A stretch of 64,000 nucleotides of DNA, taken from positions 62,001-126,000 of the forward strand of contig CALUVT010000001.1 in NCBI GenBank assembly GCA_944324345.1, given 5' to 3'. Every line of letters starts with the position of its first letter. The stretch's first letter is position 1. Shown here piece by piece: positions 1 to 64,000 of the stretch. Source of the stretch: Candidatus Gastranaerophilales bacterium. Lineage in GTDB: Bacteria; Cyanobacteriota; Vampirovibrionia; Gastranaerophilales; Gastranaerophilaceae. The notes under the pieces were generated by a model, which made no database searches, had not been told where the DNA came from, and saw only the letters and a program-made list of their open reading frames with translations. The position numbers were made by a program, and so were the translations under genes.

Positions 1-446
1 GGTTAAAATTATTGGTAGTATTTGGGTTGATAGCGTTAATTCCATTTAAAACTCATCAGATATATTTTTTGGCTCCTCCATTAATAGTTATGTTCACAGA
101 ATTGTCGAACCCCCAAAGCCCTGCGAGGGAAAAACCTGCTTATATCGCCGGTTTAATGACTTTTGGAGCTTTTGTTGGCAGTACTTTTAGATTGTTATTC
201 AATATTTATTTACATATTCCTTTATCAATATGTACGGCATTATCTTGTATAGTTTTGTTTATAGCATTGAACAAGGTAAAAATAAATTTTCCACCGGCAG
301 GAGCTGTCTTGTTAATTCCTATGATATTAGACAAGGAATTGTTATTGGCTTTTCCATTGGAAGTTTTGATTGGTTCTTTCGTATTAAGTTATATCGCAAT
401 GATTTTGTTTGCAGATAAAACATCTTCGATTAAAGCGAAGATGTAA
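1..446 (+). CDS. HPP-family integral membrane protein (5' end cut by window)
   Basis: The frame is open to the first base, so the true start is outside the window; a TTG at 12 is only an internal candidate. About 145 residues are visible and they are almost entirely hydrophobic, with four likely membrane segments. The motif FPPAGAVLLI near residue 93 resembles the HPPAG signature that names the HPP family of inner-membrane proteins. The family's transport role is poorly defined (nitrite transport is reported in plant chloroplast members), so no substrate is assigned. The gene ends on a hairpin that overlaps its stop codon. Confidence 0.6.
   Translation, partial: LKLLVVFGLIALIPFKTHQIYFLAPPLIVMFTELSNPQSPAREKPAYIAGLMTFGAFVGSTFRLLFNIYLHIPLSICTALSCIVLFIALNKVKINFPPAGAVLLIPMILDKELLLAFPLEVLIGSFVLSYIAMILFADKTSSIKAKM
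420..444 (-). terminator. Hairpin between convergent genes
   Basis: CATCTTCG (421-428) pairs with CGAAGATG (436-443) over a 7-nt loop. Read on the minus strand the stem is followed by TTTTAT, so it probably terminates the XRE regulator transcript. It also overlaps the stop codon of the HPP gene. Confidence 0.5.
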
Positions 447-484
447 ATATTATATTATTAGAAGGTAAAATTTTATTCAATAAA

Positions 485-829
485 TTATTTATTATTAATT
501 GTTTTGTTATATTTTTTTATAGATTTTATAAAGTTCAAAAATAGTTCTAATTCTGCACTATTAGAAATGTAAATCTCTTTTATAATTTTCTCCCTAGTTG
601 TATTTTTAGTTGGTTCAACTTGAAAACCGAATTCAGAGAGTGGAATTTTTAAAACGTCTGTTAGTTTAAAAAATGTTTCAAGACTGGGCATAAAAACACC
701 TCTTTCTAGTTTACCATAGTGTTTTTCTGCAATTCCTATTTTTTCCGATAATTCTTCTTGGGTTAATTTTACTTTTTTTCTATATTCTTTGAATTTTTTG
801 CCTAAAAATTCCTTATCGTAAAATATCAT
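485..829 (-). CDS. XRE-family HTH regulator
   Basis: A 114-residue protein with a Cro/CI-type helix-turn-helix at about residues 10-65 (KLTQEELSEKIGIAEKHYGKLERG) and a short Asn/Lys-rich tail. AGAGG lies upstream of the ATG. It is transcribed divergently from the restriction-like gene at 983. That arrangement is common for controller proteins of restriction genes, so a role in repressing that neighbour is plausible but inferred. Confidence 0.75.
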   Translation of the reverse strand: MIFYDKEFLGKKFKEYRKKVKLTQEELSEKIGIAEKHYGKLERGVFMPSLETFFKLTDVLKIPLSEFGFQVEPTKNTTREKIIKEIYISNSAELELFLNFIKSIKKYNKTINNK

Positions 830-982
830 AGGGTTATACCTCTTTATTTCTCTTAAAATTAGAATATTTATGATTACTTTTTAACTCTCTTTCTATCCCT
901 TAACTTAAATAAGGTATATTTATATTCCTTTTTGTGTTAATATCCTGTTGAGGTAGTTAAAAAATAATGAGGTATTTGCTAT

Positions 983-2062
983 ATGGAATTTATTGACAAG
1001 ATTAATCAACTAAAAGAACGTTGTTCAACTATGAAAGACAGTTTGCAAACTGAAGAGGCGACAAAAAATGCATTAATTATGCCTTTTATTAATACACTCG
1101 GATACGATGTTTTTAATCCAATGGAAGTTGTGCCAGAATATATAGCTGATGTTGGAGTTAAAAAGGGAGAAAAAGTTGACTATGCAATATTGAAAGATAA
1201 CAAACCAATAATACTTATTGAATGTAAAAAAGTTGATAATAAATCTTTAGATATTAAAAAACACGCAACTCAACTAATAAGATATTTTAGTGTAACTGAT
1301 GCAAAGTTTATCATCCTTACAAATGGTGTTGTATATAAATTCTTTTCAGATATTGAAACTGCAGGGAAATTAGATAATGACCCGTTTTTTACTTTTAACT
1401 TATTAGATTTCAAGGAAAATCAAATAGAAACTCTCTCTGAATTTTGCAAAGAAAATTTTGATATAGAAAAAGCATTTTCAAACGCAGGTGATTTAAAGTA
1501 TATCAAACAATTTGAAGAAGTTATAGAAAATGAATATAGACAGCCAAGCGATGATTTTATAAGGTATTTAATAAATAGATCTGGAGTTTGTGAAGGTCGC
1601 ATTACCGATAGAATTATTGAAAAACATAAAAATACTACCATTGAAGCATTTAACCTCTTTATGTCAAAAGTAATGAAAACATCCCTCGATTTTAATTTAA
1701 GCTCAAAACAAGAAACAAAAGAAACGAAAAACGAAATTATAACAACTCTTGAAGAAATAGAAGGTTACGCAATAGTAAAAAGTCTTTTAAATGGTGTTGT
1801 TGATACAAAAAGAATAACATATAGGGATAATGCTAGCTATTTTAATATTTTACTTGATGATAACATAAGAAAAACTATATGTAGACTGTATTTTAACCGT
1901 TCTCAAAAATATATAGCATTTGTAAAAGATAAAAAAGAAGAAAAATTTGCAATAACTTCAACAGATGACATTTTCCAATTCAAAAGTAAATTGAATGAAA
2001 AAATCAAAGAACTTACAACAAATCAAAAAACAAAAGAAAAAGAAATACAAAATGTGAACTAG
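983..2062 (+). CDS. Type I HsdR N-terminal-like / predicted type IV restriction endonuclease
   Basis: A 359-residue protein. Residues about 20-150 resemble the HsdR N-terminal nuclease domain (COG2810-like): an ATKNALIMPFI entry segment, then VDYAIL and IECKK, which give the D...ExK core of a PD-(D/E)xK nuclease. The C-terminal half carries no motor motifs, so it is not a complete HsdR. Later residues 255-330 look like a small beta-rich domain. No methylase is adjacent, so either modified-DNA restriction or a non-defence nuclease role is possible. TGAGGT lies upstream of the ATG. Confidence 0.6.
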   Translation: MEFIDKINQLKERCSTMKDSLQTEEATKNALIMPFINTLGYDVFNPMEVVPEYIADVGVKKGEKVDYAILKDNKPIILIECKKVDNKSLDIKKHATQLIRYFSVTDAKFIILTNGVVYKFFSDIETAGKLDNDPFFTFNLLDFKENQIETLSEFCKENFDIEKAFSNAGDLKYIKQFEEVIENEYRQPSDDFIRYLINRSGVCEGRITDRIIEKHKNTTIEAFNLFMSKVMKTSLDFNLSSKQETKETKNEIITTLEEIEGYAIVKSLLNGVVDTKRITYRDNASYFNILLDDNIRKTICRLYFNRSQKYIAFVKDKKEEKFAITSTDDIFQFKSKLNEKIKELTTNQKTKEKEIQNVN

Positions 2063-2221
2063 ATAATTTTAATATCTAATTTTTGCACCAAAAATAGTTA
2101 AAATAAATTTATTATTATAAATTACCTCTTTTTAAGATTACCTTTATGTTGGATTTTAATTATTTGTATTTATGAAATCAATATTTACTAAGTGATAAAA
2201 AATAAAGGAGAATTTATAATT

Positions 2222-3757
2222 ATGGAGAAAATGTTTTGTTTTCAATGCGAGCAAACTGCTCAGTCTAAGGGTTGTACTGTTCAAGGTGTGTGTGGAAAAA
2301 CTTCTGACACGGCAAATTTACAGGATGAATTGACATCAAAGACGATTGAATTTGCAAACTGTGCACAGTTCAATGAATGCAATACAAAACTTATTATTAA
2401 AGCACTATTCACAACTATAACAAACGTAAATTTTGATGATGATTCAATAAAAAAGCTTATTAAAGAAATGTCTGACAAAATCTCTTGTGATATTAGTTTT
2501 GATATTAAATCAGTATGGGAATGCGATGAAGATATTAGAAGTTTAAAATCACTGATATTATTCGGCCTTAAGGGTATGGCTGCATACGCCTATCACGCAA
2601 AAATTTTAGGATTTAGTGATGAAGCTGTTGATAAATTTTTCTATGAAGCTTTGAAAGAAATTTCCAAAAATTCCTCTGCAGAAGAGCTTTTGTCTTTTGT
2701 TTTGAAAACGGGTGAAATAAATTTGAAATGCATGGAGCTTTTGGATAAAGCAAATACACAAACATATGGAACCCCCGTTGTTACAAAAGTTTCTACAAAT
2801 ATCGAACCAGGACCGTTTATTGTAGTTACAGGACATGATTTGCACGATTTGGCACTTTTGCTTGAGCAGACAGAAGGTAAGGGTGTAAATGTTTATACAC
2901 ATGGAGAAATGTTGCCTTGTCATGCTTACCCGCAATTAAAGAAATATTCACATTTTAAAGGCAATTTTGGCACAGCTTGGCAAAACCAGCAAAAAGAATT
3001 TGCAAACCTTCCTGCACCTATTTTATTTACAACAAACTGTATAATGCCTGTAAAAGATAGTTATGCAGATAGAGTTTTTACAACTTCAATTGTCAGATTC
3101 CCCGGGGTTCAGCATATTGGCGAAGACAAAGATTTTACCCCTGTAATAAATAAGGCAATAGAACTTGGCGGATATAAAGAACTGACAAAAATGACAGGTA
3201 TAAACGGAGGTGACATCTTAACTGTAGGATTTGCTCACAATACGGTTTTATCAATTGCAGACAAATTAATTGCTGTAATTAAATCGGGAAGTGTAAAACA
3301 TATATTTTTGGTAGGCGGTTGTGATGGTGCAAAAGTTGGAAGAAATTATTATACGGAATTTGTAAAACAAACTCCGAAGGATTCCCTGATATTAACTCTT
3401 GCTTGTGGTAAATACAGATTTAACGATTTAGACTTGGGTGAAATAGACGGAATCCCGAGAATTTTAGACATGGGGCAATGTAATGATGCATATTCCGCAA
3501 TAAAAGTTGCCACTGAACTTGCAAAAGCTTTCAACTGTTCAGTAAATGAACTACCTCTATCTTTTGTATTATCTTGGTATGAACAAAAAGCTGTATGTAT
3601 TTTACTAACTTTGTTATATTTAGGGATTGAAAATATAATGCTTGGTCCTACACTTCCGGCTTTTGTATCACCGAATGTCTTGAATATTTTGGTTGAAAAG
3701 TTTAAAATAAAACCTGTTACTACACCGGAAAAAGACTTAAAGGAAGTATTAGGATAA
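2222..3757 (+). CDS. hcp: Hybrid cluster protein (hydroxylamine / NO reductase)
   Basis: 511 residues from the ATG at 2222, which has AAAGGAG 11 nt upstream; a longer in-frame start at 2192 lacks a site. The N-terminal C6-x2-C9-x8-C18-x5-C24 pattern is the iron-sulfur ligand set of class I Hcp. The C-terminal part has the HCP-type segments VGGCDGAKVGRNYY and LACGKYRFN that carry hybrid-cluster cysteines. The family protects anaerobes from nitrosative stress by reducing NO or hydroxylamine in the cytoplasm. The stop overlaps the start of a cupin gene, so the two are translationally coupled. No partner Hcr gene is visible. Confidence 0.93.
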   Translation: MEKMFCFQCEQTAQSKGCTVQGVCGKTSDTANLQDELTSKTIEFANCAQFNECNTKLIIKALFTTITNVNFDDDSIKKLIKEMSDKISCDISFDIKSVWECDEDIRSLKSLILFGLKGMAAYAYHAKILGFSDEAVDKFFYEALKEISKNSSAEELLSFVLKTGEINLKCMELLDKANTQTYGTPVVTKVSTNIEPGPFIVVTGHDLHDLALLLEQTEGKGVNVYTHGEMLPCHAYPQLKKYSHFKGNFGTAWQNQQKEFANLPAPILFTTNCIMPVKDSYADRVFTTSIVRFPGVQHIGEDKDFTPVINKAIELGGYKELTKMTGINGGDILTVGFAHNTVLSIADKLIAVIKSGSVKHIFLVGGCDGAKVGRNYYTEFVKQTPKDSLILTLACGKYRFNDLDLGEIDGIPRILDMGQCNDAYSAIKVATELAKAFNCSVNELPLSFVLSWYEQKAVCILLTLLYLGIENIMLGPTLPAFVSPNVLNILVEKFKIKPVTTPEKDLKEVLG

Positions 3758-4068
3758 TGTCAGAAGTTATAAACTTAAGAGATATAGAATACTTAGACAC
3801 CATAAATAAAAAATTTATATTTGACAACGAGCAGAGTTCACTAACTCTGCTCGCTTTTAAAGCAGGTATGGAAAGAACTTTACACACAGATGAAAAAGAT
3901 GAGGTTGCACAAATTATTGAAGGTGTCGCAGATGTTACTGTTGGAAAAGATGTACATAGATTGAAGGCAGGAGAAATGATTGTTATGCCGGCTAGGGTTC
4001 CGCATGGGTTGAAAGCATTGGAAGATACAAAAATGCTTCTGCTTCGTCCAAAGCATACGCACAATTAA
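3757..4068 (+). CDS. Single-domain cupin protein
   Basis: 103 residues forming one cupin barrel, with motif 1 around HTDEKDEVAQIIEG and motif 2 around MPARVPHG. Metal-ligand His/Glu residues are present. Its ATG overlaps the hcp stop codon by one base (TAATG), so the two genes form an operon. A sensor, storage or detoxification role next to Hcp is possible, but the sequence does not reveal a substrate. Confidence 0.75.
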   Translation: MSEVINLRDIEYLDTINKKFIFDNEQSSLTLLAFKAGMERTLHTDEKDEVAQIIEGVADVTVGKDVHRLKAGEMIVMPARVPHGLKALEDTKMLLLRPKHTHN

Positions 4069-4173
4069 AATCTATGCCTGCAAGGTATATTATGGTATTC
4101 AATATAAGTATTTGCTATTTTAGAAAAAAACGTAAATAATGAAAAAGTATGAAAATATTAAGAGGAGTTATTT

Positions 4174-5187
4174 ATGTTTAAACAGATTTTTATATTATTG
4201 TTGGTACTAATAATTGGAGGTGCAAATATTTGTATGGCAAGCGATTGGGATAAAACATTTGTAAAAAGTGACAAGGTAGATGTCAAAAAAGTAAACTTTA
4301 AAAACAGATACGGAATAACTCTGGTTGGAGATTTGTATACGCCGAAGAAAAAAACCTCGGAAAAAATGTCTGCAATTGCTGTAGCCGGTCCTTTCGGGGC
4401 AGTGAAAGAACAGTCTTCCGGTTTGTATGCTCAAACGATGGCAGAAAGAGGTTTTATTACTCTTGCATTTGACCCATCTTATACTGGAGAAAGCGGTGGA
4501 GAACCCAGAAATGTATCTTCTCCTGAAATTAATACGGAAGATTTTAGTGCGGCTATAGATTTTTTAAGTAATCAAGACGATGTAGATCCTGACAAAATAG
4601 GAATTATAGGAATTTGTGGTTTTGGCGGGTTTGGTTTAAATGCTGCGGCTATTGACACAAGAATAAAAGCAACTGTTGCCGTAACAATGTATGATATGAC
4701 AAGAGTAACAGCAAGGGGATATTTTGATTCAGTGGATGAAAATGCTCGTTATGCATTAAAAGAATCTTTAAATAAACAAAGAACAGAAGATTTTAAAAAC
4801 GGAACATTTGCAAAAGCTCCAGGTTTACCTGAAAAACTTTCAGGAGATGAACCTCAGTTTGTAAAAGATTACTACGGTTATTACAAGACCAAAAGAGGTT
4901 TTCACAAACGTTCAATAAACTCTAACGGAAACTGGAATACAACAGCGTCTTTGGCATTAATAAATATGCCGATACTGGCTTATAGTGATGAAATTCGAAG
5001 TGCAGTACTTGTAATCCATGGTGAAAAAGCTCATAGCAGATATTTTTCAGAAGATGCATTCAAAAAATTAAAAGGAGATAATAAAGAACTCTTAATTATC
5101 AAAGATGCAAATCACGTAGATTTGTACGACAACTTTGAAAAAATCCCATTTGATAAAATTGAGCAGTTTTTTAAAACGAATTTATAG
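4174..5187 (+). CDS. Secreted alpha/beta hydrolase (YcjY / dienelactone hydrolase-like)
   Basis: 337 residues with an N-terminal signal peptide (hydrophobic core to about residue 22, cleavage near CMAS). The nucleophile elbow GICGFGG near residue 148 has Cys where most esterases have Ser, as in dienelactone hydrolases. NHVDLYD near the C-terminus supplies the likely catalytic His. AAGAGGAG precedes the ATG. The next gene, a secreted cupin, begins 8 bases after the stop, suggesting an operon. The substrate is unknown. Confidence 0.7.
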   Translation: MFKQIFILLLVLIIGGANICMASDWDKTFVKSDKVDVKKVNFKNRYGITLVGDLYTPKKKTSEKMSAIAVAGPFGAVKEQSSGLYAQTMAERGFITLAFDPSYTGESGGEPRNVSSPEINTEDFSAAIDFLSNQDDVDPDKIGIIGICGFGGFGLNAAAIDTRIKATVAVTMYDMTRVTARGYFDSVDENARYALKESLNKQRTEDFKNGTFAKAPGLPEKLSGDEPQFVKDYYGYYKTKRGFHKRSINSNGNWNTTASLALINMPILAYSDEIRSAVLVIHGEKAHSRYFSEDAFKKLKGDNKELLIIKDANHVDLYDNFEKIPFDKIEQFFKTNL

Positions 5188-5195
5188 GAGTTAAG

Positions 5196-5660
5196 ATGGT
5201 AAAAAAAATATTATTGGGCACATTGTTAGTTACAATGATAGTAATAGGAGGCAGTTTTGTTATGGCAGAAGAATTTCAACAGCCTTTTGCAAAAGGTGAA
5301 ATAAACCCGTACAGCAAATTTTTTACAGGCAGGACTTACCTAAATATGCTTGTAACCCGTGATGATACGTTTAATTCATCAATAGGTAACGTTACATTTG
5401 AACCTGGTGCCAGAACAAATTGGCATAAACATTCGGGCGGACAAATTTTGCTTGTAACCTCAGGAGAAGGCAGATATCAAGAAAAAGGTAAAGAAGTTCA
5501 AATCTTAAAAAAAGGTGATGTTGTGAAAATACCTCCAAATGTTGAACACTGGCATGGAGCATCTCCTAACAGCGAATTTTCGCACATTTCAATAGAGCCG
5601 AATTTACCAAACAATCAAACAACTTGGCTTGATGCTGTAAGTGATAAAGAATATAAATAA
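5196..5660 (+). CDS. Exported cupin-domain protein
   Basis: 154 residues: a signal peptide (residues 1-24) followed by a cupin domain with the WHKHSGGQ and VEHWHGA metal-binding motifs. It resembles the small cupins often found with carboxymuconolactone decarboxylase-like proteins. TAGGAGTT, which includes the upstream stop codon, acts as ribosome site, so it is probably co-translated with the hydrolase. Function is unknown beyond metal binding. Confidence 0.72.
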   Translation: MVKKILLGTLLVTMIVIGGSFVMAEEFQQPFAKGEINPYSKFFTGRTYLNMLVTRDDTFNSSIGNVTFEPGARTNWHKHSGGQILLVTSGEGRYQEKGKEVQILKKGDVVKIPPNVEHWHGASPNSEFSHISIEPNLPNNQTTWLDAVSDKEYK

Positions 5661-5662
5661 GT

Positions 5663-5705
5663 GCAGATATTAAAAAATAAATAAAAATTTTTAATTAATT
5701 ATCTG
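5663..5705. terminator. AT-rich bidirectional terminator
   Basis: GCAGATA (5663-5669) and TATCTGC (5699-5705) form the base of a stem whose interior is A-rich then T-rich. It lies between the convergent cupin and solute-binding protein genes and can serve both strands. Confidence 0.45.
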
Positions 5706-6470
5706 CCATTTTTCAAGCATTCTGTTAAGTTTACCTGTTTTTTTGAGGTTATCCATTACATAATTGACCTGAGTCAGCAGTCTTTCTGACTCGGGTTCTT
5801 TTCTGAATACGACAGCATAGGGCTCTTTTGAATATCTTTTTTTAAGTATTTTTAGGGATTTGTCTTTCAAAAAGTAGCGTAAAAGTATTGAATCATCAGC
5901 AATCATCCCGTCTGCTTGGTTATTTTTTAAAGCTTTGTATGCATCATCGTAGTTTCTGAATCCTAAAATCGAAATTTCCGGAACATTCGAACGAATATTT
6001 CTTTCACTTGTGGAACCAAAAACGATTATAAGTTTCTTATTTTGAAAATCTCTCAAACCCGTTGCTTTGCTATTATTATTAACCATTATCGCTTGGCCGG
6101 CAACATAATACGGGATTGAAAAATCTAAGATTTGTTGTCTTTGTGGGGTTATTGACATTGTCGCAATAAGCATATCAACTTCACCTGAAGCAAGTTTCAT
6201 TATGCGGTTAGACGCATTCACGATAACAAAATCCAATTTCTTGTCATCCCCGAGAATAGATTTGGCAATAGTTTTTGCAAGATCAATATCAAACCCTTGC
6301 AAATTTCCATTGTTATCTCTGTATCCAAAAGGAGCAGCATCTTCTCTCACACCGACAATAATTTTATCTCTTTTGTAAATTTCGGATAATACATCAGATT
6401 TAGGTTGTTTTTTTCCACACCCGCAGCATATCAAGCATAAAAATAAAATAATTAAAAAAATCTTTTTCAT
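5691..6470 (-). CDS. Amino-acid ABC transporter substrate-binding lipoprotein
   Basis: 259 residues of the SBP_bac_3 family (polar amino-acid / glutamine-binding type). The N-terminus ends in a lipobox-like LICCGCGKK, so it is probably a lipid-anchored periplasmic protein. Family segments are clear: IIVGVREDAAPFGYRDNNGN, GFDIDLAKTIAK and VDMLIATMSITPQR. No permease or ATPase gene is adjacent, so it works with a transporter encoded elsewhere or as an orphan receptor. Confidence 0.88.
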   Translation of the reverse strand: MKKIFLIILFLCLICCGCGKKQPKSDVLSEIYKRDKIIVGVREDAAPFGYRDNNGNLQGFDIDLAKTIAKSILGDDKKLDFVIVNASNRIMKLASGEVDMLIATMSITPQRQQILDFSIPYYVAGQAIMVNNNSKATGLRDFQNKKLIIVFGSTSERNIRSNVPEISILGFRNYDDAYKALKNNQADGMIADDSILLRYFLKDKSLKILKKRYSKEPYAVVFRKEPESERLLTQVNYVMDNLKKTGKLNRMLEKWQIIN

Positions 6471-6665
6471 AATAAAAAATGATATCCAAATAAATGCTGA
6501 AAGTCAATTATAAAAAGGTTTGGCAATATTCAAATAGCCTGTGTGGATAACCGCTTTTGGCAATGTTTCTTATAACAAATGAAGTACATAATCTAGTATT
6601 AGTTTGTTTTTTAAAAAAAATTTTTTGGGTTTTTCGTAAAAAACCCGCAACACAAGGAGGTAAAA

Positions 6666-8714
6666 ATGACTATTAAAAAACTTACTGTGGCAGCTGCAAT
6701 TGCCGTTGGAATAGCAACGTGTTCCTTGAATCAAGCAATGGCGGCTTGTCCCTGTGCAGCACCGGAAACACCGGCACCCTGTGCAGAACCGTTACCTGTA
6801 GTTACAGGTCCGGCTTGTCCATGTGAAACAGCAAAGCCAAACACATGTTCAAAATGTAAAAAAGCAATGCCGGATTGTGAATGCCAAAAAGCAGATCCGT
6901 GTGAAGATCCTTGCAAAGATCCATGTGATCCTTGTGAAACAAAATCTGATTGCGGTTGTCCGGATGAAATAAGCTGTGATGAACCTGCAGAACCGGCTTG
7001 TGCAATTTGTCCTCAAACAGGCAAACCTGACAGAAAAGATATGAAGCAGGTTTATGGTTATCCAAACGCAATTTACGGTACAAATAACTATGTAGGTCAG
7101 CCGGCAAATTCAATTTTCTCAACAGACACACCTCTTGCAGGTACGCCAAGAGTTCTTTCATCAAACATAAATGGTACAACAGTATCATCTCAAGGCCAAG
7201 TAACAGGTGCTGCTTCAGAAATGCCTTGCCTTAACGAAGCACCTACTCGTCATAATGGTATACCAATTGACAGAAACGAACGTTTAATGGATGGTAATAA
7301 CTGTCCTATAGATTTTCAATCCTCAAATTCAATAGATGCTGTTAGAAAATCATTTGTACCCTATGAAATCCCAAATCAAATGATGCAAACAACAGGTGCA
7401 GCAGCAAATTTAGGTGGTTGCCAATTCCCTGATGTTCCAAACGGTTTTTGGGCAGCATGTGATATTGATAAATTAGCTATTAACGATGTTGTTGTTGGTT
7501 ATCCTGACGGGTATTTCAAACCAAACAGAAATATTTCCCGTGCAGAATTTGCAACAATGTTAGTTAAAGGTTTCAATCTTGACAAATGTGACATGCCTAG
7601 AGAAAACTTATTTAAGGATGTACCTATGAGTAACTGGGCAAACGCATCAATAGCAAAAGCTGTTGACGAAGATTTGTTAAAAGGTTATCCTGATGGCAAC
7701 TTCAAACCAAATCATCCTGTAACAAGGGTTGAAGCATTAACAACAATTGCAAAAGGTATGACTTGTGACATTGACCAGTGCAAAGCAGATGAAATATTAA
7801 GCAAGTACGCAGACGGTAATACTATTCCTAACTGGGCAAGAATTCCGGTTGCAAAATCACTTGAAAACGGTGCTTTGAAAGATATGCCTAATCCGAATAT
7901 GATTATGCCTAATAAAGAAGCAAGCCGTGCAGAAGTAGCATCAATGATGCAAACAGTACGTGTAGCATTGGGCTATGACACAAATCCAAAAACAGCAAAT
8001 AATATTTGCCCTGCTTGTCCTGTAAATAAAAATGCATTTGTAGAACAAGAAGAAATCGTAAAAATCCCTACATTAAAAGTTAAGATGATAGACCAATTAA
8101 CCGCAAAATCATCTCACGTAGGCCAATACTTTAGAGCAAACACTCTTGAAGACGTAACAATTAACGGTGTAACATATCCTTGCGGTTCAACCGTAACAGG
8201 TCAGGTTGTAGAAGTTATCAGACCTTCAGGATGTGATAAGGGTGCTTTAAAACTTTCTTTCACAACAATTAAAAACGGTGATTGCAAAACTCAATTACCA
8301 AAACAAATTTTGCAAGCACAAGTTAACAAGTCAAAACAAGTTAACCCTGTTGCAAGATTAGTAGAAATGCCATTTACTCTTGCAGGTTCATTAGTTGGTG
8401 TAGCCGGCAGAACAGTTGGCGGTGTTGTTACAAACCTTGGTAATGCTGTTGAAAACGTATCAAATGATGCAGGTTATATGTTAGGTCACGTATTCCAGGG
8501 AGAATTCGGTGCAGCAGCACGTAACTTAGGTGATGGCTTATGGGAAACAGTTAAAGCTCCGGTTGATGTAACAAGAACTGCTTTATCCGGTACTATGGGC
8601 TTATTCCAGACAACAGGCGACGAATTTGCTTACCTTGTTGACCCACGCGGATACAAAATCTCCGCTGTAAATCCAAGAGAACACATTACTATTGCATTCG
8701 GTTGTTCAGAATAA
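6666..8714 (+). CDS. SLH-domain envelope protein with Cys/Pro-rich N-terminus
   Basis: 682 residues. A signal peptide ends at AMA-A (about residue 26). Residues 27-120 are rich in Cys and Pro with CxC and CxxC pairs. Three S-layer-homology repeats follow at about 255-305, 317-366 and 378-433 (GYPDGYFKPN, GYPDGNFKPN and a degenerate third). The C-terminal 230 residues hold a beta-rich domain and a Gly/Ala-rich stretch. SLH repeats bind wall polymer or, in cyanobacteria-like cells, tie outer-membrane proteins to peptidoglycan. AAGGAGGT is an ideal ribosome site and a strong terminator follows, which suits an abundant protein. It appears monocistronic. Confidence 0.85.
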   Translation: MTIKKLTVAAAIAVGIATCSLNQAMAACPCAAPETPAPCAEPLPVVTGPACPCETAKPNTCSKCKKAMPDCECQKADPCEDPCKDPCDPCETKSDCGCPDEISCDEPAEPACAICPQTGKPDRKDMKQVYGYPNAIYGTNNYVGQPANSIFSTDTPLAGTPRVLSSNINGTTVSSQGQVTGAASEMPCLNEAPTRHNGIPIDRNERLMDGNNCPIDFQSSNSIDAVRKSFVPYEIPNQMMQTTGAAANLGGCQFPDVPNGFWAACDIDKLAINDVVVGYPDGYFKPNRNISRAEFATMLVKGFNLDKCDMPRENLFKDVPMSNWANASIAKAVDEDLLKGYPDGNFKPNHPVTRVEALTTIAKGMTCDIDQCKADEILSKYADGNTIPNWARIPVAKSLENGALKDMPNPNMIMPNKEASRAEVASMMQTVRVALGYDTNPKTANNICPACPVNKNAFVEQEEIVKIPTLKVKMIDQLTAKSSHVGQYFRANTLEDVTINGVTYPCGSTVTGQVVEVIRPSGCDKGALKLSFTTIKNGDCKTQLPKQILQAQVNKSKQVNPVARLVEMPFTLAGSLVGVAGRTVGGVVTNLGNAVENVSNDAGYMLGHVFQGEFGAAARNLGDGLWETVKAPVDVTRTALSGTMGLFQTTGDEFAYLVDPRGYKISAVNPREHITIAFGCSE

Positions 8715-8830
8715 CGTGAGCTTGAAAGACAAACTTGAAAAATTTTATTAATAAAAATAAAGTTTGAAAGTACAACTCTTTTATAGCAAGCGTCTAAGAA
8801 ACAAACAGTAATTAATTTATTCGAAGCCTG

Positions 8831-8871
8831 AGAGAACTGATATCTAAAAATAAGATGTCAGTTCTCTTTTT
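8831..8871 (+). terminator. Strong intrinsic terminator of the SLH gene
   Basis: A 15-bp stem with one mismatch (8831-8845 with 8853-8867) and a 7-nt loop is followed by TTTT. It ends the SLH transcript just before the convergent thymidine kinase gene. Confidence 0.8.
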
Positions 8872-8877
8872 AAAATT

Positions 8878-9498
8878 TTATATTTTTTCAAAATTGAGTA
8901 ATTTAAATCCGCGTTTTTTCTTTTCAAGTTCAACGTCCGGAAGTTCGTAACATTTTACGCATCTTGCCTCATAAGTTTCATCTCCACCTATCATAATGAG
9001 AGGTGAATTCTTATCAGCAGGTTTTCCATCAATCAACCTTTGAGTACGCGTAGCATTTTCGCAGCCGCACTTCATACAAACAGCATGCAACTTATCAACT
9101 TTTGTTGCTATACACATCAATTCCGGCATGCTCCCAAAAGGTTCTGCTTTAAAATCAAGCTCCAAACCTGTTCCGATTACTTTTTTGCCCTCTTCCATCA
9201 GTTTGGTAATAACTTTTACAATGTTACTGTCAAAAAATTGTAATTCATCTATTGCAATAACTTCATCTTCAGGTTTTACAACACTCATAATCTGTATTGA
9301 ATGTTTAACCTTTATAGCATCAAGCCATAATCCGTTTCTTGATTCTATATAGTCACCTTTTGCTCTTGTATCTATGTCAGGTGAGATTACTTTAACCTTT
9401 TTTTTAGCAATAATTGAGCGTCTGATTCTGCGTAAAAGCTCTTCTGTTTTCCCGCAGCTCATTGGGCCTGTGATTAATTCAAAACTATACCCGTACAT
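8878..9498 (-). CDS. tdk: Thymidine kinase
   Basis: Type II (TK1-like) thymidine kinase, which phosphorylates thymidine in pyrimidine salvage. The P-loop GPMSCGKT is at residues about 11-18, the DELQFFD Walker B/lasso region lies mid-protein, and zinc ligands CMKCGC and CVKCYE follow. The ATG at 9498 is preferred over one at 9504 because AAGGAG sits 8 bases before it and only 2 before the other. About 206 residues, normal for the family. Confidence 0.93.
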   Translation of the reverse strand: MYGYSFELITGPMSCGKTEELLRRIRRSIIAKKKVKVISPDIDTRAKGDYIESRNGLWLDAIKVKHSIQIMSVVKPEDEVIAIDELQFFDSNIVKVITKLMEEGKKVIGTGLELDFKAEPFGSMPELMCIATKVDKLHAVCMKCGCENATRTQRLIDGKPADKNSPLIMIGGDETYEARCVKCYELPDVELEKKKRGFKLLNFEKI

Positions 9499-9554
9499 CC
9501 ACATATCTCCTTACAGGGAAATTATACATCTTTCAAAAAATATTTAAAAGTAAA

Positions 9555-10352
9555 TTAATGTAAAATTTTATCCCGCAACTTTTTCAGTCCTGCCCCGTAA
9601 AAGTATCTCAACTGTTCCGGGAAGTTGTCTTCAATATCAATAAGGTACATGCTAAAAACGCTAAAAGCCTTTATTAAAAATACAATTTCAATATTTTTAG
9701 TCCAAGTTACTTGAGGTTGAATATTTCTTACGGATTTTGTTATTCCGAAAATCCCCTCAACATTATCAGCCGTCATAAAGATGAACTTGTCATTTTTGTA
9801 ATGATCAAGCATTGAAATTCCACTATGCTCAAAGACTGTACCAAAATTACAAACAAAATTATCATATTTCACGATTTTAACGTCAAGGCCTCTATTGTAT
9901 GCGTCTAACAGATGAGGTTCCAGATATTTAAAATCGTTTGCCCATAATGCTATAAAAATATTGTTATTTGCGTTTTTTATAATTTCCGTTAATTTATCGT
10001 AAATTTTTGTGCTGCCAAAAATTGTCAAAACAGGTTCTGTATAGCTGTCTTCTTTTAAATCAGGAAGTTTTTTTTCAAGAAAATTTATTGTCGAATCAAT
10101 TTTTCGTTTGTATCGTTTGGTTAATTCTTTTGGTTTAATTGGGGTGTATGTTATTGGTTTTTGAGTTGATGCAATAACGATATGCATTGATTCTAAGGCT
10201 TTTAAAGTGTCATAAGTTCTTGATTGGGGTATGTTTGCGAGTTTGCTTATTTCGTAACCGGTTGACGGAAATTTTTTTAAAAGAGCAACATAAACCTTTG
10301 ATTGATACTCATTAAGCCCTAATTCTTTTAATTTTTCAATAATCTCATCCAT
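9555..10352 (-). CDS. TrmB-family transcriptional regulator
   Basis: 265 residues. An N-terminal winged helix (LNEYQSKVYVALL, then YEISKLANIPQSRTYDTLKAL) is typical of TrmB. A short coiled coil follows, and then a PLD-like effector domain at about 105-240. TrmB proteins usually sense sugars. No transporter is adjacent, so its target is unknown. There is no clear ribosome site; TAAACT lies 6 nt before the ATG, suggesting a leaderless mRNA. Confidence 0.8.
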   Translation of the reverse strand: MDEIIEKLKELGLNEYQSKVYVALLKKFPSTGYEISKLANIPQSRTYDTLKALESMHIVIASTQKPITYTPIKPKELTKRYKRKIDSTINFLEKKLPDLKEDSYTEPVLTIFGSTKIYDKLTEIIKNANNNIFIALWANDFKYLEPHLLDAYNRGLDVKIVKYDNFVCNFGTVFEHSGISMLDHYKNDKFIFMTADNVEGIFGITKSVRNIQPQVTWTKNIEIVFLIKAFSVFSMYLIDIEDNFPEQLRYFYGAGLKKLRDKILH

Positions 10353-10410
10353 AAAACGAGTTTAACGGATTTTTTAATTTTGGGCAAGTTAAGTACAAAA
10401 TTTATAAAAA

Positions 10411-11325
10411 CTATGCTCTCGGGTGAGTGGCATTATAAACTTCTTTTAAATGTTGAGTTGATACGTGAGTATAAATTTGCGTATTAGAAATACTTGCATG
10501 TCCCAATAACTCTTGTACTACCCTTAAGTCTGCACCGTTTTCAATTAAGTGTGTTGCAAAACTGTGACGAAAAACGTGTGGAGTTACATGTTTTGGTAAA
10601 TTAATTTTTTCAACAACTTCGTTTATAACATTCCTTATAGTCTTTGTTTGAAGGCGATAACCGGTATTGTTTATAAAAACAGGGGAATCTTCATCTTGCA
10701 AAGGTACCGGAAACCCTTTTGGAATAAGAGCTCTTGCACTTTCAATATAGCGTTCGAGATAATTTTTAGCTCTGTCTGTAATAAGTATTATTCGTTCCTT
10801 TGACCCTTTTCCGAAAACTCTTATCTCATTATTTTCTAAGTTTAAATCCCCAAAGTTCAGCCCCGAAAGTTCGGAAATACGCATTCCGCTTGCCCATAAA
10901 AGCTCCAATATAGTTCGGTTTCTGTACCCTGCAGGAGTTTCAATCTTTGTGTTATTCAAAATCTGTTCCACTTCATCAGGGGTTAAAAATTTAGGTAATG
11001 ATTTTGGACGCTTTGGATTTGTCAGGCTCATTGCAGGGTTTGATTCAACCTTTCTTTCACGGTACAGGTATTTATAAAAAGTTCTCAATGAAGCTATTTT
11101 TCTGGCAAGTGTGGTTTTTTTGTAATTGAATTTTTGTATAAAATGCAAATACTCCCTAATTTTTGGAAGATCAATATCTTCACAAGAGGTTTCATCCATC
11201 CAGACAAGAAAACTTAAAATGTCCGAACAATAGGCTTTTGCAGTGTGTTTTGAAAAATTTTTTTCTGCAATGATGTATGATTTAAAATCTTCTAAATCCT
11301 GTTTTGAAGTTGTGTTAATCCCCAT
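10411..11325 (-). CDS. xerD: Tyrosine recombinase XerC/XerD
   Basis: 304 residues: an N-terminal core-binding domain (residues about 10-95) and a C-terminal catalytic domain. The catalytic set is visible: R in SGMRISELSG, K in GKGSKER, HVFRHSFATH, LLGHASISNTQIYTH with the nucleophile Tyr, and the HPRA C-terminus shared by Xer proteins. The family resolves chromosome dimers at dif with FtsK. XerC and XerD cannot be separated from this sequence alone. It is the only tyrosine recombinase seen in the window and lies well outside the islands. Confidence 0.88.
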   Translation of the reverse strand: MGINTTSKQDLEDFKSYIIAEKNFSKHTAKAYCSDILSFLVWMDETSCEDIDLPKIREYLHFIQKFNYKKTTLARKIASLRTFYKYLYRERKVESNPAMSLTNPKRPKSLPKFLTPDEVEQILNNTKIETPAGYRNRTILELLWASGMRISELSGLNFGDLNLENNEIRVFGKGSKERIILITDRAKNYLERYIESARALIPKGFPVPLQDEDSPVFINNTGYRLQTKTIRNVINEVVEKINLPKHVTPHVFRHSFATHLIENGADLRVVQELLGHASISNTQIYTHVSTQHLKEVYNATHPRA

Positions 11326-11426
11326 TTTTCTACACCGTTTACATTATTGCTTTTTTACGGATACTATTATACAATATTTTTATAATAATTAAAATAGTCA
11401 ATTTATAATCGGTTGCAGGAGAAAAC

Positions 11427-13280
11427 ATGAATTATAAAAAATTATTGATATCATCAATTGTCGTTATGGCTGCTTTATCCTCACAGGTTTTTGCAAAAGA
11501 ACTTCAGGCTCAAGTACAAAAAAATACTGCAAATTCAGCTAAACAAACTTCTGTTGCACCTTCTCAGTCAGCAACACAAGTTTATCCGGAAATTGCAAGA
11601 CTTATCGAATATAATCATTGCACTGAAGCTGATCAGAAAATTCGTGAATTGCTCAATTTAAAACCAAATGATGTTAATTTGTTGGCCTTAAGAACAGTTT
11701 CAATGGCAAAACAACATAAATTGGATCCTGCACAAAAAGAACTTGATAAACTGTTGAAACAGTATCCTAAAAATCCGACTTTGCACTATGCTCAAGGTTT
11801 GGTTTATTTACAGAGAACTACATCTTCGGATGTTGACTATATCAAGAACACAAAAGAACTTATAAATTCATCACTAAGAGAATTTGTGGCAGCGGTTAAT
11901 TTAAATCCTAAATATTACGAAGCATACAACGCAATGGGTGTTGCTACTTTAAAATTAGGCAATACTAACGATGCTATGGATTTATTTAATACAGCAATAA
12001 AAATTAATTCATCATTTGCAACAGCTTACGATAACATAGGTGTTGTTGAAATGATGAATGGAAATTTAGATTCTGCAGAGAATTATTTTAATAAGGCAAT
12101 GAAATATAATTCCCATAACCCTACAGCTTGGTATCATATGGCTCAGGTAGAAACTCGCAGAGGAAATTATTCAAAAGCATTAACATGGGTTAACCACTCA
12201 GTGCATGTTAATCCAAATTCTTCTCCTGCTTTAACTTTACAGGGTGAGTTATATTTGAAACAAGGCAATCAGGCTGCAGCTATAAATTCTTTCAGAAAAG
12301 CTCAAATTGTAAAACCTGAAAATGCAAGACCTTATTTGAATTTAGCAACGATTTATGAAAATCGTGCGGATGAAGAATTTGCTATGGAGCAGTTAAAGAC
12401 TGCTATTGCAATTAATCCGGGATATAATGAAGGACGTTTAAAAATTGCAAATATGGCTCTTCATATCAAGAAATATGATCAGGCTCTCGATTATTATTCA
12501 AAACTCGTTGGTGATGCAGAATATAATGATGATGCTATAATCGGACTTGCTAATACTTACTATGAAATGGCTAAGGAAAGAGGAGCAAACGAAGGTATAG
12601 CAACTAATAAAGAAGTTTATCTTGCATACGATTATGTTAACAAAGCAATTGAACAGTGCCCTGATGATTTGAAGTTGCATCTTGCAAAATTAAAACTTGC
12701 AAGATTGGTTCACCAGGCACCTTTAGCTAAAGATAGTCTTAATTATATTATTCAAGCTGCCGGTAACAACCTTATGGACAGTGTAATTAAGGGTGAAGCT
12801 TACCTTGCTATGGGCAGAGAAAAAGATGCTGTTTATACATTTGAAAATGCAATTAATTTCTCAACTTCAGTAGACGATGATTTGTATCTTGCAGAAATTC
12901 TTGTACATAACAAGCAATTTAGAACGGCAAGACAGGCATTGCAAAAGGCATTAATGAAAGACCCTGATAACGTTATTGCTAAAAACGGAATAGGTTATAT
13001 TAATCTTTGTGAGATCAAATCAAATGAATTCTTTGATATTGCACAAAGACAATATCAGGAAAAGAATTATGCATCGGCAATTGAATACTGTAACCGTGCT
13101 ATAGATTTTTATCATAACAGTTCACAGATAGCAAAATTGAAGGCTATGTCTTACGAGAAAGAATTAAACTATAGAGGTGCGGTAAAATATTATCAGCAAT
13201 ACTTGGCAATGAACCCGAATGCAGCTGATAAAGTTGATGTACAAAAGAAAATAGAAAAATATAAAGTAAAAGCCAAATAA
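11427..13280 (+). CDS. Exported TPR-repeat protein
   Basis: 617 residues with a signal peptide (cleavage near VFAKE) and at least ten tetratricopeptide repeats from about residue 55 to the end. Examples are YEAYNAMGVATLKLGN and TAYDNIGVVEMMNGN. TPR arrays scaffold protein complexes, here probably in the periplasm. CAGGAG precedes the ATG. The small gene at 13300 follows closely. The partner is unknown. Confidence 0.85.
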   Translation: MNYKKLLISSIVVMAALSSQVFAKELQAQVQKNTANSAKQTSVAPSQSATQVYPEIARLIEYNHCTEADQKIRELLNLKPNDVNLLALRTVSMAKQHKLDPAQKELDKLLKQYPKNPTLHYAQGLVYLQRTTSSDVDYIKNTKELINSSLREFVAAVNLNPKYYEAYNAMGVATLKLGNTNDAMDLFNTAIKINSSFATAYDNIGVVEMMNGNLDSAENYFNKAMKYNSHNPTAWYHMAQVETRRGNYSKALTWVNHSVHVNPNSSPALTLQGELYLKQGNQAAAINSFRKAQIVKPENARPYLNLATIYENRADEEFAMEQLKTAIAINPGYNEGRLKIANMALHIKKYDQALDYYSKLVGDAEYNDDAIIGLANTYYEMAKERGANEGIATNKEVYLAYDYVNKAIEQCPDDLKLHLAKLKLARLVHQAPLAKDSLNYIIQAAGNNLMDSVIKGEAYLAMGREKDAVYTFENAINFSTSVDDDLYLAEILVHNKQFRTARQALQKALMKDPDNVIAKNGIGYINLCEIKSNEFFDIAQRQYQEKNYASAIEYCNRAIDFYHNSSQIAKLKAMSYEKELNYRGAVKYYQQYLAMNPNAADKVDVQKKIEKYKVKAK

Positions 13281-13299
13281 TTAAACCACTAACCGGGAT

Positions 13300-13557
13300 A
13301 TGAAAAAATTCGATATAAGGAAAACATTTGAAATATTTCTGAGAGAGCCCATCAGCGTATTAACTGAGGGGCTGTTTCAGCTTGTAAGTATTGAAAATAA
13401 TATTTTTAATAAAAAGCCTTATGTAAACGTGGATTTTGTAAATAAGAAAACTCAAATCACAGTTGTTAACAGTGAAAAAATGTACAATTTGTTCCAGAAA
13501 ATTTTGTTTAAGAAGAAGCTAGAAGAACAGAAGGAAAAAATCTTAAATACAAAATAA
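13300..13557 (+). CDS. Small protein of unknown function
   Basis: 85 residues, basic, with no signal peptide or recognised motif. It starts 20 bases after the TPR gene and ends 2 bases before the convergent gene at 13559. Ribosome-site complementarity is weak (CGGGAT). The sequence has Phe/Leu-rich amphipathic ends and a Lys/Glu-rich tail. It is probably co-transcribed with the TPR gene. Confidence 0.5.
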   Translation: MKKFDIRKTFEIFLREPISVLTEGLFQLVSIENNIFNKKPYVNVDFVNKKTQITVVNSEKMYNLFQKILFKKKLEEQKEKILNTK

Positions 13558-13558
13558 C

Positions 13559-14188
13559 TTAAATATCAAAGAAAATTTCGTGTTCCCCAACATTTGTCAT
13601 TTTACATTGATTAGGATTTTTTGTATCAAATTGAAAAATATTTGCGGTTGAAAACCCGGCAGGTCTGTTTTGTCTTTGATAGGGAATAATTTGTTCTTCA
13701 TAATTATGTTTGAAAAATTTGTCAAAAACGGTTCTTATTTTGCTGAAGAGATTGTTGACGCAAGGCTTTAATCCTTCTTCACTCATATATCCCGGAACAT
13801 TGTAGAAAACCTTTGCTTTATATTTTTTGTCAAAATACGCACCGTATGTTTTAAGTTGTTTTTCTATTGTCTTTACCTGTTCTACCTGTGAAAACTCAGA
13901 AGGGCCGTAATGTGAAAGCATTACAATAGGATATCCGTCTTTATTTCTGGATATCAAAGCCACTGAATTGCAGCTTGCCAATCCGTCAGTGAAGATGGTA
14001 TTAACTCCATCAGGTAATATTTGTGCTGTTTTACATTCATTCATCCCAACATAGACAATATTTTCAGGATTATCAAACTTCATTTTATGCAAAACCATTT
14101 CGGGCATTTTCATAATATTTTTTCTGGTTTCGATTATAGATTTTGTTAGAGGAGGAATGTTTGGTCTTGTTAAATTTAAAATGCTCAT
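13559..14188 (-). CDS. Unknown protein with a CheD/CNF1-like Cys...His pattern
   Basis: 209 residues with AAAGGGA upstream of the ATG. Residues about 68-100 read GLASCNSVALI, then DGYPIVMLSHYGP. The Cys and His spacing and surrounding residues look like the catalytic segment of CheD glutamine deamidases and the related CNF1/YfiH fold. Overall similarity to those families is not evident by eye, so a deamidase or hydrolase role is a hypothesis. The gene runs convergently into 13300-13557. Confidence 0.45.
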   Translation of the reverse strand: MSILNLTRPNIPPLTKSIIETRKNIMKMPEMVLHKMKFDNPENIVYVGMNECKTAQILPDGVNTIFTDGLASCNSVALISRNKDGYPIVMLSHYGPSEFSQVEQVKTIEKQLKTYGAYFDKKYKAKVFYNVPGYMSEEGLKPCVNNLFSKIRTVFDKFFKHNYEEQIIPYQRQNRPAGFSTANIFQFDTKNPNQCKMTNVGEHEIFFDI

Positions 14189-14308
14189 AATTTTTCCCTT
14201 TGTCTACAGAAAATAAAATTAAAAATATAAAAAATTGCCTAAATTTTAAAAATTTGTTTTACAAAGTTTACAAATTAAATCTCAGAAATTTTATGTTACT
14301 ATAAATTT

Positions 14309-14878
14309 ATGACTAAATATATGCAGGCAAAATTTTTAATAAGTGCAGAAAAACTCTCTCAGTGTCCGAATTATACACTGCCTGAATACCCGCTTTTAGG
14401 TCGTTCGAATGTCGGGAAGTCTTCTTTTATCAATGCACTTGCCAATCAAAAAAAGTTAGCAAAAACCTCGAATACTCCTGGTAAAACAAGACTGATAAAT
14501 TTCTTTCAATTTTCAGATAAATTCATGATAGCAGATTTGCCGGGTTACGGTTATGCAAAGGTCTCTAAAGAAGCTCAAGATAAATGGCAGAAATATTTGG
14601 AAGAATATCTTTTGAAAAGAGAACAAATATCATCTTTGATACAGTTAATTGATGGCAGACATGAAATTCAAAAAAATGATTATCAAATGAGAGAATGGGT
14701 TGAAGCTTATAATTTACCTATTTTTACCATTGTGACAAAAATGGATTATGTCCCAAAATCTAAAACATTAAATGTAATCAAATATGTAGAAAAAGAATTT
14801 GGCGGAACTGTTTTACCCTTTAGTGCCGAAGATCATAGGTACAATGAAAAAATATTTGAACATATATTGGGAAACTAA
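14309..14878 (+). CDS. engB: Ribosome biogenesis GTPase YsxC/EngB
   Basis: 189 residues. G1 GRSNVGKSS, a G2 Thr in NTPGKTR, G3 DLPGYG, G4 TKMD and a G5-like FSAED are all present, as in EngB GTPases that help assemble the 50S subunit. There is no Shine-Dalgarno sequence; TACTAT lies 6 nt upstream of the ATG, which suggests a leaderless transcript. Confidence 0.93.
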   Translation: MTKYMQAKFLISAEKLSQCPNYTLPEYPLLGRSNVGKSSFINALANQKKLAKTSNTPGKTRLINFFQFSDKFMIADLPGYGYAKVSKEAQDKWQKYLEEYLLKREQISSLIQLIDGRHEIQKNDYQMREWVEAYNLPIFTIVTKMDYVPKSKTLNVIKYVEKEFGGTVLPFSAEDHRYNEKIFEHILGN

Positions 14879-14982
14879 AAATTCTTATTTTGAAATAATT
14901 TCCACTAAATAGAGGATTAAACCTTATTAACGTTAAGTTAAAATGTAAATGGGTTAAGTAATATCTTTTAGGAGTGGCTTTT

Positions 14983-15195
14983 ATGGAGGAAATTTTTTAT
15001 CCGCAAAATAACGGTGAGATTTCAAGTTCTATTACTCAAAGCTGGACTGAACAGGCTATGGAATGCTATTCCATAAAGTGTGATTGTACAAAATGTTCAT
15101 TAAAAAACGGAAACTATTCCTTTAAATGTCAGATGCCGAAAGTTATTGATATTCTAATCGGCTCTGTTGGAAAACCGCATACCAACCCCGCATAA
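14983..15195 (+). CDS. Small Cys-rich protein
   Basis: About 70 residues starting at the ATG at 14983, because AGGAG (14970-14974) is 8 bases upstream; a GTG at 14974 overlaps that site. Five cysteines lie between residues 28 and 50, including CDCTKC and FKC, so a small metal-binding knot is possible. No family recognised. It is flanked by a terminator downstream. Confidence 0.5.
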   Translation: MEEIFYPQNNGEISSSITQSWTEQAMECYSIKCDCTKCSLKNGNYSFKCQMPKVIDILIGSVGKPHTNPA

Positions 15196-15234
15196 TGTAT
15201 GGCTCCTTTTATTTGAAGACCAAATGTAATTCTC

Positions 15235-15265
15235 AGACGGATTTTTTTTAATCCGTCTTATTTTT
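15235..15265 (+). terminator. Intrinsic terminator
   Basis: AGACGGATT (15235-15243) pairs with AATCCGTCT (15250-15258), followed by TATTTTT. It terminates the small Cys-rich gene. Confidence 0.7.
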
Positions 15266-15267
15266 CG

Positions 15268-15296
15268 CAAAAAAAACGCCGATTTTCGGCCGGCGT
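15268..15296 (-). terminator. Intrinsic terminator, minus strand
   Basis: ACGCCG (15276-15281) and CGGCGT (15291-15296) form a GC stem. On the minus strand it is followed by a run of eight T residues, so it can end transcription of the two small genes at 15371-15853. Confidence 0.6.
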
Positions 15297-15370
15297 AAAT
15301 GTATATATATGTATTGTTATGAAATTTTACTATCCCAAATCTCGGTAGCTGTTCTTCTTAACAGTAGGTT

Positions 15371-15583
15371 TTATTTTGAAAAACCATTGTTGTAAAAATT
15401 TACAAGTTTTGCAAGATGCCATTCTTTTGCATCGAGTTCATCTATTTTATTTTTAATGTCTTCAAGCTCTGCAAGTAAAGTTGTTAAATCCTTACGTTGT
15501 GGAGTTTGTGGGACAAAATGTTCCTCATCTTCGCACCACGAAATAGGAAAACAATTGTTTTCAAAAAGTTCTTTGCTATTCAT
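15371..15583 (-). CDS. Small coiled-coil protein, unknown
   Basis: 70 residues with AAGGAGTG before the ATG. Residues 33-60 (LAELEDIKNKIDELDAKEW) form a probable short coiled coil. No family recognised. It has the same strand and a near-identical ribosome-site context as the gene at 15632-15853, so the two are probably co-expressed. Confidence 0.5.
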   Translation of the reverse strand: MNSKELFENNCFPISWCEDEEHFVPQTPQRKDLTTLLAELEDIKNKIDELDAKEWHLAKLVNFYNNGFSK

Positions 15584-15631
15584 TGCACACTCCTTTTTTA
15601 ATAGGGAATTAGTGACATGTAGTTTTTAAAT

Positions 15632-15853
15632 TTAAACATTCTTCTTTTGATATTGAGTGATAAAAGAATGAATCATATCAACCAAATCAAAGTTTCCGTA
15701 TTTAAACGCATAGGGTTTATTTGAATATTCGCTGTCAGTTATTCTTTGCAGCTCTCTAACTTGTTGATAATCAAGTGAATTAAAATCAAAACTTGTCATT
15801 TCACCATAATCTACCATCAAATCTTCAACATCTGTAAAGTTTTTGTCTTCCAT
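15632..15853 (-). CDS. Small acidic protein, unknown
   Basis: 73 residues, acidic, no signal peptide, no recognised family. AAGGAGTGTG lies just before the ATG, the same context as the downstream gene at 15371. The region upstream (15854-16027) separates it from a divergent EF-hand gene and probably contains both promoters. Confidence 0.5.
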   Translation of the reverse strand: MEDKNFTDVEDLMVDYGEMTSFDFNSLDYQQVRELQRITDSEYSNKPYAFKYGNFDLVDMIHSFITQYQKKNV

Positions 15854-16027
15854 GAGTACACACTCCTTATAAATCTATCAACAAATTCTTTATCGGAATT
15901 TTTTTTGCAAACTTTAAATATTTTGATTGTTTTGTTACATATTTTTACAAATCATTCATTTAGAGGTTTGACTTTTTAATCAAAATCATTAATATAGAAC
16001 CAGAAAGGTAGAATTTGAGGGCGTAGT

Positions 16028-16576
16028 ATGGCTAATAATAATCTTCTTGCCGGAGTTTATGCCGGATTAACAAATACATATTCTTATCTTGCATCACAAT
16101 ATCCAAACGGTTTGACTTTGGAAAATTTAACTGAAGCAAGGACAAATACTTCAAATTTGGGTGCTTTAAATCAAACTTTTGCATCGTATTTGCAAAACAA
16201 TTTTGCATCTATTGACAATGATGGTGATGGGGTTATAACTTCTGATGAAATGAGTAATCTCTCAAACAGAATATCAACCCAGGGCTTGACAAGAGCTGAA
16301 CTTACACAACTTTATGCATCGGGTTGTTCGGGGCTTTCTGAAAGTACAATGTCAAAAATTCTTGAACATTTCGATGAAATGGATACTAACCATGACGGAA
16401 GAATTACAAGTGCAGAGATTTCAGCTTACGATGTTAATTGTGCAAGAATGGAAGTTGAGGATGAATTTAACAATCGTCGTGCTACTGACATGTCTGTTTT
16501 TTATGGTGATAGTTCGTCTTCTTCATCTGATACGTACAGTTTGTTAAGCTATAAGTATAAATCAAACAATGATTAA
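16028..16576 (+). CDS. EF-hand calcium-binding protein
   Basis: 182 residues with two canonical EF-hand loops, DNDGDGVITSDE (about 63-74) and DTNHDGRITSAE (about 120-131). All Ca ligands at positions 1, 3, 5 and 12 are present. The N-terminus lacks a clear signal peptide and the C-terminus is Ser-rich. Calmodulin-like calcium sensing or calcium-stabilised adhesion are both possible. A terminator follows. Confidence 0.8.
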   Translation: MANNNLLAGVYAGLTNTYSYLASQYPNGLTLENLTEARTNTSNLGALNQTFASYLQNNFASIDNDGDGVITSDEMSNLSNRISTQGLTRAELTQLYASGCSGLSESTMSKILEHFDEMDTNHDGRITSAEISAYDVNCARMEVEDEFNNRRATDMSVFYGDSSSSSSDTYSLLSYKYKSNND

Positions 16577-16614
16577 CTAAACACACACTTTAACTTAGTA
16601 ACGTTTTGGAAAGG

Positions 16615-16646
16615 AAATGACTCCTAAAAAGGAGTCATTTATTTTA
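16615..16646 (+). terminator. Intrinsic terminator
   Basis: A perfect 10-bp stem, AAATGACTCC with GGAGTCATTT, is followed by ATTTTATT. It lies between the convergent EF-hand gene and enolase and could serve both. Confidence 0.75.
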
Positions 16647-16667
16647 TTGTTTAATAACAAATTATAT

Positions 16668-18005
<1,338 letters not shown>

Positions 18006-18078
18006 TTAACTTTGCAAGTGGTTATATGGTGAAAACAAATAATTAGAAAATATTGAGAATAATCTTTTAAGTTATTTT

Positions 18079-19461
18079 TTAATTGTTTGTTAAATAGCTG
18101 TGAATTTTATTTTTAACTTTGTATATAACATGTTTAATACTTCCAAAATATCCGAAAAACATTATTGCAGAAGCACTAATCCAAGCAATTGGACCTGCAT
18201 AAAATATCCCGATATAACCAAATTTTATTGCAAGGAAAACAGCCGCAAAGATTCTCATAACAAGTTCTGCTATGCAAGCCAATAATGGGAAAATGGTTTC
18301 CCCCATACCTTGCAGGGCATTCCTGTAAATGAAGATTTGTCCCAGAAAGAAGTAAAATATAGTGCTTATTAAAAGATATTTATGTGCAATATCAATAACC
18401 TCTTTTACTTTTGTTCCGATAAAAGCTTCAATAATATCCGTACCCCATATTCTCATGATAAAAGCCATTAAAATGCTTATAATTATATTAATTGTAGAAG
18501 TTTTTATAACACCTAATCTAATCCTTTTGAATTTTTTTGCACCGAAGTTTTGAGCAACGTAAGCCGCCAAAGCAACCCCGAAAGACATCATAGGCATTGT
18601 CGCAATTTGTTCAATTCTTAATGCTGCAGTGAAAGCTGCTATTACGTTTGACCCAAAAGAATTGCATACACTTTGTATTACAAGGACGCTTAATCCTATT
18701 ATAGAAAATTGGATTGCCATAGGTACTCCAACCTGTAAATGTTCATAAGCAGAATTATAAAAATCTTTGTCAAATTTTATATACCATTCATTTCTTCTTA
18801 TGTGTAGTATTGGAAACTTGTATTTAATAAAGAACAAACAAAGTATAACAGACACAGCTTGTGATAAAATTACGGCAATGGCTGAGCCCGGAACTCCAAG
18901 ATGAAAAATTTGTATAAAAACTAGTGCAAGTATAATATTTATTAAAGACGCAACAATTAGAAAATATAATGGTGTTTTGCTATCTCCAAGTGCCCTAATG
19001 ATACTGGATAACATATTATACATTGTAGTTACAATCAAGCCAATTATAATAATTTCAACGTACCAAAAAGCATTTTGATAAATGTTATCAGGAACATTCA
19101 TTAAGTGCAAAATAGGGTTAATCAATAAACTGCAAACAACTGAAAAAATTAGTGTAACAACCGTACTCAATATAGTTGAAACAATGAAAGAGTTTTTGAC
19201 CCCCTGAATATCCTTTGCTCCATATCTTTGTCCTGTAATTACCGCAAACCCGTTTGTCAAACCGACAATAATGAATGTAATTAGAAAAAATAAAGGCGCT
19301 ACTGCCCCGACAGCAGCAAACGATTCAACCCCTAAAGTCCTCCCAACAATTACCAAATCTGCTATATTGTACAACTGTTGGAAGATGTTTCCGATTAATA
19401 AAGGTACGGAAAATACAATAATATGCTTTAAGGGGTCTCCTTTTGTCATGTCGGTAATCAT
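18079..19461 (-). CDS. MATE-family efflux transporter
   Basis: 460 residues with 12 hydrophobic segments in two related halves, typical of NorM/DinF-type multidrug and toxin extrusion carriers. The N-terminal half starts FSVPLLIGNIFQQLYNIADLV, the classic MATE opening (shortened here to under 21 residues). AAAGGG lies 8 nt before the ATG. Transport is driven by H+ or Na+; the substrate cannot be told. It is the last core-type gene before tRNA-Met and the transposon. Confidence 0.88.
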   Translation of the reverse strand: MITDMTKGDPLKHIIVFSVPLLIGNIFQQLYNIADLVIVGRTLGVESFAAVGAVAPLFFLITFIIVGLTNGFAVITGQRYGAKDIQGVKNSFIVSTILSTVVTLIFSVVCSLLINPILHLMNVPDNIYQNAFWYVEIIIIGLIVTTMYNMLSSIIRALGDSKTPLYFLIVASLINIILALVFIQIFHLGVPGSAIAVILSQAVSVILCLFFIKYKFPILHIRRNEWYIKFDKDFYNSAYEHLQVGVPMAIQFSIIGLSVLVIQSVCNSFGSNVIAAFTAALRIEQIATMPMMSFGVALAAYVAQNFGAKKFKRIRLGVIKTSTINIIISILMAFIMRIWGTDIIEAFIGTKVKEVIDIAHKYLLISTIFYFFLGQIFIYRNALQGMGETIFPLLACIAELVMRIFAAVFLAIKFGYIGIFYAGPIAWISASAIMFFGYFGSIKHVIYKVKNKIHSYLTNN

Positions 19462-19628
19462 AAAAAATACCCTTTATCAAAATAACTCTCCAGAATTATT
19501 ATAACTAAAAATCATTTCCAAATACAACAAAAAATAAAAAAGGCTTGAAATTTAAAATTTTTTATGAGAACATGGGGCTTGTCGGTTGGCAATATTTCTG
19601 ATTGACCGATTCATAAAGTAAATAATAT

Positions 19629-19702
19629 GGCAAGGTAGCTCAGTTGGTGAGAGCGCACGGCTCATACCCGTGAGGTCGAGAGTTCGAATCTCTCCCTTGC
19701 TA
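19629..19702 (+). tRNA. tRNA-Met(CAT), elongator-type
   Basis: A 74-nt cloverleaf. The acceptor stem GGCAAGG pairs with CCTTGCT (first pair G-U). The anticodon stem CACGG/CCGTG encloses loop CTCATAC, and the T arm is GAGAG-TTCGAAT-CTCTC. It lacks the three G-C pairs of an initiator tRNA, so it is elongator Met or lysidine-modified Ile2. The transposon begins 48 bp beyond its 3' end plus a 5-bp duplication. Confidence 0.92.
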
Positions 19703-19707
19703 TTTTT
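19668..19707 (+). repeat. 40-bp direct repeat, left copy (tRNA-Met 3' end)
   Basis: From CCGTGAGG in the anticodon stem to TATTTTT after the tRNA, these 40 bases recur exactly at 34322-34361. Such repeats usually mark attL/attR of an integrated element, but they lie outside the transposon ends and no integrase is encoded between them. Confidence 0.9.
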
Positions 19708-19750
19708 TTATGGGTAATTCGCCGTCCGCAGATTTACAATCACAATCGAA

Positions 19751-19755
19751 CCAGC
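19751..19755. repeat. Target-site duplication CCAGC, left
   Basis: CCAGC directly precedes the TGT end at 19756 and recurs directly after the ACA end at 34236. A 5-bp duplication is the normal product of Mu- and Tn7-type transposases. Confidence 0.7.
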
Positions 19756-19787
19756 TGTTCTTTTACAGGGACATTTTGTCTGAACGA

Positions 19788-19989
19788 ATAAAAGGATTAT
19801 TTGGTAAGGTTGGCTTGGTGTTTGAATGATGGCGGTCGGAAGTAATCGTTTTATGTGTTATGAAACCGGACGAAAAGTCTCTTTTGGGTATCAGAAAGTG
19901 GCTCAAATTTCCAACATTTTATTTTAAAAACCTAATAACAGTTCTGTATTTCCCCAATTTTACTAAATTGTACGGATAAAACGATTATT
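19788..19989. repeat. Three transposase-binding-site-like repeats in the left end
   Basis: The 14-base consensus ATAAAASGATTAYT occurs at 19788-19801 (direct), 19841-19854 (inverted) and 19976-19989 (direct). They fill the 350-bp gene-free stretch between the transposon left end and its first gene. They resemble end-binding sites of MuA/TnsB proteins and may also let the transposase regulate its own promoter. Confidence 0.6.
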
Positions 19990-20104
19990 GGACTTTTGAA
20001 GTAAATAATGTCCGATTTGGCTTTAATAAGAGTAATTTGTGTTGGTATGTTACAAAAGTAGGAAAACAAGAACACTTTTCCGACTTCAGAGTTAATCTGT
20101 GTGT

Positions 20105-22084
20105 ATGGATGAATTTATTGGTATTAATGAAATAGCAAGAATAAAGGGCTTAAAAAGTACCCGTTCGATAAGACTTGCAATTAACCAAGGTAAATATATT
20201 GCAAGAGAAGTTGAAGTAAGAGGCGGAAAATCATATGAAATTCTTTATTCTTCATTAGAACAGGATATACAAGATAGATTAGATGAAGAAGAATTAAAAA
20301 CAACAGCAATTGTTCCGTTTGAAAACAAGGTGAATTTTGTATCAGAAAATGCAAGATTAACAGCACTTGCAAGAGTGGATATAGTAACTGCCTTGTATAA
20401 TATTCGTAAAAAATATTCGACTAAAAAAGAGGCTGATTCAGTATTTTTAGATTTATATAACAGCGGAATATATCTGCCACAAATATATAAGTTTGTTGGT
20501 TCAATTTCGATAGGAACACTTCATCGTTGGGCTAAGATGTTTGAAAATTATGGAACAGATGGGCTTTTACAAAAACGCAAAACTAATCAACAAGGTGAAT
20601 ATAATACGATTTTAAATGAGGAAATGAAACAGATATTTTTAAAATATTTGTTACACCCCAATAAATTTAGTATCGGAAAAGCTATAAATTTAACAAAACA
20701 TATTCTAGAAAAGCGAGGATATGAAAATATTCCTTGTAATCTAACATTCAGAAGATTTGCGGAGAATTTTAAGAAAAACAATTATTCAAAGTGGGTTTTA
20801 TTTAGAGAAGGTGAAAAAGCATATCACGATAAAATTGAACCGTATATAGAACGAGATATTTCTAAAATTGAAGTAGGAGATATTTTGATAGCTGATGGAC
20901 ATGTTCTTAATTTTCAAATAATTAATCCATTTACAGGAAAGCCGACCAGAGCAACTTTGGTCGGCTTTTTAGATTGGAAATCAACAGCATTAGTCGGATA
21001 TGAAATTATGATGAGTGAAAATACTCAATGCATAGCAAGTGCATTAAGAAATTCTATTTTAAATCTAGGCTTGATTCCTAAAGTAGTCTATCAAGATAAC
21101 GGAAAAGCATTTAAAGCAAAATATTTCCAAAATATAGATTTTGATGAAGCAGGATTTAATGGAATTTATGCAAAACTTGGAATAAAATCAGTTTTTGCAA
21201 AACCATATAATGCAAGAGCAAAAGTTATTGAAAGATTCTTCCTTGAATTTCAAGAAGAGTTTGAAAAAATGATGACAAGTTATATAGGAACAAGTATTGA
21301 AAATAAACCGGCTTGGATGAAACGAGGAGAAAAATTGCATAGAGAGATGCATAATAAGTTAACAAAAAACTATATTCCAACAATTCAAGAAACAATAAAA
21401 TTTATAGATTGCTGGCTCGATTACCATAATTCAAAACCTTGTCCTAATAACCGTTCAAAAACTATTCAAGAGATGTTAAATGATATTTCAAAAGAGAACA
21501 TTGATGAAAGTATTTTGAACGACCTTATGATGAAAACAGAAGCAAGGACAATAAATAAACATGGAATAACATTTCTTGGAATGCATTATAGGAGTGATTA
21601 TTTATTGGATTTAAGAGAAAAAGTATTTATAAAATACAGTTTGTTTGACCTTTCAAAAGTCCTTGTGTATTCAATAAAAGGTGAATTTTTATGTATCGCA
21701 AGACAAGTTGAAAAAGTTCATCCAATGGCAAATCATTTAGGAACAGTAAAAGATATGGAACAATTTAAGCAACAAATACAAAAACAGCAACGCAGATTTA
21801 AGAGAGTGAAAAAAGAGTTCTTAAAGTATTTCCCTAAAGAAAAAGCAGAAGCTATAGAGATTGAACAGGAAGAAGTTATTGAAATTGAAAAATTTGAACA
21901 GACTAAAACACCACTAAAACGCAAATTAAACTTTCGGGAACAGCAAATGAATGTTCCAGTATTTAACGCTGATTATGAAAAATATGAATGGTTAATGAAA
22001 TACGGTTGTACCAATCCTGAACAAAGAAAGTGGCTTGAGAGGTATTTAAATAGTGATGAATATAACAATTTATACGGAGCATAA
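20105..22084 (+). CDS. MuA/TnsB-like DDE transposase (first)
   Basis: 659 residues. An N-terminal Mu-type HTH (residues 1-60, FIGINEIARIKGLKS) is followed by a second HTH region and an rve-type catalytic core with D264 (ADGH), D331 (YQDNG) and E376 (VIERFF), then a Mu C-terminal-like barrel and a basic tail. It should cut and join the transposon ends. The ATG at 20105 is chosen over the GTG at 20099; no good ribosome site is visible. The gene ends 2 bases before the AAA ATPase gene. It is paralogous to the transposase at 49274, which lacks the first HTH. Confidence 0.88.
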   Translation: MDEFIGINEIARIKGLKSTRSIRLAINQGKYIAREVEVRGGKSYEILYSSLEQDIQDRLDEEELKTTAIVPFENKVNFVSENARLTALARVDIVTALYNIRKKYSTKKEADSVFLDLYNSGIYLPQIYKFVGSISIGTLHRWAKMFENYGTDGLLQKRKTNQQGEYNTILNEEMKQIFLKYLLHPNKFSIGKAINLTKHILEKRGYENIPCNLTFRRFAENFKKNNYSKWVLFREGEKAYHDKIEPYIERDISKIEVGDILIADGHVLNFQIINPFTGKPTRATLVGFLDWKSTALVGYEIMMSENTQCIASALRNSILNLGLIPKVVYQDNGKAFKAKYFQNIDFDEAGFNGIYAKLGIKSVFAKPYNARAKVIERFFLEFQEEFEKMMTSYIGTSIENKPAWMKRGEKLHREMHNKLTKNYIPTIQETIKFIDCWLDYHNSKPCPNNRSKTIQEMLNDISKENIDESILNDLMMKTEARTINKHGITFLGMHYRSDYLLDLREKVFIKYSLFDLSKVLVYSIKGEFLCIARQVEKVHPMANHLGTVKDMEQFKQQIQKQQRRFKRVKKEFLKYFPKEKAEAIEIEQEEVIEIEKFEQTKTPLKRKLNFREQQMNVPVFNADYEKYEWLMKYGCTNPEQRKWLERYLNSDEYNNLYGA

Positions 22085-22086
22085 AA

Positions 22087-22815
22087 ATGAATAAAGTATT
22101 TGTAAGAACCAAAAATGTCAAAAAGTTTGTTGCCTTGATGGAAGAAGTAAAACAGCTTCCGGCGAATATTCCTAAAATAGTTCTGGTGTTTGGTGAATAC
22201 GGACTTGGCAAATCGGAAACAATTAAGTGGTGGACTTTTAAAAATGATTGCATATATGTAAGAGCAAACCAGGGAATGTCAAGCAGGTGGCTATTATCAG
22301 AAATTGTAGAGGAGTTAGGGGAAGAACCTTTCTGGCATATTCAGGATACGTTTAATCTCGTTGAGCAGAAGTTAAAACAAAATCCCAAACCGCTAATTAT
22401 TGATGAGGTTGACTACCTTGTAAACAATAATGTTATTGAGATTTTAAGGGATTTGTGTGATAGGACAGGGTGTCCAATGATACTGGTCGGGATGATAAAT
22501 ATTGACAAGAAGTTATCAAGATATCCTCATTTGAAAGATAGGATTTATAAGGCATTTAAGTTTGAACCTTATGCTAAACAGGATATCAAGCAAATTCTAT
22601 CGGAACTATCAGAAATCCAAATTACAAATGACGGCCTGGAGTACCTTGTAACAAGACACAATCAGTTTAGGCAGATAGTAAAACTCATTAATAAAATTGA
22701 AAAACTCGCCAAAACAAATGAACTAAAAGAACTTAACGAAAAAAATCTAAGGAGTATTTTAAGTGAAAGACAAAATATTACAGCTTTGCAGACGTCTAAA
22801 CAAATTTTCGCTTGA
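22087..22815 (+). CDS. TnsC/MuB-like AAA+ ATPase
   Basis: 242 residues. Walker A GEYGLGKSE lies near residue 40 and Walker B LIIDEVDYL near 103, with a sensor-type GMINIDKKL. Proteins of this type bind target DNA in an ATP-dependent way and activate the transposase (MuB, TnsC, TniB). CGGAG precedes the ATG. It sits 2 bases after the transposase and its 3' end overlaps the next gene by 53 bases, so the three form one operon. It is clearly homologous to the ATPase at 51166. Confidence 0.88.
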   Translation: MNKVFVRTKNVKKFVALMEEVKQLPANIPKIVLVFGEYGLGKSETIKWWTFKNDCIYVRANQGMSSRWLLSEIVEELGEEPFWHIQDTFNLVEQKLKQNPKPLIIDEVDYLVNNNVIEILRDLCDRTGCPMILVGMINIDKKLSRYPHLKDRIYKAFKFEPYAKQDIKQILSELSEIQITNDGLEYLVTRHNQFRQIVKLINKIEKLAKTNELKELNEKNLRSILSERQNITALQTSKQIFA

Positions 22816-23428
22816 AAATTTCGAAATATTGTCAGAAATTCCGAAAAGCGACCTTTTGCCTTTACTGGATGAATTCGTTAAGGAAGGCAAATTGATAACT
22901 AAAAACGGTGAATACATATATTGCAAACAAAACCCTGTCATACAGAATCATTCAATATTTAAACTTTATCCTGCCGTGGTAACGGATACTGTTATCAGGT
23001 GCTTTTGCGAGGACATTAAAACAATCAAGACATCTAATATTGCAAATATAGGCGAAGATCAGGTACAGAAATTTTATACAATATTTAGAACTTTGATTTA
23101 TCAAAGACAGAAAAGACAGCTTGACTCATATTATTCAAAACAGCCGCAAAAAGTTCGACACAGAAAGTTTTTCAATAGGGAAGTTTATTTGTATTTCTAT
23201 TTTAATCAAATTTTTGTATCCGAAAATATTTTAAAATCAGAGAATGACAAGATGTTCTCATCTAAGGAAAAAGCTGAATTTACAACAATATACTGTTACC
23301 TGTCAAGAAACCTGACTCATAACACAAATGCCAATAACCTGAATTATAAAATAGCAGAAACTCTATGGCGGAGAAAAAGAAGCTTTAAAGACCTTTATTT
23401 TGATTTAAAAAGTTTGGTACAACATTAG
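22763..23428 (+). CDS. Winged-helix accessory transposition protein, variable C-terminus
   Basis: 221 residues from a GTG start with AAGGAG 8 bases upstream, overlapping the ATPase gene. Residues 1-55 (LCRRLNKFSLENFEIL ... EGKLITKNGEYIY) look like a winged helix and match the N-terminus of the gene at 51956. The remaining 165 residues differ between the two. By position it could be a target selector or adaptor, the place TniQ/TnsD occupies in Tn7-like elements, but no TniQ zinc finger is visible. Function is inferred from context only. Confidence 0.6.
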   Translation: MKDKILQLCRRLNKFSLENFEILSEIPKSDLLPLLDEFVKEGKLITKNGEYIYCKQNPVIQNHSIFKLYPAVVTDTVIRCFCEDIKTIKTSNIANIGEDQVQKFYTIFRTLIYQRQKRQLDSYYSKQPQKVRHRKFFNREVYLYFYFNQIFVSENILKSENDKMFSSKEKAEFTTIYCYLSRNLTHNTNANNLNYKIAETLWRRKRSFKDLYFDLKSLVQH

Positions 23429-23858
23429 AAACACAACTTCATAAACTTTTCCCCGATTTTAAACGAAAAATCAGTATTTTAAGCCATACAGAAATCAACT
23501 AAAATATACTCCTAATTTAACCGTCTTAAATATTTCAGACTTATCGAGAAAATTCCCCGAGCATAATTCTGAAATTATTTATTCTTGTTTAACAGCAGCT
23601 ATAATGATCTTAATGGCGAAAATATAACAAAAACCAGTTTCGTCAAGACCGCTTCATATTTCTTCATAAAAAATGGGACAATATTTGTCTTTTTGGAAAT
23701 AAAGGTAAAAAGGATATTACAGCCGATTTTGTTAAAATGTTTATTTTTGAATTTCGTATTATCGGTGATTTTCAGCTTAGAAAATTGTCACAAATTTTAT
23801 GTCGGAATGTTAAACGGGCTTTAAATGCAGCTTTAATCAAACTAAAATTAGAATATTT
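23429..23858. other. 430-bp gene-free stretch before the second transposase
   Basis: No credible gene was found; short open frames lack ribosome sites and homology. Repeated pieces such as CCGATTTT (at about 23452 and 23722) and several AAAATT-rich inverted segments may be transposase sites or an old transposon end associated with the second transposase. I could not identify a matching right end or a duplication. Confidence 0.4.
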
Positions 23859-25823
23859 ATGAAAGCAAAAGATACAACAAATATATGGATAAATATAGAA
23901 AAAGCCGCAGAAATTTTGGGGCTGAGTGTTCAAACGATTAAAAAACAATGCCGCAAAGGCTCTTTTGTGTTTAAAATTATCAAGCGAGGCAAGCAGTCGC
24001 ATTATTTTATTCACCTGAAATCACTTCCTGATTTTGCACAAGACAAATATCTCGGGGAAAATATTTCAGAGAAAAAATATTCAGAGGCTCCAAACTGGGC
24101 AAAGGAGCAGGCAGAAAAGTATTTTCCTATATTAAAAGCCACAAATGGTCTTAAAGGAGAAGCATTAAAAGATTTTATCAATAAATGGAACAATGAAAAT
24201 ACAGAAGAGCTACGCACTTCTTATTCGTCATTGATAAAAATGCGAAGAAGATTTTTCCGCTACGGTATAAGCGGTCTGTTATCTAAGCACGGACAACATT
24301 TAACAGGATCGACTGTCCCTGATAATTATTTTGAGTATTTTAAAAATCTCTATCTTGTTGAAGGTGCTCCATCACTTAGAACCTGCTGGGATTTAACTCT
24401 TGGTTATGCAATCAGAATGTTTGATGCAAAAAGAGAAACTTTCCCAAGTTTTATGGCGTTTAAACGCAGATTAGATAAAGAAATTCCAAAACAGAGTATT
24501 TATCTTGCACGAATGGGTGAAACAGCCTGGAACAGAAAATATGGCGGGTATATAGAAAGAGAATATTCAAATATTATCTGTAATGAGGTTTGGGTATCAG
24601 ATCACGCTCAAATTGATGTTGCCTGTTTCGATTCTGATAATAAAGTTGTATTTCCCTGGGTTACAGTATGGCGTGATTATAAATCAGGTAAATGGCTTGG
24701 TTGGATTTTACAGTCAGAGAATCCGAATTCTGACCATATTTTCCAGTCTTTTTATTATGCTGCTGAAAAGTACGGTTTGCCAAAAGATGTAATTATTGAT
24801 AACGGTAAAGATTATCGCTCAAAGGATTTTGCCGGCGGTCGCAAAACAATAAAAATAGCCGCAAATAAATCAAAAGCAATGTCTATGCTTGCAGAATTGA
24901 ATATAGATGTACATTTTGCACTTCCATATAATGCACAAACAAAACCCATAGAAAGAGATTTTTTAAAGATAAAAGAACTCCTTTCAAAACATTGCGTTGG
25001 ATACAGAGGTGGAAATGTTGTTGAAAGACCGGAGAAACTTGCAAAAGAAATTAAGTCTAGCAAAATAATGAGGTTTGAAGATTTTAAACAACTATTTGAT
25101 AACTATATACTAAACGTCTTAAATAAACGACCGTCGCAGGATAAAAATTTAAATGGTTTATGTCCGGATGAACTTTTTTATTCAGAGTTCAAAGAAAAAA
25201 TTACTACCTCAAAAGATGCACTAAAGTTATTTTGTATGAGAACTTCAAAAGATTTTACTATCAGAAGAAACGGGATAAAAGATACAGCACTTGGTATAAC
25301 TTATTGGGCTGATTGGATGATTTCAAAAATGGGATTGAGAGTATATTTACGCAGAGATATAGAAGATTACAAAGAAGCTTGGGCATTCAGATGCGATAAT
25401 GATGAATTTATAGGAACAGTGAATGCTGTAAAAGCTGTTGCTGCATTACATGCAGATAAAGTATCTAAAGAAGAATTTAAAGAAGCTATGTCTATTAAAA
25501 AACGCAATTTTAAGACCGCAAAATCCTATATTAAAAACACTATGGAAATTTCTCCACAAGAAAAATACGAGAACTACAAAGCCGCTTATAATAGTCTTGA
25601 AAAGGATTTTCAAGCGGATGTGAAAATTTCAAAAATAGCAAATACGAATATGGATAAAGCCGTAAGAAAAAAGAAAGAACAAAAAGCATCTGCCAATATT
25701 GATTTGTCAATATTTTTGCAGAAAGAAAATAAGCAAGAACAAGAACTTTACCTTTTTGAAACAGATAAAATCCTTGCACAAGAAGCTCTGCAGCAGGATA
25801 AAAGGATTAGAGGTTCATTATGA
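23859..25823 (+). CDS. MuA-like DDE transposase (second)
   Basis: 654 residues of a different subfamily from the gene at 20105. A Mu-type HTH (INIEKAAEILGLSVQTIKKQ) is followed by an rve core with acidic residues D248/D253 (SDHAQID), D314 (IIDNGK) and E365 (PIERDF), then a Mu C-terminal barrel and a coiled tail. Its stop overlaps the start of the HTH gene at 25820 by 4 bases. The second island has no counterpart, so this gene appears to be an insertion into, or an addition to, the ancestral module. Confidence 0.86.
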   Translation: MKAKDTTNIWINIEKAAEILGLSVQTIKKQCRKGSFVFKIIKRGKQSHYFIHLKSLPDFAQDKYLGENISEKKYSEAPNWAKEQAEKYFPILKATNGLKGEALKDFINKWNNENTEELRTSYSSLIKMRRRFFRYGISGLLSKHGQHLTGSTVPDNYFEYFKNLYLVEGAPSLRTCWDLTLGYAIRMFDAKRETFPSFMAFKRRLDKEIPKQSIYLARMGETAWNRKYGGYIEREYSNIICNEVWVSDHAQIDVACFDSDNKVVFPWVTVWRDYKSGKWLGWILQSENPNSDHIFQSFYYAAEKYGLPKDVIIDNGKDYRSKDFAGGRKTIKIAANKSKAMSMLAELNIDVHFALPYNAQTKPIERDFLKIKELLSKHCVGYRGGNVVERPEKLAKEIKSSKIMRFEDFKQLFDNYILNVLNKRPSQDKNLNGLCPDELFYSEFKEKITTSKDALKLFCMRTSKDFTIRRNGIKDTALGITYWADWMISKMGLRVYLRRDIEDYKEAWAFRCDNDEFIGTVNAVKAVAALHADKVSKEEFKEAMSIKKRNFKTAKSYIKNTMEISPQEKYENYKAAYNSLEKDFQADVKISKIANTNMDKAVRKKKEQKASANIDLSIFLQKENKQEQELYLFETDKILAQEALQQDKRIRGSL

Positions 25824-26251
25824 AAAAGGATAAATACTATGAAATTGCCGAAAAGATGTATACAGAGCAGTTCATAACCGTTGCAGAAATTGCAAAAAGA
25901 TTAGGTGTAAATGAACGCACAATAAAACGTTGGAAAAAAGACGGAAACTGGACTGAAAAAAGGTATCAATATCTGTATAAACATACAAACTCTAAAGATG
26001 ATATTTATGTATTTTGTAAAACCATGCTTGCAAATTTTAATTCAGAACTTCAAAACGGCAATAAAATAGATACATCAAGGCTTAATGTGTTTCTGAATCT
26101 TGTTGAAGAACTTGTCAAAAAAGAACAAAAAGATTTTGAGATTGAAAAATTTATAAAGGTTGCACAAAAAAGATTGGATTATGAAGAAGAAATGCTGAAA
26201 GAAATGGAAAATGAAATGAAAACTGAGTTGCAAGAAGATTTTGAAGAATAG
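25820..26251 (+). CDS. Small HTH protein of the transposition module (terminase-small-subunit-like N-terminus)
   Basis: 143 residues. The N-terminal homeodomain-like HTH (YTEQFITVAEIAKRLGVN, then RTIKRWKKDGNW) is of the type found in YjcR/DUF1804 and phage terminase small subunits. An acidic coiled-coil C-terminus follows. It is translationally coupled to the second transposase (ATGA overlap). The homologue at 52516 is coupled instead to the winged-helix gene. It may bind transposon or target DNA. Confidence 0.6.
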   Translation: MKKDKYYEIAEKMYTEQFITVAEIAKRLGVNERTIKRWKKDGNWTEKRYQYLYKHTNSKDDIYVFCKTMLANFNSELQNGNKIDTSRLNVFLNLVEELVKKEQKDFEIEKFIKVAQKRLDYEEEMLKEMENEMKTELQEDFEE

Positions 26252-26297
26252 TCTTTAAAGATAATGTTTGTGTTATCCTTAAAAAGGGAATGATATT

Positions 26298-27071
26298 ATG
26301 TCTGCAGATGTTATAAAAAGATACAATCATTATTGGACAATCAGCAAGGCACAAAGCAATACTTTGTATATTGCAGATACTGAATCAGTAGAAGACTGGT
26401 ATATTTTAGTTCAAAATCCAAGTAATATCACGATATTTCTTGGTTATCACAATAGTACAAATAGAAATAAAAGTATTTCAATACATATAAAAACAACACA
26501 AAAACCAAAGACAAAAGCCCATATTATATATGAAAATACTTCTGAAATATCTAATTATACTGTAATAAATAGAAAATATGATGATTATCAATATTTTTTT
26601 AGCGGATGTAACTTTTATGTTGTTCCTGCTTCTAAAAAAGAAATAATATTAGATATTGATGTCGCAATGTCTAAATATTTAGGAATAACAGATAATAACT
26701 TTGAGAGTATTTTCCCAGAGGAGTTATCCGGAGGAATAAATAATTACAAAGAAGGAGCGACAAAAACTATAACAGTAAATGCCTATGAAAGAAATACAAA
26801 GGCTAAAACTGCCTGTTTGGAACACTATGGCACAAAATGCAGAATTTGTGGATTTGAATTTGCTCAAAAATATGGAGAACAGTTTAAAAACAAAATCCAT
26901 GTTCATCATGTAAAGCCGATTTCAACAATTAAAAGCGAATATCAGCTTGATCCTATAAAAGACTTGATTCCAGTATGTCCAAATTGTCATATGATTTTAC
27001 ACTCAAATGGTAAAAACGAAGTTTACACAATTGAGGAAGTAAAAAAGATGATTAAGGATAATTCTTTGTAA
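26298..27071 (+). CDS. HNH endonuclease (McrA-like C-terminal domain)
   Basis: 257 residues. The C-terminal 90 residues hold a complete HNH finger: NAYERNTKAK, CRICGFEF, IHVHHVKPIS, DLIPVCPNCHMILH. The N-terminal 150 residues form an unrecognised beta-rich domain that may read modified DNA, as in ScoMcrA-type type IV restriction enzymes. AAAGGGA precedes the ATG. It lies between the transposition genes and the small minus-strand operon, so it is cargo, probably defensive. Confidence 0.8.
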   Translation: MSADVIKRYNHYWTISKAQSNTLYIADTESVEDWYILVQNPSNITIFLGYHNSTNRNKSISIHIKTTQKPKTKAHIIYENTSEISNYTVINRKYDDYQYFFSGCNFYVVPASKKEIILDIDVAMSKYLGITDNNFESIFPEELSGGINNYKEGATKTITVNAYERNTKAKTACLEHYGTKCRICGFEFAQKYGEQFKNKIHVHHVKPISTIKSEYQLDPIKDLIPVCPNCHMILHSNGKNEVYTIEEVKKMIKDNSL

Positions 27072-27102
27072 TATTTATTTTTTAAATTTATTCTTATATT
27101 CT

Positions 27103-27288
27103 TTATTCCAATGGAGTAACCTCCTCAAGTTCTATATTGTAGCGTTTGCCTTGCTTATTAACACAAGTTGCAAAATCAACTGTTTTATCTGCAAAACAGT
27201 TTTTCCAAACACAAATTAACAATCCTATTTCTTGAGTTTTTAGATTTAAAACCTTTGTTCCGTATAACTTATAATCTTTTTCTGCCAT
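27103..27288 (-). CDS. Conserved small cargo protein A
   Basis: 61 residues, no recognised family. Segments YGTKVLNLKTQEIGLLIC and KQGKRYNIELE are nearly unchanged in the copy at 63368-63568. It looks like a small beta-barrel, possibly SH3/KOW-like. It starts one base inside the preceding gene (27288), so the two are coupled. Its presence in both islands beside unrelated nucleases suggests a function for the element itself. Confidence 0.6.
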   Translation of the reverse strand: MAEKDYKLYGTKVLNLKTQEIGLLICVWKNCFADKTVDFATCVNKQGKRYNIELEEVTPLE

Positions 27289-27503
27289 TATTCTTGCCTT
27301 TCAAGTATCAATTTTGAATAAATTTCATTAGGTTTTGCAGGATCAATTAAAAACTCTTTTAAAAATACAAACCTTTCACCATAAGGATTCTCGCAAATGA
27401 CAGTGTCAAGGTTATAAAATCCTATTACTTTGTAATACTCATTATCTGAGTTTTTAATGCCCTTAATCTTTTTAAGTTTATATTTTTTGCCTAATTCAAT
27501 CAT
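27288..27503 (-). CDS. Conserved small cargo protein B
   Basis: 71 residues beginning MIELGKKYKLKKIKG, with roughly 80% identity by eye to the protein at 63565-63783. AAGGGG lies before the ATG. It has no known motif; alternating charged and hydrophobic residues suggest a small beta fold. It is the first gene of the operon, and its 5' region is also conserved between the islands. Confidence 0.6.
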   Translation of the reverse strand: MIELGKKYKLKKIKGIKNSDNEYYKVIGFYNLDTVICENPYGERFVFLKEFLIDPAKPNEIYSKLILERQE

Positions 27504-27820
27504 TGTTACCCCTTATATTCATTTACAGCAATGACATATATCACTCTCAATGAGTTAAATATCAAGCAAAGATACACAAAAAGTATCATTTTGACACAAA
27601 GAAGGTATTACTGTAATAAATAGTTATATAAAAAGCGAATAACAGGTATTTTAAGCAAAATTCTTTGGTAAAGTATAATTCCCTATCTCTTATGAGTATA
27701 AAATTCAATATAGAGCATTTTGAACACTTTTTGAACGGGGGTTCATTTATCTTTAAACGCTTTATGATTTTTTATGCAGATAGGATTGTTTATTATTTTT
27801 GTCTGAAATAAAATAAATTT
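27504..27820. promoter_or_regulatory. Conserved intergenic control region of the small-gene operon
   Basis: The first 65 bases upstream of gene B match the region upstream of 63783. They include an imperfect ATTG(T)T...AGCAAT inverted repeat and TTAAATATCAAGCAAA. A tandem repeat TTTTGAACACTTTTTGAACG lies at about 27719-27740 and again at about 63884-63904. The far end carries the promoter of the MutH-like gene: TTGTTT, 17 bp, TAAAAT, then 6 nt to the ATG at 27821. Confidence 0.5.
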
Positions 27821-28438
27821 ATGAATAGAGATGAAGCAACTAAAAAGTTGCAGGAAATAATTGGAAAAGATTTAGTTAAAATCGCTGCTGAATGTGGTGT
27901 AACCTTATTTAAAGATGGAAAGAAAAATAAAGGTTGGGTTGGGCATGTCGTAGAGTGTCACTTAGGATTGCCCCGTAATTGTTTACAATTACCTGATTTT
28001 GGAGACTGGGAATTAAAAACTATATCAATGAAAAAATTAAAATCAGGCATAATTGTTCCTAAAGAAACTATGGCAATAACAATGATAAACCCTGAAGACG
28101 TTATCAATAACGATTTTGAGCATAGCCATCTAAAATTAAAATTGAATTGTTTGTTGATTATAACAAGAATGTGGTATGCAACATCTGAACCTCGTTCTGA
28201 ATTACTTTCAGCTTTCAAATTTGATATTGACAATGATAAAGAATTATATGCAGAAATTGCAGCTGACTATGAAGAAACACGAGAGTGCATAAGAAATAAA
28301 GGATTTAATGCATTATCAGGTAAAATGGGAAAATGGATTCAACCTCGTACTAAAGGTCAAGGTAACGGTGCTCCTAAAACCAGAGCCTTTTACGCAAGAA
28401 CCTGTTTTTTAAAGAAAATTTTAAAAGATAATGCTTAA
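27821..28438 (+). CDS. MutH/Sau3AI-like restriction endonuclease
   Basis: 205 residues that follow E. coli MutH through most of its length: NKGWVGHVVECHLG, the PD-(D/E)xK core D59...E64-x-K66 in DFGDWELKT, HLKLK, and a C-terminal QPRTKG...FYARTCFLKK. MutH and Sau3AI cut at GATC. The gene converges with two adenine methylases (4-base overlap at 28435), so it is most likely the nuclease of a GATC-type restriction-modification system rather than a mismatch-repair enzyme. The promoter spacing suggests a leaderless mRNA. Confidence 0.8.
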   Translation: MNRDEATKKLQEIIGKDLVKIAAECGVTLFKDGKKNKGWVGHVVECHLGLPRNCLQLPDFGDWELKTISMKKLKSGIIVPKETMAITMINPEDVINNDFEHSHLKLKLNCLLIITRMWYATSEPRSELLSAFKFDIDNDKELYAEIAADYEETRECIRNKGFNALSGKMGKWIQPRTKGQGNGAPKTRAFYARTCFLKKILKDNA

Positions 28439-29274
28439 TAGTTTTTAACCAATACTTCTGTTATTTTTCCTCTGCCATTTGGATTAGCATTTATCGCACG
28501 AGAGGCAAAAACTTTTTTAATTTCATAATTTGAGTACAATTCATTTACAAGTTTTGTATCTGAGTTAGAAAGCATAAACATTACGCCCTTTGAATCCAGT
28601 TCATCACAAACATCTCGCAATTTAAACTGCATATCAAGGTCAAAACCGTCTTTGGTGTACGAAGTAAAACTTGATGTTTCATTCAGCGGTACATAAGGCG
28701 GATCAAAGTAGACAAAGTCGCCTTTTTGCACTTTGTTTAAAATTTCTGAAAAATCTGCACAATAAATTTCTGTATTTTTCAATAATTTAGAACAATTAAT
28801 CAAGTTTTCGGCATCAACAATTCTAGGATTCTTGTAGTTCCCGAACGGCACATTAAATTGTCCTTGAGAATTTACTCTGTATAAACCGTTAAAACAAGTC
28901 CTATTTAAGTATATAAAACGACTTGCCTTTTCTACATTTGAAAGTGTTGAATATTTTTCAGTTCGATCCAAATTTCTTATTTCTAAAAAATATTCTTTTG
29001 AAACTTCATGCTTACTTAGATCTGCAATCAATTCATAAACATTATCTCGAACAGTTAAATATAAATTTATTAACTCTTCGTTCATATCTGAAATATAGCC
29101 ATTTTGTGGTTGCAGTTCAAAAAACAGGGCACCTCCACCGATAAAAGGTTCAAAATATCTGTTGTAAGACTTTGGCATATTTTTGAGCAGTTCAAATATT
29201 AGCTGACGTTTTCCGCCAACCCATTTAACAATCGGATATGTTTCATTTTTCAATTGTTCTAAAACTACTGCCAT
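28435..29274 (-). CDS. DNA adenine methylase, D12 class (Dam/DpnM-like)
   Basis: 279 residues. Motif I is KWVGGKRQL with FIGGGALFFEL, and motif IV is DFVYFDPPYVPL, the order typical of alpha-class (D12) N6-adenine methylases such as Dam and DpnM. It overlaps the end of the upstream methylase gene by 10 bases. Two methylases of different class beside one GATC-type nuclease match the DpnII/MboI pattern, in which the second methylase can protect single-stranded incoming DNA. Confidence 0.88.
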   Translation of the reverse strand: MAVVLEQLKNETYPIVKWVGGKRQLIFELLKNMPKSYNRYFEPFIGGGALFFELQPQNGYISDMNEELINLYLTVRDNVYELIADLSKHEVSKEYFLEIRNLDRTEKYSTLSNVEKASRFIYLNRTCFNGLYRVNSQGQFNVPFGNYKNPRIVDAENLINCSKLLKNTEIYCADFSEILNKVQKGDFVYFDPPYVPLNETSSFTSYTKDGFDLDMQFKLRDVCDELDSKGVMFMLSNSDTKLVNELYSNYEIKKVFASRAINANPNGRGKITEVLVKNY

Positions 29275-30068
29275 ACTTTTTCTTTCTTTGAAAATGCTTG
29301 TTCAAACTTTTTGATTGAAAGGTCTAAATATTCTTTTTCCAAGTCTATACCAATAAATTTCCTATCTAATTCTAAAGCCATTATACCAGTTGTTGAGCTT
29401 CCTGTAAAAGGATCAAGAATCAAATCTCCAACATTCGTTGATGCAAGGATTATACGCCTTAACAATTCTAAAGGTTTTTGTGTTGGATGTTTACCAAATT
29501 CTTTTTCATAACTTTTTGGAGTTCCTATTGCCCAAACTGAACGCATTTGTTTTTCCGTTTTTTTGATAAAATCTTCACACCAATCGCCATTTTTCATAAG
29601 CTCATAATTGAATGTATGTTTTTCTTTGTTATCTATTTTTGCCCACAAAAGTGTTTCATGGCTTGCTGTAAAATACCTGCAAGACATATTCGGTGATGCA
29701 TTTGGCTTAAACCAACAAATATCATTTAAAATTTTAAATCCATTTTTTTGTAAGGCAAACCCGCAAGCATAAATAGAATGATAAGTTCCTGAAATCCATA
29801 TTGTTCCGTTAGGTTTCAAAACTTTCTTACAAGCGTTAATCCAAGCCTGATGAAATTTGAAATCTTCTTCAATACCCTTACTCTCATCCCATTTGCCTTT
29901 ATTCACCGAAACAACTTTTCCGGCATGGCAGGTAATTCCGCCATTAGATAACATATAAGGCGGATCTGCAAAAATCATATCAACTGATTCAGGAGTTGCT
30001 TTGTTTAAAATTTCAATACAATTACCCTGAAATAAGGTTATATCATCTTTCTCATAGACCTTTTGCAT
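29265..30068 (-). CDS. DNA adenine methylase, beta class (DpnA-like)
   Basis: 267 residues. The DPPYMLSNGG motif IV comes near the N-terminus and the LDPFTGSSTTGIMAL motif I near the C-terminus, which is the beta-class order. This is as in DpnA and the second MboI methylase. It is first in the two-gene methylase operon. TATAAT lies exactly 6 nt before the ATG and no ribosome site is visible, so the mRNA is probably leaderless. Confidence 0.87.
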   Translation of the reverse strand: MQKVYEKDDITLFQGNCIEILNKATPESVDMIFADPPYMLSNGGITCHAGKVVSVNKGKWDESKGIEEDFKFHQAWINACKKVLKPNGTIWISGTYHSIYACGFALQKNGFKILNDICWFKPNASPNMSCRYFTASHETLLWAKIDNKEKHTFNYELMKNGDWCEDFIKKTEKQMRSVWAIGTPKSYEKEFGKHPTQKPLELLRRIILASTNVGDLILDPFTGSSTTGIMALELDRKFIGIDLEKEYLDLSIKKFEQAFSKKEKVWQ

Positions 30069-30208
30069 AGGTTAATTATATTATAAAGATAAAAGTAATT
30101 AATTTAAACAAAAAGAAAGTTTACATAAGGATATATGTTATTAAAAATAATATAGAAAATTTCATAATTACTGTTTTTGTACTATAATCATTTTATACGG
30201 GGTATGAA

Positions 30209-31771
30209 ATGAAAATAGACTATGTTTTTATTGAAAAATTTAGGGATATTGAAAATCTGAAATTGAATTTAGGTTCAAAACTAACATTTATTGCTGGTAG
30301 TAACGGTACTTCTAAAACATCATTATTGGGTCTTATTGCTCAGCCATTTTCATATAGAGAGCGTGTTTATAATGAAAAATTAGGTAAAGAAACCTCACAA
30401 ATAATTTACCGTACTATTACAAATAAACCCTTTGAGACAAAATTTAGTGATATTCATAATTTAACAGAATATGACGATATTGTATCTATTAAATATAAGC
30501 TTTTGTTAGTTGAATCAGAGCATAATGTTATTGAAATGCCTGTTGCTGGAGAACATAGAGATAAAACGGCCAAAATAGAAAAAAGATTTGTAGCATTTCC
30601 TCAAGAACGCGAAGCTGGAAAAGGGAATTATAAATTCCCAGTTATATACCTTGGGTTAAAACGTCTATACCCTTTAGGAGAACACAATGAAAAAGATGTA
30701 CATATAGAGGAATGTAATGATATTACTGCGGAATATATTAATCTATACAATGCTATACACAGAGAGCTTTTTGTTGATCCCAATATAAATTACACATTGG
30801 AGAATGTTAATACATCAAATAAATCATTGTTAGGTGGAAAAAATGAAAACTATGATTCGAATGGTTTTTCTTCTGGACAAGATAACATAAGCCAAATAAT
30901 TACAGCCATATTATCATTTAAAAAATTAAAAGAAGAGGTTGGAATGGAGTATAAAGGCGGATTATTGTTGATAGATGAAATTGAATCGACATTACATCCT
31001 CTTGTAAAAGAAAATTTAATAAATATGTTATATAAATTTGCACGAGATTATTCTTTACAAATAATTATTACAACACATTCCCTAGAAGTGCTTCAAATTG
31101 GCATGCAGAAAAAATACAAAAATGATACAGAAATTATTTATCTAACAAAGACAAGAGGAAGTTTGGAATTTTGGGAAAAAACGAATTTTGAAGATATCCA
31201 AGAAGATATGACTGCAAAGCTTCTCAAAAAAGAAACATATAAGCAGCAAGTATTGTGTGAAGACGATGAGGCAGTTGCCTTTTTAAAAGCAATATTACCA
31301 AAAAATATCAAAGATAAGATAGTTATTATATCTACCAAATTAGGTTGTGGTAATTTAATGAATTTAGCTACTTCTCAAATATCAAGGTACAATAATTTTC
31401 TTTTTGTTTTAGATGGGGACCAAAAGACACAAAAAAATAATATTATATGTCTGCCTGGAAATGATTCTCCAGAAGGATTAATTCATTCTATGTTGTCACA
31501 AATGGACAAAGATGATGTTTTTTTCAAAAAGCCAAAACCCTCTCAACAAGTATATTTAAAAGGTTTTGTCGAAATCCCTTTAAAAGGTGTGAATAAAAAT
31601 CAGGATGGAGTAAGGAGAGAAAAATTAAAAGAATTTTTCTCTTATTTAAAAAAAGATGTAAGCCATCAATCTTGGAATACCCTATTTAAATATTGGATAT
31701 CAAAAAATGGTTCTGAGGTTGATAAATTTATTACAAGATTCAATTTAAAAATAGAACAACAAAAATCTTAA
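30209..31771 (+). CDS. OLD-like ATPase with C-terminal TOPRIM-like domain
   Basis: 520 residues. Walker A is AGSNGTSKTS near residue 33. A long insertion follows, then the ABC-type signature region FSSGQDN, Walker B LLIDEIESTLHP and the H-loop TTHSLEVLQ. After about residue 345 a TOPRIM-like half appears: LCEDDEAVAFL and FVLDGDQK, the E...DxD pattern of OLD nucleases and PARIS-type AriB. It is followed by a ParB-like gene and a D12 methylase on the same strand. The combination looks like a defence operon, but no named system was recognised. Confidence 0.75.
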   Translation: MKIDYVFIEKFRDIENLKLNLGSKLTFIAGSNGTSKTSLLGLIAQPFSYRERVYNEKLGKETSQIIYRTITNKPFETKFSDIHNLTEYDDIVSIKYKLLLVESEHNVIEMPVAGEHRDKTAKIEKRFVAFPQEREAGKGNYKFPVIYLGLKRLYPLGEHNEKDVHIEECNDITAEYINLYNAIHRELFVDPNINYTLENVNTSNKSLLGGKNENYDSNGFSSGQDNISQIITAILSFKKLKEEVGMEYKGGLLLIDEIESTLHPLVKENLINMLYKFARDYSLQIIITTHSLEVLQIGMQKKYKNDTEIIYLTKTRGSLEFWEKTNFEDIQEDMTAKLLKKETYKQQVLCEDDEAVAFLKAILPKNIKDKIVIISTKLGCGNLMNLATSQISRYNNFLFVLDGDQKTQKNNIICLPGNDSPEGLIHSMLSQMDKDDVFFKKPKPSQQVYLKGFVEIPLKGVNKNQDGVRREKLKEFFSYLKKDVSHQSWNTLFKYWISKNGSEVDKFITRFNLKIEQQKS

Positions 31772-31824
31772 AATTCGTTTATTTCTTACTGATTTTATGC
31801 AATTAATAAAGATAAAGGAATATA

Positions 31825-33279
31825 ATGGATAAATATTATAAAGTACAAAAAATAGATATTTCACTTATAGATTTGGACACCAAAAATCCACGTTTTTTAT
31901 TGCTTTATAGAGATTCTTATTCTCAAGATGACATAATTAATTATTTATTAAAAAATGAAAATGCATTGGAAATCGTTAAATCAATTTATGAAAATAAAGA
32001 TTTTTTTGAAGATTCATTTTGTTATGTTTTAGAAAATAATGATAGGTATATCGTAAAAGAAGGGAATCGTCGAATTGCAGCATTAAAAGCATTAGCTGAA
32101 CCATCAAAGTATCTTTCTGGTTTAAAATATGAACCTTTTCTTGTATCTTCGGTAAATTGTCTTGTATATAACAATATAAAAGCATTAAATGAAAAAATCT
32201 TTAATCGCCATACTCAAATAGAAGTAAAGGGTTGGTCTAGATTAGCTCAAGGTGCAGCAATACAAGAGTACTTAAATAAAGGTGGACGGTTATCTGATTT
32301 AAATAATATTAAAGATTACAAGAATGTGTATAGATTATTTAAATTGTGGGAGGCTGTAAGTCAAATTGATGAGGAACATTCTAATAATTTTAAAGAAATG
32401 TTAATTGAATGGAAACGTTCTGCAATAGTTGAACGTTTTTTTAGCAAAGAAAATTTATTAAAACAGATGGGATTTGTATTCAACAAAGATTTGTCTCTGA
32501 ATATATTAGATAAAACCGTTTTTACGAATTCAATAAATTCTTTTATTGAATGGTTACAACCATCAAATAAAATAACTGCTCACAATATTAATAAAAGTAC
32601 AATACAAGAATATTTTGATGAAGTTTTTTCCAAGAATGGTTATGTTTCTCCACAAAGACATCTTTTTGATTCTACTAACAATAATATTAGTACAATTAAA
32701 ACAGAAGAAAAAATTTTACATATTGAACATAAAGAGTTGTTTAACGAAGATAAAATAAATATTTCTAATGATACAGACAATAAAATAGCAAATAAAAAAC
32801 ATTCTGCTTATTTAATCAAAGAAAATAAATCTTTATTAGATAGAGTAACTTTATTCCCTGCAAATTTTAAGTTAAAAATTCCAAAATCAAGAATTAATGA
32901 TATATATCTTGAAATGAAAGATTTGTCGGTTAATAATCAAAAAGAATCATTTTCTATAATGACAAGAATATTCTTAGAGTTTACCGTGGATGCTTATGGA
33001 GATGCAAATATAGCTGATTATAAAAAGAAGAGAGAAGATAGTAATAACTTTAAATTGCGAGCACGAACTATTTGTGTTGCGGAAAATTTGTATCAAAGAG
33101 GAGATTTAACAGATAAGGAATTTAATTCAATTAAAACGACAATTGACAATGAAAAATCACCCGTAAAAATAGAAGCTTTGAATCAATATGTTCATAATTC
33201 AAAATTTAGTCCAGATGAAAATTCATTAAAGGTTTTTTGGGATAATCTTCGTCCATTATTTGAAAGGATATGGTGTTAA
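31825..33279 (+). CDS. ParB/sulfiredoxin-fold domain protein
   Basis: 484 residues. The N-terminal 110 residues carry a ParB N-domain-like pattern: ISLIDLDTKNPR and VKEGNRRIAALKAL, the latter being the nucleotide-binding box. A long, Lys/Asn-rich helical remainder has no known match. AAAGGA precedes the ATG. The stop lies one base before the methylase ATG at 33281. ParB-fold proteins act as nucleases or CTPases in some defence and plasmid systems; the activity here is unknown. Confidence 0.68.
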   Translation: MDKYYKVQKIDISLIDLDTKNPRFLLLYRDSYSQDDIINYLLKNENALEIVKSIYENKDFFEDSFCYVLENNDRYIVKEGNRRIAALKALAEPSKYLSGLKYEPFLVSSVNCLVYNNIKALNEKIFNRHTQIEVKGWSRLAQGAAIQEYLNKGGRLSDLNNIKDYKNVYRLFKLWEAVSQIDEEHSNNFKEMLIEWKRSAIVERFFSKENLLKQMGFVFNKDLSLNILDKTVFTNSINSFIEWLQPSNKITAHNINKSTIQEYFDEVFSKNGYVSPQRHLFDSTNNNISTIKTEEKILHIEHKELFNEDKINISNDTDNKIANKKHSAYLIKENKSLLDRVTLFPANFKLKIPKSRINDIYLEMKDLSVNNQKESFSIMTRIFLEFTVDAYGDANIADYKKKREDSNNFKLRARTICVAENLYQRGDLTDKEFNSIKTTIDNEKSPVKIEALNQYVHNSKFSPDENSLKVFWDNLRPLFERIWC

Positions 33280-33280
33280 T

Positions 33281-34132
33281 ATGAGGTACTCACCATTAAG
33301 ATATCCTGGAGGAAAAGGTAAAATTGCAAAATTTATGAAACAATTTATCAAAGATAATTTTGACGAATTGCCTGTATATGTTGAACCGTATGCGGGAGGT
33401 TCTGAATTAGCCTTAACCCTATTGATTGAAGGTTATGTAAGTGAAATATGGATAAATGATAAAGATAATGGAATTTATTGCTTTTGGTACTCCATATTAA
33501 ATCATACGGAACAATTCATTCAAAAAATAGAAAATATAAAAGTTGATATTCCTACTTGGAAAGTGCAGAAATATATTTATAAAAATCAAGATGAATATAA
33601 TATATTAGAAATTGGATTTGCAACATTTTATTTAAACAGGTGTAATTTTTCCGGCGTAATAAAAGGCGGACCAATTGGAGGTGTAAATCAGTTTGGAAAA
33701 TGGAAAATAGATGCACGATTTAATAAAGGAGAGTTAATTAAAAGGATAAGGAAAATTGCAGAATATAATGAAAATATAAAATTATATAATAAAGACACTA
33801 TTGAATTGTTAGAAGAAAATGAGAAAATCTTTGAAAGATGCTTATTATACCTAGATCCTCCCTATTTCAATAAAGGAAATCAACTATATACAAATCATTA
33901 TAAATATCAGGATCATGCAAAAATTGCAAAATGTGTAAATGGGTTAAAAGGAAAGTGGATTGTGAGCTATGATAATACTCCAGAAATTATTGATTTATAT
34001 AAATTCGTAGAATCAAATAAAATACGAGAATTTAACATAGCTTATTCTGCAGCTGAAGGTAAAAATAAAAAAGGTAAAGAAATAATGTTCTTTGCGACTA
34101 AATCAATCATTCCTCAATGCAAAATTTGTTAA
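33281..34132 (+). CDS. D12-class DNA adenine methylase (second D12)
   Basis: About 283 residues from the ATG at 33281, with AAAGGA 12 nt upstream; a TTG at 33260 would overlap the previous gene. Motif I is RYPGGKGKIAKF with VEPYAGGSELAL, and motif IV is LYLDPPYFNKG. It forms an operon with the OLD-like and ParB-like genes and ends 76 bases before the transposon right-end motif. Its role may be self-protection for that operon, distinct from the GATC pair. Confidence 0.87.
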   Translation: MRYSPLRYPGGKGKIAKFMKQFIKDNFDELPVYVEPYAGGSELALTLLIEGYVSEIWINDKDNGIYCFWYSILNHTEQFIQKIENIKVDIPTWKVQKYIYKNQDEYNILEIGFATFYLNRCNFSGVIKGGPIGGVNQFGKWKIDARFNKGELIKRIRKIAEYNENIKLYNKDTIELLEENEKIFERCLLYLDPPYFNKGNQLYTNHYKYQDHAKIAKCVNGLKGKWIVSYDNTPEIIDLYKFVESNKIREFNIAYSAAEGKNKKGKEIMFFATKSIIPQCKIC

Positions 34133-34321
34133 ACTCAATTTTTATATTTCAATTTTGCAAGAATAGGTCAAATTTAATACTTTTTTGAATACCCATTTTG
34201 GCTGTTACAAATAATCATTTAAGGTGTTCTTTTACACCAGCCTCAAGTATTCGTCTGTTTCTCTTGTAGTGCACATCTCCCTCTCGCAAAACAATATTCA
34301 ATTGTTTTGCTACGGCACAGT
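34133..34321. other. Transposon right end and spacer to the tRNA repeat
   Basis: No gene. It contains the right-end motif (34208-34220), the hairpin-like terminus ending at 34236, the CCAGC duplication and 80 bp of apparent pre-insertion sequence. Within that, GCAAAACAAT (34286-34295) and ATTGTTTTGC (34301-34310) form a perfect 10-bp stem. TACGGCACAGTCCGTGAGG (34311-34329) resembles a degraded tRNA anticodon arm leading into the 40-bp repeat. Confidence 0.5.
34237..34241. repeat. Target-site duplication CCAGC, right
   Basis: CCAGC directly follows the ACA end of the transposon and matches the copy at 19751-19755. Confidence 0.7.
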
Positions 34322-34361
34322 CCGTGAGGTCGAGAGTTCGAATCTCTCCCTTGCTATTTTT
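34322..34361 (+). repeat. 40-bp direct repeat, right copy (tRNA-Met 3' half)
   Basis: Identical to 19668-19707: half of the anticodon stem, variable loop, T arm, acceptor 3' strand and trailing T run. The 5' half of the tRNA is missing here, so this is a non-functional 3' fragment. Confidence 0.9.
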
Positions 34362-34462
34362 ATTTATTAAGTATAGTAAGACTTTTGGATTTAATACTAT
34401 TTTTATTATATATCTAATTGTTAATTTTTCCCAACTATTGTCCCACTTACGATTTAAAATAT

Positions 34463-35434
34463 TTAAATAATAAAATTATAAAAATATCCGACAATTGTAA
34501 ATGTTATAAACATGAAAATTACGTATCTTATTATCAATTCTCTTTTCATAACCCTTGATAAAATAATCATCTCGGGTAAAGAAAGCCCTACAACAGACAT
34601 CATAAAGACTAAAACAGTACCAATTGCTGCTCCTTTGTGAATTAAAACTTGTGCAATCGGAATGATGGTTGTTGCGTCAGCATATAGAGGTATACCTATT
34701 ATGACAGCTAATGGAACCGAATAAAAATTGTTGTTCCCCATATATTTCATGAAAAATTCTTGTGGGACATATCCATGTAAAAAAGCTCCTACTCCAACTC
34801 CTAAAAGCACAAATAACCATATTTTTTGCATCAATTCTTTTGCATAATAAAAAGCATCTTTAAACCTATTCATAAATGTAAGATTCGTTTTTGTCCCAGA
34901 ACAGGAACAAGTACAAAATTTTGTGTTAGAGCTCAATTTTTTTAAGTAATCTTGCAAATATTTTTCGAAACCAAGCTCTCCCATTATAAATCCACCTATT
35001 ACACCGACACAAATTCCTGTAATTACATAAATTAAAGTTATTTTAATACCTAACACTCCCGCAAGCACAAGTATTGCAATTTCATTAATCATAGGAGAAG
35101 TTATTAAAAAACTCATCGCAACTCCAAACGGTATTTTAGCCTCTATAAAACCTATAAAAAGAGGAATGGAAGAACAAGAACAAAATGGGGTAATAGCCCC
35201 AAATAATGCTGCAAATATGTGAGCTAGGATTTTTGGTTGTTTTTCAATAAATATTTTAAATTTGTTACTGTCAACGTAACTTCTTAAAAACGCAATAGTC
35301 AAAACTATTACAAATAGTAAGAATAATATTTTAATTACATCATATACGAAAAAGTGTAATGCTAAACCAAAATTAGTTTTGTCTGAAAATCCTAATAAAT
35401 TATAAACGAGTAAGTCAGCAAATTTAAGAAACAT
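34463..35434 (-). CDS. arsP: ArsP / DUF318-type permease
   Basis: About 323 residues from the ATG at 35434, which has GAAAGGA upstream; an in-frame upstream start at 35491 has no site and would run into the arsR promoter. Eight or more membrane segments carry the family motif PFCSCSSIPLF and a second half-repeat around IPLYADATTIIP. A cytoplasmic loop has CTCSCSG. Members export organoarsenicals or other metalloid compounds. It is divergent from an ArsR repressor, which supports metal or metalloid control. Confidence 0.8.
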   Translation of the reverse strand: MFLKFADLLVYNLLGFSDKTNFGLALHFFVYDVIKILFLLFVIVLTIAFLRSYVDSNKFKIFIEKQPKILAHIFAALFGAITPFCSCSSIPLFIGFIEAKIPFGVAMSFLITSPMINEIAILVLAGVLGIKITLIYVITGICVGVIGGFIMGELGFEKYLQDYLKKLSSNTKFCTCSCSGTKTNLTFMNRFKDAFYYAKELMQKIWLFVLLGVGVGAFLHGYVPQEFFMKYMGNNNFYSVPLAVIIGIPLYADATTIIPIAQVLIHKGAAIGTVLVFMMSVVGLSLPEMIILSRVMKRELIIRYVIFMFITFTIVGYFYNFII

Positions 35435-35473
35435 AATTTCCTTTCTTATATATTCCAAAAATGGCATATTATA

Positions 35474-35510
35474 TTTACAAGTATATTCCAATTATGTTAT
35501 ATTGTCAACT
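35474..35510 (+). promoter_or_regulatory. arsR promoter and likely operator
   Basis: TTTACA (35474-35479), an 18-bp spacer and TATATT (35498-35503) form a promoter whose start point would coincide with the arsR ATG. An imperfect inverted repeat, ACAAGTATA with TATATTGT (35478-35505), covers it and also overlaps the arsP upstream region, so one site could repress both genes. Confidence 0.55.
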
Positions 35511-35798
35511 ATGGAAAATGATAGAATTAGAAAAATCAATAAGGAAGCCAAAATCTTCAAAGCTCTTTCTAACCCTGTAAGATTGGAGGTTTTGTATTGT
35601 TTATTGGACGGTGAACTTTGTGTTTGCGAAATAATTCAAAAATTAGAAAAATATGAGCAGGCACATATTTCAAAATCCCTTATTAAACTTAAAGAAGCAG
35701 GTATTGTAAAAGACCGAAAAGAAGGCTTAAATGTCTATTACAGCCTTTCAATGGAATGTATAAAAAATTTTATTTTATGTTTAGATTCAAACCTGTAA
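35511..35798 (+). CDS. ArsR-family repressor
   Basis: About 95 residues from the ATG at 35511. A winged helix of ArsR type spans most of it (KALSNPVRLEVLYCLLDGELCVCEI), with the ELCVCE motif that supplies metal-ligand cysteines in ArsR/CadC proteins. No Shine-Dalgarno sequence; TATATT ends 7 nt before the ATG, so it is probably leaderless. It probably represses the divergent permease in the absence of metalloid. Confidence 0.85.
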   Translation: MENDRIRKINKEAKIFKALSNPVRLEVLYCLLDGELCVCEIIQKLEKYEQAHISKSLIKLKEAGIVKDRKEGLNVYYSLSMECIKNFILCLDSNL

Positions 35799-35815
35799 TT
35801 TATGTAGAATAAATA

Positions 35816-36658
35816 TTATTCAATAACCTCTTTCAGGGTTTTAAGTGCTGTTATGGTATTTGGAAAACCTACATATGGCAAACATTGAATGATTGTTGCA
35901 GTTATTGTTTCTTTTGTGTTACCGGCTTTTAAGTTTCCTTTAATATGACTTTTGAGTGTTACGGAATTTCCGGTTGTAACAAGAGCTGCTATAAATAATA
36001 ATTCCCTTGTTTTTATATCAAGACCATCTCTTGTATAAAAATCTCCAAAGCAAACTTCTGTCAAAAAATCGGAAACATCTTTCCCCATATTGTTTGGCAA
36101 GCCTGATAAAGCCTCTTCTATTTCATTTCCATACAAAGGATTTTGAATCTCGAAACCTTTTTGGTAACGTTCATTTTCTTGAACTTTTGCAGTTGATTGC
36201 AATGGGGTTTTTATGCCTCTTTCTTTAAATACTTCATTTAGAACCCCAAGTGCATTTAATGTTTTAGGGAAACCGATAAACGGTGCAAGTTGGTAAATTG
36301 ATTCTCTAAGTTCAATGGGTGTTACTCCAACGTTTAAGGCTGCATTAATGTGAGCTTTTAATTGAGGCAATGTTTGTTGAACTGCAAGTGAAGTTACAGT
36401 TATCATCTCTCTTGTTTTAATATCGAGATCGCCAACTGTAAAAACTTCGCCAAAAATGTATTTTTGAAGAATAGCCATCATTTCGGGATCATCCCCGTTT
36501 GGACTCAAAGCTTCTCCGTTAAACAGTTTTTTATAATTTTCTTTACAAATATCAGTTCTTGTCATTGTTTTGTCTCCTTGATTGTTAACTTTTGCGAAAG
36601 CAAAATTTGTTTGTGTAACTATTATAGTCAAAATAATTGCAAAAATTTTTTTAAACAT
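35816..36658 (-). CDS. Exported tandem carboxymuconolactone decarboxylase-like protein
   Basis: 280 residues: a signal peptide (cleavage near FAFAK), then two CMD domains. Each has the helix pattern DIKTREMITVTSLAV / DIKTRELLFIAALV and the APFIGFPKTLNAL / LPYVGFPNTITAL segment. The CxxC of AhpD-type members is absent, so peroxidase activity is unlikely. A MerR regulator is divergent, and a MerR-type promoter lies directly upstream. Confidence 0.8.
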   Translation of the reverse strand: MFKKIFAIILTIIVTQTNFAFAKVNNQGDKTMTRTDICKENYKKLFNGEALSPNGDDPEMMAILQKYIFGEVFTVGDLDIKTREMITVTSLAVQQTLPQLKAHINAALNVGVTPIELRESIYQLAPFIGFPKTLNALGVLNEVFKERGIKTPLQSTAKVQENERYQKGFEIQNPLYGNEIEEALSGLPNNMGKDVSDFLTEVCFGDFYTRDGLDIKTRELLFIAALVTTGNSVTLKSHIKGNLKAGNTKETITATIIQCLPYVGFPNTITALKTLKEVIE

Positions 36659-36679
36659 TTTCCCTCTCTCTTTTTTCTA

Positions 36680-36710
36680 ATAATACAAAATGAGAGTTAC
36701 TCTCAGTCAA
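36680..36710 (-). promoter_or_regulatory. MerR-type promoter with 19-bp spacer and palindromic operator
   Basis: On the minus strand TTGACT (36705-36710) and TATTAT (36680-36685) are separated by 19 bp. The spacer contains the perfect palindrome TGAGAGT-T-ACTCTCA (36691-36705). Over-long spacers with such palindromes are the hallmark of MerR-activated promoters. It drives the CMD gene. Confidence 0.75.
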
Positions 36711-36744
36711 GAATTTTATGGTAGAATTTATCTTGAGGTTTTTT

Positions 36745-37152
36745 ATGTACACAATTAAAGATGTTGCTGAAAAAATGGGTATATCTGAGCATACAATAAG
36801 ATTTTGGGCCAAAAGCGGATTTTTTCCTTTTATAAAAAGAAGTGAAACTAATATCCGTTTATTTGATGATTACGATTTGGAATGGGTAAAAATAGTTAAA
36901 TGCTTACGAGTAGCAGGGGTTGAGAATAAAGAAATAAAAAGATATATAGATTTATGTATCATAGGTGATTCAACAGTTCCCGAACGTTATTCAATCATAC
37001 AACGGACGAGAGAAAAGACAGAGCAGCATATAAAAGAACTTCAAGAACAGCTTTCTTTGTTGGAATACAAAGAATCTTTCTACCAAGATATAATAAAAAA
37101 CAACCTAAAAGATAGCTGGAACCCAATAAATAATACGGAATATGCAAAATAA
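36745..37152 (+). CDS. MerR-family regulator
   Basis: About 135 residues from the ATG at 36745 (TTGAGG upstream); an earlier in-frame start at 36718 is less likely. An N-terminal winged HTH (YTIKDVAEKMGISEHTIRFW) is followed by a coiled coil at about 85-120. No effector cysteines. It should bind the palindrome in the shared intergenic region and twist the promoter of the divergent CMD gene. Confidence 0.85.
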   Translation: MYTIKDVAEKMGISEHTIRFWAKSGFFPFIKRSETNIRLFDDYDLEWVKIVKCLRVAGVENKEIKRYIDLCIIGDSTVPERYSIIQRTREKTEQHIKELQEQLSLLEYKESFYQDIIKNNLKDSWNPINNTEYAK

Positions 37153-37221
37153 TAGTAACCAATTATTATATAAAAATTGTTATAAACAACCACTGAAATG
37201 TTTTTAGGTTGAAAACGCACT

Positions 37222-37248
37222 AAAAAAGCCACCTTTGAAGGTGGCTTT
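37222..37248 (-). terminator. Hairpin after the tRNA-Ser 3' fragment
   Basis: AAAGCCACCTT pairs with AAGGTGGCTTT over a 2-nt loop and is flanked by A/T runs. It can end transcription on either strand and lies downstream of the tRNA-Ser 3' fragment, as the terminator at 37406 lies downstream of the intact tRNA-Ser. Confidence 0.65.
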
Positions 37249-37253
37249 AAAAT

Positions 37254-37272
37254 TAGGAGGAGATGTGATTCG
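37254..37272 (-). pseudogene. tRNA-Ser 3'-end fragment
   Basis: On the minus strand CGAATCACATCTCCTCCTAAT repeats the end of tRNA-Ser (CGAATCCCACCTCCTCCTAAT) with two mismatches and, like it, runs into a terminator. The 5' parts of a tRNA are absent. The 170 bp between fragment and tRNA hold nested inverted repeats (for example GAGAT-TAC-ATCTC inside TTTTGC...GCAAAA) and CTCGCTCGC twice, but no gene. Confidence 0.45.
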
Positions 37273-37405
37273 GTCTTACTCGCTCGCATGTAACGGCAAT
37301 TCCGCGTTTTGCTATGAGATTACATCTCAAACGCAAAAGTGCTCCAGCCTCAGCTCGCTCGCGCAACCCACGAAAAAGTGTATTCTCTCCGACACCACAC
37401 AAAAT

Positions 37406-37438
37406 AAAAACGGGTCTAACAAAAGTTAGCCCGTTTTT
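37406..37438 (-). terminator. tRNA-Ser terminator
   Basis: AAAAACGGGTCTAAC pairs with GTTAGCCCGTTTTT (one bulge), giving a T run on the minus strand directly after tRNA-Ser. Confidence 0.75.
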
Positions 37439-37441
37439 ATT

Positions 37442-37528
37442 AGGAGGAGGTGGGATTCGAACCCACGGAACGCGTGAACGTTCGACAGTTTTCAAGACTG
37501 CTCCAATCAACCGCTCTGGCACTCCTCC
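37442..37528 (-). tRNA. tRNA-Ser(TGA)
   Basis: 87 nt with the long variable arm of a class II tRNA (CGAACGTTCACGCG). The acceptor GGAGGAG pairs with CTCCTCC, the anticodon loop CTTGAAA carries TGA, and the T arm is GTGGG-TTCGAAT-CCCAC. Confidence 0.93.
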
Positions 37529-37645
37529 ATACAGTTGTCGGATGTAATCTATTGTATATAGTAAATTTTTATTGTCAAGCTGGTAGTAATAACTGCGGGA
37601 GATAACAAGTTTAAAAATGGATATAATGTAATCAAAAACTATTGA

Positions 37646-37679
37646 TAAAAAAAAGCTATGTACATTGAAGTGCATAGCT
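37646..37679 (-). terminator. Minus-strand terminator, possible small RNA end
   Basis: AGCTATGTAC pairs with GTGCATAGCT, and on the minus strand the stem is followed by eight T residues. No minus-strand gene precedes it; the 120 bp between it and ffh could encode a small RNA divergent from ffh. Confidence 0.5.
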
Positions 37680-37799
37680 GTTGATTAGGGATATGTGTAT
37701 CTTAGTTCTCTAAGGAGTATGGTTATATATTAGCAGACAGGATATGAAATGAAATCATAAATTTGTATGATGTTTTATAATTTGTGATATAATCTTACT

Positions 37800-39233
37800 A
37801 TGTTTGATAGTTTAAGTGAAAAATTGCAAGGGATTATTAGCAGAACACGTAACCAAGAACTGACACAGGATAATATGCAAGAGGCGTTACGTGAGATTAG
37901 GCGTGCTCTTTTAGAAGCTGATGTTAATCTAAGAGTGGTAAAGACTTTTATTTCCTCAATCAGGGAAAAAGCTGAGGGAGAAAAGGTTCTGGAAGGGGTA
38001 GATCCTTCTCAACAACTTGTAAAAATTGTTCACGATGAACTTGTAAACCTTTTAGGAAAAGAACAAAGACCTTTGGATTTTTCCGGAAATCCGAATTTAA
38101 TTATGATGTTAGGGCTCCAAGGATCTGGTAAAACTACATCTTCAGCAAAACTTGCCGTAAAACTCAAAAAAGAAGGTAGGAAACCATTGTTGGTTGCCTG
38201 TGATGTTTACAGACCTGCCGCAATTTCACAGTTACAGACATTAGGAAAAGAAATCGAAACTGAAGTTTATACGATTCCTGAGTGCAAGGATGTTCAAAAA
38301 ATTGTACAAAGTGCAATTGATTATGCAAATTCAAATGGTTTTAACACACTTATATTAGATACTGCCGGACGTTTACAGATAGATACCGATATGATGGCAG
38401 AACTTCTTTTAATAGATAGAATTTTCCATCCTACTGAAAAACTTCTTGTAATTGATGCGATGACCGGGCAGGAAGCTGTAAATGTTGCGGAAAATTTCGA
38501 TGCTCAATTAGGTCTGACAGGTTTGGTATTGACGAAACTTGATGGGGATAGCCGTGGAGGTTCCGCATTAAGTGTTTCTTATTGTACGGGCAAACCTATT
38601 AAATTAACGGGAACCGGTGAAAAATTAAATGCTTTAGAAGATTTTTACCCCGAGCGAATGGCTACAAGAATACTTGGTATGGGAGATATAGTATCTTTAG
38701 TTGAACGTGCACAAGAAGTTTTTGATGAAAAACAAGCTCTGGAACTTGAAGAAAAAATGAGTAAAAACAATTTTTCTTTCAATGATTTTTTAAAGATGCA
38801 AAAACAAATGCAGGCCTTTGGTTCTATGGGAAATTTGTTGGGAATGATTCCCGGATTGAATATAGGAAAAGATGACAGAGATAAAATTTCTCATGAAGGG
38901 GACAAGCAATTTAAGAAAATGGAAGTTTTCATATCAAGTATGACCCCTGAGGAACGTGCAAACCCTGATTTACTTAATACAAGCCGCAAAAAACGTATAG
39001 CAAAAGGTTGTGGCATGGATTATGCGGAAGTAAACGCTTTTGTAAAACAATTTGAAAGTATGCGTGTAATGATGAAGGGCATGAGTGATATGAAAGGACT
39101 GTTTGGCAAAATGGGTTCCGGCATGCCTGATTTAAGTAAAATGGGAAATTTAGGCGGATTTGGCGGATTCAAGGGGAAAATGGGTAAGCATGCAATGAAT
39201 AAAGCTATGAAGATGATGAGAAAGTTTAAATAA
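37800..39233 (+). CDS. ffh: Signal recognition particle GTPase Ffh
   Basis: 477 residues: an N domain, the G domain with GLQGSGKTT, DTAGR, TKLDGDSRGG and the closing GTGEKLNALEDF, then a Met-rich M domain that ends in a Gly/Met/Lys-rich tail. Ffh binds 4.5S RNA and signal peptides and delivers ribosomes to FtsY. TATAAT lies exactly 6 nt before the ATG and no ribosome site exists, so translation is probably leaderless. Confidence 0.97.
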   Translation: MFDSLSEKLQGIISRTRNQELTQDNMQEALREIRRALLEADVNLRVVKTFISSIREKAEGEKVLEGVDPSQQLVKIVHDELVNLLGKEQRPLDFSGNPNLIMMLGLQGSGKTTSSAKLAVKLKKEGRKPLLVACDVYRPAAISQLQTLGKEIETEVYTIPECKDVQKIVQSAIDYANSNGFNTLILDTAGRLQIDTDMMAELLLIDRIFHPTEKLLVIDAMTGQEAVNVAENFDAQLGLTGLVLTKLDGDSRGGSALSVSYCTGKPIKLTGTGEKLNALEDFYPERMATRILGMGDIVSLVERAQEVFDEKQALELEEKMSKNNFSFNDFLKMQKQMQAFGSMGNLLGMIPGLNIGKDDRDKISHEGDKQFKKMEVFISSMTPEERANPDLLNTSRKKRIAKGCGMDYAEVNAFVKQFESMRVMMKGMSDMKGLFGKMGSGMPDLSKMGNLGGFGGFKGKMGKHAMNKAMKMMRKFK

Positions 39234-39264
39234 AACAAACTTAAAAAATATAGAAAGGGGTTTT

Positions 39265-40356
39265 ATGAAAAAGATATTATACTTTTTGTTTGCGTTTTTT
39301 TTGTTTTCTGTCGGTGCAAATGCTCAGGTTACAGGTGCAAAAAATCCGGATTTTAGTTTTGAATTTGCTATCCAGTCAAATTTAGATTATCAATCAACTT
39401 TTCCATCAATTGCTACTGTTGCGTATAGTATAGGTTATGATGGCAAAGTAGGTGATATTAAAATTTTACACTCAGGTGGTGAAGATTTTGATTCAGCTAT
39501 TTACAAAGCTTTTGAAGATGTAGGTTATTTGAATAATGAAGCGGTGGATAATGTTTTAAATACAAAGAAATATATCGGCAACGAAATAACAAGGTTTGTT
39601 GTGAATATGTACGAAAAAAATGCAATATCCCATGGTGACATTGATAAAATGGTTCTAAACAGGAAAAATTTCTATGTTGCAAAAATTACTGATAAGAATA
39701 ATATAATTTACAACACAAATTCTTCCGTTATAAGCAATGACGAGTTGGATAAGTATATTAAATTAATTGATAAAGAAGCAGATGTGATAAATAAAGAATT
39801 AAGTCCCTGGGATTCTTTTAGGACAAAAACTATTCAAGCATATGTAAAAATTAACCGCAATGGCAAGGTCGATGATGCAGTGATACTCCAATCTTGCGGT
39901 TCAGAAGAATACGATGCTTATTATTTGGAAAAGATAAAAAATCATGTCTTTGCAATTCCTGATAAAAGTATTTCTGATTCGGACTTAGGTTTTATATTCA
40001 CGGCAAAACCGTTGGAACAGTTTAAATATGATGCACTAAATTCGTACCGAAGAAGTGTCGAGAGATTGTTGTATTACGAGACTCCTAATTCATCAGCACT
40101 AAAGCCTACGACAATATCACTGGAAGTAACTATTTCAAAAAACGGTCGGTTAAAAAATGTAAAATTATTGGAAAATACGTATTCGCAAACTTATGATAAA
40201 AAACTAATGGATGCCTATAAAAAAATGGTATTTAAGCCTATCCCAAAAGAAATTGACCTTGACAGTTTAACACTAATTGTACGAATTCGTAAAAATGTTC
40301 AGTGGTACCCTTTGTTTGATGATAGGAACTACACTTCCTGGGTAGTACTTGATTAA
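39265..40356 (+). CDS. Exported protein with three TonB C-terminal-like repeats
   Basis: 363 residues: a signal peptide (ends near ANAQ), then three copies of a TonB-C-like beta-alpha-beta unit at about 48-95, 195-240 and 290-345. Examples are VAYSIGYDGKVGDIKIL, AYVKINRNGKVDDAVIL and LEVTISKNGRLKNVKLL. A lone TonB has one such unit and a membrane anchor. This one is soluble and tandem, so it may bind envelope partners rather than transduce energy. AAAGG precedes the ATG. Confidence 0.65.
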   Translation: MKKILYFLFAFFLFSVGANAQVTGAKNPDFSFEFAIQSNLDYQSTFPSIATVAYSIGYDGKVGDIKILHSGGEDFDSAIYKAFEDVGYLNNEAVDNVLNTKKYIGNEITRFVVNMYEKNAISHGDIDKMVLNRKNFYVAKITDKNNIIYNTNSSVISNDELDKYIKLIDKEADVINKELSPWDSFRTKTIQAYVKINRNGKVDDAVILQSCGSEEYDAYYLEKIKNHVFAIPDKSISDSDLGFIFTAKPLEQFKYDALNSYRRSVERLLYYETPNSSALKPTTISLEVTISKNGRLKNVKLLENTYSQTYDKKLMDAYKKMVFKPIPKEIDLDSLTLIVRIRKNVQWYPLFDDRNYTSWVVLD

Positions 40357-40367
40357 GATAAACCAAA

Positions 40368-40408
40368 AATAAAGCGGTAATTATTAAAAATTTACCGCTT
40401 TATTTTAT
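40368..40408. terminator. Bidirectional terminator
   Basis: AATAAAGCGGTAA (40368-40380) pairs with TTACCGCTTTATT (40392-40404), with A and T runs on both sides, between convergent genes. Confidence 0.8.
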
Positions 40409-40416
40409 TACAAGTC

Positions 40417-40986
40417 TTAGTCTTCAAAAGGTATTGTAATTATGTATTTGTCCCCTTCACGAACTTTTGTAATTCCTGAACTGTCAATGTTTTCTGAGAA
40501 TGCAAATGCTTGACTGTATTTTACAATTTCTTGTCTGTGGCGGGAGTTTTTCTCACCTGCAGCATTTATAACAACCGTATTTCCGTCTGTTTTTACTTCA
40601 ACATTTTTTTCGTCGTTATCAAACGGTCTCAAGTCAATAATGATTTTATATGCATTGTCCATTTTCTCAACATGGAAATATTGAGATGTTTGATCAACCA
40701 TTTTTTGCTGCATTTTCATTGCTTTTCTGTTAATCCATTCCTGCTGTTCAAGAGCTCTTCTTTCCATTTTGTCAAAGTTGTTTTCTCTCTGCATAATGGC
40801 TCTATCCATTTTTCTCATGTAAAATGATGGATCTAACATTCTTTTAAAATGCCAGTCAGCTACCACATAAAATGCCAAAAATGCTCCCAAAAAGACTAGT
40901 AATCCTACCAGAACATGTTTTAGTGCCGGATGTTTACAAAGGAAACAATTGTCGAAATCTTCATGTCTATAATTGTTGTCTTCCAT
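40417..40986 (-). CDS. Membrane-anchored alpha-crystallin-like protein
   Basis: 189 residues. One membrane helix (about 26-46, VLVGLLVFLGAFLAFYVVA) is followed by a charged helix (60-95) and a C-terminal Hsp20/alpha-crystallin-like beta sandwich (100-185, YKIIIDLRPFDND ... VVINAAGEK). The IxI tail of classical Hsp20 reads ITIPF here. It is probably a membrane-tethered chaperone or envelope sensor. Confidence 0.6.
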   Translation of the reverse strand: MEDNNYRHEDFDNCFLCKHPALKHVLVGLLVFLGAFLAFYVVADWHFKRMLDPSFYMRKMDRAIMQRENNFDKMERRALEQQEWINRKAMKMQQKMVDQTSQYFHVEKMDNAYKIIIDLRPFDNDEKNVEVKTDGNTVVINAAGEKNSRHRQEIVKYSQAFAFSENIDSSGITKVREGDKYIITIPFED

Positions 40987-41140
40987 AAGTTAAAGCTCCT
41001 TTCATTATAATTACACATATAAGTATAAAAAGTTATGTTTTTATGTCAACTGTACATTTCGGCTAGAATACTTGAAAAAATGTATTACCTATGCTATCAT
41101 TCTACTATAAGTGTGAAGTTCTTATTAACGGAGTAAAAAT

Positions 41141-41326
41141 ATGGCTAAGATACTTGTTACTATGCCTGATGCGTTTTTGCATAAAATTGATAATGTTGCA
41201 ACAAATGAACAAAGAACCAGAAGCGAACTTATTCGCGAAGCATTAAGAAGCTATATGAAGCGTTCTAATCTTAATACCCAAAAAGCTGAAAAAGATGCTG
41301 AATTCCTTGAAAATTTAATCGGTTAA
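41141..41326 (+). CDS. Ribbon-helix-helix (CopG/Arc) DNA-binding protein
   Basis: 61 residues with the RHH pattern ILVTMPDAFLHKID then RSELIREALRSYM. CGGAG lies before the ATG. No toxin gene is adjacent, so it may act as a stand-alone regulator. It converges with the response-regulator gene, overlapping by 4 bases. Confidence 0.78.
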   Translation: MAKILVTMPDAFLHKIDNVATNEQRTRSELIREALRSYMKRSNLNTQKAEKDAEFLENLIG

Positions 41327-42606
41327 TCTTGAAAAAGTTTTTGCACCCATTTAATTAGGTTAGAGATTTCGTAAGGTTTTGGAATATAAAGATCCGCACC
41401 TGTATTTAATACGAATTCTTTATCATGTATGGTTGATGTTACAATTATTTTTGTTTTGTCAAAATCAGGATTTTGTCTGAGTTGTTTGCAAATTTCCAGA
41501 CCTTTGAAGTCTTCAGAATCCCCTGCATCAAGAATAATCATAGCAGGGATTTGTGTTATGGATTTTAAGTTGTCACAAACCGTTACTTCATAACCTTGGA
41601 GCCCAAGGATTGTAGTTAGAAGAACTCGTGTTGCCTCATCTTCTTCTAAGATAAATATTTGGTTGTTCTGTTCGTTTTTAACAGCATTTTCCGCAGTGAT
41701 TCTTGGTCTTTCTATTAAATAGTTTGACTTTGTCGGTTTGTCTGCCATTCTGTGAATTTGTAAAAGAGCATGCAGCAACTGATTAGGATTTTTGTACTGG
41801 ATAAATTCATTTGTTACAATACCGATTGTTGTGTGTACAAAATTTGAACGGCGGCCTGCAAAGTCGTCTCCACGCATGAGCATAAAACCTCTTTTATTAT
41901 CTTGATAAGAATAAAATTTTGAGGCTACAGAATCAAATGCAAAGGTTAAAAAATTTGCAATTTTTTCAGCTTTTATACTTTCTGTTATGATTAAAAATTT
42001 GTTCTCTGAAATTACTCCCAAATAATCTGTTTCTGAAAGTGCGGAATTCATTATTGCACAATATGTCTGTATTAGTTTGTCAGAAGCAAGCTCTGTATAT
42101 GTTTCTTTATAATTGTCAAAGTTTTCTATACTTATATACATTGCAGCCCAATTAGAATTTTCTGAGAGAATTCTTTTTAATGCTCGCATAGAATAATTTT
42201 TAGAGGGGAGACAAAATTTTGGTTCCATATTTGATTCAAATTCTCTTCTCAAATGTGCTTTTATACGCATCAAAAATTCTTCAGGGTTCACAGGCTCTGA
42301 AATAAAATCATCGGCACCGCTTTGTAAAGCATTAATCTTATCGGATAACTCAGCAGACTTAGATACGCCAATAATTACAGGCCGCATGTTGTATGTAAGT
42401 GCCCTGATTTTTTTACAAAAATCAGCCAGATTACTGTCTATACTATCAGAAATGATTATCAAATCCGGCTCTTTGTCTTGAATTATTTTTAAAGCCGAAA
42501 TCAAGTTCTTTGTAATAATAACAGAATTATTACTGCCTTTTAAAAGCTTTTTATACTTAACGGAAATTTCCCGTCTTTTGTCAATAATAAGAGTTACCGG
42601 CTGCAT
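41323..42606 (-). CDS. Response regulator: REC - degenerate GGDEF - REC
   Basis: About 427 residues from the ATG at 42606 (GAGGGG upstream). REC1 has its phospho-acceptor region at LIIISDS and K/P residues at ISEPVNP. The middle domain resembles GGDEF but the signature is replaced by SENKF, so it should not make c-di-GMP. REC2 has MIILDAGD and IPKPYE. It overlaps the histidine kinase gene upstream and forms a two-component pair with it. No DNA-binding output domain is present. Confidence 0.75.
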   Translation of the reverse strand: MQPVTLIIDKRREISVKYKKLLKGSNNSVIITKNLISALKIIQDKEPDLIIISDSIDSNLADFCKKIRALTYNMRPVIIGVSKSAELSDKINALQSGADDFISEPVNPEEFLMRIKAHLRREFESNMEPKFCLPSKNYSMRALKRILSENSNWAAMYISIENFDNYKETYTELASDKLIQTYCAIMNSALSETDYLGVISENKFLIITESIKAEKIANFLTFAFDSVASKFYSYQDNKRGFMLMRGDDFAGRRSNFVHTTIGIVTNEFIQYKNPNQLLHALLQIHRMADKPTKSNYLIERPRITAENAVKNEQNNQIFILEEDEATRVLLTTILGLQGYEVTVCDNLKSITQIPAMIILDAGDSEDFKGLEICKQLRQNPDFDKTKIIVTSTIHDKEFVLNTGADLYIPKPYEISNLIKWVQKLFQD

Positions 42607-43313
42607 TTTCCCCTCGCTTGACATTCTATATTTGATGCAGGTAAGTTTATTTCAAATGTAGTTGTGTGGTTTTCGGATTGCACAAAAATTTTTCCACCCA
42701 TTTTTTCAACTAAATTTTTTGTGATATATAAACCAAGTCCGCTGCCCTGAACTTTACGGGTTAATGGGTTGTCAATTCTTGAAAATTTTGTGAAAATTTT
42801 CTCATAATCGCTCTTTGGAATTTCAATTCCTGTATTGGTAATTTTTATTGAGACATTATTATCTATAGTTTCTGTTTTTATACTAATTGTTGAATTTGTA
42901 TCACCATATTTTGCAGCATTTTCTATAATGTTAGTAAGAATTTGTTCAAACTTGTCCTTATCGGCAAGAATAGGTAACGTGTTTGGACTTATGCTGATAT
43001 CAAATTTTTTGTCATCATATTGAGTTTTAACTATTGAAACTACTGTTTCAATAACAGGTTTTATAAAAATTTCTTTATAAATTAGTGTTTCTTTTGTGTT
43101 TTGTAATTTAGATACAGAAAGCATATTTTCAACAAGATTAATAAGCCTGTTTGATTGCTCAACAATTATTTTTAAAAATTTTTTCTTACTGTTATCATCA
43201 AGTTTGTCCCAAGAAACAAGCATGGTTTCCGAAAAGCCCCGGATTGATGTTAAGGGTGTTCTTAGTTCATGACTTACAGTTGATATAAAATCTTCATAAT
43301 CTTTATCATTCAT
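42594..43313 (-). CDS. Soluble histidine kinase
   Basis: 239 residues: HisKA with FISTVSHELRTPLTSIRGF (phospho-His near residue 15), then HATPase with the N box IIENAAKYGD, and VQGSGLGLYIT. There is no membrane segment or sensor domain, so input must come from another protein. It overlaps the start of the response-regulator gene by 13 bases. Confidence 0.88.
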   Translation of the reverse strand: MNDKDYEDFISTVSHELRTPLTSIRGFSETMLVSWDKLDDNSKKKFLKIIVEQSNRLINLVENMLSVSKLQNTKETLIYKEIFIKPVIETVVSIVKTQYDDKKFDISISPNTLPILADKDKFEQILTNIIENAAKYGDTNSTISIKTETIDNNVSIKITNTGIEIPKSDYEKIFTKFSRIDNPLTRKVQGSGLGLYITKNLVEKMGGKIFVQSENHTTTFEINLPASNIECQARGKCSR

Positions 43314-43458
43314 AAACTTATTATATCAAATTTTTCTGTTTTTATTCGAAAAATTAATTTTTTCTAAATTATTTCTTTAACATCTACATCATTTGTATGA
43401 GATTTTAAAAAAATAGAAAAGATTTATTTTTTATTAGCCGTGGTAAGAATTATTAGAT

Positions 43459-43531
43459 ATGAAAAACATTTTGTTTTTCATACCTCCTCCCCAAGTCTGG
43501 TAGCCGTTCTTCAAAAAGAATGGCTTTTTTT
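43459..43531 (+). ncRNA. Candidate small RNA with C-rich anti-SD segment
   Basis: A gene-free stretch contains hairpin ATGAAAAAC/GTTTTTCAT (43459-43481), then single-stranded CCTCCTCCCC complementary to Shine-Dalgarno sequences, then a 10-bp stem (43502-43525) followed by T8. This is the layout of a trans-acting small RNA. CCCAA-TCT-GGTAG-GTTCTTC recurs near 15333-15358. The minus strand could instead encode a short leader peptide after GGGGAGGAGGT. Expression data would decide. Confidence 0.4.
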
Positions 43532-43672
43532 TATGTTTAGTTGTCTAATTTTTCTTGGCAGACTTAAAACACACTACAAAACATATTGTATGTTCAAATT
43601 AATCTTTATGAAAATAATTTCCAAAATTATTATAAAAAAAGCCTTAAACAAGAATTTTATTTGAGAAATATT

Positions 43673-44686
43673 CTACTGTACTTGCATTTCTTTCTCAAAT
43701 CCAAACAATGAACTTACGGATTCATCATCATGAATTCTTGCAATAGCTGCACCCAAAAGCGGAGCTACGGACAATTGCTTAATGTTAGGAGGCATTTTGT
43801 CCATATCCAAAGGAATTGTATTTGTTACTATACATTCTTTTATCGGAGAATTTGAAATTCTCTCAATTGCAGGGCCTGAAAATACAGGATGAACTGCACA
43901 TACGTACACATCTTTCGCTCCCTCTTTTTTCAAAAGTTTAGAAGCTTCACAAATAGTTCCTGCAGTATCTATCATGTCATCAAACATTACACAGATTTTA
44001 TCTTTAACTTCACCGATAACATGGGATGCTATCGCTTCATTATGTTTGTCACGACGTTTGTCAATAATCGCCAAAGGACACCCGATAGCTTTTGCAAAAT
44101 GTCTTGTTCTTTGAACTCCGCCTGTATCAGGGCTGACTGCTACCATATCATCAGGATTGATATTTAAACTTTTGATATAGTTTGTCAAAATTGATGTTGC
44201 AAAAATGTGGTCAACCAGAATGTTGAAAAATCCTTGAATTTGACCTGTGTGCAAATCCATTGCAAGAATTCTGTCAGCTCCTGCAGTAGTTAAAAGGTCT
44301 GCTACAAGTTTTGCTGTAATAGCTTCACGTCCTGAGGTTTTTCTATCTTGTCTTGCATAGCCGTAGTATGGGATTACTGCAGTAATCGTTTTTGCACTTG
44401 CTCTTTTAAATGCATCAATAATTATCAAAAGTTCCATTAAATTTTCGTTAACAGGATTGCATAAAGGTTGAATAATAAAAACATCGTCTCCTCTTACACT
44501 TTCTTTTACTTGAACGTAAATTTCTCCGTCCGCAAAATTCTTAACAATCATAGGCCCGATTGTTGTGCCAAGATAATCTGCAATTTCTTGTGCAAGTTTG
44601 GTGTTAGAACGCCCTGCAAAAAGTTTGATATCATGTGTAGGGTTAATTGTACGTTCTAATTGAGGAAAAGTCATTTCTGCAACCAT
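43673..44686 (-). CDS. prs: Ribose-phosphate pyrophosphokinase
   Basis: 337 residues from the ATG at 44686 (AAAGGAA upstream); an in-frame ATG at 44701 precedes that site. Key segments: LFAGRSNTKLAQEIA, FADGEIYVQV, the flexible-loop region YARQDRK, the Mg-binding DLHTGQIQGFF and the PRPP loop MFDDMIDTAGT. It makes PRPP from ribose-5-phosphate and ATP for nucleotide, His and Trp synthesis. Confidence 0.96.
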   Translation of the reverse strand: MVAEMTFPQLERTINPTHDIKLFAGRSNTKLAQEIADYLGTTIGPMIVKNFADGEIYVQVKESVRGDDVFIIQPLCNPVNENLMELLIIIDAFKRASAKTITAVIPYYGYARQDRKTSGREAITAKLVADLLTTAGADRILAMDLHTGQIQGFFNILVDHIFATSILTNYIKSLNINPDDMVAVSPDTGGVQRTRHFAKAIGCPLAIIDKRRDKHNEAIASHVIGEVKDKICVMFDDMIDTAGTICEASKLLKKEGAKDVYVCAVHPVFSGPAIERISNSPIKECIVTNTIPLDMDKMPPNIKQLSVAPLLGAAIARIHDDESVSSLFGFEKEMQVQ

Positions 44687-44792
44687 TATTATTCCTTTCA
44701 AATTTTAATGCTTAATCATTATATTATTTAAGGGGGTTAACCTCAACAATTTTTTAAGTAATATTACCAAAACACAAAAAAAATTTTTTTTG

Positions 44793-45527
44793 TTATACTT
44801 TTTCCCAAAAAATTTCAACCAAGCACAAATCTTCGCCTGTTTGTAAATTTTTAATCGTGTGTGATGTTGTAAGATTATCAATAAATTCTATTTGAGAAAG
44901 AACTTTTTCTCCATATTTTATTTCTTTTTTAAATTGTATATCAAGAGTTTTAATTTTATGGGAACTTCTAAAATCCAGACATAAAGGTTCAAGTGCCCAG
45001 ATAATGTAATTACAGTTGTTGGCATGGGAATTTACATCAATATCTTCATATCTGACTTCAAAAGTTTTTTCAATATCAACCTTTTCTACCGGTTTAAGTT
45101 TTTGGAAAATCAAATCATCATCCTTTTTAATGTATACAGGCATGTATTTATTATTAAGAGTTTTTTGTGCCGGAAGGAGGGATTTTGTATTCATATCAAC
45201 TAGTGCCCATATACTTGCAATTTTTCCTAAAAGTTTTTCCCCTTCATATATATAAAAATCCCTGTATGCAAATAGCTTTTGGCATCCTCTGGGTTCAGTT
45301 TTCAATGTAAGCTGGTAAGTTGATACAGGATAACTGTTAAATTCCATTCGGTATTTAATCAAAAACCAGCCTATATTTTTAGGATTCAGATATGAGTACC
45401 CAAAGCCAAGACTTTCTGCGTTTGCACTTGCCAAATCTTGCAAAAAATTGAGTAATGACGACGGCTTTAATGCAAGCTGATAATCCATTTCGGAATATTT
45501 AACGCTAATCTCTTCTTCAAAAATCAT
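44793..45527 (-). CDS. Acyl-ACP thioesterase
   Basis: 244 residues with two hotdog folds, as in FatA/FatB-type bacterial thioesterases. The catalytic-region motif is VRYEDIDVNSHANNCNYI (Asp/Asn-His-Asn). It releases fatty acids from acyl carrier protein. TACAAT lies 6 nt before the ATG with no ribosome site, so it is probably leaderless. Confidence 0.82.
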   Translation of the reverse strand: MIFEEEISVKYSEMDYQLALKPSSLLNFLQDLASANAESLGFGYSYLNPKNIGWFLIKYRMEFNSYPVSTYQLTLKTEPRGCQKLFAYRDFYIYEGEKLLGKIASIWALVDMNTKSLLPAQKTLNNKYMPVYIKKDDDLIFQKLKPVEKVDIEKTFEVRYEDIDVNSHANNCNYIIWALEPLCLDFRSSHKIKTLDIQFKKEIKYGEKVLSQIEFIDNLTTSHTIKNLQTGEDLCLVEIFWEKV

Positions 45528-45550
45528 GGGTTAATTGTAACATATCGTTA

Positions 45551-45814
45551 TTATCTGTCAATTAAAGTAAAATTTGAGGGCAAATCATCCTCTAACATTT
45601 TTATCAATTTGTGTGGCTTTATATTGAGAGCTTCCGCCAACTTAAAAAGAGTTGTAACTTGCGGATCCTTAAGAGCTCTTTCAACAGTGCTGATTATAGA
45701 TGTTGAAATATCATTCTCGCTTGCCAGCATAAATTGGCTTTGTCTTCCTCTTAATTCTTTTATGATTTTTGCAAGTGAATTTAAAATTTTTTGTTTCTTA
45801 TCATTAGTTTGCAT
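45551..45814 (-). CDS. XRE-type HTH regulator
   Basis: 87 residues from the ATG at 45814; an in-frame start at 45853 would place the promoter inside the gene. The HTH covers residues about 15-75 (SQFMLASENDISTSIISTVERALKDPQ). TACAAT lies 6 nt upstream of the ATG, again suggesting leaderless translation. It follows the thioesterase gene's promoter region; targets unknown. Confidence 0.72.
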   Translation of the reverse strand: MQTNDKKQKILNSLAKIIKELRGRQSQFMLASENDISTSIISTVERALKDPQVTTLFKLAEALNIKPHKLIKMLEDDLPSNFTLIDR

Positions 45815-46007
45815 TTCTCTATTGTATACGTATAGTAGTCTTCTCGCTTTCACGAATGTGAAAATATGAATAATTATTACTTGTCTTATAAAAATAAAAA
45901 TATTTTATGATTGTTAAATTTTGGTTAAAAAAAACAGTTTTTTGAAAAAACGGATTAATAATATAAGTGTAGTTGAAAGTTAATCTATTTGAAAGGAAGT
46001 GTTATAT

Positions 46008-46463
46008 ATGAAATTTTTAGTTAGAAAAGCACCTGAAAACTTTATAAGAACAGTTAATGATGAAATAAGTTCTTTGTTAAACAGACATTTTGACAGTTAT
46101 TTCCCGGAAGCCGCATATTGGGAAGAAATGGATAAATATTCAATGCCGGTAGAAATTTCAGATAAAGGTCGTGATTATGAAGTTAAGGCAGAACTTCCCG
46201 GAGTAAAAAAAGAGGATTTGGATATTGACATAGATAAAAATTACATAATAATAAATGCAAAGAAAGAAGAAGAAAAAACTGAAAATGACAAATCCTATAA
46301 GAAATCAGAATTTCGTTATGGTGAATTTTCAAGAACGGTTTATTTCCCAGAAGAAATTGATGTTGATAAAACCGAAGCTAAATTGGAGCATGGTGTCTTA
46401 AAAATTCAAGCACCTAAAAAATATAGTGAGAAAGATGCAAAGAAAAAATTATCAGTAAAATAA
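46008..46463 (+). CDS. Hsp20 small heat-shock protein
   Basis: 151 residues from the ATG at 46008 (AAAGGA upstream). An alpha-crystallin domain at about 45-140 has YEVKAELPGVKKEDLDI and GEFSRTVYFPEEID. LKIQAPKK gives a near-IxI C-terminal motif. It holds unfolding proteins for ATP-dependent chaperones. A terminator follows. Confidence 0.93.
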   Translation: MKFLVRKAPENFIRTVNDEISSLLNRHFDSYFPEAAYWEEMDKYSMPVEISDKGRDYEVKAELPGVKKEDLDIDIDKNYIIINAKKEEEKTENDKSYKKSEFRYGEFSRTVYFPEEIDVDKTEAKLEHGVLKIQAPKKYSEKDAKKKLSVK

Positions 46464-46499
46464 TTTTTTCAGTGTTCAATAAATTAATAAACGCAAAAG

Positions 46500-46525
46500 A
46501 GCAGGTTTAAAGTACCTGCTTTTTT
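46500..46525 (+). terminator. hsp20 terminator
   Basis: AGCAGGT (46500-46506) pairs with ACCTGCT (46514-46520), followed by TTTTT. Confidence 0.8.
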
Positions 46526-46613
46526 GCACTTTGTATTATAAAAGGAATAAAAAGCTTGATTTTAAAAAATGTTCATGTTAAATTAAAACTTGCTTGATAA
46601 ATACAAGCCTTAT

Positions 46614-46687
<74 letters not shown>

Positions 46688-46695
46688 TATTAAAG

Positions 46696-46724
46696 AAGAC
46701 TCCGTATTTCAGGGGTCTTTTTTA
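46696..46724 (+). terminator. tRNA-Ile terminator
   Basis: AAGACTCC pairs with GGGGTCTT (one mismatch region) and is followed by TTTTTATT, directly after the tRNA. Confidence 0.6.
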
Positions 46725-46746
46725 TTGCGAAAAAGTGCAATTTTAT

Positions 46747-47041
46747 TAATAGGTTTCTGAGACATTGAGACGAGAAAAATTAATAAAAAATCAAACAGAC
46801 AGCACGATTGAGGCTGTTTTTTAGTATTGAGATGCATGGGTCTTTTCTTGCACTTAAGTACTCTTTTCTTGCACTCTTTTGCACTCCATTTGCAAAATTT
46901 TAAAATCACATTAGGCTAAAATCGGCAAGGTGTTTAAAGATAAGCCCAGTGCAAGAAAGTGCAAAAAAGTGCAATTTTATTTTTACTTGCAAGTTTAGAT
47001 ACCCTAAATTATCAATAAGATTTGGATATTTACGCAATTTC
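46747..47041 (+). repeat. ~300-bp direct repeat, copy R1, with AGTGCAA iterons
   Basis: About 295 bp that recurs at 47949-48302. It contains TTGCACT at 46848, 46869 and 46879 and AGTGCAA at 46948, 46958 and 46968. The latter three are exactly 10 bp apart, one helical turn. The two groups face each other, so 46869-46885 can pair with 46948-46964. This suggests multimer binding of a protein, for example a transposase or replication initiator. No gene lies in it. Confidence 0.75.
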
Positions 47042-47350
47042 TAATTCATAACCTAATTCATGGAATATTTTTACAATAGTTGAAAATTTAGGTTCTTTTT
47101 CATTTTTAAATAAACTATATAAATGAGTTCTAGACATTCCAATTTTCTTTGCAAAACCTGAAATTGAATTTCTTGATTTGATGGCAATTTCTAATGCTCT
47201 ATAAAAAGAATTAAAATCACCATCTTCAATATAATCTTTTAAACTTGTATTTAGATATAATTTAATATCTTCATCTGTTTTTAAGTCGTTAACTATATAA
47301 TTTTCTAAATCTATTGTATGTTTTAATTCTTTCATTGTAAGTTTCTCCAT
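47030..47350 (-). CDS. HTH antitoxin of a RelE/HigB-type pair
   Basis: 106 residues with a C-terminal XRE-type HTH (SISGFAKKIGMSRTHLYSLFKNEKEPK), as in addiction-module antidote proteins of the HigA2/YdaS-like group. It lies downstream of the toxin and overlaps it by 19 bases, the toxin-first order of HigBA modules. It should neutralise the toxin and repress the operon. Confidence 0.8.
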   Translation of the reverse strand: MEKLTMKELKHTIDLENYIVNDLKTDEDIKLYLNTSLKDYIEDGDFNSFYRALEIAIKSRNSISGFAKKIGMSRTHLYSLFKNEKEPKFSTIVKIFHELGYELEIA

Positions 47351-47655
47351 TCTTGAAGTATACTTTTTGCTTTTAGGATATCTTTACTTTGTGTTGATTT
47401 ATCGCCACCATTAATAAGTAAAACTATTATATTATCTATTTCAGTATAATAAATCCGATATCCGGACCCAAACTTAAATCTTAGTTCAGATATTTCATTG
47501 TCTATTTTCTTATGGTCTCCAAAATTATTTTCTAATAATCTTGTTAACCTGCTTTGTATCCTTATTTTTGTATTTTTATCAAGCGAATTCATCCATTCAA
47601 TAAATGGAGCTTTATCATCTGCTAATTGGGCAATTTTTACAATTCGCGTGTTCAT
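47332..47655 (-). CDS. RelE/HigB-like toxin
   Basis: About 107 residues from the ATG at 47655; TACACT ends 6 nt upstream, so an in-frame start at 47682 is unlikely. The family pattern is clear: IVKIAQL, FIEWMNSLDKNTKIRIQSRL, ISELRFKFGSGYRIYYTEID and VLLINGGDKSTQSKDI. Such toxins cleave mRNA on the ribosome. The pair is bracketed by repeats R1 and R2. Confidence 0.85.
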   Translation of the reverse strand: MNTRIVKIAQLADDKAPFIEWMNSLDKNTKIRIQSRLTRLLENNFGDHKKIDNEISELRFKFGSGYRIYYTEIDNIIVLLINGGDKSTQSKDILKAKSILQEWRNLQ

Positions 47656-47850
47656 ATTAATAGTGTAAACTATAGCAGACACTTTGTCAATTTTGTGGTG
47701 TTTATTCTTAATAAGTTCTTAATAAAAAGTTTTGAGCAAATGACTTGACTTTTATTGCTACAAGAGCGATTAATGTGTATGTAAAAGTTAATAAGGAGGT
47801 ATTAAAAAAGAACAAATTAAGATAAATTACATTTTTAACTGAATAGATAT

Positions 47851-47880
47851 GGGCTGATGGTCCCAGTCCACTGAGTGCAT
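47851..47880 (+). pseudogene. Possible degenerate tRNA-Ile copy
   Basis: GGGCTG followed closely by AGTCCACTG echoes the 5' end and T arm of tRNA-Ile, with the middle missing. It lies about 68 bp before R2, as the real tRNA lies about 60 bp before R1, and weak similarity continues between. The rest of the 47656-47948 gap holds no gene; AAGGAGGT at about 47802 leads into no credible frame. Confidence 0.35.
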
Positions 47881-47948
47881 GTATAAATATATAGGTATAT
47901 ATTATGAAGCTTTATTGGGTGCGAAATTTTTGCAGGTTAATAATAGGT

Positions 47949-48302
47949 AATAGGTTTCTGGGACATTGAGACGGGGAAATTTTAATAAAAAATCAAACAG
48001 ACAGCACGATTGAGGCTGTTTTTTAGTATTGAGATGTATAGGTCTTTTCTTGCACTTAACTACTCAATTTTTGCACTCTTTTGCACTCCATTTGTAAATT
48101 TTTAAGACCACATTAGGCTAAAATCGCCTTGTTGTTTAAAGTTAAGCCCAGTGCAAGAGCGGATTGTCGGCAGAGGGCTGAAGCGAAGCGTGCCCGTTTA
48201 ACGCCGACAAACAAGAGAAGTGCAAAAAAGTGCAACTTTATTTTTACTTGTAAATTGAGATACACCAAATTATCAATAAGATTTGGATATTTACACAATT
48301 TT
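47949..48302 (+). repeat. ~300-bp direct repeat, copy R2, interrupted by a palindromic element
   Basis: Matches R1 from TAATAGGTTTCTG to CAATTT with scattered substitutions. It is longer only because 58 bp are inserted at 48158-48215. The iterons TTGCACT and AGTGCAA are conserved. R2 is followed by the caspase-like gene where R1 is followed by the antitoxin gene. Confidence 0.75.
48158..48215 (+). repeat. Palindromic element, copy A
   Basis: 58 bp beginning AGCGGATTGTCGGC and ending GCCGACAAACAAG. Stems: TTGTCGGC/GCCGACAA, and inside GGGC/GCCC with a GCGAAGC tip. R1 shows the uninterrupted sequence (GTGCAAG then AAAGTGC), so the insertion point is exact; CAAG is present at both borders of the insert. 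Confidence 0.8.
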
Positions 48303-48316
48303 AACTTTTATTTAAT

Positions 48317-49105
48317 TTACATATCATATAATTTTAAGCCATCAATAATTGAATAATGACCACAGATATCTTCTTCTCCTACTCGTATAATCTTAGCAGG
48401 ACCTCTATTTTCTTGATTTATAGTATTATCACATAACGTTAATTCAACTTGATGCCCTTTAGCAGGTTTTCCTGCAATGCTTTTTCCATTCGTTTCACAA
48501 CATGCTACAAGAACTAAATCTCCTTTTTTCATTTTTGGATTAGAATTAATATATTTTAAAATAGGACCATCTGCGGTACACCAGTTTTTATCTTCGATAT
48601 TTCCGGTACCATGTCCTATCAATATATGTTTAATCTTATCTTTTGGAAATTTACCAGCTTTAACTTCATCTGCAATAACAGAAAGAGTTGCATTAAATTG
48701 TCTAACGTTACCTGAGCAATAAAGATTTAATCCTGTTTCGTCTTTAAAAGCTTTTACTAAATCTTCCATATCTGATTGTGATAGAAATCCTTTGTCACAA
48801 AGTTTTTCATAAGTAACTCGAGAAGCTGGTCTTTTCGTTGAACGAATACTAAATAATGCTTTATTTTGTTCTGCTAAAATATCCTGTCCTAAAAATTCAT
48901 TATTAATTTCAGGTTCTCTTATTGTCGTAGATAGATTATTATTGGTTTTAATTGGTGAGTCAGATGTCAAGGATGATTCTTTTATTGTTATTTCTGAAGG
49001 TTTAGTGACTCTTTTAATAACTATCTTCTTTTGGGAATTAGCACTAATTTTTGCTTTTTTTATAGATTGCCTAAGATTATATATTGATTTTGGTAAAATT
49101 TTCAT
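48317..49105 (-). CDS. Caspase-like (clan CD) candidate, unknown function
   Basis: 262 residues with AAGGGG upstream. Residues 1-95 are basic and low-complexity. After that the sequence has HILIGHGTGN near residue 174 and DLVLVACCETNG near 210. A His after a hydrophobic strand (hhGHG) and a Cys after another (hhACC) is the dyad arrangement of caspase, CHAT and other clan CD peptidases. No family can be named with confidence. It lies between R2 and the transposase, so it is cargo. Confidence 0.45.
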   Translation of the reverse strand: MKILPKSIYNLRQSIKKAKISANSQKKIVIKRVTKPSEITIKESSLTSDSPIKTNNNLSTTIREPEINNEFLGQDILAEQNKALFSIRSTKRPASRVTYEKLCDKGFLSQSDMEDLVKAFKDETGLNLYCSGNVRQFNATLSVIADEVKAGKFPKDKIKHILIGHGTGNIEDKNWCTADGPILKYINSNPKMKKGDLVLVACCETNGKSIAGKPAKGHQVELTLCDNTINQENRGPAKIIRVGEEDICGHYSIIDGLKLYDM

Positions 49106-49215
49106 ATAAAAACCCCTTAAATTCCCTTATGTTTATATAAAGTATTTTTTTTATTAAAAATTGACTTTTTTATTAAAAAAAATTTTAAATAAATACTATT
49201 TACCCCTACTTGACT

Positions 49216-49303
49216 TCTGTCTCAAAACAAGTGATGAATGTGTTGCACAAAGCATTACAAGGATTTTGAGACAATGGAAAACCACGTTGAGACAATTAAA
49301 TAC
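49216..49303. repeat. TTGAGACA repeats at the transposase start
   Basis: TGTCTCAAAA (49218-49227, inverted) and TTTTGAGACA (49264-49273) with TTGAGACAAT (49266-49275 and about 49290-49299) surround the transposase start codon. GACATTGAGACG also occurs in R1 and R2. They may be transposase sites, a left end or an autoregulatory operator. Confidence 0.45.
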
Positions 49304-51097
49304 ACCCCTGAGAAGGCAAAACAAAACGCTCTTGCAAAACTTGATTTAATCCGCAAATGGCAGGAGTTTCGCCGTAAAGCTGTCAACAAACTTCAAGCAG
49401 ACTATGATTTTGTCAAATTGCATAACAGTTCAAATTCTTATCTTTTCAATGTTTTAGGTAAAATTTCACGAGGAAGCCTGCATCGTTGGAAAGCATGTTT
49501 AGACGGGACAGAAGATTACACAAGGCTAATTCCTAATTACAAATACGTTTCTGTAAATGAATACAGAACCTGTCTAACGGATGAAGAAATCAAAATATTT
49601 ATGGGCTTGCTCCTACACCCTAATAGAATTTGTATCGGCAAAGCAATCGCACTTACAAAATACAAGCTCAAAGAGCAAGGTCAAAGTTTCATCCCTGCAG
49701 ATATTACATTCAGACGCTACGCAAAATGGTTTAAGGACAACAATTACGACAAATGGGTACTTGCAAGAGACGGTGAAAAAGCACTTTCAGACAAAGTCGA
49801 ACCTTATATTAAAAGGGACGCAAGCCTGCTTGATGTCGGGGATATTTTAGTCGCAGACGGTCACAAACTTGCGTTTCAAGTGATTAATCCGTTTACGGGC
49901 AAGCCTTGTCGGGCAACTTTAGTCGGATTTTTAGACTGGAAATCAACAGCACTGGTCGGTTATGAAATTATGCTTGAAGAAAATACCCAATGCATTGCAA
50001 GTGCCCTAAGAAACGCAATAATAAACCTCGATATGATACCTAAAATTGTCTATCAAGATAACGGCAGAGCATTTAGAGCAAAATACTTTACAGATGATAA
50101 AGGATTCGGAGAATTAGGCTTTTATGGGCTATATGCAAAACTCGGGATTGAAACGGTATTTGCAAGACCTTATAACGCAAGGTCAAAAGTTATTGAGAGG
50201 TTCTTTAAAGAATTTCAAGAAGGATTTGAAAAACTAATGCCAAGTTATGTCGGCTCATCAATTATCAACAAACCTGCATACTTGAAAAGAAATGAAAAAT
50301 TCCACTCCAACCTGCATAATGCCCTCTTGGTTGGCGGCGTTAAACGGGCACGCAGCGGAGCTGACTCCAGCCCTCTGCCGCCAATCCGCTACATCCCAAC
50401 AATAGAAGAAACAATCAAAATGATTGATATGTGGCTTAAGTTCAAGAATTCTCAATCCTGCACAAATGCACCTAATATGACAATCGCAGAAGTTTTAGAA
50501 AATCGCAAAAAGCAGAATATTGATAAAAGCTTGCTTGACGATTTGATGCTGGCAACAGAAGTCAAAACAATTCAGCGAAATGGTGTAAGGTTCTTAAACT
50601 GCGATTATTTTGACGAAAGATTATACGGGCTGAGAGGAAAAGTTTTAGTAAAATACAACCTGTTTGATCTAACAAGTGTAAAAGTTTTTACCCAGAAAGG
50701 CGAATACTTATGCACCGCAGAGCGAGTAACCGAAACCCACCCAATGGCAAAGATTTTAGGAACTGTTGAGGATTTAGAGGATTACAAACAAAAAATCCAA
50801 AAACAACAAAAACTGAAAAGAAAAACTATAAATTCGGTTAAAAAATTATTGACTAATGATGAAATAAAACTAATTGAAGCAAGGTCGAACCAAGAAGAAA
50901 TTGAAAATTCTAACAATTTTCACAAAGAGTTCAAGCCTCGTTCAAATGGTGTTCAAAAAATAAACAACGGAGAAAAGTCCCTCCCGATTTTCAAAAACAA
51001 TTCAGAAAAGTACGAATATTTGATAAAACATAACCCAAGCGACACTTGGATTGCAGAATTTAAACAAACAAAGGAGTACAAACTTTTATATGAATAG
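49274..51097 (+). CDS. MuA/TnsB-like DDE transposase with in-frame palindromic insertion
   Basis: 607 residues from the ATG at 49274. It is clearly homologous to the transposase at 20105 from its residue 90 onward, but lacks the N-terminal HTH of that protein. Catalytic residues are D195 (VADGH), D262 (YQDNG) and E308 (VIERFF). At about residues 350-372 it carries 18 extra residues (VGGVKRARSGADSSPLPPI) encoded by palindromic element B, placed between the core and the next helix. The stop codon TAG overlaps the first bases of element C. The insertion probably leaves the catalytic core intact. Confidence 0.85.
   Translation: MENHVETIKYTPEKAKQNALAKLDLIRKWQEFRRKAVNKLQADYDFVKLHNSSNSYLFNVLGKISRGSLHRWKACLDGTEDYTRLIPNYKYVSVNEYRTCLTDEEIKIFMGLLLHPNRICIGKAIALTKYKLKEQGQSFIPADITFRRYAKWFKDNNYDKWVLARDGEKALSDKVEPYIKRDASLLDVGDILVADGHKLAFQVINPFTGKPCRATLVGFLDWKSTALVGYEIMLEENTQCIASALRNAIINLDMIPKIVYQDNGRAFRAKYFTDDKGFGELGFYGLYAKLGIETVFARPYNARSKVIERFFKEFQEGFEKLMPSYVGSSIINKPAYLKRNEKFHSNLHNALLVGGVKRARSGADSSPLPPIRYIPTIEETIKMIDMWLKFKNSQSCTNAPNMTIAEVLENRKKQNIDKSLLDDLMLATEVKTIQRNGVRFLNCDYFDERLYGLRGKVLVKYNLFDLTSVKVFTQKGEYLCTAERVTETHPMAKILGTVEDLEDYKQKIQKQQKLKRKTINSVKKLLTNDEIKLIEARSNQEEIENSNNFHKEFKPRSNGVQKINNGEKSLPIFKNNSEKYEYLIKHNPSDTWIAEFKQTKEYKLLYE
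50326..50390 (-). repeat. Palindromic element, copy B (inside transposase gene)
   Basis: 65 bp in the opposite orientation to A, C and D: starts CTTGGTTGGCGGC, ends GCCGCCAATCCGCT. Stems are TTGGCGGC/GCCGCCAA, GGGC/GCCC and a GGAG/CTCC tip. It keeps the reading frame open. The paralogue at 20105 has only three codons at this site. Confidence 0.8.
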
Positions 51098-51155
51098 CGG
51101 ATTGAAAGCAGTGGGTCTAAGGCGAAGCCATACCCGTTTATTGCGAGCAACCAAG
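51096..51155 (+). repeat. Palindromic element, copy C (transposase-ATPase junction)
   Basis: 60 bp, AGCGGATTG...CAACCAAG. It shares its ends and the GTTTA segment with A, but the inner stem is GGGT/ACCC instead of GGGC/GCCC and the tip is GGC-GAA-GCC. Both changes keep pairing. It supplies the last bases of the transposase stop codon and separates the gene from the ATPase, which in the first transposon follows after 2 bases. Confidence 0.78.
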
Positions 51156-51165
51156 AAAGGATAAA

Positions 51166-51846
51166 ATGAAAAAAATCTTTATAAAAACTCGAAATGTAAG
51201 GAATTTTATAGGCTTAGTTGAAGCCCTGAAAAGCAAACCTAAAAACATTCCTAAAATGGGACTTATATATGGTGAGCCGGGGCTCGGAAAATCGCAAACG
51301 GCACTTTGGCTAGCCTGCAAGTATGATGGGATTTACATTCGAGCCTCAAACCTTATGACAAGCAGGTGGCTTGTTGAAGAAATCGTTAGGGAAATGGACG
51401 AACTTCCTCGGTATTTAACCTCAGACAACTTTAATGTCGTGATTAGCAAACTTATTCAAAAGCCAAAAATTATTTTTGTAGATGAAATCGACTACTTGAT
51501 GAACAATTACAAAAGTGTCGAGACCCTAAGAGATATCCACGATAAAACAGATTGCCCGATAATCTTTGTTGGAATGGGCTTGGCTCTTAGAAAACTTGAA
51601 AGATACAAGCACCTGTATGACAGATTTAGTGAGATTGTAAAGTTTGAGACCTTTGAAATAGAAGATTTAAGCCAGATTTTTAGCCAACTCTCTGAAATAC
51701 CATTTACCCCTGATTCGATAGAATATATCCACAAAAAATACAACAGGTTCAGACAAATAGTACAGCTTATAAGCAAACTTGAAACTATTGCAAAAGAAAA
51801 TGGTCTAACAGAAATTACATTTGAGATTATAAAGGAACTCGTATGA
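51166..51846 (+). CDS. TnsC/MuB-like AAA+ ATPase (second module)
   Basis: 226 residues with Walker A GEPGLGKSQ, Walker B IIFVDEIDYL and sensor GMGLALRKL. It aligns along its length with the ATPase at 22087. GAAAGG, just after element C, is its ribosome site. The stop TGA directly abuts element D. Expected role: ATP-dependent target binding and transposase activation. Confidence 0.88.
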   Translation: MKKIFIKTRNVRNFIGLVEALKSKPKNIPKMGLIYGEPGLGKSQTALWLACKYDGIYIRASNLMTSRWLVEEIVREMDELPRYLTSDNFNVVISKLIQKPKIIFVDEIDYLMNNYKSVETLRDIHDKTDCPIIFVGMGLALRKLERYKHLYDRFSEIVKFETFEIEDLSQIFSQLSEIPFTPDSIEYIHKKYNRFRQIVQLISKLETIAKENGLTEITFEIIKELV

Positions 51847-51942
51847 AGCGGATTTTCGGTAGGGCGCCGTGTGAGCGAAAGCGAACCCAGCCCGTAAGGT
51901 GTCGGTCAGACGTTACTCTGCCGACACCCCGAATAATCCAAG
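51847..51942 (+). repeat. Palindromic element, copy D (ATPase-wHTH junction)
   Basis: 96 bp, AGCGGATT...AATCCAAG, starting at the base after the ATPase stop codon. It keeps GGGC/GCCC with a GCGAAAGC tip and has an extra hairpin, GGTGTCGG/CCGACACC (8 bp, 51898-51928). The following CGAAAGG serves the winged-helix gene. In the first transposon the corresponding genes overlap. Confidence 0.75.
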
Positions 51943-51955
51943 ACGAAAGGACAAT

Positions 51956-52516
51956 ATGAATATAGAACGATTAGCTAAAAGATTAAAAGAATTTACCCTT
52001 GATGATATTGAATTGATAGCAGAATGCGATTGCAAAACAGAGCTTGAACAGCTTTTGAACAGCAATAAAATACTTTTTGAAAACGGGATTTATAAATACA
52101 ATGAGGAAACAAAAACAGGTGAAAATTATGAAATCTTCAGCCCGCTAAAGAATAAACACCTAAAAATTAGTATAGAAGATGCAAAAGAATATTTTATGAA
52201 AAATTATGTTGAAAAGTACTGCAAATTCGAGACCTACAGAAACTATAACGCCATTTTTAATTTTAATATTATACCTTTTATAAACTGCTATTACCTGCAT
52301 GAAATTGATATTGAGTCGATAAAAGAACTTTTTAAAGTCTGCGAATTGAGACGCCTGAAGCCCCGCAGAATTAAAAATACAATGGCTCTTCTAAACCAGC
52401 TGATAAAATATTTCCAACACCTTGGAGTGATTGATAGAAGTTGCGTTTATCAGGTTAAAAAAGTACAAGACAAAAACCATTTTGGTATTGAAAACTTAAT
52501 TTTTGAGGGATTTTAA
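51956..52516 (+). CDS. Winged-helix accessory protein with integrase core-binding-like C-terminus
   Basis: About 186 residues from the ATG at 51956; in-frame codons upstream belong to element D. The N-terminal 50 residues match the winged helix of the protein at 22763. Residues about 80-165 (YFMKNYVEKYCKFETYRNY ... LNQLIKYFQHLGVID) resemble the core-binding (SAM-like) domain of tyrosine recombinases, but no catalytic domain follows. A DNA-targeting role is plausible. Its stop overlaps the next start. Confidence 0.55.
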   Translation: MNIERLAKRLKEFTLDDIELIAECDCKTELEQLLNSNKILFENGIYKYNEETKTGENYEIFSPLKNKHLKISIEDAKEYFMKNYVEKYCKFETYRNYNAIFNFNIIPFINCYYLHEIDIESIKELFKVCELRRLKPRRIKNTMALLNQLIKYFQHLGVIDRSCVYQVKKVQDKNHFGIENLIFEGF

Positions 52517-52914
52517 TGAGTAAAATGAAATTATTTAAACAAGCAGAGCAAATGTATTTAAAAGGCTCGACCGTTAGTGAAATCTCTTTAGAACTTGGGA
52601 TTGCAAAAAGGACTTTATTTTACTGGAAAAAGCAATATGATTGGGATAAAAAGCGAAAAGAATCGGTATATGATAACTCCCAGTTTAAAGAAGATTTGCA
52701 AAAGTTTGCCCAAAAGCTTATGGATAAAATTGCAAACAGTAATAAAACTAATAGCCAGATAAGCCAAGCAGAATACTATTCCCTAGTGAACATTTTAAAC
52801 TTTCTCCCTGAATTGAAAGAAAATAATACTCAAAACGAAACACCACAAATAAAAACCGAACTTTCCCCAGACTTCATTCGCCAAATCGAGCGTGAAATTT
52901 TAGGTATAGAGTAA
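52516..52914 (+). CDS. Small HTH protein of the transposition module (second)
   Basis: 132 residues: a homeodomain-like HTH (YLKGSTVSEISLELGIAK, RTLFYWKKQYDWDKK) and a charged tail. Equivalent to the gene at 25820. It is coupled to the winged-helix gene by a 1-base overlap, which is probably the ancestral order; in the first transposon a second transposase separates them. Confidence 0.6.
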   Translation: MSKMKLFKQAEQMYLKGSTVSEISLELGIAKRTLFYWKKQYDWDKKRKESVYDNSQFKEDLQKFAQKLMDKIANSNKTNSQISQAEYYSLVNILNFLPELKENNTQNETPQIKTELSPDFIRQIEREILGIE

Positions 52915-52915
52915 A

Positions 52916-54766
52916 TTAATAATTAAAATTTTTAACTGTTGCAATGCCAGACCTTTGTAATAATTCGAAAAATTCATTAATATCTTTTCTTTTCTGTATA
53001 GGATATTTCATGCTAGAACGAATATTTGAAAAAGTAAAAGTTATCGATTTTTTTGCTCTTGATAAAGCCACAAAAAAAGCACATCTATCTTCTGCTGGTT
53101 GGTTTTTAAAGTTCCAAAAAGCAGAATCTTCCAGTCCAACGAAATATACGGCAGAATATTCCAACCCCTTACTTTTGTGTATAGTCATAATAGGAATAGA
53201 ATTTAACCCACAAAAATTATTGATAGCATATTGCCAATTTTTATTAGCCTCTTCGTATTCGATATTAAAAAGTTCAATAAATTTATCTAGTATTGTATCA
53301 AAATAACTTCCTTGACTGTAAACGGGAAAATATGCTTTGATTCGATTTATATCCAAAAATGATTTTATAGTATCAACAATTTCAGATATATTACGATTCT
53401 GATCTATCATAATTTTTATACTATTTTTTAAATCAAATATTTCTTCTTGCAACTCTTCATATGTAGAATTATTGTTGCTATCAATACTAAAAATATTTAT
53501 CACGGTTTCTTTAATTTTTTCCCATTTTTGAGCTTGCCTTATATTTATTGCACAAGAAATAATATCTAAAATAAGATCAATGATCGGTTCTTTTATCAGA
53601 TCTTGATATTCAATTTCAACTCTTGCACGGATGTTTTTCTCTTTTAATGCTTTAATAATCGTCGGACTATAATCCTGTACTCGTTGTTTACATATAATAC
53701 AAATATCATTAGGTTTAATACCTATGCAAATTTTTTCCTCAATATTGTTAGCAATAGCATTTGCTTCCAATTCCTCATCATCCGAAATAAAAAGATTAAT
53801 CTCCCCGTCTGAAGAATTCCACTTTTCAGAACATTTAATATCTAAATTTTCTTCTTGCAAAGATTCATACATACGTCTTTGAAGTTCAACTAATTTTGGT
53901 GCAGATCTATGATTCATCAATAAAACTTTTTGGTCAGATTGAAATTCATCATTATATATTTCGAAAACATTTTTCATAGCCCCTGCCCAAAGCATAATAC
54001 GCTGTTTATTGTCACCAACCGCAGTTATTATAGAATTTGACCCTAAAAAACAGTCTTTGATGAATTTATATTGTAAATCAGTAGTATCTTGAAATTCGTC
54101 TAAAAATACATGGCTATATGTTGTTTGAATAGCTAATTTAATTTGTTCATTGGTAAGTATTATATAGTCTGCCAATTTATTAATCATTTTGAAAGTAAGA
54201 GTTGCTTTATGATTATCAAATCCTTTAAGCAATAAAGACCATATTCTACTTCTAAATTCATCTAAATTTAAAGGAAGAGAAGTTTCTTCAAGAGTTTTGT
54301 CATAGTATGTATTAAACTTGCTACTTATAGTTCCATTCAATATAGATCCTTGCCTAATAAAAGCCTGATCTATTATATTTAAATCGTTTATTAAATAATC
54401 TGCTTTAGGTCTTAATTCTTCAGGCAAAGCATAAAGAAAGTGATCCAAAATCCTTTTAAAAAACGCATCATACGTCATAGAAGAGAATCTCAATTTTGCA
54501 TCTTGTCCACAGCGTTTTTCAACTCTTTCTTTTAAATTCTGTGCTGCGTCTGTCTTAAAACTAATCGCCAATATTTTTCTCGGATTTTTACAAAGATTTG
54601 TTTGTAAAAGATAAGTCGCTTTTTGAGCTAATAATTCAGTTTTTCCAGCTCCTGGTCCTGCGATTACTAAAATATTATTCTGAGAAGTTACAGCTTGAAA
54701 TGCAGATTCTTCAAGAAGAATATTATCACTTGGATGCCAATTTCTTTTATCAATAATTTTCATCAT
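52916..54766 (-). CDS. gajB: GajB-like UvrD/Rep helicase (Gabija)
   Basis: 616 residues of superfamily 1 helicase. Motif I is AGPGAGKTELLA, motif II is VFLDEFQDTTDLQ, QRIMLWAGA and LLMNHRSAPKL are motifs III-IV, TIHKSKGLEYSAV is motif V and FVALSRAKKS is motif VI. It begins 1 base after the OLD-like gene, forming the GajA-GajB order of Gabija anti-phage systems, where GajB senses nucleic-acid termini and activates GajA. Confidence 0.88.
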   Translation of the reverse strand: MMKIIDKRNWHPSDNILLEESAFQAVTSQNNILVIAGPGAGKTELLAQKATYLLQTNLCKNPRKILAISFKTDAAQNLKERVEKRCGQDAKLRFSSMTYDAFFKRILDHFLYALPEELRPKADYLINDLNIIDQAFIRQGSILNGTISSKFNTYYDKTLEETSLPLNLDEFRSRIWSLLLKGFDNHKATLTFKMINKLADYIILTNEQIKLAIQTTYSHVFLDEFQDTTDLQYKFIKDCFLGSNSIITAVGDNKQRIMLWAGAMKNVFEIYNDEFQSDQKVLLMNHRSAPKLVELQRRMYESLQEENLDIKCSEKWNSSDGEINLFISDDEELEANAIANNIEEKICIGIKPNDICIICKQRVQDYSPTIIKALKEKNIRARVEIEYQDLIKEPIIDLILDIISCAINIRQAQKWEKIKETVINIFSIDSNNNSTYEELQEEIFDLKNSIKIMIDQNRNISEIVDTIKSFLDINRIKAYFPVYSQGSYFDTILDKFIELFNIEYEEANKNWQYAINNFCGLNSIPIMTIHKSKGLEYSAVYFVGLEDSAFWNFKNQPAEDRCAFFVALSRAKKSITFTFSNIRSSMKYPIQKRKDINEFFELLQRSGIATVKNFNY

Positions 54767-54767
54767 A

Positions 54768-56807
54768 TCAACTTTCTAACATACTTTTTGCTTTATCAAA
54801 CAATCTTGTAAACACATCTGGCACAGATGCTTTTAAAGCTTCATCCGAAATTGATGATAACATTAACATATGTGTAATTGGCTTACCTCTATTCAAGAAA
54901 AAGTAATTATACCAGATCATCAATTCTTTTTGAGCTTCACTATATGTTTCTCCATTTCCACCTTTTTCTTTGAGTGCATTTCTTATATCCTTAGCAATTC
55001 TATCTTTGTATTCAGATCTAGATTTTTCTTCTTCTGTGAGCTCTTTAATTTTTTTATAATGTTCATCAATTTTTATTTCAGGACCTTCATTTTTCTCTAA
55101 AGTATTTTTATAAAAATTTTCATATTTTTCAAGCATCAAAAAATCAATATCTAAAGGACTTGAAAAATACACATTATAAACTTCTAAATGCTTCAGCCAA
55201 GCATCCATATTTTCAATTTCGGAATTATTTTTTTGTGGCATCATATTGAAATTCTCATCAGTCATAACCTCTGTGCAAATTTTTAATAATACATTTTTAT
55301 CGATACCGTTTTTGAGTAATTGACTTAATGCATAATGTATTCTCCCCCAACCTCCACCATATCGTTCTTGATCTAAATCTAAAAGAGTAATATATGGTAT
55401 TTTTAAATTATTTAATAAGCGCCAAAAATGATTAACATGCCTACCTCCAAGAGGAACAATAGATATTTCACTCAAATCAATATTTCCATTGTATTTTTCC
55501 CATAACTTTGATAATATCAGCTCTTCGCTATCACCTTCCCCTAAAATAACAAGTTTAGCAAAATATAATTCAGGGTAAGCTTTAACTGCTTCTTTTACAT
55601 ATTTATATTGTTCATCTGTTTCATCTGGTAAGGTTATATTGCAAATATTGGTATATCCATTATTATCTGATCTAAAATAGCGGACTTGAGAAGGGTCAAT
55701 TCTTTTAATAATAGATACGGAATGCGATGTTATAATGGTTTGAGCATTATTTTTTATGGCTATATTGTTTAAATTGTTAATTAATCTACCTAATAAATGT
55801 GGTGCAATATGATTTTCTGGCTCTTCTACCGCCATAATGGTCAATACAGGCAAGTTTTTATTAAAAGATACATTCTCTAAATTATCATCTTGCTCTTTTT
55901 TGATAGTATTTTCAATATTTAGAATACTATCTATTAATGAAATATAAAATAGTGACTTCAAACCATCACTCATTTGGTCAATAGTATAATCACTTCCAGT
56001 TTCGGTAGGACTAAAAATAATATCGGCTCTTCTTATAGAAGTTTCAATATCAGCACTATTAAATTTTAATGATACATTTTTATATTTATCATGTGTATCA
56101 TAATTTTTCCAACGTTTATCTAAAGAATCATTTAAAATTTTTACACCATCTTCGGCTTCAAATACTGAATTCAATTCTTCAATTTTTGATTTAATACTAT
56201 TTAGTCTTTCATCTTTCCAATTTATATTATTGATAAGCTGATACATCATAGCCCCAGAAGTATTTTTAAGTTGTTTTGAGGGATCTCTAACGGCAGGTAC
56301 ATATATAACTCTAACCTTATCTAAATCTCTTCTTTGTGCAGTAACATAATCTTTATCTTCGATTTCTTTAGATTCTGGGCAGGTAATATATCTAATCTGA
56401 TAATCTATAGCACCTTCTATTGTATTGCTTTTTTCCCATGTTGCATCCAATCTAATCCTTATATAAGGAATGCCACCTGGAGTATCTACAATTACATGCT
56501 CAAAAAATTGTGGTATTGAAATACCTTCTTCTCCCTCTTGAATTTTATTAAATTCAAAAACAGCTTCTATATACATTTTTTGTTCTGTCATATTTTCGGG
56601 TCGCATATTCTTGGGAACATAAAAATCACTACGTTTTATATTTCTATCACTTGTAAACTCTGAAAACATACAGTTTAAAGCAGCTAATACAGCGGTTTTA
56701 CCAGTGCTATTGCTACCTACAAATGTTGTTAAGTCGTCAATAGTAATAATATGCTCTTGCTCACCAAAACAGCGAAAATTAAATAATTTTATTTTTCTTA
56801 ATCTCAT
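54768..56807 (-). CDS. gajA: GajA-like OLD-family ATPase/TOPRIM nuclease (Gabija)
   Basis: 679 residues. The ABC-type ATPase has Walker A FVGSNSTGKTA, signature MSDGLKSL, Walker B MAVEEPENHIAP and H-loop TSHSVSII. The TOPRIM has LGEGDSEELI and TLLDLDQE. This is the layout of GajA, which nicks phage DNA when nucleotides are depleted. It is somewhat longer than the well-studied GajA of about 580 residues, mainly in the C-terminal third. It is divergent from mcrB over a 222-bp AT-rich promoter region. Confidence 0.87.
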   Translation of the reverse strand: MRLRKIKLFNFRCFGEQEHIITIDDLTTFVGSNSTGKTAVLAALNCMFSEFTSDRNIKRSDFYVPKNMRPENMTEQKMYIEAVFEFNKIQEGEEGISIPQFFEHVIVDTPGGIPYIRIRLDATWEKSNTIEGAIDYQIRYITCPESKEIEDKDYVTAQRRDLDKVRVIYVPAVRDPSKQLKNTSGAMMYQLINNINWKDERLNSIKSKIEELNSVFEAEDGVKILNDSLDKRWKNYDTHDKYKNVSLKFNSADIETSIRRADIIFSPTETGSDYTIDQMSDGLKSLFYISLIDSILNIENTIKKEQDDNLENVSFNKNLPVLTIMAVEEPENHIAPHLLGRLINNLNNIAIKNNAQTIITSHSVSIIKRIDPSQVRYFRSDNNGYTNICNITLPDETDEQYKYVKEAVKAYPELYFAKLVILGEGDSEELILSKLWEKYNGNIDLSEISIVPLGGRHVNHFWRLLNNLKIPYITLLDLDQERYGGGWGRIHYALSQLLKNGIDKNVLLKICTEVMTDENFNMMPQKNNSEIENMDAWLKHLEVYNVYFSSPLDIDFLMLEKYENFYKNTLEKNEGPEIKIDEHYKKIKELTEEEKSRSEYKDRIAKDIRNALKEKGGNGETYSEAQKELMIWYNYFFLNRGKPITHMLMLSSISDEALKASVPDVFTRLFDKAKSMLES

Positions 56808-57029
56808 AAAACCATTCCCTGTGTTAATAATAACAATATTATAATATAAAGTTTATTATGTCTTAATTTTTACATTTTCCAAAATTATGATAAAGTTTCA
56901 GAAATATTTGTTACCAAAAAATAACGAATATACAATACGCTTATCCTTTAAAAGCAATATGGCTACAAATTTAAGTATAGAATAAAACCTACAAATTTTT
57001 ATGCTATCCTTGTAAAAAAGGAGTGAAGT

Positions 57030-58964
57030 ATGGACAAAAATCATGATGTAAATTACTTTTGGGTTAATCAAGGTTCAAATTTTCGTAAAGAATTAAATGA
57101 TGGAATTTTATGTTCTCCTCAAAGAGATAAAAGAGGAAGTGATAAATATAAATTAATGCGAGATTTACATATCGGTGATATTATAATTAACTATAAAAAA
57201 CCCGAAATTGTAGCTTTTTCGGAAGTATTAGAAGAAGCATATATTAACGAAAATGATGATTATGAAGTTAAATTAAAATATACTCTCCTAGATAAACCAA
57301 TAAAAAAAGAAGAATTTAAAAAAAGATTAGGTTCTATTGAAAAAGTTCAGCAAATACTATCAAATATTAATAATATACCATTTGACAAAAATTTTAATGT
57401 TAATTTAGGATACTTATTTAATATCAACAAAGAAATTTTTGATTTGATTTTTAACAATAACCCAATTTTAAGTTTAAAATGGTGGGAAATAGCTGCTATT
57501 GCTATGTATAAAGAAGATCCAAATAGAGAATATAAACCAGCAGAAGTCTTAAAATTAGAATTTGTAAAAAAATCGATAGAATTAAAAAATGTAAAGAATC
57601 CTAGTATTGCAACAGAATTAAGAGAATGTTCAGATGATATATCTAGTAATTATAAAAGAAAAAATCGAAATTATTTTTTACGTAATGGAGAGTTTTATAA
57701 ATTATCAGAAGAAGGAAAAAATTATATACAAAAAAATTTGCGATTATTTATTAACAATAATAATTATAAATTGAATCATAGTAAAAATATAATTTTATAT
57801 GGACCTCCAGGAACAGGAAAAACTTATAATACAGTTATCAAAGTAATGGAAATTATAAATGACAAAAAATATGATTCTGTAGATGCTGAGCTGTATAAAG
57901 ATTTGAAAAAACAATTTGATAATTTAAAAAAACAAGGTCAGATTGAATTTGTAACTTTCCACCAATCTTATTCATATGAAGAGTTTGTTGAAGGGATTAA
58001 GCCATATATTCCAGAATGGGGAACTGTTGAAGAAAATAACAGATTTATTGGGCAAGATGGTATTTTGAAAAAAATATGTAATTCCGCAAAAACAACTATT
58101 GAAGGAAATTTTGAAAAAATATATTCTCAGTTTATAGAAGAAATCGATGAAAATTATGAATTCAAAACAAAAAAAGGCTCTTTTAAAATAAGAGTCAACG
58201 ACAATGATGGTTTAACAATTCGTACAGGTGATAATTTCGAAAAAGAAACATGTGGAACAATAACAAAAGAACAAATTAAAAATCAAACTTTTACATCTTT
58301 AGGGCGAAAACAAAAGTTAGAAGCGATAACAAAATATTTAAAAGAAAAATACGGGTTAACGTTTTCCACTTCTATTGCAGTTAAACCTCATATATTAATC
58401 ATTGATGAAATCAACAGAGGTGATGTTTCAAAAATATTTGGTGAGCTTATAACCCTTATTGAAGAAGATAAGCGTATTGGCAAAGAACATCAAATGACAG
58501 TTACTCTTCCTTATTCAAGAGAACCTTTTGGAGTTCCTAATAACCTATATATTATTGGAACTATGAATACAGCGGATCGTTCTATTGCTCTTTTAGATAC
58601 TGCTTTAAGACGTCGTTTTGATTTTGAGGAAATGATGCCAAAACCTGAGCTTCTAAGAGGAAAAGATATTGAAGGTGTTGACTTAGAACAATTATTAACT
58701 AAAATTAATGACCGAATTAAAAATGAGTATGATAGAGATCATCAAATTGGTCATTCATACTTAATGGAAGTTGAAAATAAAGAGCAACTTGAAAGAGCTT
58801 ATAAAAATAGAATATTACCACTATTAAATGAATATTTCTATAATGACATTGACTCAGTTGCAAAAATTTTAAATTGTAAACCTAATGACATTAGTTCAAA
58901 AGAAAACTGGTTTAATGTATTAAAAGAAGCTCAGAAACCTACTAAGAAAGAAAATGAACAATAA
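57030..58964 (+). CDS. mcrB: McrB-like GTPase with N-terminal EVE/PUA-like domain
   Basis: 644 residues. The N-terminal 110 residues (VNYFWVNQGSNFRKEL ... LHIGDIIINY) look like an EVE/PUA-type modified-base reader. The AAA+ motor has GPPGTGKT, FHQSYSYEEFVEG, LIIDEINRGD and the McrB signature MNTADRS, with ALRRRFDF sensor. McrB oligomers translocate with GTP and activate McrC. AAAGGAG is present. It overlaps mcrC by 11 bases. Confidence 0.92.
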   Translation: MDKNHDVNYFWVNQGSNFRKELNDGILCSPQRDKRGSDKYKLMRDLHIGDIIINYKKPEIVAFSEVLEEAYINENDDYEVKLKYTLLDKPIKKEEFKKRLGSIEKVQQILSNINNIPFDKNFNVNLGYLFNINKEIFDLIFNNNPILSLKWWEIAAIAMYKEDPNREYKPAEVLKLEFVKKSIELKNVKNPSIATELRECSDDISSNYKRKNRNYFLRNGEFYKLSEEGKNYIQKNLRLFINNNNYKLNHSKNIILYGPPGTGKTYNTVIKVMEIINDKKYDSVDAELYKDLKKQFDNLKKQGQIEFVTFHQSYSYEEFVEGIKPYIPEWGTVEENNRFIGQDGILKKICNSAKTTIEGNFEKIYSQFIEEIDENYEFKTKKGSFKIRVNDNDGLTIRTGDNFEKETCGTITKEQIKNQTFTSLGRKQKLEAITKYLKEKYGLTFSTSIAVKPHILIIDEINRGDVSKIFGELITLIEEDKRIGKEHQMTVTLPYSREPFGVPNNLYIIGTMNTADRSIALLDTALRRRFDFEEMMPKPELLRGKDIEGVDLEQLLTKINDRIKNEYDRDHQIGHSYLMEVENKEQLERAYKNRILPLLNEYFYNDIDSVAKILNCKPNDISSKENWFNVLKEAQKPTKKENEQ

Positions 58965-60249
58965 ATCAATAATTGTTTACGAAAATAAAAATATTTATTC
59001 CTGCAAGGGAGAATGCAACAGTTGTAATCATCAAGATAGCGATAATTTGTGTTGCGTAAATTATTGCAAGCCTGATTATTTTAAAGAATTAAAACAGTAC
59101 TGTTTGATAGAAAATCAAGACTGTGGGCTAGAATATTCTGCAAAAGCTAATTGTATCAGTATAAACAAATATACAGGAATAGTACAATTAAAAGATGGAA
59201 CTTATTTGGAAATTTTACCAAAACTTAGCGGAAATACAATAGATGAAAGTCGTAAAATTTTTGAAAACCTTGTTTTGGCATCTAAAAATTTAACCAGAGA
59301 ATATAAACACAATAAGGATGTTGTTTCACAGACTAAAAAAAATAAACATGTTATAGAAATACTTATATCAGTATTTTGCGATGATTTATATGAAATCTTA
59401 AAAAAAGGTATTAAAAAATCTTACATTAGAAAATCAGAAAATTTAAATAAATATAAAGGTAAATTAAATTTTGCAGAACAAATAAAACATAATATTACAA
59501 ACCAAAGCAGATTTTTTGTTAATTATAGTGAGCTTAGTTTAGATATTGCAGAAAATAAAATTTTGAAAACGGCTTGTTTATACCTGGTTAAACAAACTCA
59601 AAACGATAATAATAAAAAGATTTTGCGAAGATTTTTAGTTGAGTTGGATGATGTTTCTATTTCAACAAATCTTGAAAAAGATTTGCAGGAAGTAAATATT
59701 AACAGATTAAATTCCTACTATGAAAGACCATTATTATATGCAGAATTTTTCTTGAGAAAGCAAGTCTTTTTCCCTAAAAAGGGTCGCTCAAAGCTTCCAG
59801 CACTGCTATTTCCTTTAGAAAAAATGTTCGAAGATTATATTGAATCAATTTTAAAATCCGCAAACATATCTTATAATTCGCAATATAGTCGTCATTACCT
59901 TCTTAAAAATAATCTTTTTAAAACTAAGATGGATTTTGTTATTTTTAAAAAAGATAAAAAAGCAATCATACTTGATGCAAAATGGAAAGAATTAGATTCA
60001 TCCTCAGATAAATTTGATGTAGCACAAGCAGACTTATATCAGCTGTTTGCATATTCTGAATTAATAAAAAACAGAGAAAAAGACGTTCAGAACGTTGAAA
60101 TAATGCTTCTTTACCCTGAATCAGATAAATTTAAAGAAAAAGTAATAAAATGGGAATATTTTAATAATACACCAGTAAGTATTGTGCCGATTAATGTTAT
60201 TAAGAAAGAAAATAAGTTGTTTTTAGATGAATTAGGGGATTATGTTTAA
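58954..60249 (+). CDS. mcrC: McrC nuclease subunit with Cys-rich N-terminus
   Basis: 431 residues. A PD-(D/E)xK core lies near the C-terminus (KMDFVIF then AIILDAKWK), and the McrC-type middle region has LPKLSG. Residues about 14-55 are unusual, with ten cysteines including CKGECNSC, CCVNYC and ECGL-type spacing (QDCGL), which may hold a metal or Fe-S cluster. With McrB it forms a type IV enzyme that cuts modified DNA. Confidence 0.9.
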   Translation: MNNKSIIVYENKNIYSCKGECNSCNHQDSDNLCCVNYCKPDYFKELKQYCLIENQDCGLEYSAKANCISINKYTGIVQLKDGTYLEILPKLSGNTIDESRKIFENLVLASKNLTREYKHNKDVVSQTKKNKHVIEILISVFCDDLYEILKKGIKKSYIRKSENLNKYKGKLNFAEQIKHNITNQSRFFVNYSELSLDIAENKILKTACLYLVKQTQNDNNKKILRRFLVELDDVSISTNLEKDLQEVNINRLNSYYERPLLYAEFFLRKQVFFPKKGRSKLPALLFPLEKMFEDYIESILKSANISYNSQYSRHYLLKNNLFKTKMDFVIFKKDKKAIILDAKWKELDSSSDKFDVAQADLYQLFAYSELIKNREKDVQNVEIMLLYPESDKFKEKVIKWEYFNNTPVSIVPINVIKKENKLFLDELGDYV

Positions 60250-60269
60250 ATCTCCAAATTAAATATAAT

Positions 60270-60554
60270 TTAGTATGAAAACCCCGAGTTATTTTTTATT
60301 GAATAATCAGAATTTAAACCACTATTAGAATACCCAGGTCTTAAGGTTTCTTGAGGTTGCGGATCTCCAAGTTTTTCAGGGTATCCGCCTAATGGTGCCT
60401 GATAATGATTATTTTTGTATATTCTATAATTCTCTACACTGTGTCTCGCTCTTGCATCGTCAATTGTTTCAATTCTATTTAAGGGATTATAGTCTGCAAA
60501 TGCACAATTTGATGATATAAAAGATATAACGCATAAAATTAAAGCTTTTTTCAT
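60270..60554 (-). CDS. Small exported protein, unknown
   Basis: 94 residues with a signal peptide (residues 1-20, SSNCAFAD) and a Pro/Asn/Tyr-rich mature part. AGGAG lies 7 bases before the ATG. No family recognised. It ends 20 bases from the mcrC stop, convergent. An exported protein among defence genes is odd; it may be a passenger. Confidence 0.6.
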   Translation of the reverse strand: MKKALILCVISFISSNCAFADYNPLNRIETIDDARARHSVENYRIYKNNHYQAPLGGYPEKLGDPQPQETLRPGYSNSGLNSDYSIKNNSGFSY

Positions 60555-60568
60555 TTTTATTCTCCTAA

Positions 60569-60967
60569 TTAAAAATTAAGTGATTCCCAATCTATTGTTT
60601 CTTGCTTATATTTTGATTCTTTAATTTCTATATAATCACAAAACTCCTTATTTATATAATTAATAAAATTGGTAATTGTACTAATTTCCCATTGATTACA
60701 AGCATAATACTTTGTGTCTTTTACTTCAAACTCGGTAAATCTTTTTGAATCATTGGGGTTGTTAATTAATAAATCCCCCAGATTTGATACCCAAGTTCTG
60801 CCAAAACTATTTTTATAGAATATTTGTAAGTGTTTTGGAGTTAGCAAATCCTTTTCAAGTAAATATTTAAATGTTTCAAGGGGAAGTTTTGTCTTTGCTA
60901 AACCAAGAAGTTTTGTATTTTCCTTAGTAAAAATTAAATCATATCTTGTATAATCTTTATTTGACAT
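60569..60967 (-). CDS. Hypothetical protein
   Basis: 132 residues from the ATG at 60967, which has AGGAGGT upstream; the in-frame ATG at 61000 would overlap the previous gene by 32 bases. Mixed alpha/beta composition, no recognised motif. It follows the gene at 60969 with the stop of one next to the start of the other, so they are coupled. Confidence 0.55.
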   Translation of the reverse strand: MSNKDYTRYDLIFTKENTKLLGLAKTKLPLETFKYLLEKDLLTPKHLQIFYKNSFGRTWVSNLGDLLINNPNDSKRFTEFEVKDTKYYACNQWEISTITNFINYINKEFCDYIEIKESKYKQETIDWESLNF

Positions 60968-60968
60968 T

Positions 60969-61406
60969 TTAACCTCCTGCGCTTTCTTTAACATAATCAC
61001 TTAAAATACAAAAGATACTTTCTTCATCCAAAAGAACTTCAGTATCCAGTTTTTCATTATTTAATTTATAAATATTTTTAACCGCTACTATTGATGCAGT
61101 ATCTTCATTCATAGCCGGAATAACATCAAATCGATATTTCCAAATTGGTGTACCTATTTTATTGCGACGATAAATTCCAAAATCAGGATTTTTAATTGAT
61201 TTTTCAAGTAACAAATATTTATCAGGCTTTTCAATTTCTACTAATATAAACACATGTTCAAAATGGTTTTCTAGGCTTAAATAATGAATATTAAATTCTT
61301 CAACGCTGAAAGTTCTTGTTTTTAAATCAGTTTTTGTAAGATAAATTAATGTATCTTGCATTTGCAATAAATTACTATTTGGGGATTTTGCTAAATCCAA
61401 ATTCAA
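60969..61406 (-). CDS. Hypothetical protein, apparent frameshift near its start
   Basis: The open frame begins only at a TTG (61406) or an ATG at 61361. However, a well-placed ATG at 61422 with AAGGAG opens a different frame, MKEKLIEFGFSKIPK, that stops after 15 codons. Removing one base from the run of four C/G (61381-61384) joins the two into one protein of about 150 residues (...FGFSKIPNSNLLQMQD...). Either a sequencing error, a recent mutation or slippage could explain it. The family is not recognised; the body is beta-rich with GIYRRNKIGTPIWKYRF. Confidence 0.5.
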   Translation of the reverse strand: MNLDLAKSPNSNLLQMQDTLIYLTKTDLKTRTFSVEEFNIHYLSLENHFEHVFILVEIEKPDKYLLLEKSIKNPDFGIYRRNKIGTPIWKYRFDVIPAMNEDTASIVAVKNIYKLNNEKLDTEVLLDEESIFCILSDYVKESAGG

Positions 61407-61515
61407 TTAATTTTTCTTTCATTGAGTTCTCCTTTTTACTTTACAAATATATTATAAGAGTTTTAATATGTAATTAAAATGACCAATTTGTGGTACATAT
61501 ATAAAGAGGTATAAA

Positions 61516-62295
61516 ATGAATGAAAAACTAAAAAATTCTATAAAACTAGCCTTAAAAGATACTTTTAATAAATGGCTAAAAGAAAAACAACAAACTATAA
61601 AGGAGTATAAAAACCTTGATTTAGAAGAAAATCAAAAAGAGTTGTTGCAGTATGAAAATTACGATATTGATCTAATTGATAATTGTATAAAAGAAATTAT
61701 TAATCAAGGATTTCCTCCAAGTGCATTAAGCTTAGTTATTAAACGAATAAATCATTTTTATTCTGATTGGATTCCAAAGCAAGCACCTTCTATTTGTATT
61801 ATTAATTTTGATTGTAATAATTATATAAATGCTCTTGAATGGACTCTTGTAAATATTCATGAGTTAAATTTCTTTGATATGTCTGACATTGATTTTAAAT
61901 TACCATATAATCAATGTCATTATTGTGGAAAACCTAATAGTTTTATGCATCAGACAGGAGTCAAATCATTCAACAGAAAAAGAAAATACTGTCATGATAG
62001 TAAATGTGCAAAAATTCATGATGCAAACGGAAGCAAACCTAAAGAACATGAAAATTGTTGTTTTGGAAAATTTGCAATTGAAAAGAAAAAATTGTATGAA
62101 CAAATACGTCGAATTAAAACTGAAAATGATATACAAGCAAAAATGGAATTATTTATAGCTTATTGTGAAAAACGATTCAAGGAAAACTTAAAAATAAAAT
62201 GGTCTATTCAAACTGAACATCAAAAAGCAATATTTGAAGATGACTGGTTTTTAGAAGAAAGCTGGAATAGTAACATTAAAGAAATTATCTCTTAA
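61516..62295 (+). CDS. Unknown protein with Cys/His zinc-finger-like segment
   Basis: 259 residues, AGAGG upstream. Residues about 132-180 contain CHYCGK, then KYCHDSKCAKIHD and HENCC, a likely zinc site of the kind seen in CGNR-like or integrase-associated fingers. The remainder is helical and acidic. It converges with the gene at 62285, overlapping by 11 bases. It lies in the defence cargo, so a nucleic-acid role is plausible but unproved. Confidence 0.55.
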   Translation: MNEKLKNSIKLALKDTFNKWLKEKQQTIKEYKNLDLEENQKELLQYENYDIDLIDNCIKEIINQGFPPSALSLVIKRINHFYSDWIPKQAPSICIINFDCNNYINALEWTLVNIHELNFFDMSDIDFKLPYNQCHYCGKPNSFMHQTGVKSFNRKRKYCHDSKCAKIHDANGSKPKEHENCCFGKFAIEKKKLYEQIRRIKTENDIQAKMELFIAYCEKRFKENLKIKWSIQTEHQKAIFEDDWFLEESWNSNIKEIIS

Positions 62296-63109
62296 GATAT
62301 AATTTGCTGGAGATACATGTATTTAAAATGCAAGAAAAATTTTTATCTATATCATATAAGAAAATTGATTTAAAATTTGACTCAAATTTATATTTAGATA
62401 TTTCATCTGTAAAGGTACAATAATTACCTATTTTATTTGATGGTACTGTTACCAATAAGTAACACTCATCACATTTTATTTGATATTGTTTAATTTTTTG
62501 ATTTTTTTTATTTATACATAATTGTAATTCATCACACGGATTAAATTTTAACATACCTGCATTGTTTACATGGCAATCATATTTTCCAGATGAAATAGAT
62601 GGGAAAGCAACAATAGATATTTGATAATATTCATCTTCAATTTGAATCCATTGTTTGATAAGTTTTCCTAATTTGATATCTTTAATGTTATTAGAAGCAA
62701 GTTTTCTTAATTCTTCTATAAAAAGATTTCGCAATGGAACTTTAGAAAAACCCGGATTATACGCTGCCTCTAAATGTTCATTCCAATTGCAACTAAAAAT
62801 TCTTGGATCATATTTATTAATTAAAATAGAAATTGGTATATCATATTTTTTCTTTATTTCTTGGCATATTTTATTACCAGTTCTAGTTAATACTCTTGAA
62901 AAATTAAGATGGTCGTGCTCAACATAAAATTCAGTAATTTCTAAACCTAATGTTTTGTTATCAAAAGTTCTTAGCAAAAAATCAGGAGTTTCATTACCCA
63001 CTTTTTCAACAACTTTTTTCTTTAAACACCAGTTATTGCCAACTTCCGTATTTAAGAAATCATTTAATAAACTATTTTCTTCCTCTTTTTTTGCATCATT
63101 TTTATTCAT
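62285..63109 (-). CDS. Unknown protein, possible PD-(D/E)xK-like nuclease
   Basis: 274 residues. TPDFLLRTFDNKTLGLEIT near residues 40-58 resembles the PD...ExK core, although the final Lys reads Thr. A cluster of cysteines lies in the C-terminal third (IKCDECYLL). TATAAT lies 9 nt upstream of the ATG. No family recognised. It may be a single-gene restriction or abortive-infection factor, inferred from context. Confidence 0.45.
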   Translation of the reverse strand: MNKNDAKKEEENSLLNDFLNTEVGNNWCLKKKVVEKVGNETPDFLLRTFDNKTLGLEITEFYVEHDHLNFSRVLTRTGNKICQEIKKKYDIPISILINKYDPRIFSCNWNEHLEAAYNPGFSKVPLRNLFIEELRKLASNNIKDIKLGKLIKQWIQIEDEYYQISIVAFPSISSGKYDCHVNNAGMLKFNPCDELQLCINKKNQKIKQYQIKCDECYLLVTVPSNKIGNYCTFTDEISKYKFESNFKSIFLYDIDKNFSCILNTCISSKLYLKR

Positions 63110-63150
63110 TATATTTAAATTATATCAAACAAGTTGTAAATATTTTTCTT

Positions 63151-63408
63151 TTACATTTTCTCAATATACCAATTAGAATTTCCAAAGTGATTGAAGTTCC
63201 ATTGTAATTGGAAGTAGAAATTGTATTCCATTGAATTATCATCTTTAAAATTGTAAGAATATTTATTTAGCTGTGTTCTGCGATAACTTTCAAAAGCAGT
63301 TCGGATTTCTTTTGCAAACTTTTTTCTAAATTCAGAATAAGTTATTTCTAAAGTTTCTCTTGTAAGCTTATTTTTCAAAATCATCTTCAAATCCTCGTAT
63401 GTTATCAA
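63151..63408 (-). CDS. Third gene of the conserved small-gene operon
   Basis: 85 residues, basic helical N-terminus and aromatic C-terminus (YNFYFQLQWNFNHFG). It overlaps the gene at 63368-63568 by 41 bases. The first transposon lacks it. No family recognised. Confidence 0.5.
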   Translation of the reverse strand: MITYEDLKMILKNKLTRETLEITYSEFRKKFAKEIRTAFESYRRTQLNKYSYNFKDDNSMEYNFYFQLQWNFNHFGNSNWYIEKM

Positions 63409-63568
63409 GCTCTATGTTGTATCTTTTGCCTTGTTTATCAACGCAAGTCGCGTAATCTATCTCTGCATCTGCAAATTTATTTTTCCAAATACAAATCAGC
63501 AAGCCAATTTCTTGTGTTTTTAAATTCAAAACCTTTGTGCCATAAAGTGCATAGTCTTTTTCTGTCAT
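63368..63568 (-). CDS. Conserved small cargo protein A (second copy)
   Basis: 66 residues, closely related to the protein at 27103-27288 (YGTKVLNLKTQEIGLLIC and CVDKQGKRYNIEL), with a longer acidic tail. It overlaps its upstream neighbour by 4 bases, so translation is coupled. Function unknown. Confidence 0.6.
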   Translation of the reverse strand: MTEKDYALYGTKVLNLKTQEIGLLICIWKNKFADAEIDYATCVDKQGKRYNIELDNIRGFEDDFEK

Positions 63569-63783
63569 TGTTCTTTCCTTTCAAGTATTAAATTTGAATA
63601 GATATCATCAGGCTTTTGTGGGTCTATTAAAAACTCTTTCATAAATACAAACCTTTCTCCGTATTTGTTTTCACAAATTACAGTGTCGAAATTGTAGAAG
63701 GCAATTACTTTGTAATACTCATTATCATAGTTTTCAAAGCCTTTAATCTTTTTAAGTTTGTATTTTTTGCCTAATTCAATCAT
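63565..63783 (-). CDS. Conserved small cargo protein B (second copy)
   Basis: 72 residues, closely related to the protein at 27288-27503. It is first in a three-gene operon with overlapping genes. AAGGGG precedes the ATG. Function unknown; strong conservation between two elements with different cargo argues for a role in the element's own life cycle. Confidence 0.6.
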   Translation of the reverse strand: MIELGKKYKLKKIKGFENYDNEYYKVIAFYNFDTVICENKYGERFVFMKEFLIDPQKPDDIYSNLILERKEQ

Positions 63784-64000
63784 TGCTACCCCTTATATTC
63801 ATTTATAGCAATGACATTCATTACTCTTAACAAGTTAAATATCAAGCAAACTCTCTCAAAACTTATCATTCAGACACAATTCATTTTTTGAACACTTTTT
63901 GAACGCTATTTAAACAGGAGTTAAATACCATTTAAGAATTTTTGTTGTCAGGATAGTTTATAAAAAATGCGTTTACAGTATCAGAATCTCGCCTTAAGTG
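63784..64000. promoter_or_regulatory. Conserved control region of the small-gene operon (second copy)
   Basis: No gene. The 65 bases next to the start codon match 27504-27568, including the ATTGCT...AGCAAT inverted repeat and TTAAATATCAAGCAAA. TTTTTGAACACTTTTTGAACG follows at about 63884-63904. The sequence beyond is not shared and runs to the window end. Confidence 0.5.

Follow-up and report, generated by a model that had tools for sequence, protein, structure and literature searches.

A palindromic element seamlessly inserted in frame within a Mu-like transposase gene belongs to a dispersed repeat family of Gastranaerophilales

To our knowledge, "selfish" palindromes that lie in frame within protein-coding genes have long been regarded as almost peculiar to Rickettsia, and the agent of their movement has remained unidentified since their description in 2000. 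These Rickettsia palindromic elements (RPEs; Ogata et al. 2000, via PMC3767692 and PMC10969869) are described as being 100-150 bp long and present in Rickettsia and Wolbachia. Enterobacterial RU-1, RU-2, and RU-3, which are intragenic, MITE-like repeats of 103-168 bp, are a further published case (PMC2759123), and the opinion of the first-pass annotation that elements of this kind are known in Rickettsia and rare elsewhere was a fair one. The REP and REPIN sequences linked to RAYT transposases are shorter (REPs, 20-40 bp), carry a GTAG/CGTC tag, and are mostly extragenic (PMC3116915, PMC3733652).

The repeat described here works like the RPEs and is not a member of that family on the features tested, although RPE sequences were not aligned. 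Like the Rickettsia and Wolbachia palindromic elements, it is palindromic, dispersed, and present in frame in unrelated genes, to which it adds a peptide, and its mobilizer is unidentified; unlike RPEs, which are described as 100-150 bp long, its units are about 60-95 nt long with a conserved internal loop and a variable tip, its hosts are Gastranaerophilales rather than Rickettsiales, and it also sits in Mu-like transposase genes. It shares with RU elements the property of a small mobile repeat that keeps the frame open within genes, whereas the latter are longer, MITE-like, and found in another lineage (no sequences were compared). Short imperfect palindromes occurring singly or in pairs and in many copies are also typical of REPs and REPINs, but the new element lacks a conserved GTAG/CGTC tag, and the flank to the left of its GCGG is A-rich. 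Unlike MITEs, it leaves no duplicated target of at least 2 bp in pairs of filled and empty sites; insertion without target duplication is a feature shared with IS200/IS605-derived elements.

The window analyzed is a stretch of 64,000 nt from a Candidatus Gastranaerophilales bacterium (assembly GCA_944324345.1, contig CALUVT010000001.1, positions 62,001 to 126,000 of the forward strand). It contains a gene for a MuA-type transposase (DDE, phage Mu family) of 619 aa (positions 49238-51097, plus strand; PF09299, phrog_310), followed by a gene for a MuB-type AAA ATPase (51166-51846, plus strand; AAA_22/TniB, phrog_296). A phmmer search of the PDB with the MuA sequence produced no match; Foldseek, run with the second AlphaFold2 model of this protein, retrieved the Mu transpososome (4fcy) as the top PDB match. 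Of the three catalytic acids, D207 and D274 do not vary among the aligned homologues, and E320 is almost invariant. A paralogous MuA gene without the element (20099-22084, plus strand; open reading frame, PF09299, alignment A8) had served for comparison in the first-pass annotation, and a third, distant MuA-like gene lies 3' of this paralogue (23859-25820).

The GC-rich, palindromic 66-nt element inside the MuA gene, denoted copy B (GCGGATTGGCGGCAGAGGGC...GCCCGTTTAACGCCGCCAACCAAGAG; 50324-50389, minus strand), starts at a codon boundary and encodes residues 363-384 (LLVGGVKRARSGADSSPLPPIR). The earlier proposal of an in-frame insertion within an intact transposase gene was confirmed, the reading frame being open across the insert and D207, D274, and E320 all present; the element had been placed at 50326-50390, and these limits are 1-2 bases off the exact unit. 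Three orthologues that are 87-91% identical to the window MuA (L011, L014, and L015) have the empty site, CATAATGATTAYATYCCC, in place of the filled CATAATGCC + 66 nt + TACATCCC. Compared to them, the protein gains 22 aa; the gain of 18 residues reported initially holds against the paralogue at 20099, but the loop of that paralogue has its own 4-aa extension. Next to copy B, GAT has become GCC in the window (AAC in L167), so that the adjoining residue is changed too. The first of the checks proposed at the outset was favorable: the filled site is restricted to a single transposase lineage, comprising the window, G023, G045, G124, L167, and L197, and the remaining MuA homologues have either the empty site or independent insertions. 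Because G045 represents a different family of the order, this distribution implies that the Mu-like element carrying copy B moved between lineages. In the absence of activity data, retention of transposase function after the insertion can only be inferred.

An initial AlphaFold2 model of the transposase, based on 17 sequences, reached a pLDDT of 55 and was discarded as inadequate. The model built with 30 homologues (mean pLDDT 68) places the insert in segment 363-383, a coil with pLDDT below 50 between helices 353-365 and 389-405. The second proposed check, whether the insert falls in a surface loop, was thus also favorable: the insert coincides with this low-confidence coil and is likely to form a surface-exposed disordered loop, the model being too weak for finer detail.

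Four good copies of the element (A to D) were detected in the genome that contains the window, all within or near the same Mu-like island and only one of them coding. Copy A is intergenic, 5' of the transposase gene (48159-48217, plus strand; 87.6 bits against the R1 covariance model), with its end inferred from the family rule of a core plus 2 nt. Copy C occupies the MuA/MuB junction (51097-51157, plus strand; 72.2 bits); with its first G it supplies the last base of the MuA stop codon (TAG), and its 3' end (AAGAAAGGA) enters the apparent ribosome-binding site of MuB. Copy D is located at C1:138341-138400. Copy B itself scores 77.9 bits (E 4e-18), with the caveat that it was among the sequences from which the model was built. 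The third proposed check, a search for the same peptide in unrelated proteins, likewise came out favorably: related peptides (KADCEQRA...PFNASNQA and those of other frames) are embedded in unrelated proteins, though of sister genomes rather than this one. In other MuA families, the junction element forms a C-terminal extension of the protein, ADCEQRAENGN.EFSFV.PFNA.NQEGD. A repeat of about 95 bp with TGCACT motifs is found next to copies A and D (window:48060-48240, L003:1560-1660) and possibly represents the ends of the Mu-like element to which the transposase would bind.

When 58 related genomes were searched with a covariance model derived from copies A to D, matches were obtained in 43 of them, with up to 30 copies per genome. 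Across the family, the unit is a covarying hairpin of about 60-95 nt. In its outer part, GCGG pairs with CC..G across bulges; the P1 stem, TTGnnnGC/GCnnnCAA, in which part of nnn forms Watson-Crick or tandem GA/GA pairs, leads to the internal loop CAGA/GTTTAAY and then to P2 (GGG/CCC, GGC/GCC, or GAG/CTC), beyond which lies a variable terminal hairpin. Among 112 aligned copies (106 distinct), we counted 114 double-changed cells compared to 29 in shuffles and only 8 one-sided changes; none of 500 shuffles reached the observed covariation score, and slid controls collapsed. Many of the 112 copies were picked by an exact pattern, so that their sequence conservation partly results from selection; the 45 copies of alignment A3, mostly found by the model, display the same covariation. 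Single-sequence folding energy was dropped as proof of structure, with z-scores of approximately -1.5 to +1.5 for most copies. Because the value for copy B alone is likewise unremarkable (z about -1.5), the case for the palindrome rests on repetition, covariation, and empty sites, and the strongest independent support for its not being a chance palindrome is the covariation in 106 distinct relatives. Pairing in RNA would be expected to leave more G-U intermediates, and the near-absence of G-U and one-sided changes hints, without proving it, that the pairing is important at the DNA level. A search against Rfam 15 yielded no match at any element tested.

Pairs of filled and empty sites define the unit as GCGG...CCAAG plus two bases, mostly CA, inserted with no target loss and with at most one ambiguous base pair of target duplication. 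Some copies fit the core plus one base better, and in some the boundaries vary by 1-2 nt. The cleanest pair is that of the PcrA gene, in which the empty GAAGCTGAAAT corresponds to GAA + 78-nt unit + GCTGAAAT, with a seamless junction. The flanks show a preference for AA before and G after the element (target approximately AA^G). Three copies of 93 nt are arranged head to tail without a spacer at L282:963-1242 (G093:C4); this array repeats exactly GCGG...CCAAGCA, the same kind of unit. In the same genome, G093, a larger composite repeat includes the element as well, and in G023, BIME-like pairs with opposite orientations about 12 bp apart are present at L092:3285-3454 and L093:2738-2909. No long autonomous version, that is, unpaired half-elements flanking a gene, was found in the loci examined.

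As far as sampled, the element looks confined to the order Gastranaerophilales. In an even sample of the phylum, 77 of the 85 genomes belonging to the same family contained copies, whereas none were present in the 3 genomes from another family of the class or in approximately 106 further genomes, in all about 109 genomes of other families or classes of Cyanobacteriota; the model search of relatives also detected the element in further families of the order. Scanning species genomes with a sequence pattern yielded at least 115 stretches. Among the matches listed, informative titles mostly name Gastranaerophilales or Melainabacteria, and a few name other groups, possibly due to mislabeled metagenome bins; most of the homologous genomes are metagenome assemblies. 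The open-access literature contains no description of the repeat in Gastranaerophilales or Melainabacteria that we could find, so, within that literature, the family is apparently undescribed.

Insertion into coding sequence is not limited to the transposase. Using a simple definition of open reading frames (at least 180 aa), we examined 194 distinct copies and obtained 30 in-frame candidates; L233 and L060 were removed because the recognizable pilin start is 3' of the insert, leaving 28 copies that correspond to about 22 independent events once homologous insertions are merged. By Pfam and NCBIfam names, the hosts include valyl-tRNA synthetase (ValS), PcrA helicase, B12-dependent ribonucleotide reductase, TsaB, asparaginase II, a GlmS/SIS protein, a GT9 glycosyltransferase (twice), a GH35 protein, a radical SAM protein, a PilZ protein, a poly(A) polymerase head-domain protein, and MuA; a probable tape-measure protein is our own reading, without a family match. 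Within MuA, at least five in-frame sites were identified: the loop preceding the ExGF motif (L151, L196), the N-terminus (L142), the HN/YIPT loop (the window copy and, in the opposite orientation, L208 and L107), the QEML/IDKN loop (L112, L202), and the C-terminal tail (several copies). Empty sites are known for MuA, ValS, PcrA, and NrdJ. Of the 28 in-frame copies, 22 have a unit length divisible by three, compared to 74 of the 164 others (Fisher P = 0.0009); counted by event, the figures are 18/24 versus 63/147 (P = 0.003). The in-frame set was found by demanding an open frame, and the evidence for frame selection therefore rests on this length comparison and on the empty sites. The ValS insert is common to five species of a genus, in two of which it has been shortened by 15 nt with the frame intact, and others have the empty site. 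The length enrichment and the retention in ValS point to ribosomes reading through the insert, as in RPEs, a conclusion drawn from sequence comparison without expression data. Because the genes are interrupted within recognized domains and are otherwise whole, their function is probably kept, although this too is an inference.

Most candidates for disrupted genes look like artifacts of fused neighboring genes and were set aside. At L046:1501-1572, in a MuA homologue of G008, a 71-nt unit splits the gene out of frame near residue 286, likely a true frameshifting, disruptive insertion. In another species (L306, G009), the ValS position that the element occupies elsewhere holds a different in-frame insert (RHSEPMRSIANAQDDKC), and the GH35 protein in L184 contains a peptide, CHSEGFSPKNLSNSENK...RSFVSLRMTG; the two possibly belong to a second coding repeat family of the clade.

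Several other explanations of copy B have to be considered. That the extra peptide is an ancestral transposase loop lost elsewhere, with the palindrome incidental, is hardly credible: the loop length at this position does vary by a few residues among homologues, but the additional DNA corresponds over its whole length to a dispersed repeat, the same loop received opposite-orientation copies in L208 and L107, and none of about 30 homologues lacking the DNA repeat has the peptide, whose presence in such a homologue was the observation singled out at the outset as capable of refuting the insertion. Alternatively, the element might not be translated at all, being cut from the mRNA or bypassed by ribosomes, like the mitochondrial bypassing elements that ribosomes skip, so that genes would tolerate any length. 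The presence of a structured hairpin inside conserved domains, such as the anticodon domain of ValS and the UvrD domain of PcrA, is what such a scenario could account for; nevertheless, we judge it very improbable, given that genic units are enriched for multiples of three and are stop-free and that the size changes in ValS are multiples of three as well, a pattern that neither mRNA removal nor bypass would need.

Another possibility is that the main role of the element is in cis, as a regulatory or structural part of Mu-like elements, for example at the MuA/MuB junction or the ends, the MuA copy being a by-product. Many of these elements do carry a copy at the MuA/MuB junction, often entering an apparent ribosome-binding site, and the probable island edges are close to copies A and D; but most copies are outside Mu-like genes, including in genomes where no MuA homologue was found, and they occur on both strands in essential host genes and intergenic DNA, which makes this explanation improbable. 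Also unlikely, if less easily dismissed, is derivation from REP/REPIN or IS200/IS605 elements with movement by a Y1 (HUH) transposase. The new element resembles IS200/IS605 chemistry in that it inserts seamlessly with no duplication, forms an imperfect hairpin, and favors an A-rich target, and Y1 genes (PF01797) are encoded in 13 of the 58 genomes. Against it stand the missing GTAG/CGTC tag, the absence of the element at all ten Y1 loci inspected, the existence of element-rich genomes with no detected Y1 gene, and the lack of a relationship between copy number and Y1 presence (P = 0.37).

The interpretation offered in the first-pass annotation is accordingly supported, and we consider it highly probable that copy B is a small non-autonomous mobile element that was inserted seamlessly, is read through, and adds a 22-residue loop. 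One unit of this family of 60-95 nt entered the gene for a Mu-like transposase with no target DNA duplicated or deleted; being divisible by three and free of stop codons in the frame it entered, it would allow the gene to be read through, with 22 residues added as a surface loop that is modeled with low confidence and is probably disordered. The comparisons show the insertion, its boundaries, the retained frame, the family, the covariation of the hairpin, and the taxonomic range, and it is by inference that we propose translation of the insert, function of the transposase, an intermediate of single-stranded DNA, and mobilization in trans. Insertion probably takes place at many positions, and those copies in coding sequence may persist mainly when their length is a multiple of three, the frame is open, and the spot tolerates a loop. 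Mu-like elements carrying copies would spread the element between species and families.

The absence of target changes on insertion, the covarying hairpin, and the tandem arrays suggest, by inference only, that movement proceeds through single-stranded DNA and depends on an enzyme acting in trans; two-sided pairing changes with almost no G-U would then reflect recognition of a folded single DNA strand by this enzyme. Integron attC sites are imperfect single-strand hairpins with bulges and a variable terminal structure that occur in tandem arrays and have GTTRRRY/RYYYAAC end boxes. The new element resembles them in its bulged imperfect hairpin, variable terminal structure, and tandem arrays, but it has neither these end boxes nor cassettes, and no integron integrase (TIGR02249) above the cut-off was detected in 56 genomes. 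Reverse transcriptases (RVT_1) are present in 18 of 56 genomes and do not track copy number (P = 0.50). No association with copy number thus pointed to Y1/RAYT, integron integrases, or reverse transcriptases as the resident mobilizer, a negative that for Y1 rests on gene presence and not on activity. Copy number is slightly higher where MuA homologues are present (P = 0.06), a trend that is compatible with carriage by Mu-like elements and provides no evidence of mobilization by them. Much more tentatively, and with considerable doubt, the family could represent a new class of minimal mobile DNA, a folded single strand moved by a recombinase outside the known mobilizers of short palindromes, rendered coding-compatible by selection, spread via the Mu-like elements it repeatedly invades, and adding loops to essential proteins.

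A separate family that is abundant in gut relatives of Cyanobacteria, whose empty sites are exact and whose unit is defined, and which shows tandem arrays and a preferred target, makes testable both the movement of in-frame palindromes and the frequency with which new protein segments arise, and the inserts in the essential ValS, PcrA, and ribonucleotide reductase are natural experiments on loop tolerance.

What the first reader, a model, noticed from the sequence alone, without database searches (positions are those of the whole stretch)
58990..59140. Ten-cysteine N-terminal insertion in McrC
McrC proteins usually start with a beta-rich McrB-binding domain. Here the first 55 residues have CxxxCxxC, CC and CxxxC spacings that could bind a metal or Fe-S cluster, suggesting redox- or metal-dependent control of the nuclease.
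Basis: partly seen in the sequence, partly recalled or inferred. Interest (0 to 1): 0.5.

Follow-up and report, generated by a model that had tools for sequence, protein, structure and literature searches.

The report
Conserved cysteine loop in McrC nuclease
A gut bacterium's anti-phage DNA-cutting enzyme carries an extra small loop whose five cysteines are kept unchanged while everything around them changes, which suggests that the loop grips a metal ion, probably to hold that part of the enzyme in shape.

Summary
McrC (58954-60249 +, 431 aa) has 8 cysteines in the stated interval, not ten. A loop of about 22 residues (C17-C38) is inserted inside the N-terminal scaffold domain, between a beta strand and a helix. 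None of 39 other McrC proteins with the N-terminal domain has the pattern. A tree made without the N-terminus puts the Cys set in one clade (99/98), found in one Gastranaerophilales family apart from one doubtful contig. Nuclease and GTPase-activating residues are intact. The partner McrB swaps its N-terminal and AAA-inserted parts while McrC keeps the loop, so the loop is not tied to target recognition. Most likely it is a small structural zinc (or other metal) site stiffening the scaffold domain between the McrB-binding finger and the nuclease. Fe-S or redox control is possible but untested. A new variant of a known kind, moderately interesting.

The parts
58954..60249 (+). McrC: PD-(D/E)xK endonuclease subunit of a type IV (McrBC) restriction system, 431 aa
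   Evidence: Pfam PF10117 E 1.8e-70; best structural match TgMcrC 6ut7_G Z 23.9 over model residues 4-431
59002..59067 (+). Cys loop, residues C17-C38, with the five invariant Cys C17, C21, C24, C34, C38 (and C33)
   Evidence: 19 of 19 distinct loop-bearing relatives keep the five Cys; invariant columns in A1 and A2; model places it between strand 13-15 and helix 40-52, pLDDT under 50 for 20-37
59101..59154 (+). Further Cys C50, C57, C67 after the loop; C50 and C67 nearly invariant, C57 lost in clades C and D
59704..59706 (+). R251, counterpart of TgMcrC Arg263 that stimulates McrB GTP hydrolysis
   Evidence: alignment to 6ut5, invariant in A1 and A3; role from PMC7680126
59932..59982 (+). Nuclease catalytic residues D327, D341, K343 (TgMcrC Asp340, Asp354, Lys356)
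   Evidence: alignment to 6ut5, invariant in A1, A3, A5
57030..58964 (+). McrB: AAA+ GTPase partner, 644 aa, overlapping mcrC by 11 bases; GPPGTGKT, LIIDE, MNTADR (NxxD) motifs
   Evidence: Pfam AAA_5, NCBIfam McrB-like, translation
57030..57784 (+). McrB N-terminal part, no match to the McrB of loci with 89-91% identical McrC (L008, L010): exchanged module
58091..58400 (+). Segment inserted in the McrB AAA domain, not shared at DNA level with L008 or L010: second exchanged module

Best explanation
The window encodes an ordinary, apparently active McrBC type IV restriction system whose McrC belongs to a clade that gained, apparently once, a small cysteine loop in the scaffold domain. The five invariant Cys (C17, C21, C24, C34, C38), helped in most members by C33, C50 and C67, most likely coordinate one zinc ion (perhaps two). 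The metal site pins the loop onto the base of helix 40-52 and so stiffens or enlarges the scaffold domain. That domain connects the finger, which enters the McrB ring and triggers GTP hydrolysis through R251, to the nuclease domain; in TgMcrC the scaffold also takes part in the McrC-McrC dimer. Shown here: the loop, its position, the fixed Cys, one clade of bearers, the intact catalytic residues, and independence from McrB's exchanged modules. Inferred: metal binding, zinc as the metal, a structural rather than regulatory role.
For: 19 of 19 distinct loop-bearing sequences keep all five Cys, with C17 at a fixed distance from YE and C38 at a fixed distance from F43. Five of 8 Cys against 1 of 48 other residues of positions 11-66 are invariant over five representatives, Fisher p 8e-5. 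In all 20 within-clade pairs compared no loop Cys differs, while Cys codons vary silently TGT/TGC. Single clade in a tree without the N-terminus, 99/98. Model and TgMcrC match over the scaffold domain; domain roles from PMC7680126. Loop kept while McrB modules are exchanged. CX2C and CX3C pairs with a variable first spacing (x3 or x4) suit zinc better than a rigid three-Cys Fe-S motif (inference).
Against: No metal-binding Pfam domain matches the loop and no solved metal protein matches it by sequence beyond chance level. The model gives the loop pLDDT under 50, so no geometry was seen. Five Cys is one more than a zinc site needs, and the number of Cys within the loop varies from 6 to 8, which would also suit a polynuclear metal cluster. 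No experiment.
Confidence: 0.5

Rival explanations
1. The Cys hold a [4Fe-4S] (or other Fe-S) cluster, structural or redox-active, as in some other nucleases and helicases (Cas4, AddB, XPD-type helicases; recalled).
For: CX3CX2C plus further Cys in clades A and B; the hosts are anaerobic gut bacteria (recalled), where Fe-S proteins are common.
Against: The first spacing changes to CX4CX2C in clades C and D, and no Fe-S family was matched. No spectrum or metal analysis exists.
Confidence: 0.2
2. A metallothionein-like polynuclear thiolate cluster that lets free metal (Cu, Zn, Cd) change McrC activity: a metal sensor.
For: Extra, variable Cys: CLTCECDECNDICKCRC in L014 and eight Cys in the loop of L032.
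Against: Most members of clades A and B have only six Cys in the loop; I saw no gene of metal handling shared by the McrBC loci listed, judged by eye. I found no precedent of a metal sensor in a McrBC enzyme (search listings).
Confidence: 0.12
3. A thiol redox switch (reversible disulfides) rather than a metal site.
For: Vicinal C33-C34 and many Cys in clades A and B.
Against: C33 is not conserved (I in clades C and D). The fixed Cys come in CX2C and CX3C spacings typical of metal ligands (recalled). The cell is anaerobic and reducing (recalled).
Confidence: 0.08
4. No ligand: the Cys are a frozen ancestral feature without function.
For: The clade seems confined to one bacterial family.
Against: Five fixed Cys in a loop where nearly every other residue changes between clades, with silent codon changes at the Cys.
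Confidence: 0.1

Closest known systems
Thermococcus gammatolerans McrC (PDB 6UT5, 6UT7)
   Same: Same three domains, including the N-terminal scaffold domain; profile alignment from residue 4 on, Z 23.9 over model residues 4-431; catalytic D, D, K and stimulating Arg kept.
   Different: TgMcrC has other residues and no Cys at the place of the loop (alignment).
Escherichia coli K-12 McrC (PDB 6HZ4, 6UT6)
   Same: Finger and nuclease domains.
   Different: Lacks the N-terminal scaffold portion (PMC7680126), so it has no counterpart of the loop.
Zinc-ribbon-bearing CnuC (McrC) of CoCoNuT systems (PMC11090510)
   Same: A McrC homologue with a predicted zinc-binding Cys module (passages read).
   Different: There the zinc-binding motifs are CPxC, two or three of them, and go with NxD-type McrB; here there is no CPxC and McrB has NxxD.
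Other Gastranaerophilales McrC without the loop (e.g. L004-L007, L035, L038-L043)
   Same: Same bacterial order, same family, 25-36% identity.
   Different: About 20 residues shorter in the N-terminal domain, no Cys pattern.

Membership tests
McrC (PF10117) of McrBC type IV restriction systems | Pfam match above the curated cut-off | tested here: met
   237.9 bits against a cut-off of 23.9
McrC (PF10117) of McrBC type IV restriction systems | PD-(D/E)xK catalytic residues | tested here: met
   D327, D341, K343 align with Tg Asp340, Asp354, Lys356 and are invariant
McrC (PF10117) of McrBC type IV restriction systems | Basic finger residue that stimulates McrB | tested here: met
   R251 aligns with Tg Arg263, invariant
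McrC (PF10117) of McrBC type IV restriction systems | Encoded next to a McrB GTPase with the NxxD signature | tested here: met
   McrB 57030-58964 with MNTADR, overlapping mcrC
McrC (PF10117) of McrBC type IV restriction systems | GTP-dependent cleavage of modified DNA | not testable with these tools
   needs purified proteins
CoCoNuT (CnuB/CnuC) systems | NxD instead of NxxD in McrB | tested here: not met
   MNTADR = NxxD; definition read in PMC11090510
CoCoNuT (CnuB/CnuC) systems | CPxC zinc-ribbon motifs in CnuC | tested here: not met
   no CPxC in the translation; motif named in PMC11090510
CoCoNuT (CnuB/CnuC) systems | Coiled-coil segments | not tested
   no coiled-coil prediction was run
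Radical-SAM-type CX3CX2C cluster | Strict CX3CX2C spacing | tested here: not met
   CX4CX2C in L003, L014 and L036; the motif itself is recalled
Known zinc-finger, zinc-ribbon or Fe-S domain | Match to a curated family or solved metal protein | tested here: inconclusive
   12 of 12 members of A2 scanned: none of the 5 Pfam families listed at E up to 1 is a named zinc-finger, zinc-ribbon or Fe-S family. In the PDB only chance-level rows, best E 0.27, among them MYND finger chains at E 0.8 and 1.1. The loop is too short and too poorly modelled for a fold search of its own.

The most novel reading that the evidence does not exclude
The loop carries a redox- or metal-responsive cluster (a [4Fe-4S] or a polynuclear metal-thiolate cluster) in the scaffold domain that gates McrC dimerisation or nuclease action, making this the first McrBC restriction system under cofactor control, spread as cargo of Tn7-like elements among anaerobic gut bacteria.
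Probability: 0.18. Interest if true: 0.65.

Novelty: new variant of a known kind. Interest (0 to 1): 0.42.

Why it matters
The scaffold domain is a little-understood part of McrC: present in TgMcrC, largely absent from E. coli McrC, and in the way of the modelled DNA (PMC7680126, passages). A naturally fixed metal-binding loop there would give a handle on what the domain does, and a metal or redox requirement would have to be known before any such system is assayed in air. The loop also marks a clade that moves between genera while McrB changes its N-terminal and inserted parts, a natural experiment on which McrBC parts are exchangeable.

Tried and rejected
Rejected: frame or start error making the Cys spurious (same start and frame as relatives, silent Cys-codon changes). 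Rejected: chance Cys density. Rejected: a loop tied to one McrB N-terminal domain. Rejected: CoCoNuT membership (NxxD, no CPxC).

Led nowhere: Pfam, NCBIfam and PADLOC on the N-terminus or on McrC gave no metal domain. PDB profile search with the N-terminal alignment gave only chance rows. Two viral-contig scans with the Cys-clade alignments found no relative; a third with a broad McrC alignment found 11 loci, and none of their 11 McrC-like ORFs shows the pattern (one of them, L112, is a fragment). Phage records: 1 weak match. Plasmids: 155 records, all under 60% identity, of which I read 9, none with the pattern. The first structure model was poor (pLDDT 44.5); the second is usable except for the loop. 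Known fold for the loop: none listed, which excludes nothing. Paper searches for McrC with McrB, cysteine and zinc, McrC with Fe-S cluster (8 of 13 papers listed), and restriction endonuclease with iron-sulfur cluster and antiphage defense showed no report of such a loop in the listings; two broader searches and one on Gastranaerophilales defence neither. I read passages, not whole texts, of PMC11090510 and PMC7680126; of the other papers I saw only listings.

Full report
What is there. The ORF at 58954-60249 (+) encodes a 431-residue McrC directly after and overlapping McrB (57030-58964). Pfam McrBC matches residues 70-388 with 237.9 bits, and no Pfam family reaches its cut-off on the first 69-90 residues. 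The count of ten is wrong; the three spacings named are right.

Not chance. With the Cys frequency of 56 ORFs of the window (262 Cys in 17,640 aa), 0.0026 stretches of 41 residues with at least 8 Cys are expected; McrC has one, and one other ORF (6666-8714, 10 in 41) is denser. The pattern C-x3/4-C-x2-C-x3-9-C-x3-C occurs once in 20,744 aa of the window's stop-to-stop ORFs.

Relatives came from 58 genomes near the window's, 383 genomes of the order, one scan of genome contigs (10 loci) and other searches. Of 73 distinct McrC-like ORFs in the loci then held, 19 match the full pattern YE-x6-C-x3/4-C-x2-C-x3-9-C-x3-C-x4-F, 31 have an N-terminal domain without it, and 23 were scored as having no N-terminal domain (fragments, McrCs that start at the finger domain, or, as L038, missed by my start rule; L038 was seen to lack the pattern). 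Of eight plasmid McrCs read later, none has it. So 19 of 19 loop-bearing sequences keep the five Cys and 0 of 39 others with an N-terminal domain show the pattern. Being loop-bearing is judged by the pattern itself, so the independent statement is the tree: the rows with the pattern form one clade when the N-terminus is left out, and no row inside that clade lacks it.

Tree. With 28 chosen sequences cut from the ILPK motif on, so without the Cys region, the 12 Cys-bearing rows form one group with support 99/98 and one change of label. The nearest loop-less sequence by identity, L035, has 33-36%. Three sub-clades (A about 88-91%, B 57-61%, C 48-49% identity to the window) and one distant member (D, L036, 35%) keep the five Cys. 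Across five representatives 5 of 8 Cys in positions 11-66 are invariant against 1 of 48 other residues (Fisher p 8e-5). The representatives are related by descent and the aligner favours matched Cys, so the p value is a guide; but C17, C34 and C38 are anchored without gaps to YE and to F43. In 20 within-clade pairs the loop differs at 0 to 4 of 22 residues, never at Cys; between window and L009 4 of 22 against 11 of 278 elsewhere, but in other pairs the loop is no faster than the rest. Cys codons alternate TGT/TGC.

Where it sits. A usable AlphaFold2 model (mean pLDDT 77) places C17 just after strand 13-15 and C38 just before helix 40-52; residues 20-37 are not modelled confidently. The model matches TgMcrC chain 6ut7_G over residues 4-431 (Z 23.9, rmsd 5.0, 374 aligned) and E. 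coli McrC only from residue 88-97 on; the profile alignment agrees. In the passages of PMC7680126 that I read, TgMcrC residues 1-98 with 289-298 form a barrel-like scaffold domain that holds finger and nuclease domains in place, takes part in the McrC dimer and clashes with modelled DNA; E. coli McrC lacks its N-terminal portion. The loop is therefore an elaboration of the scaffold domain, not of the McrB-binding finger.

The enzyme looks active. D327, D341 and K343 correspond to TgMcrC Asp340, Asp354 and Lys356, and R251 to Arg263; all are invariant in A1 and A3. McrB has Walker motifs and the NxxD signature MNTADR.

The loop does not follow McrB's variable parts. The window's McrB and those of L008 and L010 share 95-98% identity over the last 189-190 residues, and their McrCs are 89-91% identical, but their N-terminal parts show no similarity, and at DNA level a stretch inside the AAA domain is not shared and the likeness starts again at 58401. 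The other loop-bearing loci compared have McrBs of 439 to 832 residues. Insertions in McrB GTPase domains are known in general (PMC11090510). So the Cys loop probably serves something common to all these systems.

Distribution. In the order sample, 21 of 383 genomes, in 12 genera of one family, carry a Cys-type McrC with its N-terminus (my count from the rows, checked); in the phylum sample 16 of 386, all of that family. The named contigs are labelled Gastranaerophilales or Melainabacteria, except one labelled Christensenella (L016, 91% identity over 130 residues, 3.8 kb), which may be a mis-binned contig or a transfer. Of 398 genomes of that bin's phylum, 39 had any match; apart from that bin's own contig none of the loci read had the pattern. 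One identical protein occurs in four genera (L002, L027, L028, L029), and 3 of 33 genomes of the window's genus, the window's own included, have the Cys-type gene: the system moves, unless the binning is at fault. In several loci it follows Tn7-like transposition genes.

Mechanism. Five fixed Cys in CX2C and CX3C pairs in a hydrophilic, variable loop of a presumably cytoplasmic protein are best read as metal ligands (inference). I favour a structural zinc site (0.5) because the first spacing varies and no rigid Fe-S motif is kept; an Fe-S cluster (0.2), a metallothionein-like cluster or metal sensor (0.12), a thiol switch (0.08) and no function (0.1) remain. Nothing here tests metal identity or control of activity.

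Known or new. McrC homologues with zinc ribbons are known in CoCoNuT systems (PMC11090510, passages), but with CPxC motifs and NxD McrBs. In the listings of three searches I saw no report of this loop. It is a new variant of a known kind.

Noticed in passing
52916-56807 (-): A Gabija defence pair, GajB (52916-54766) and GajA (54768-56807), sits between Tn7-like transposition genes and McrBC (PADLOC E 4e-219 and 3e-254). In L010, L011 and L012 McrB follows the matching transposition genes directly, and in L008 it follows others, so Gabija looks like an additional cargo.
   Followed up: partly
49238-52914 and 20099-23428 (+): Two Tn7-like transposition gene sets (rve, Mu-transpos_C and TniB Pfam matches for the second; the first judged from its sequence and DNA likeness only). 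The second leads into the defence cargo.
   Followed up: partly
63138-63997: Sequence shared, whole or in part, with otherwise different McrBC-bearing loci (L009, L010, L011, L013, L094, L097, L101) and apparently similar to window 27125-27599; perhaps the far end of the element.
   Followed up: no
57030-57784 and 58091-58400: McrB exchanges its N-terminal domain and a segment inside its AAA domain between near-identical systems, with sharp borders.
   Followed up: partly
6666-8714 (+): 682-aa protein with a signal-like start, 10 Cys in 41 residues and SLH-like repeats as judged by eye; the only denser Cys stretch in the window.
   Followed up: no
61516-62295 (+): 259-aa protein with CxxC-type Cys pairs, no Pfam or NCBIfam family; a similar gene lies downstream of McrBC in L008.
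   Followed up: no
L013:2344-3663 (G128): A Cys-type McrC broken by stop codons or a frameshift; its Cys loop is still intact.
   Followed up: no
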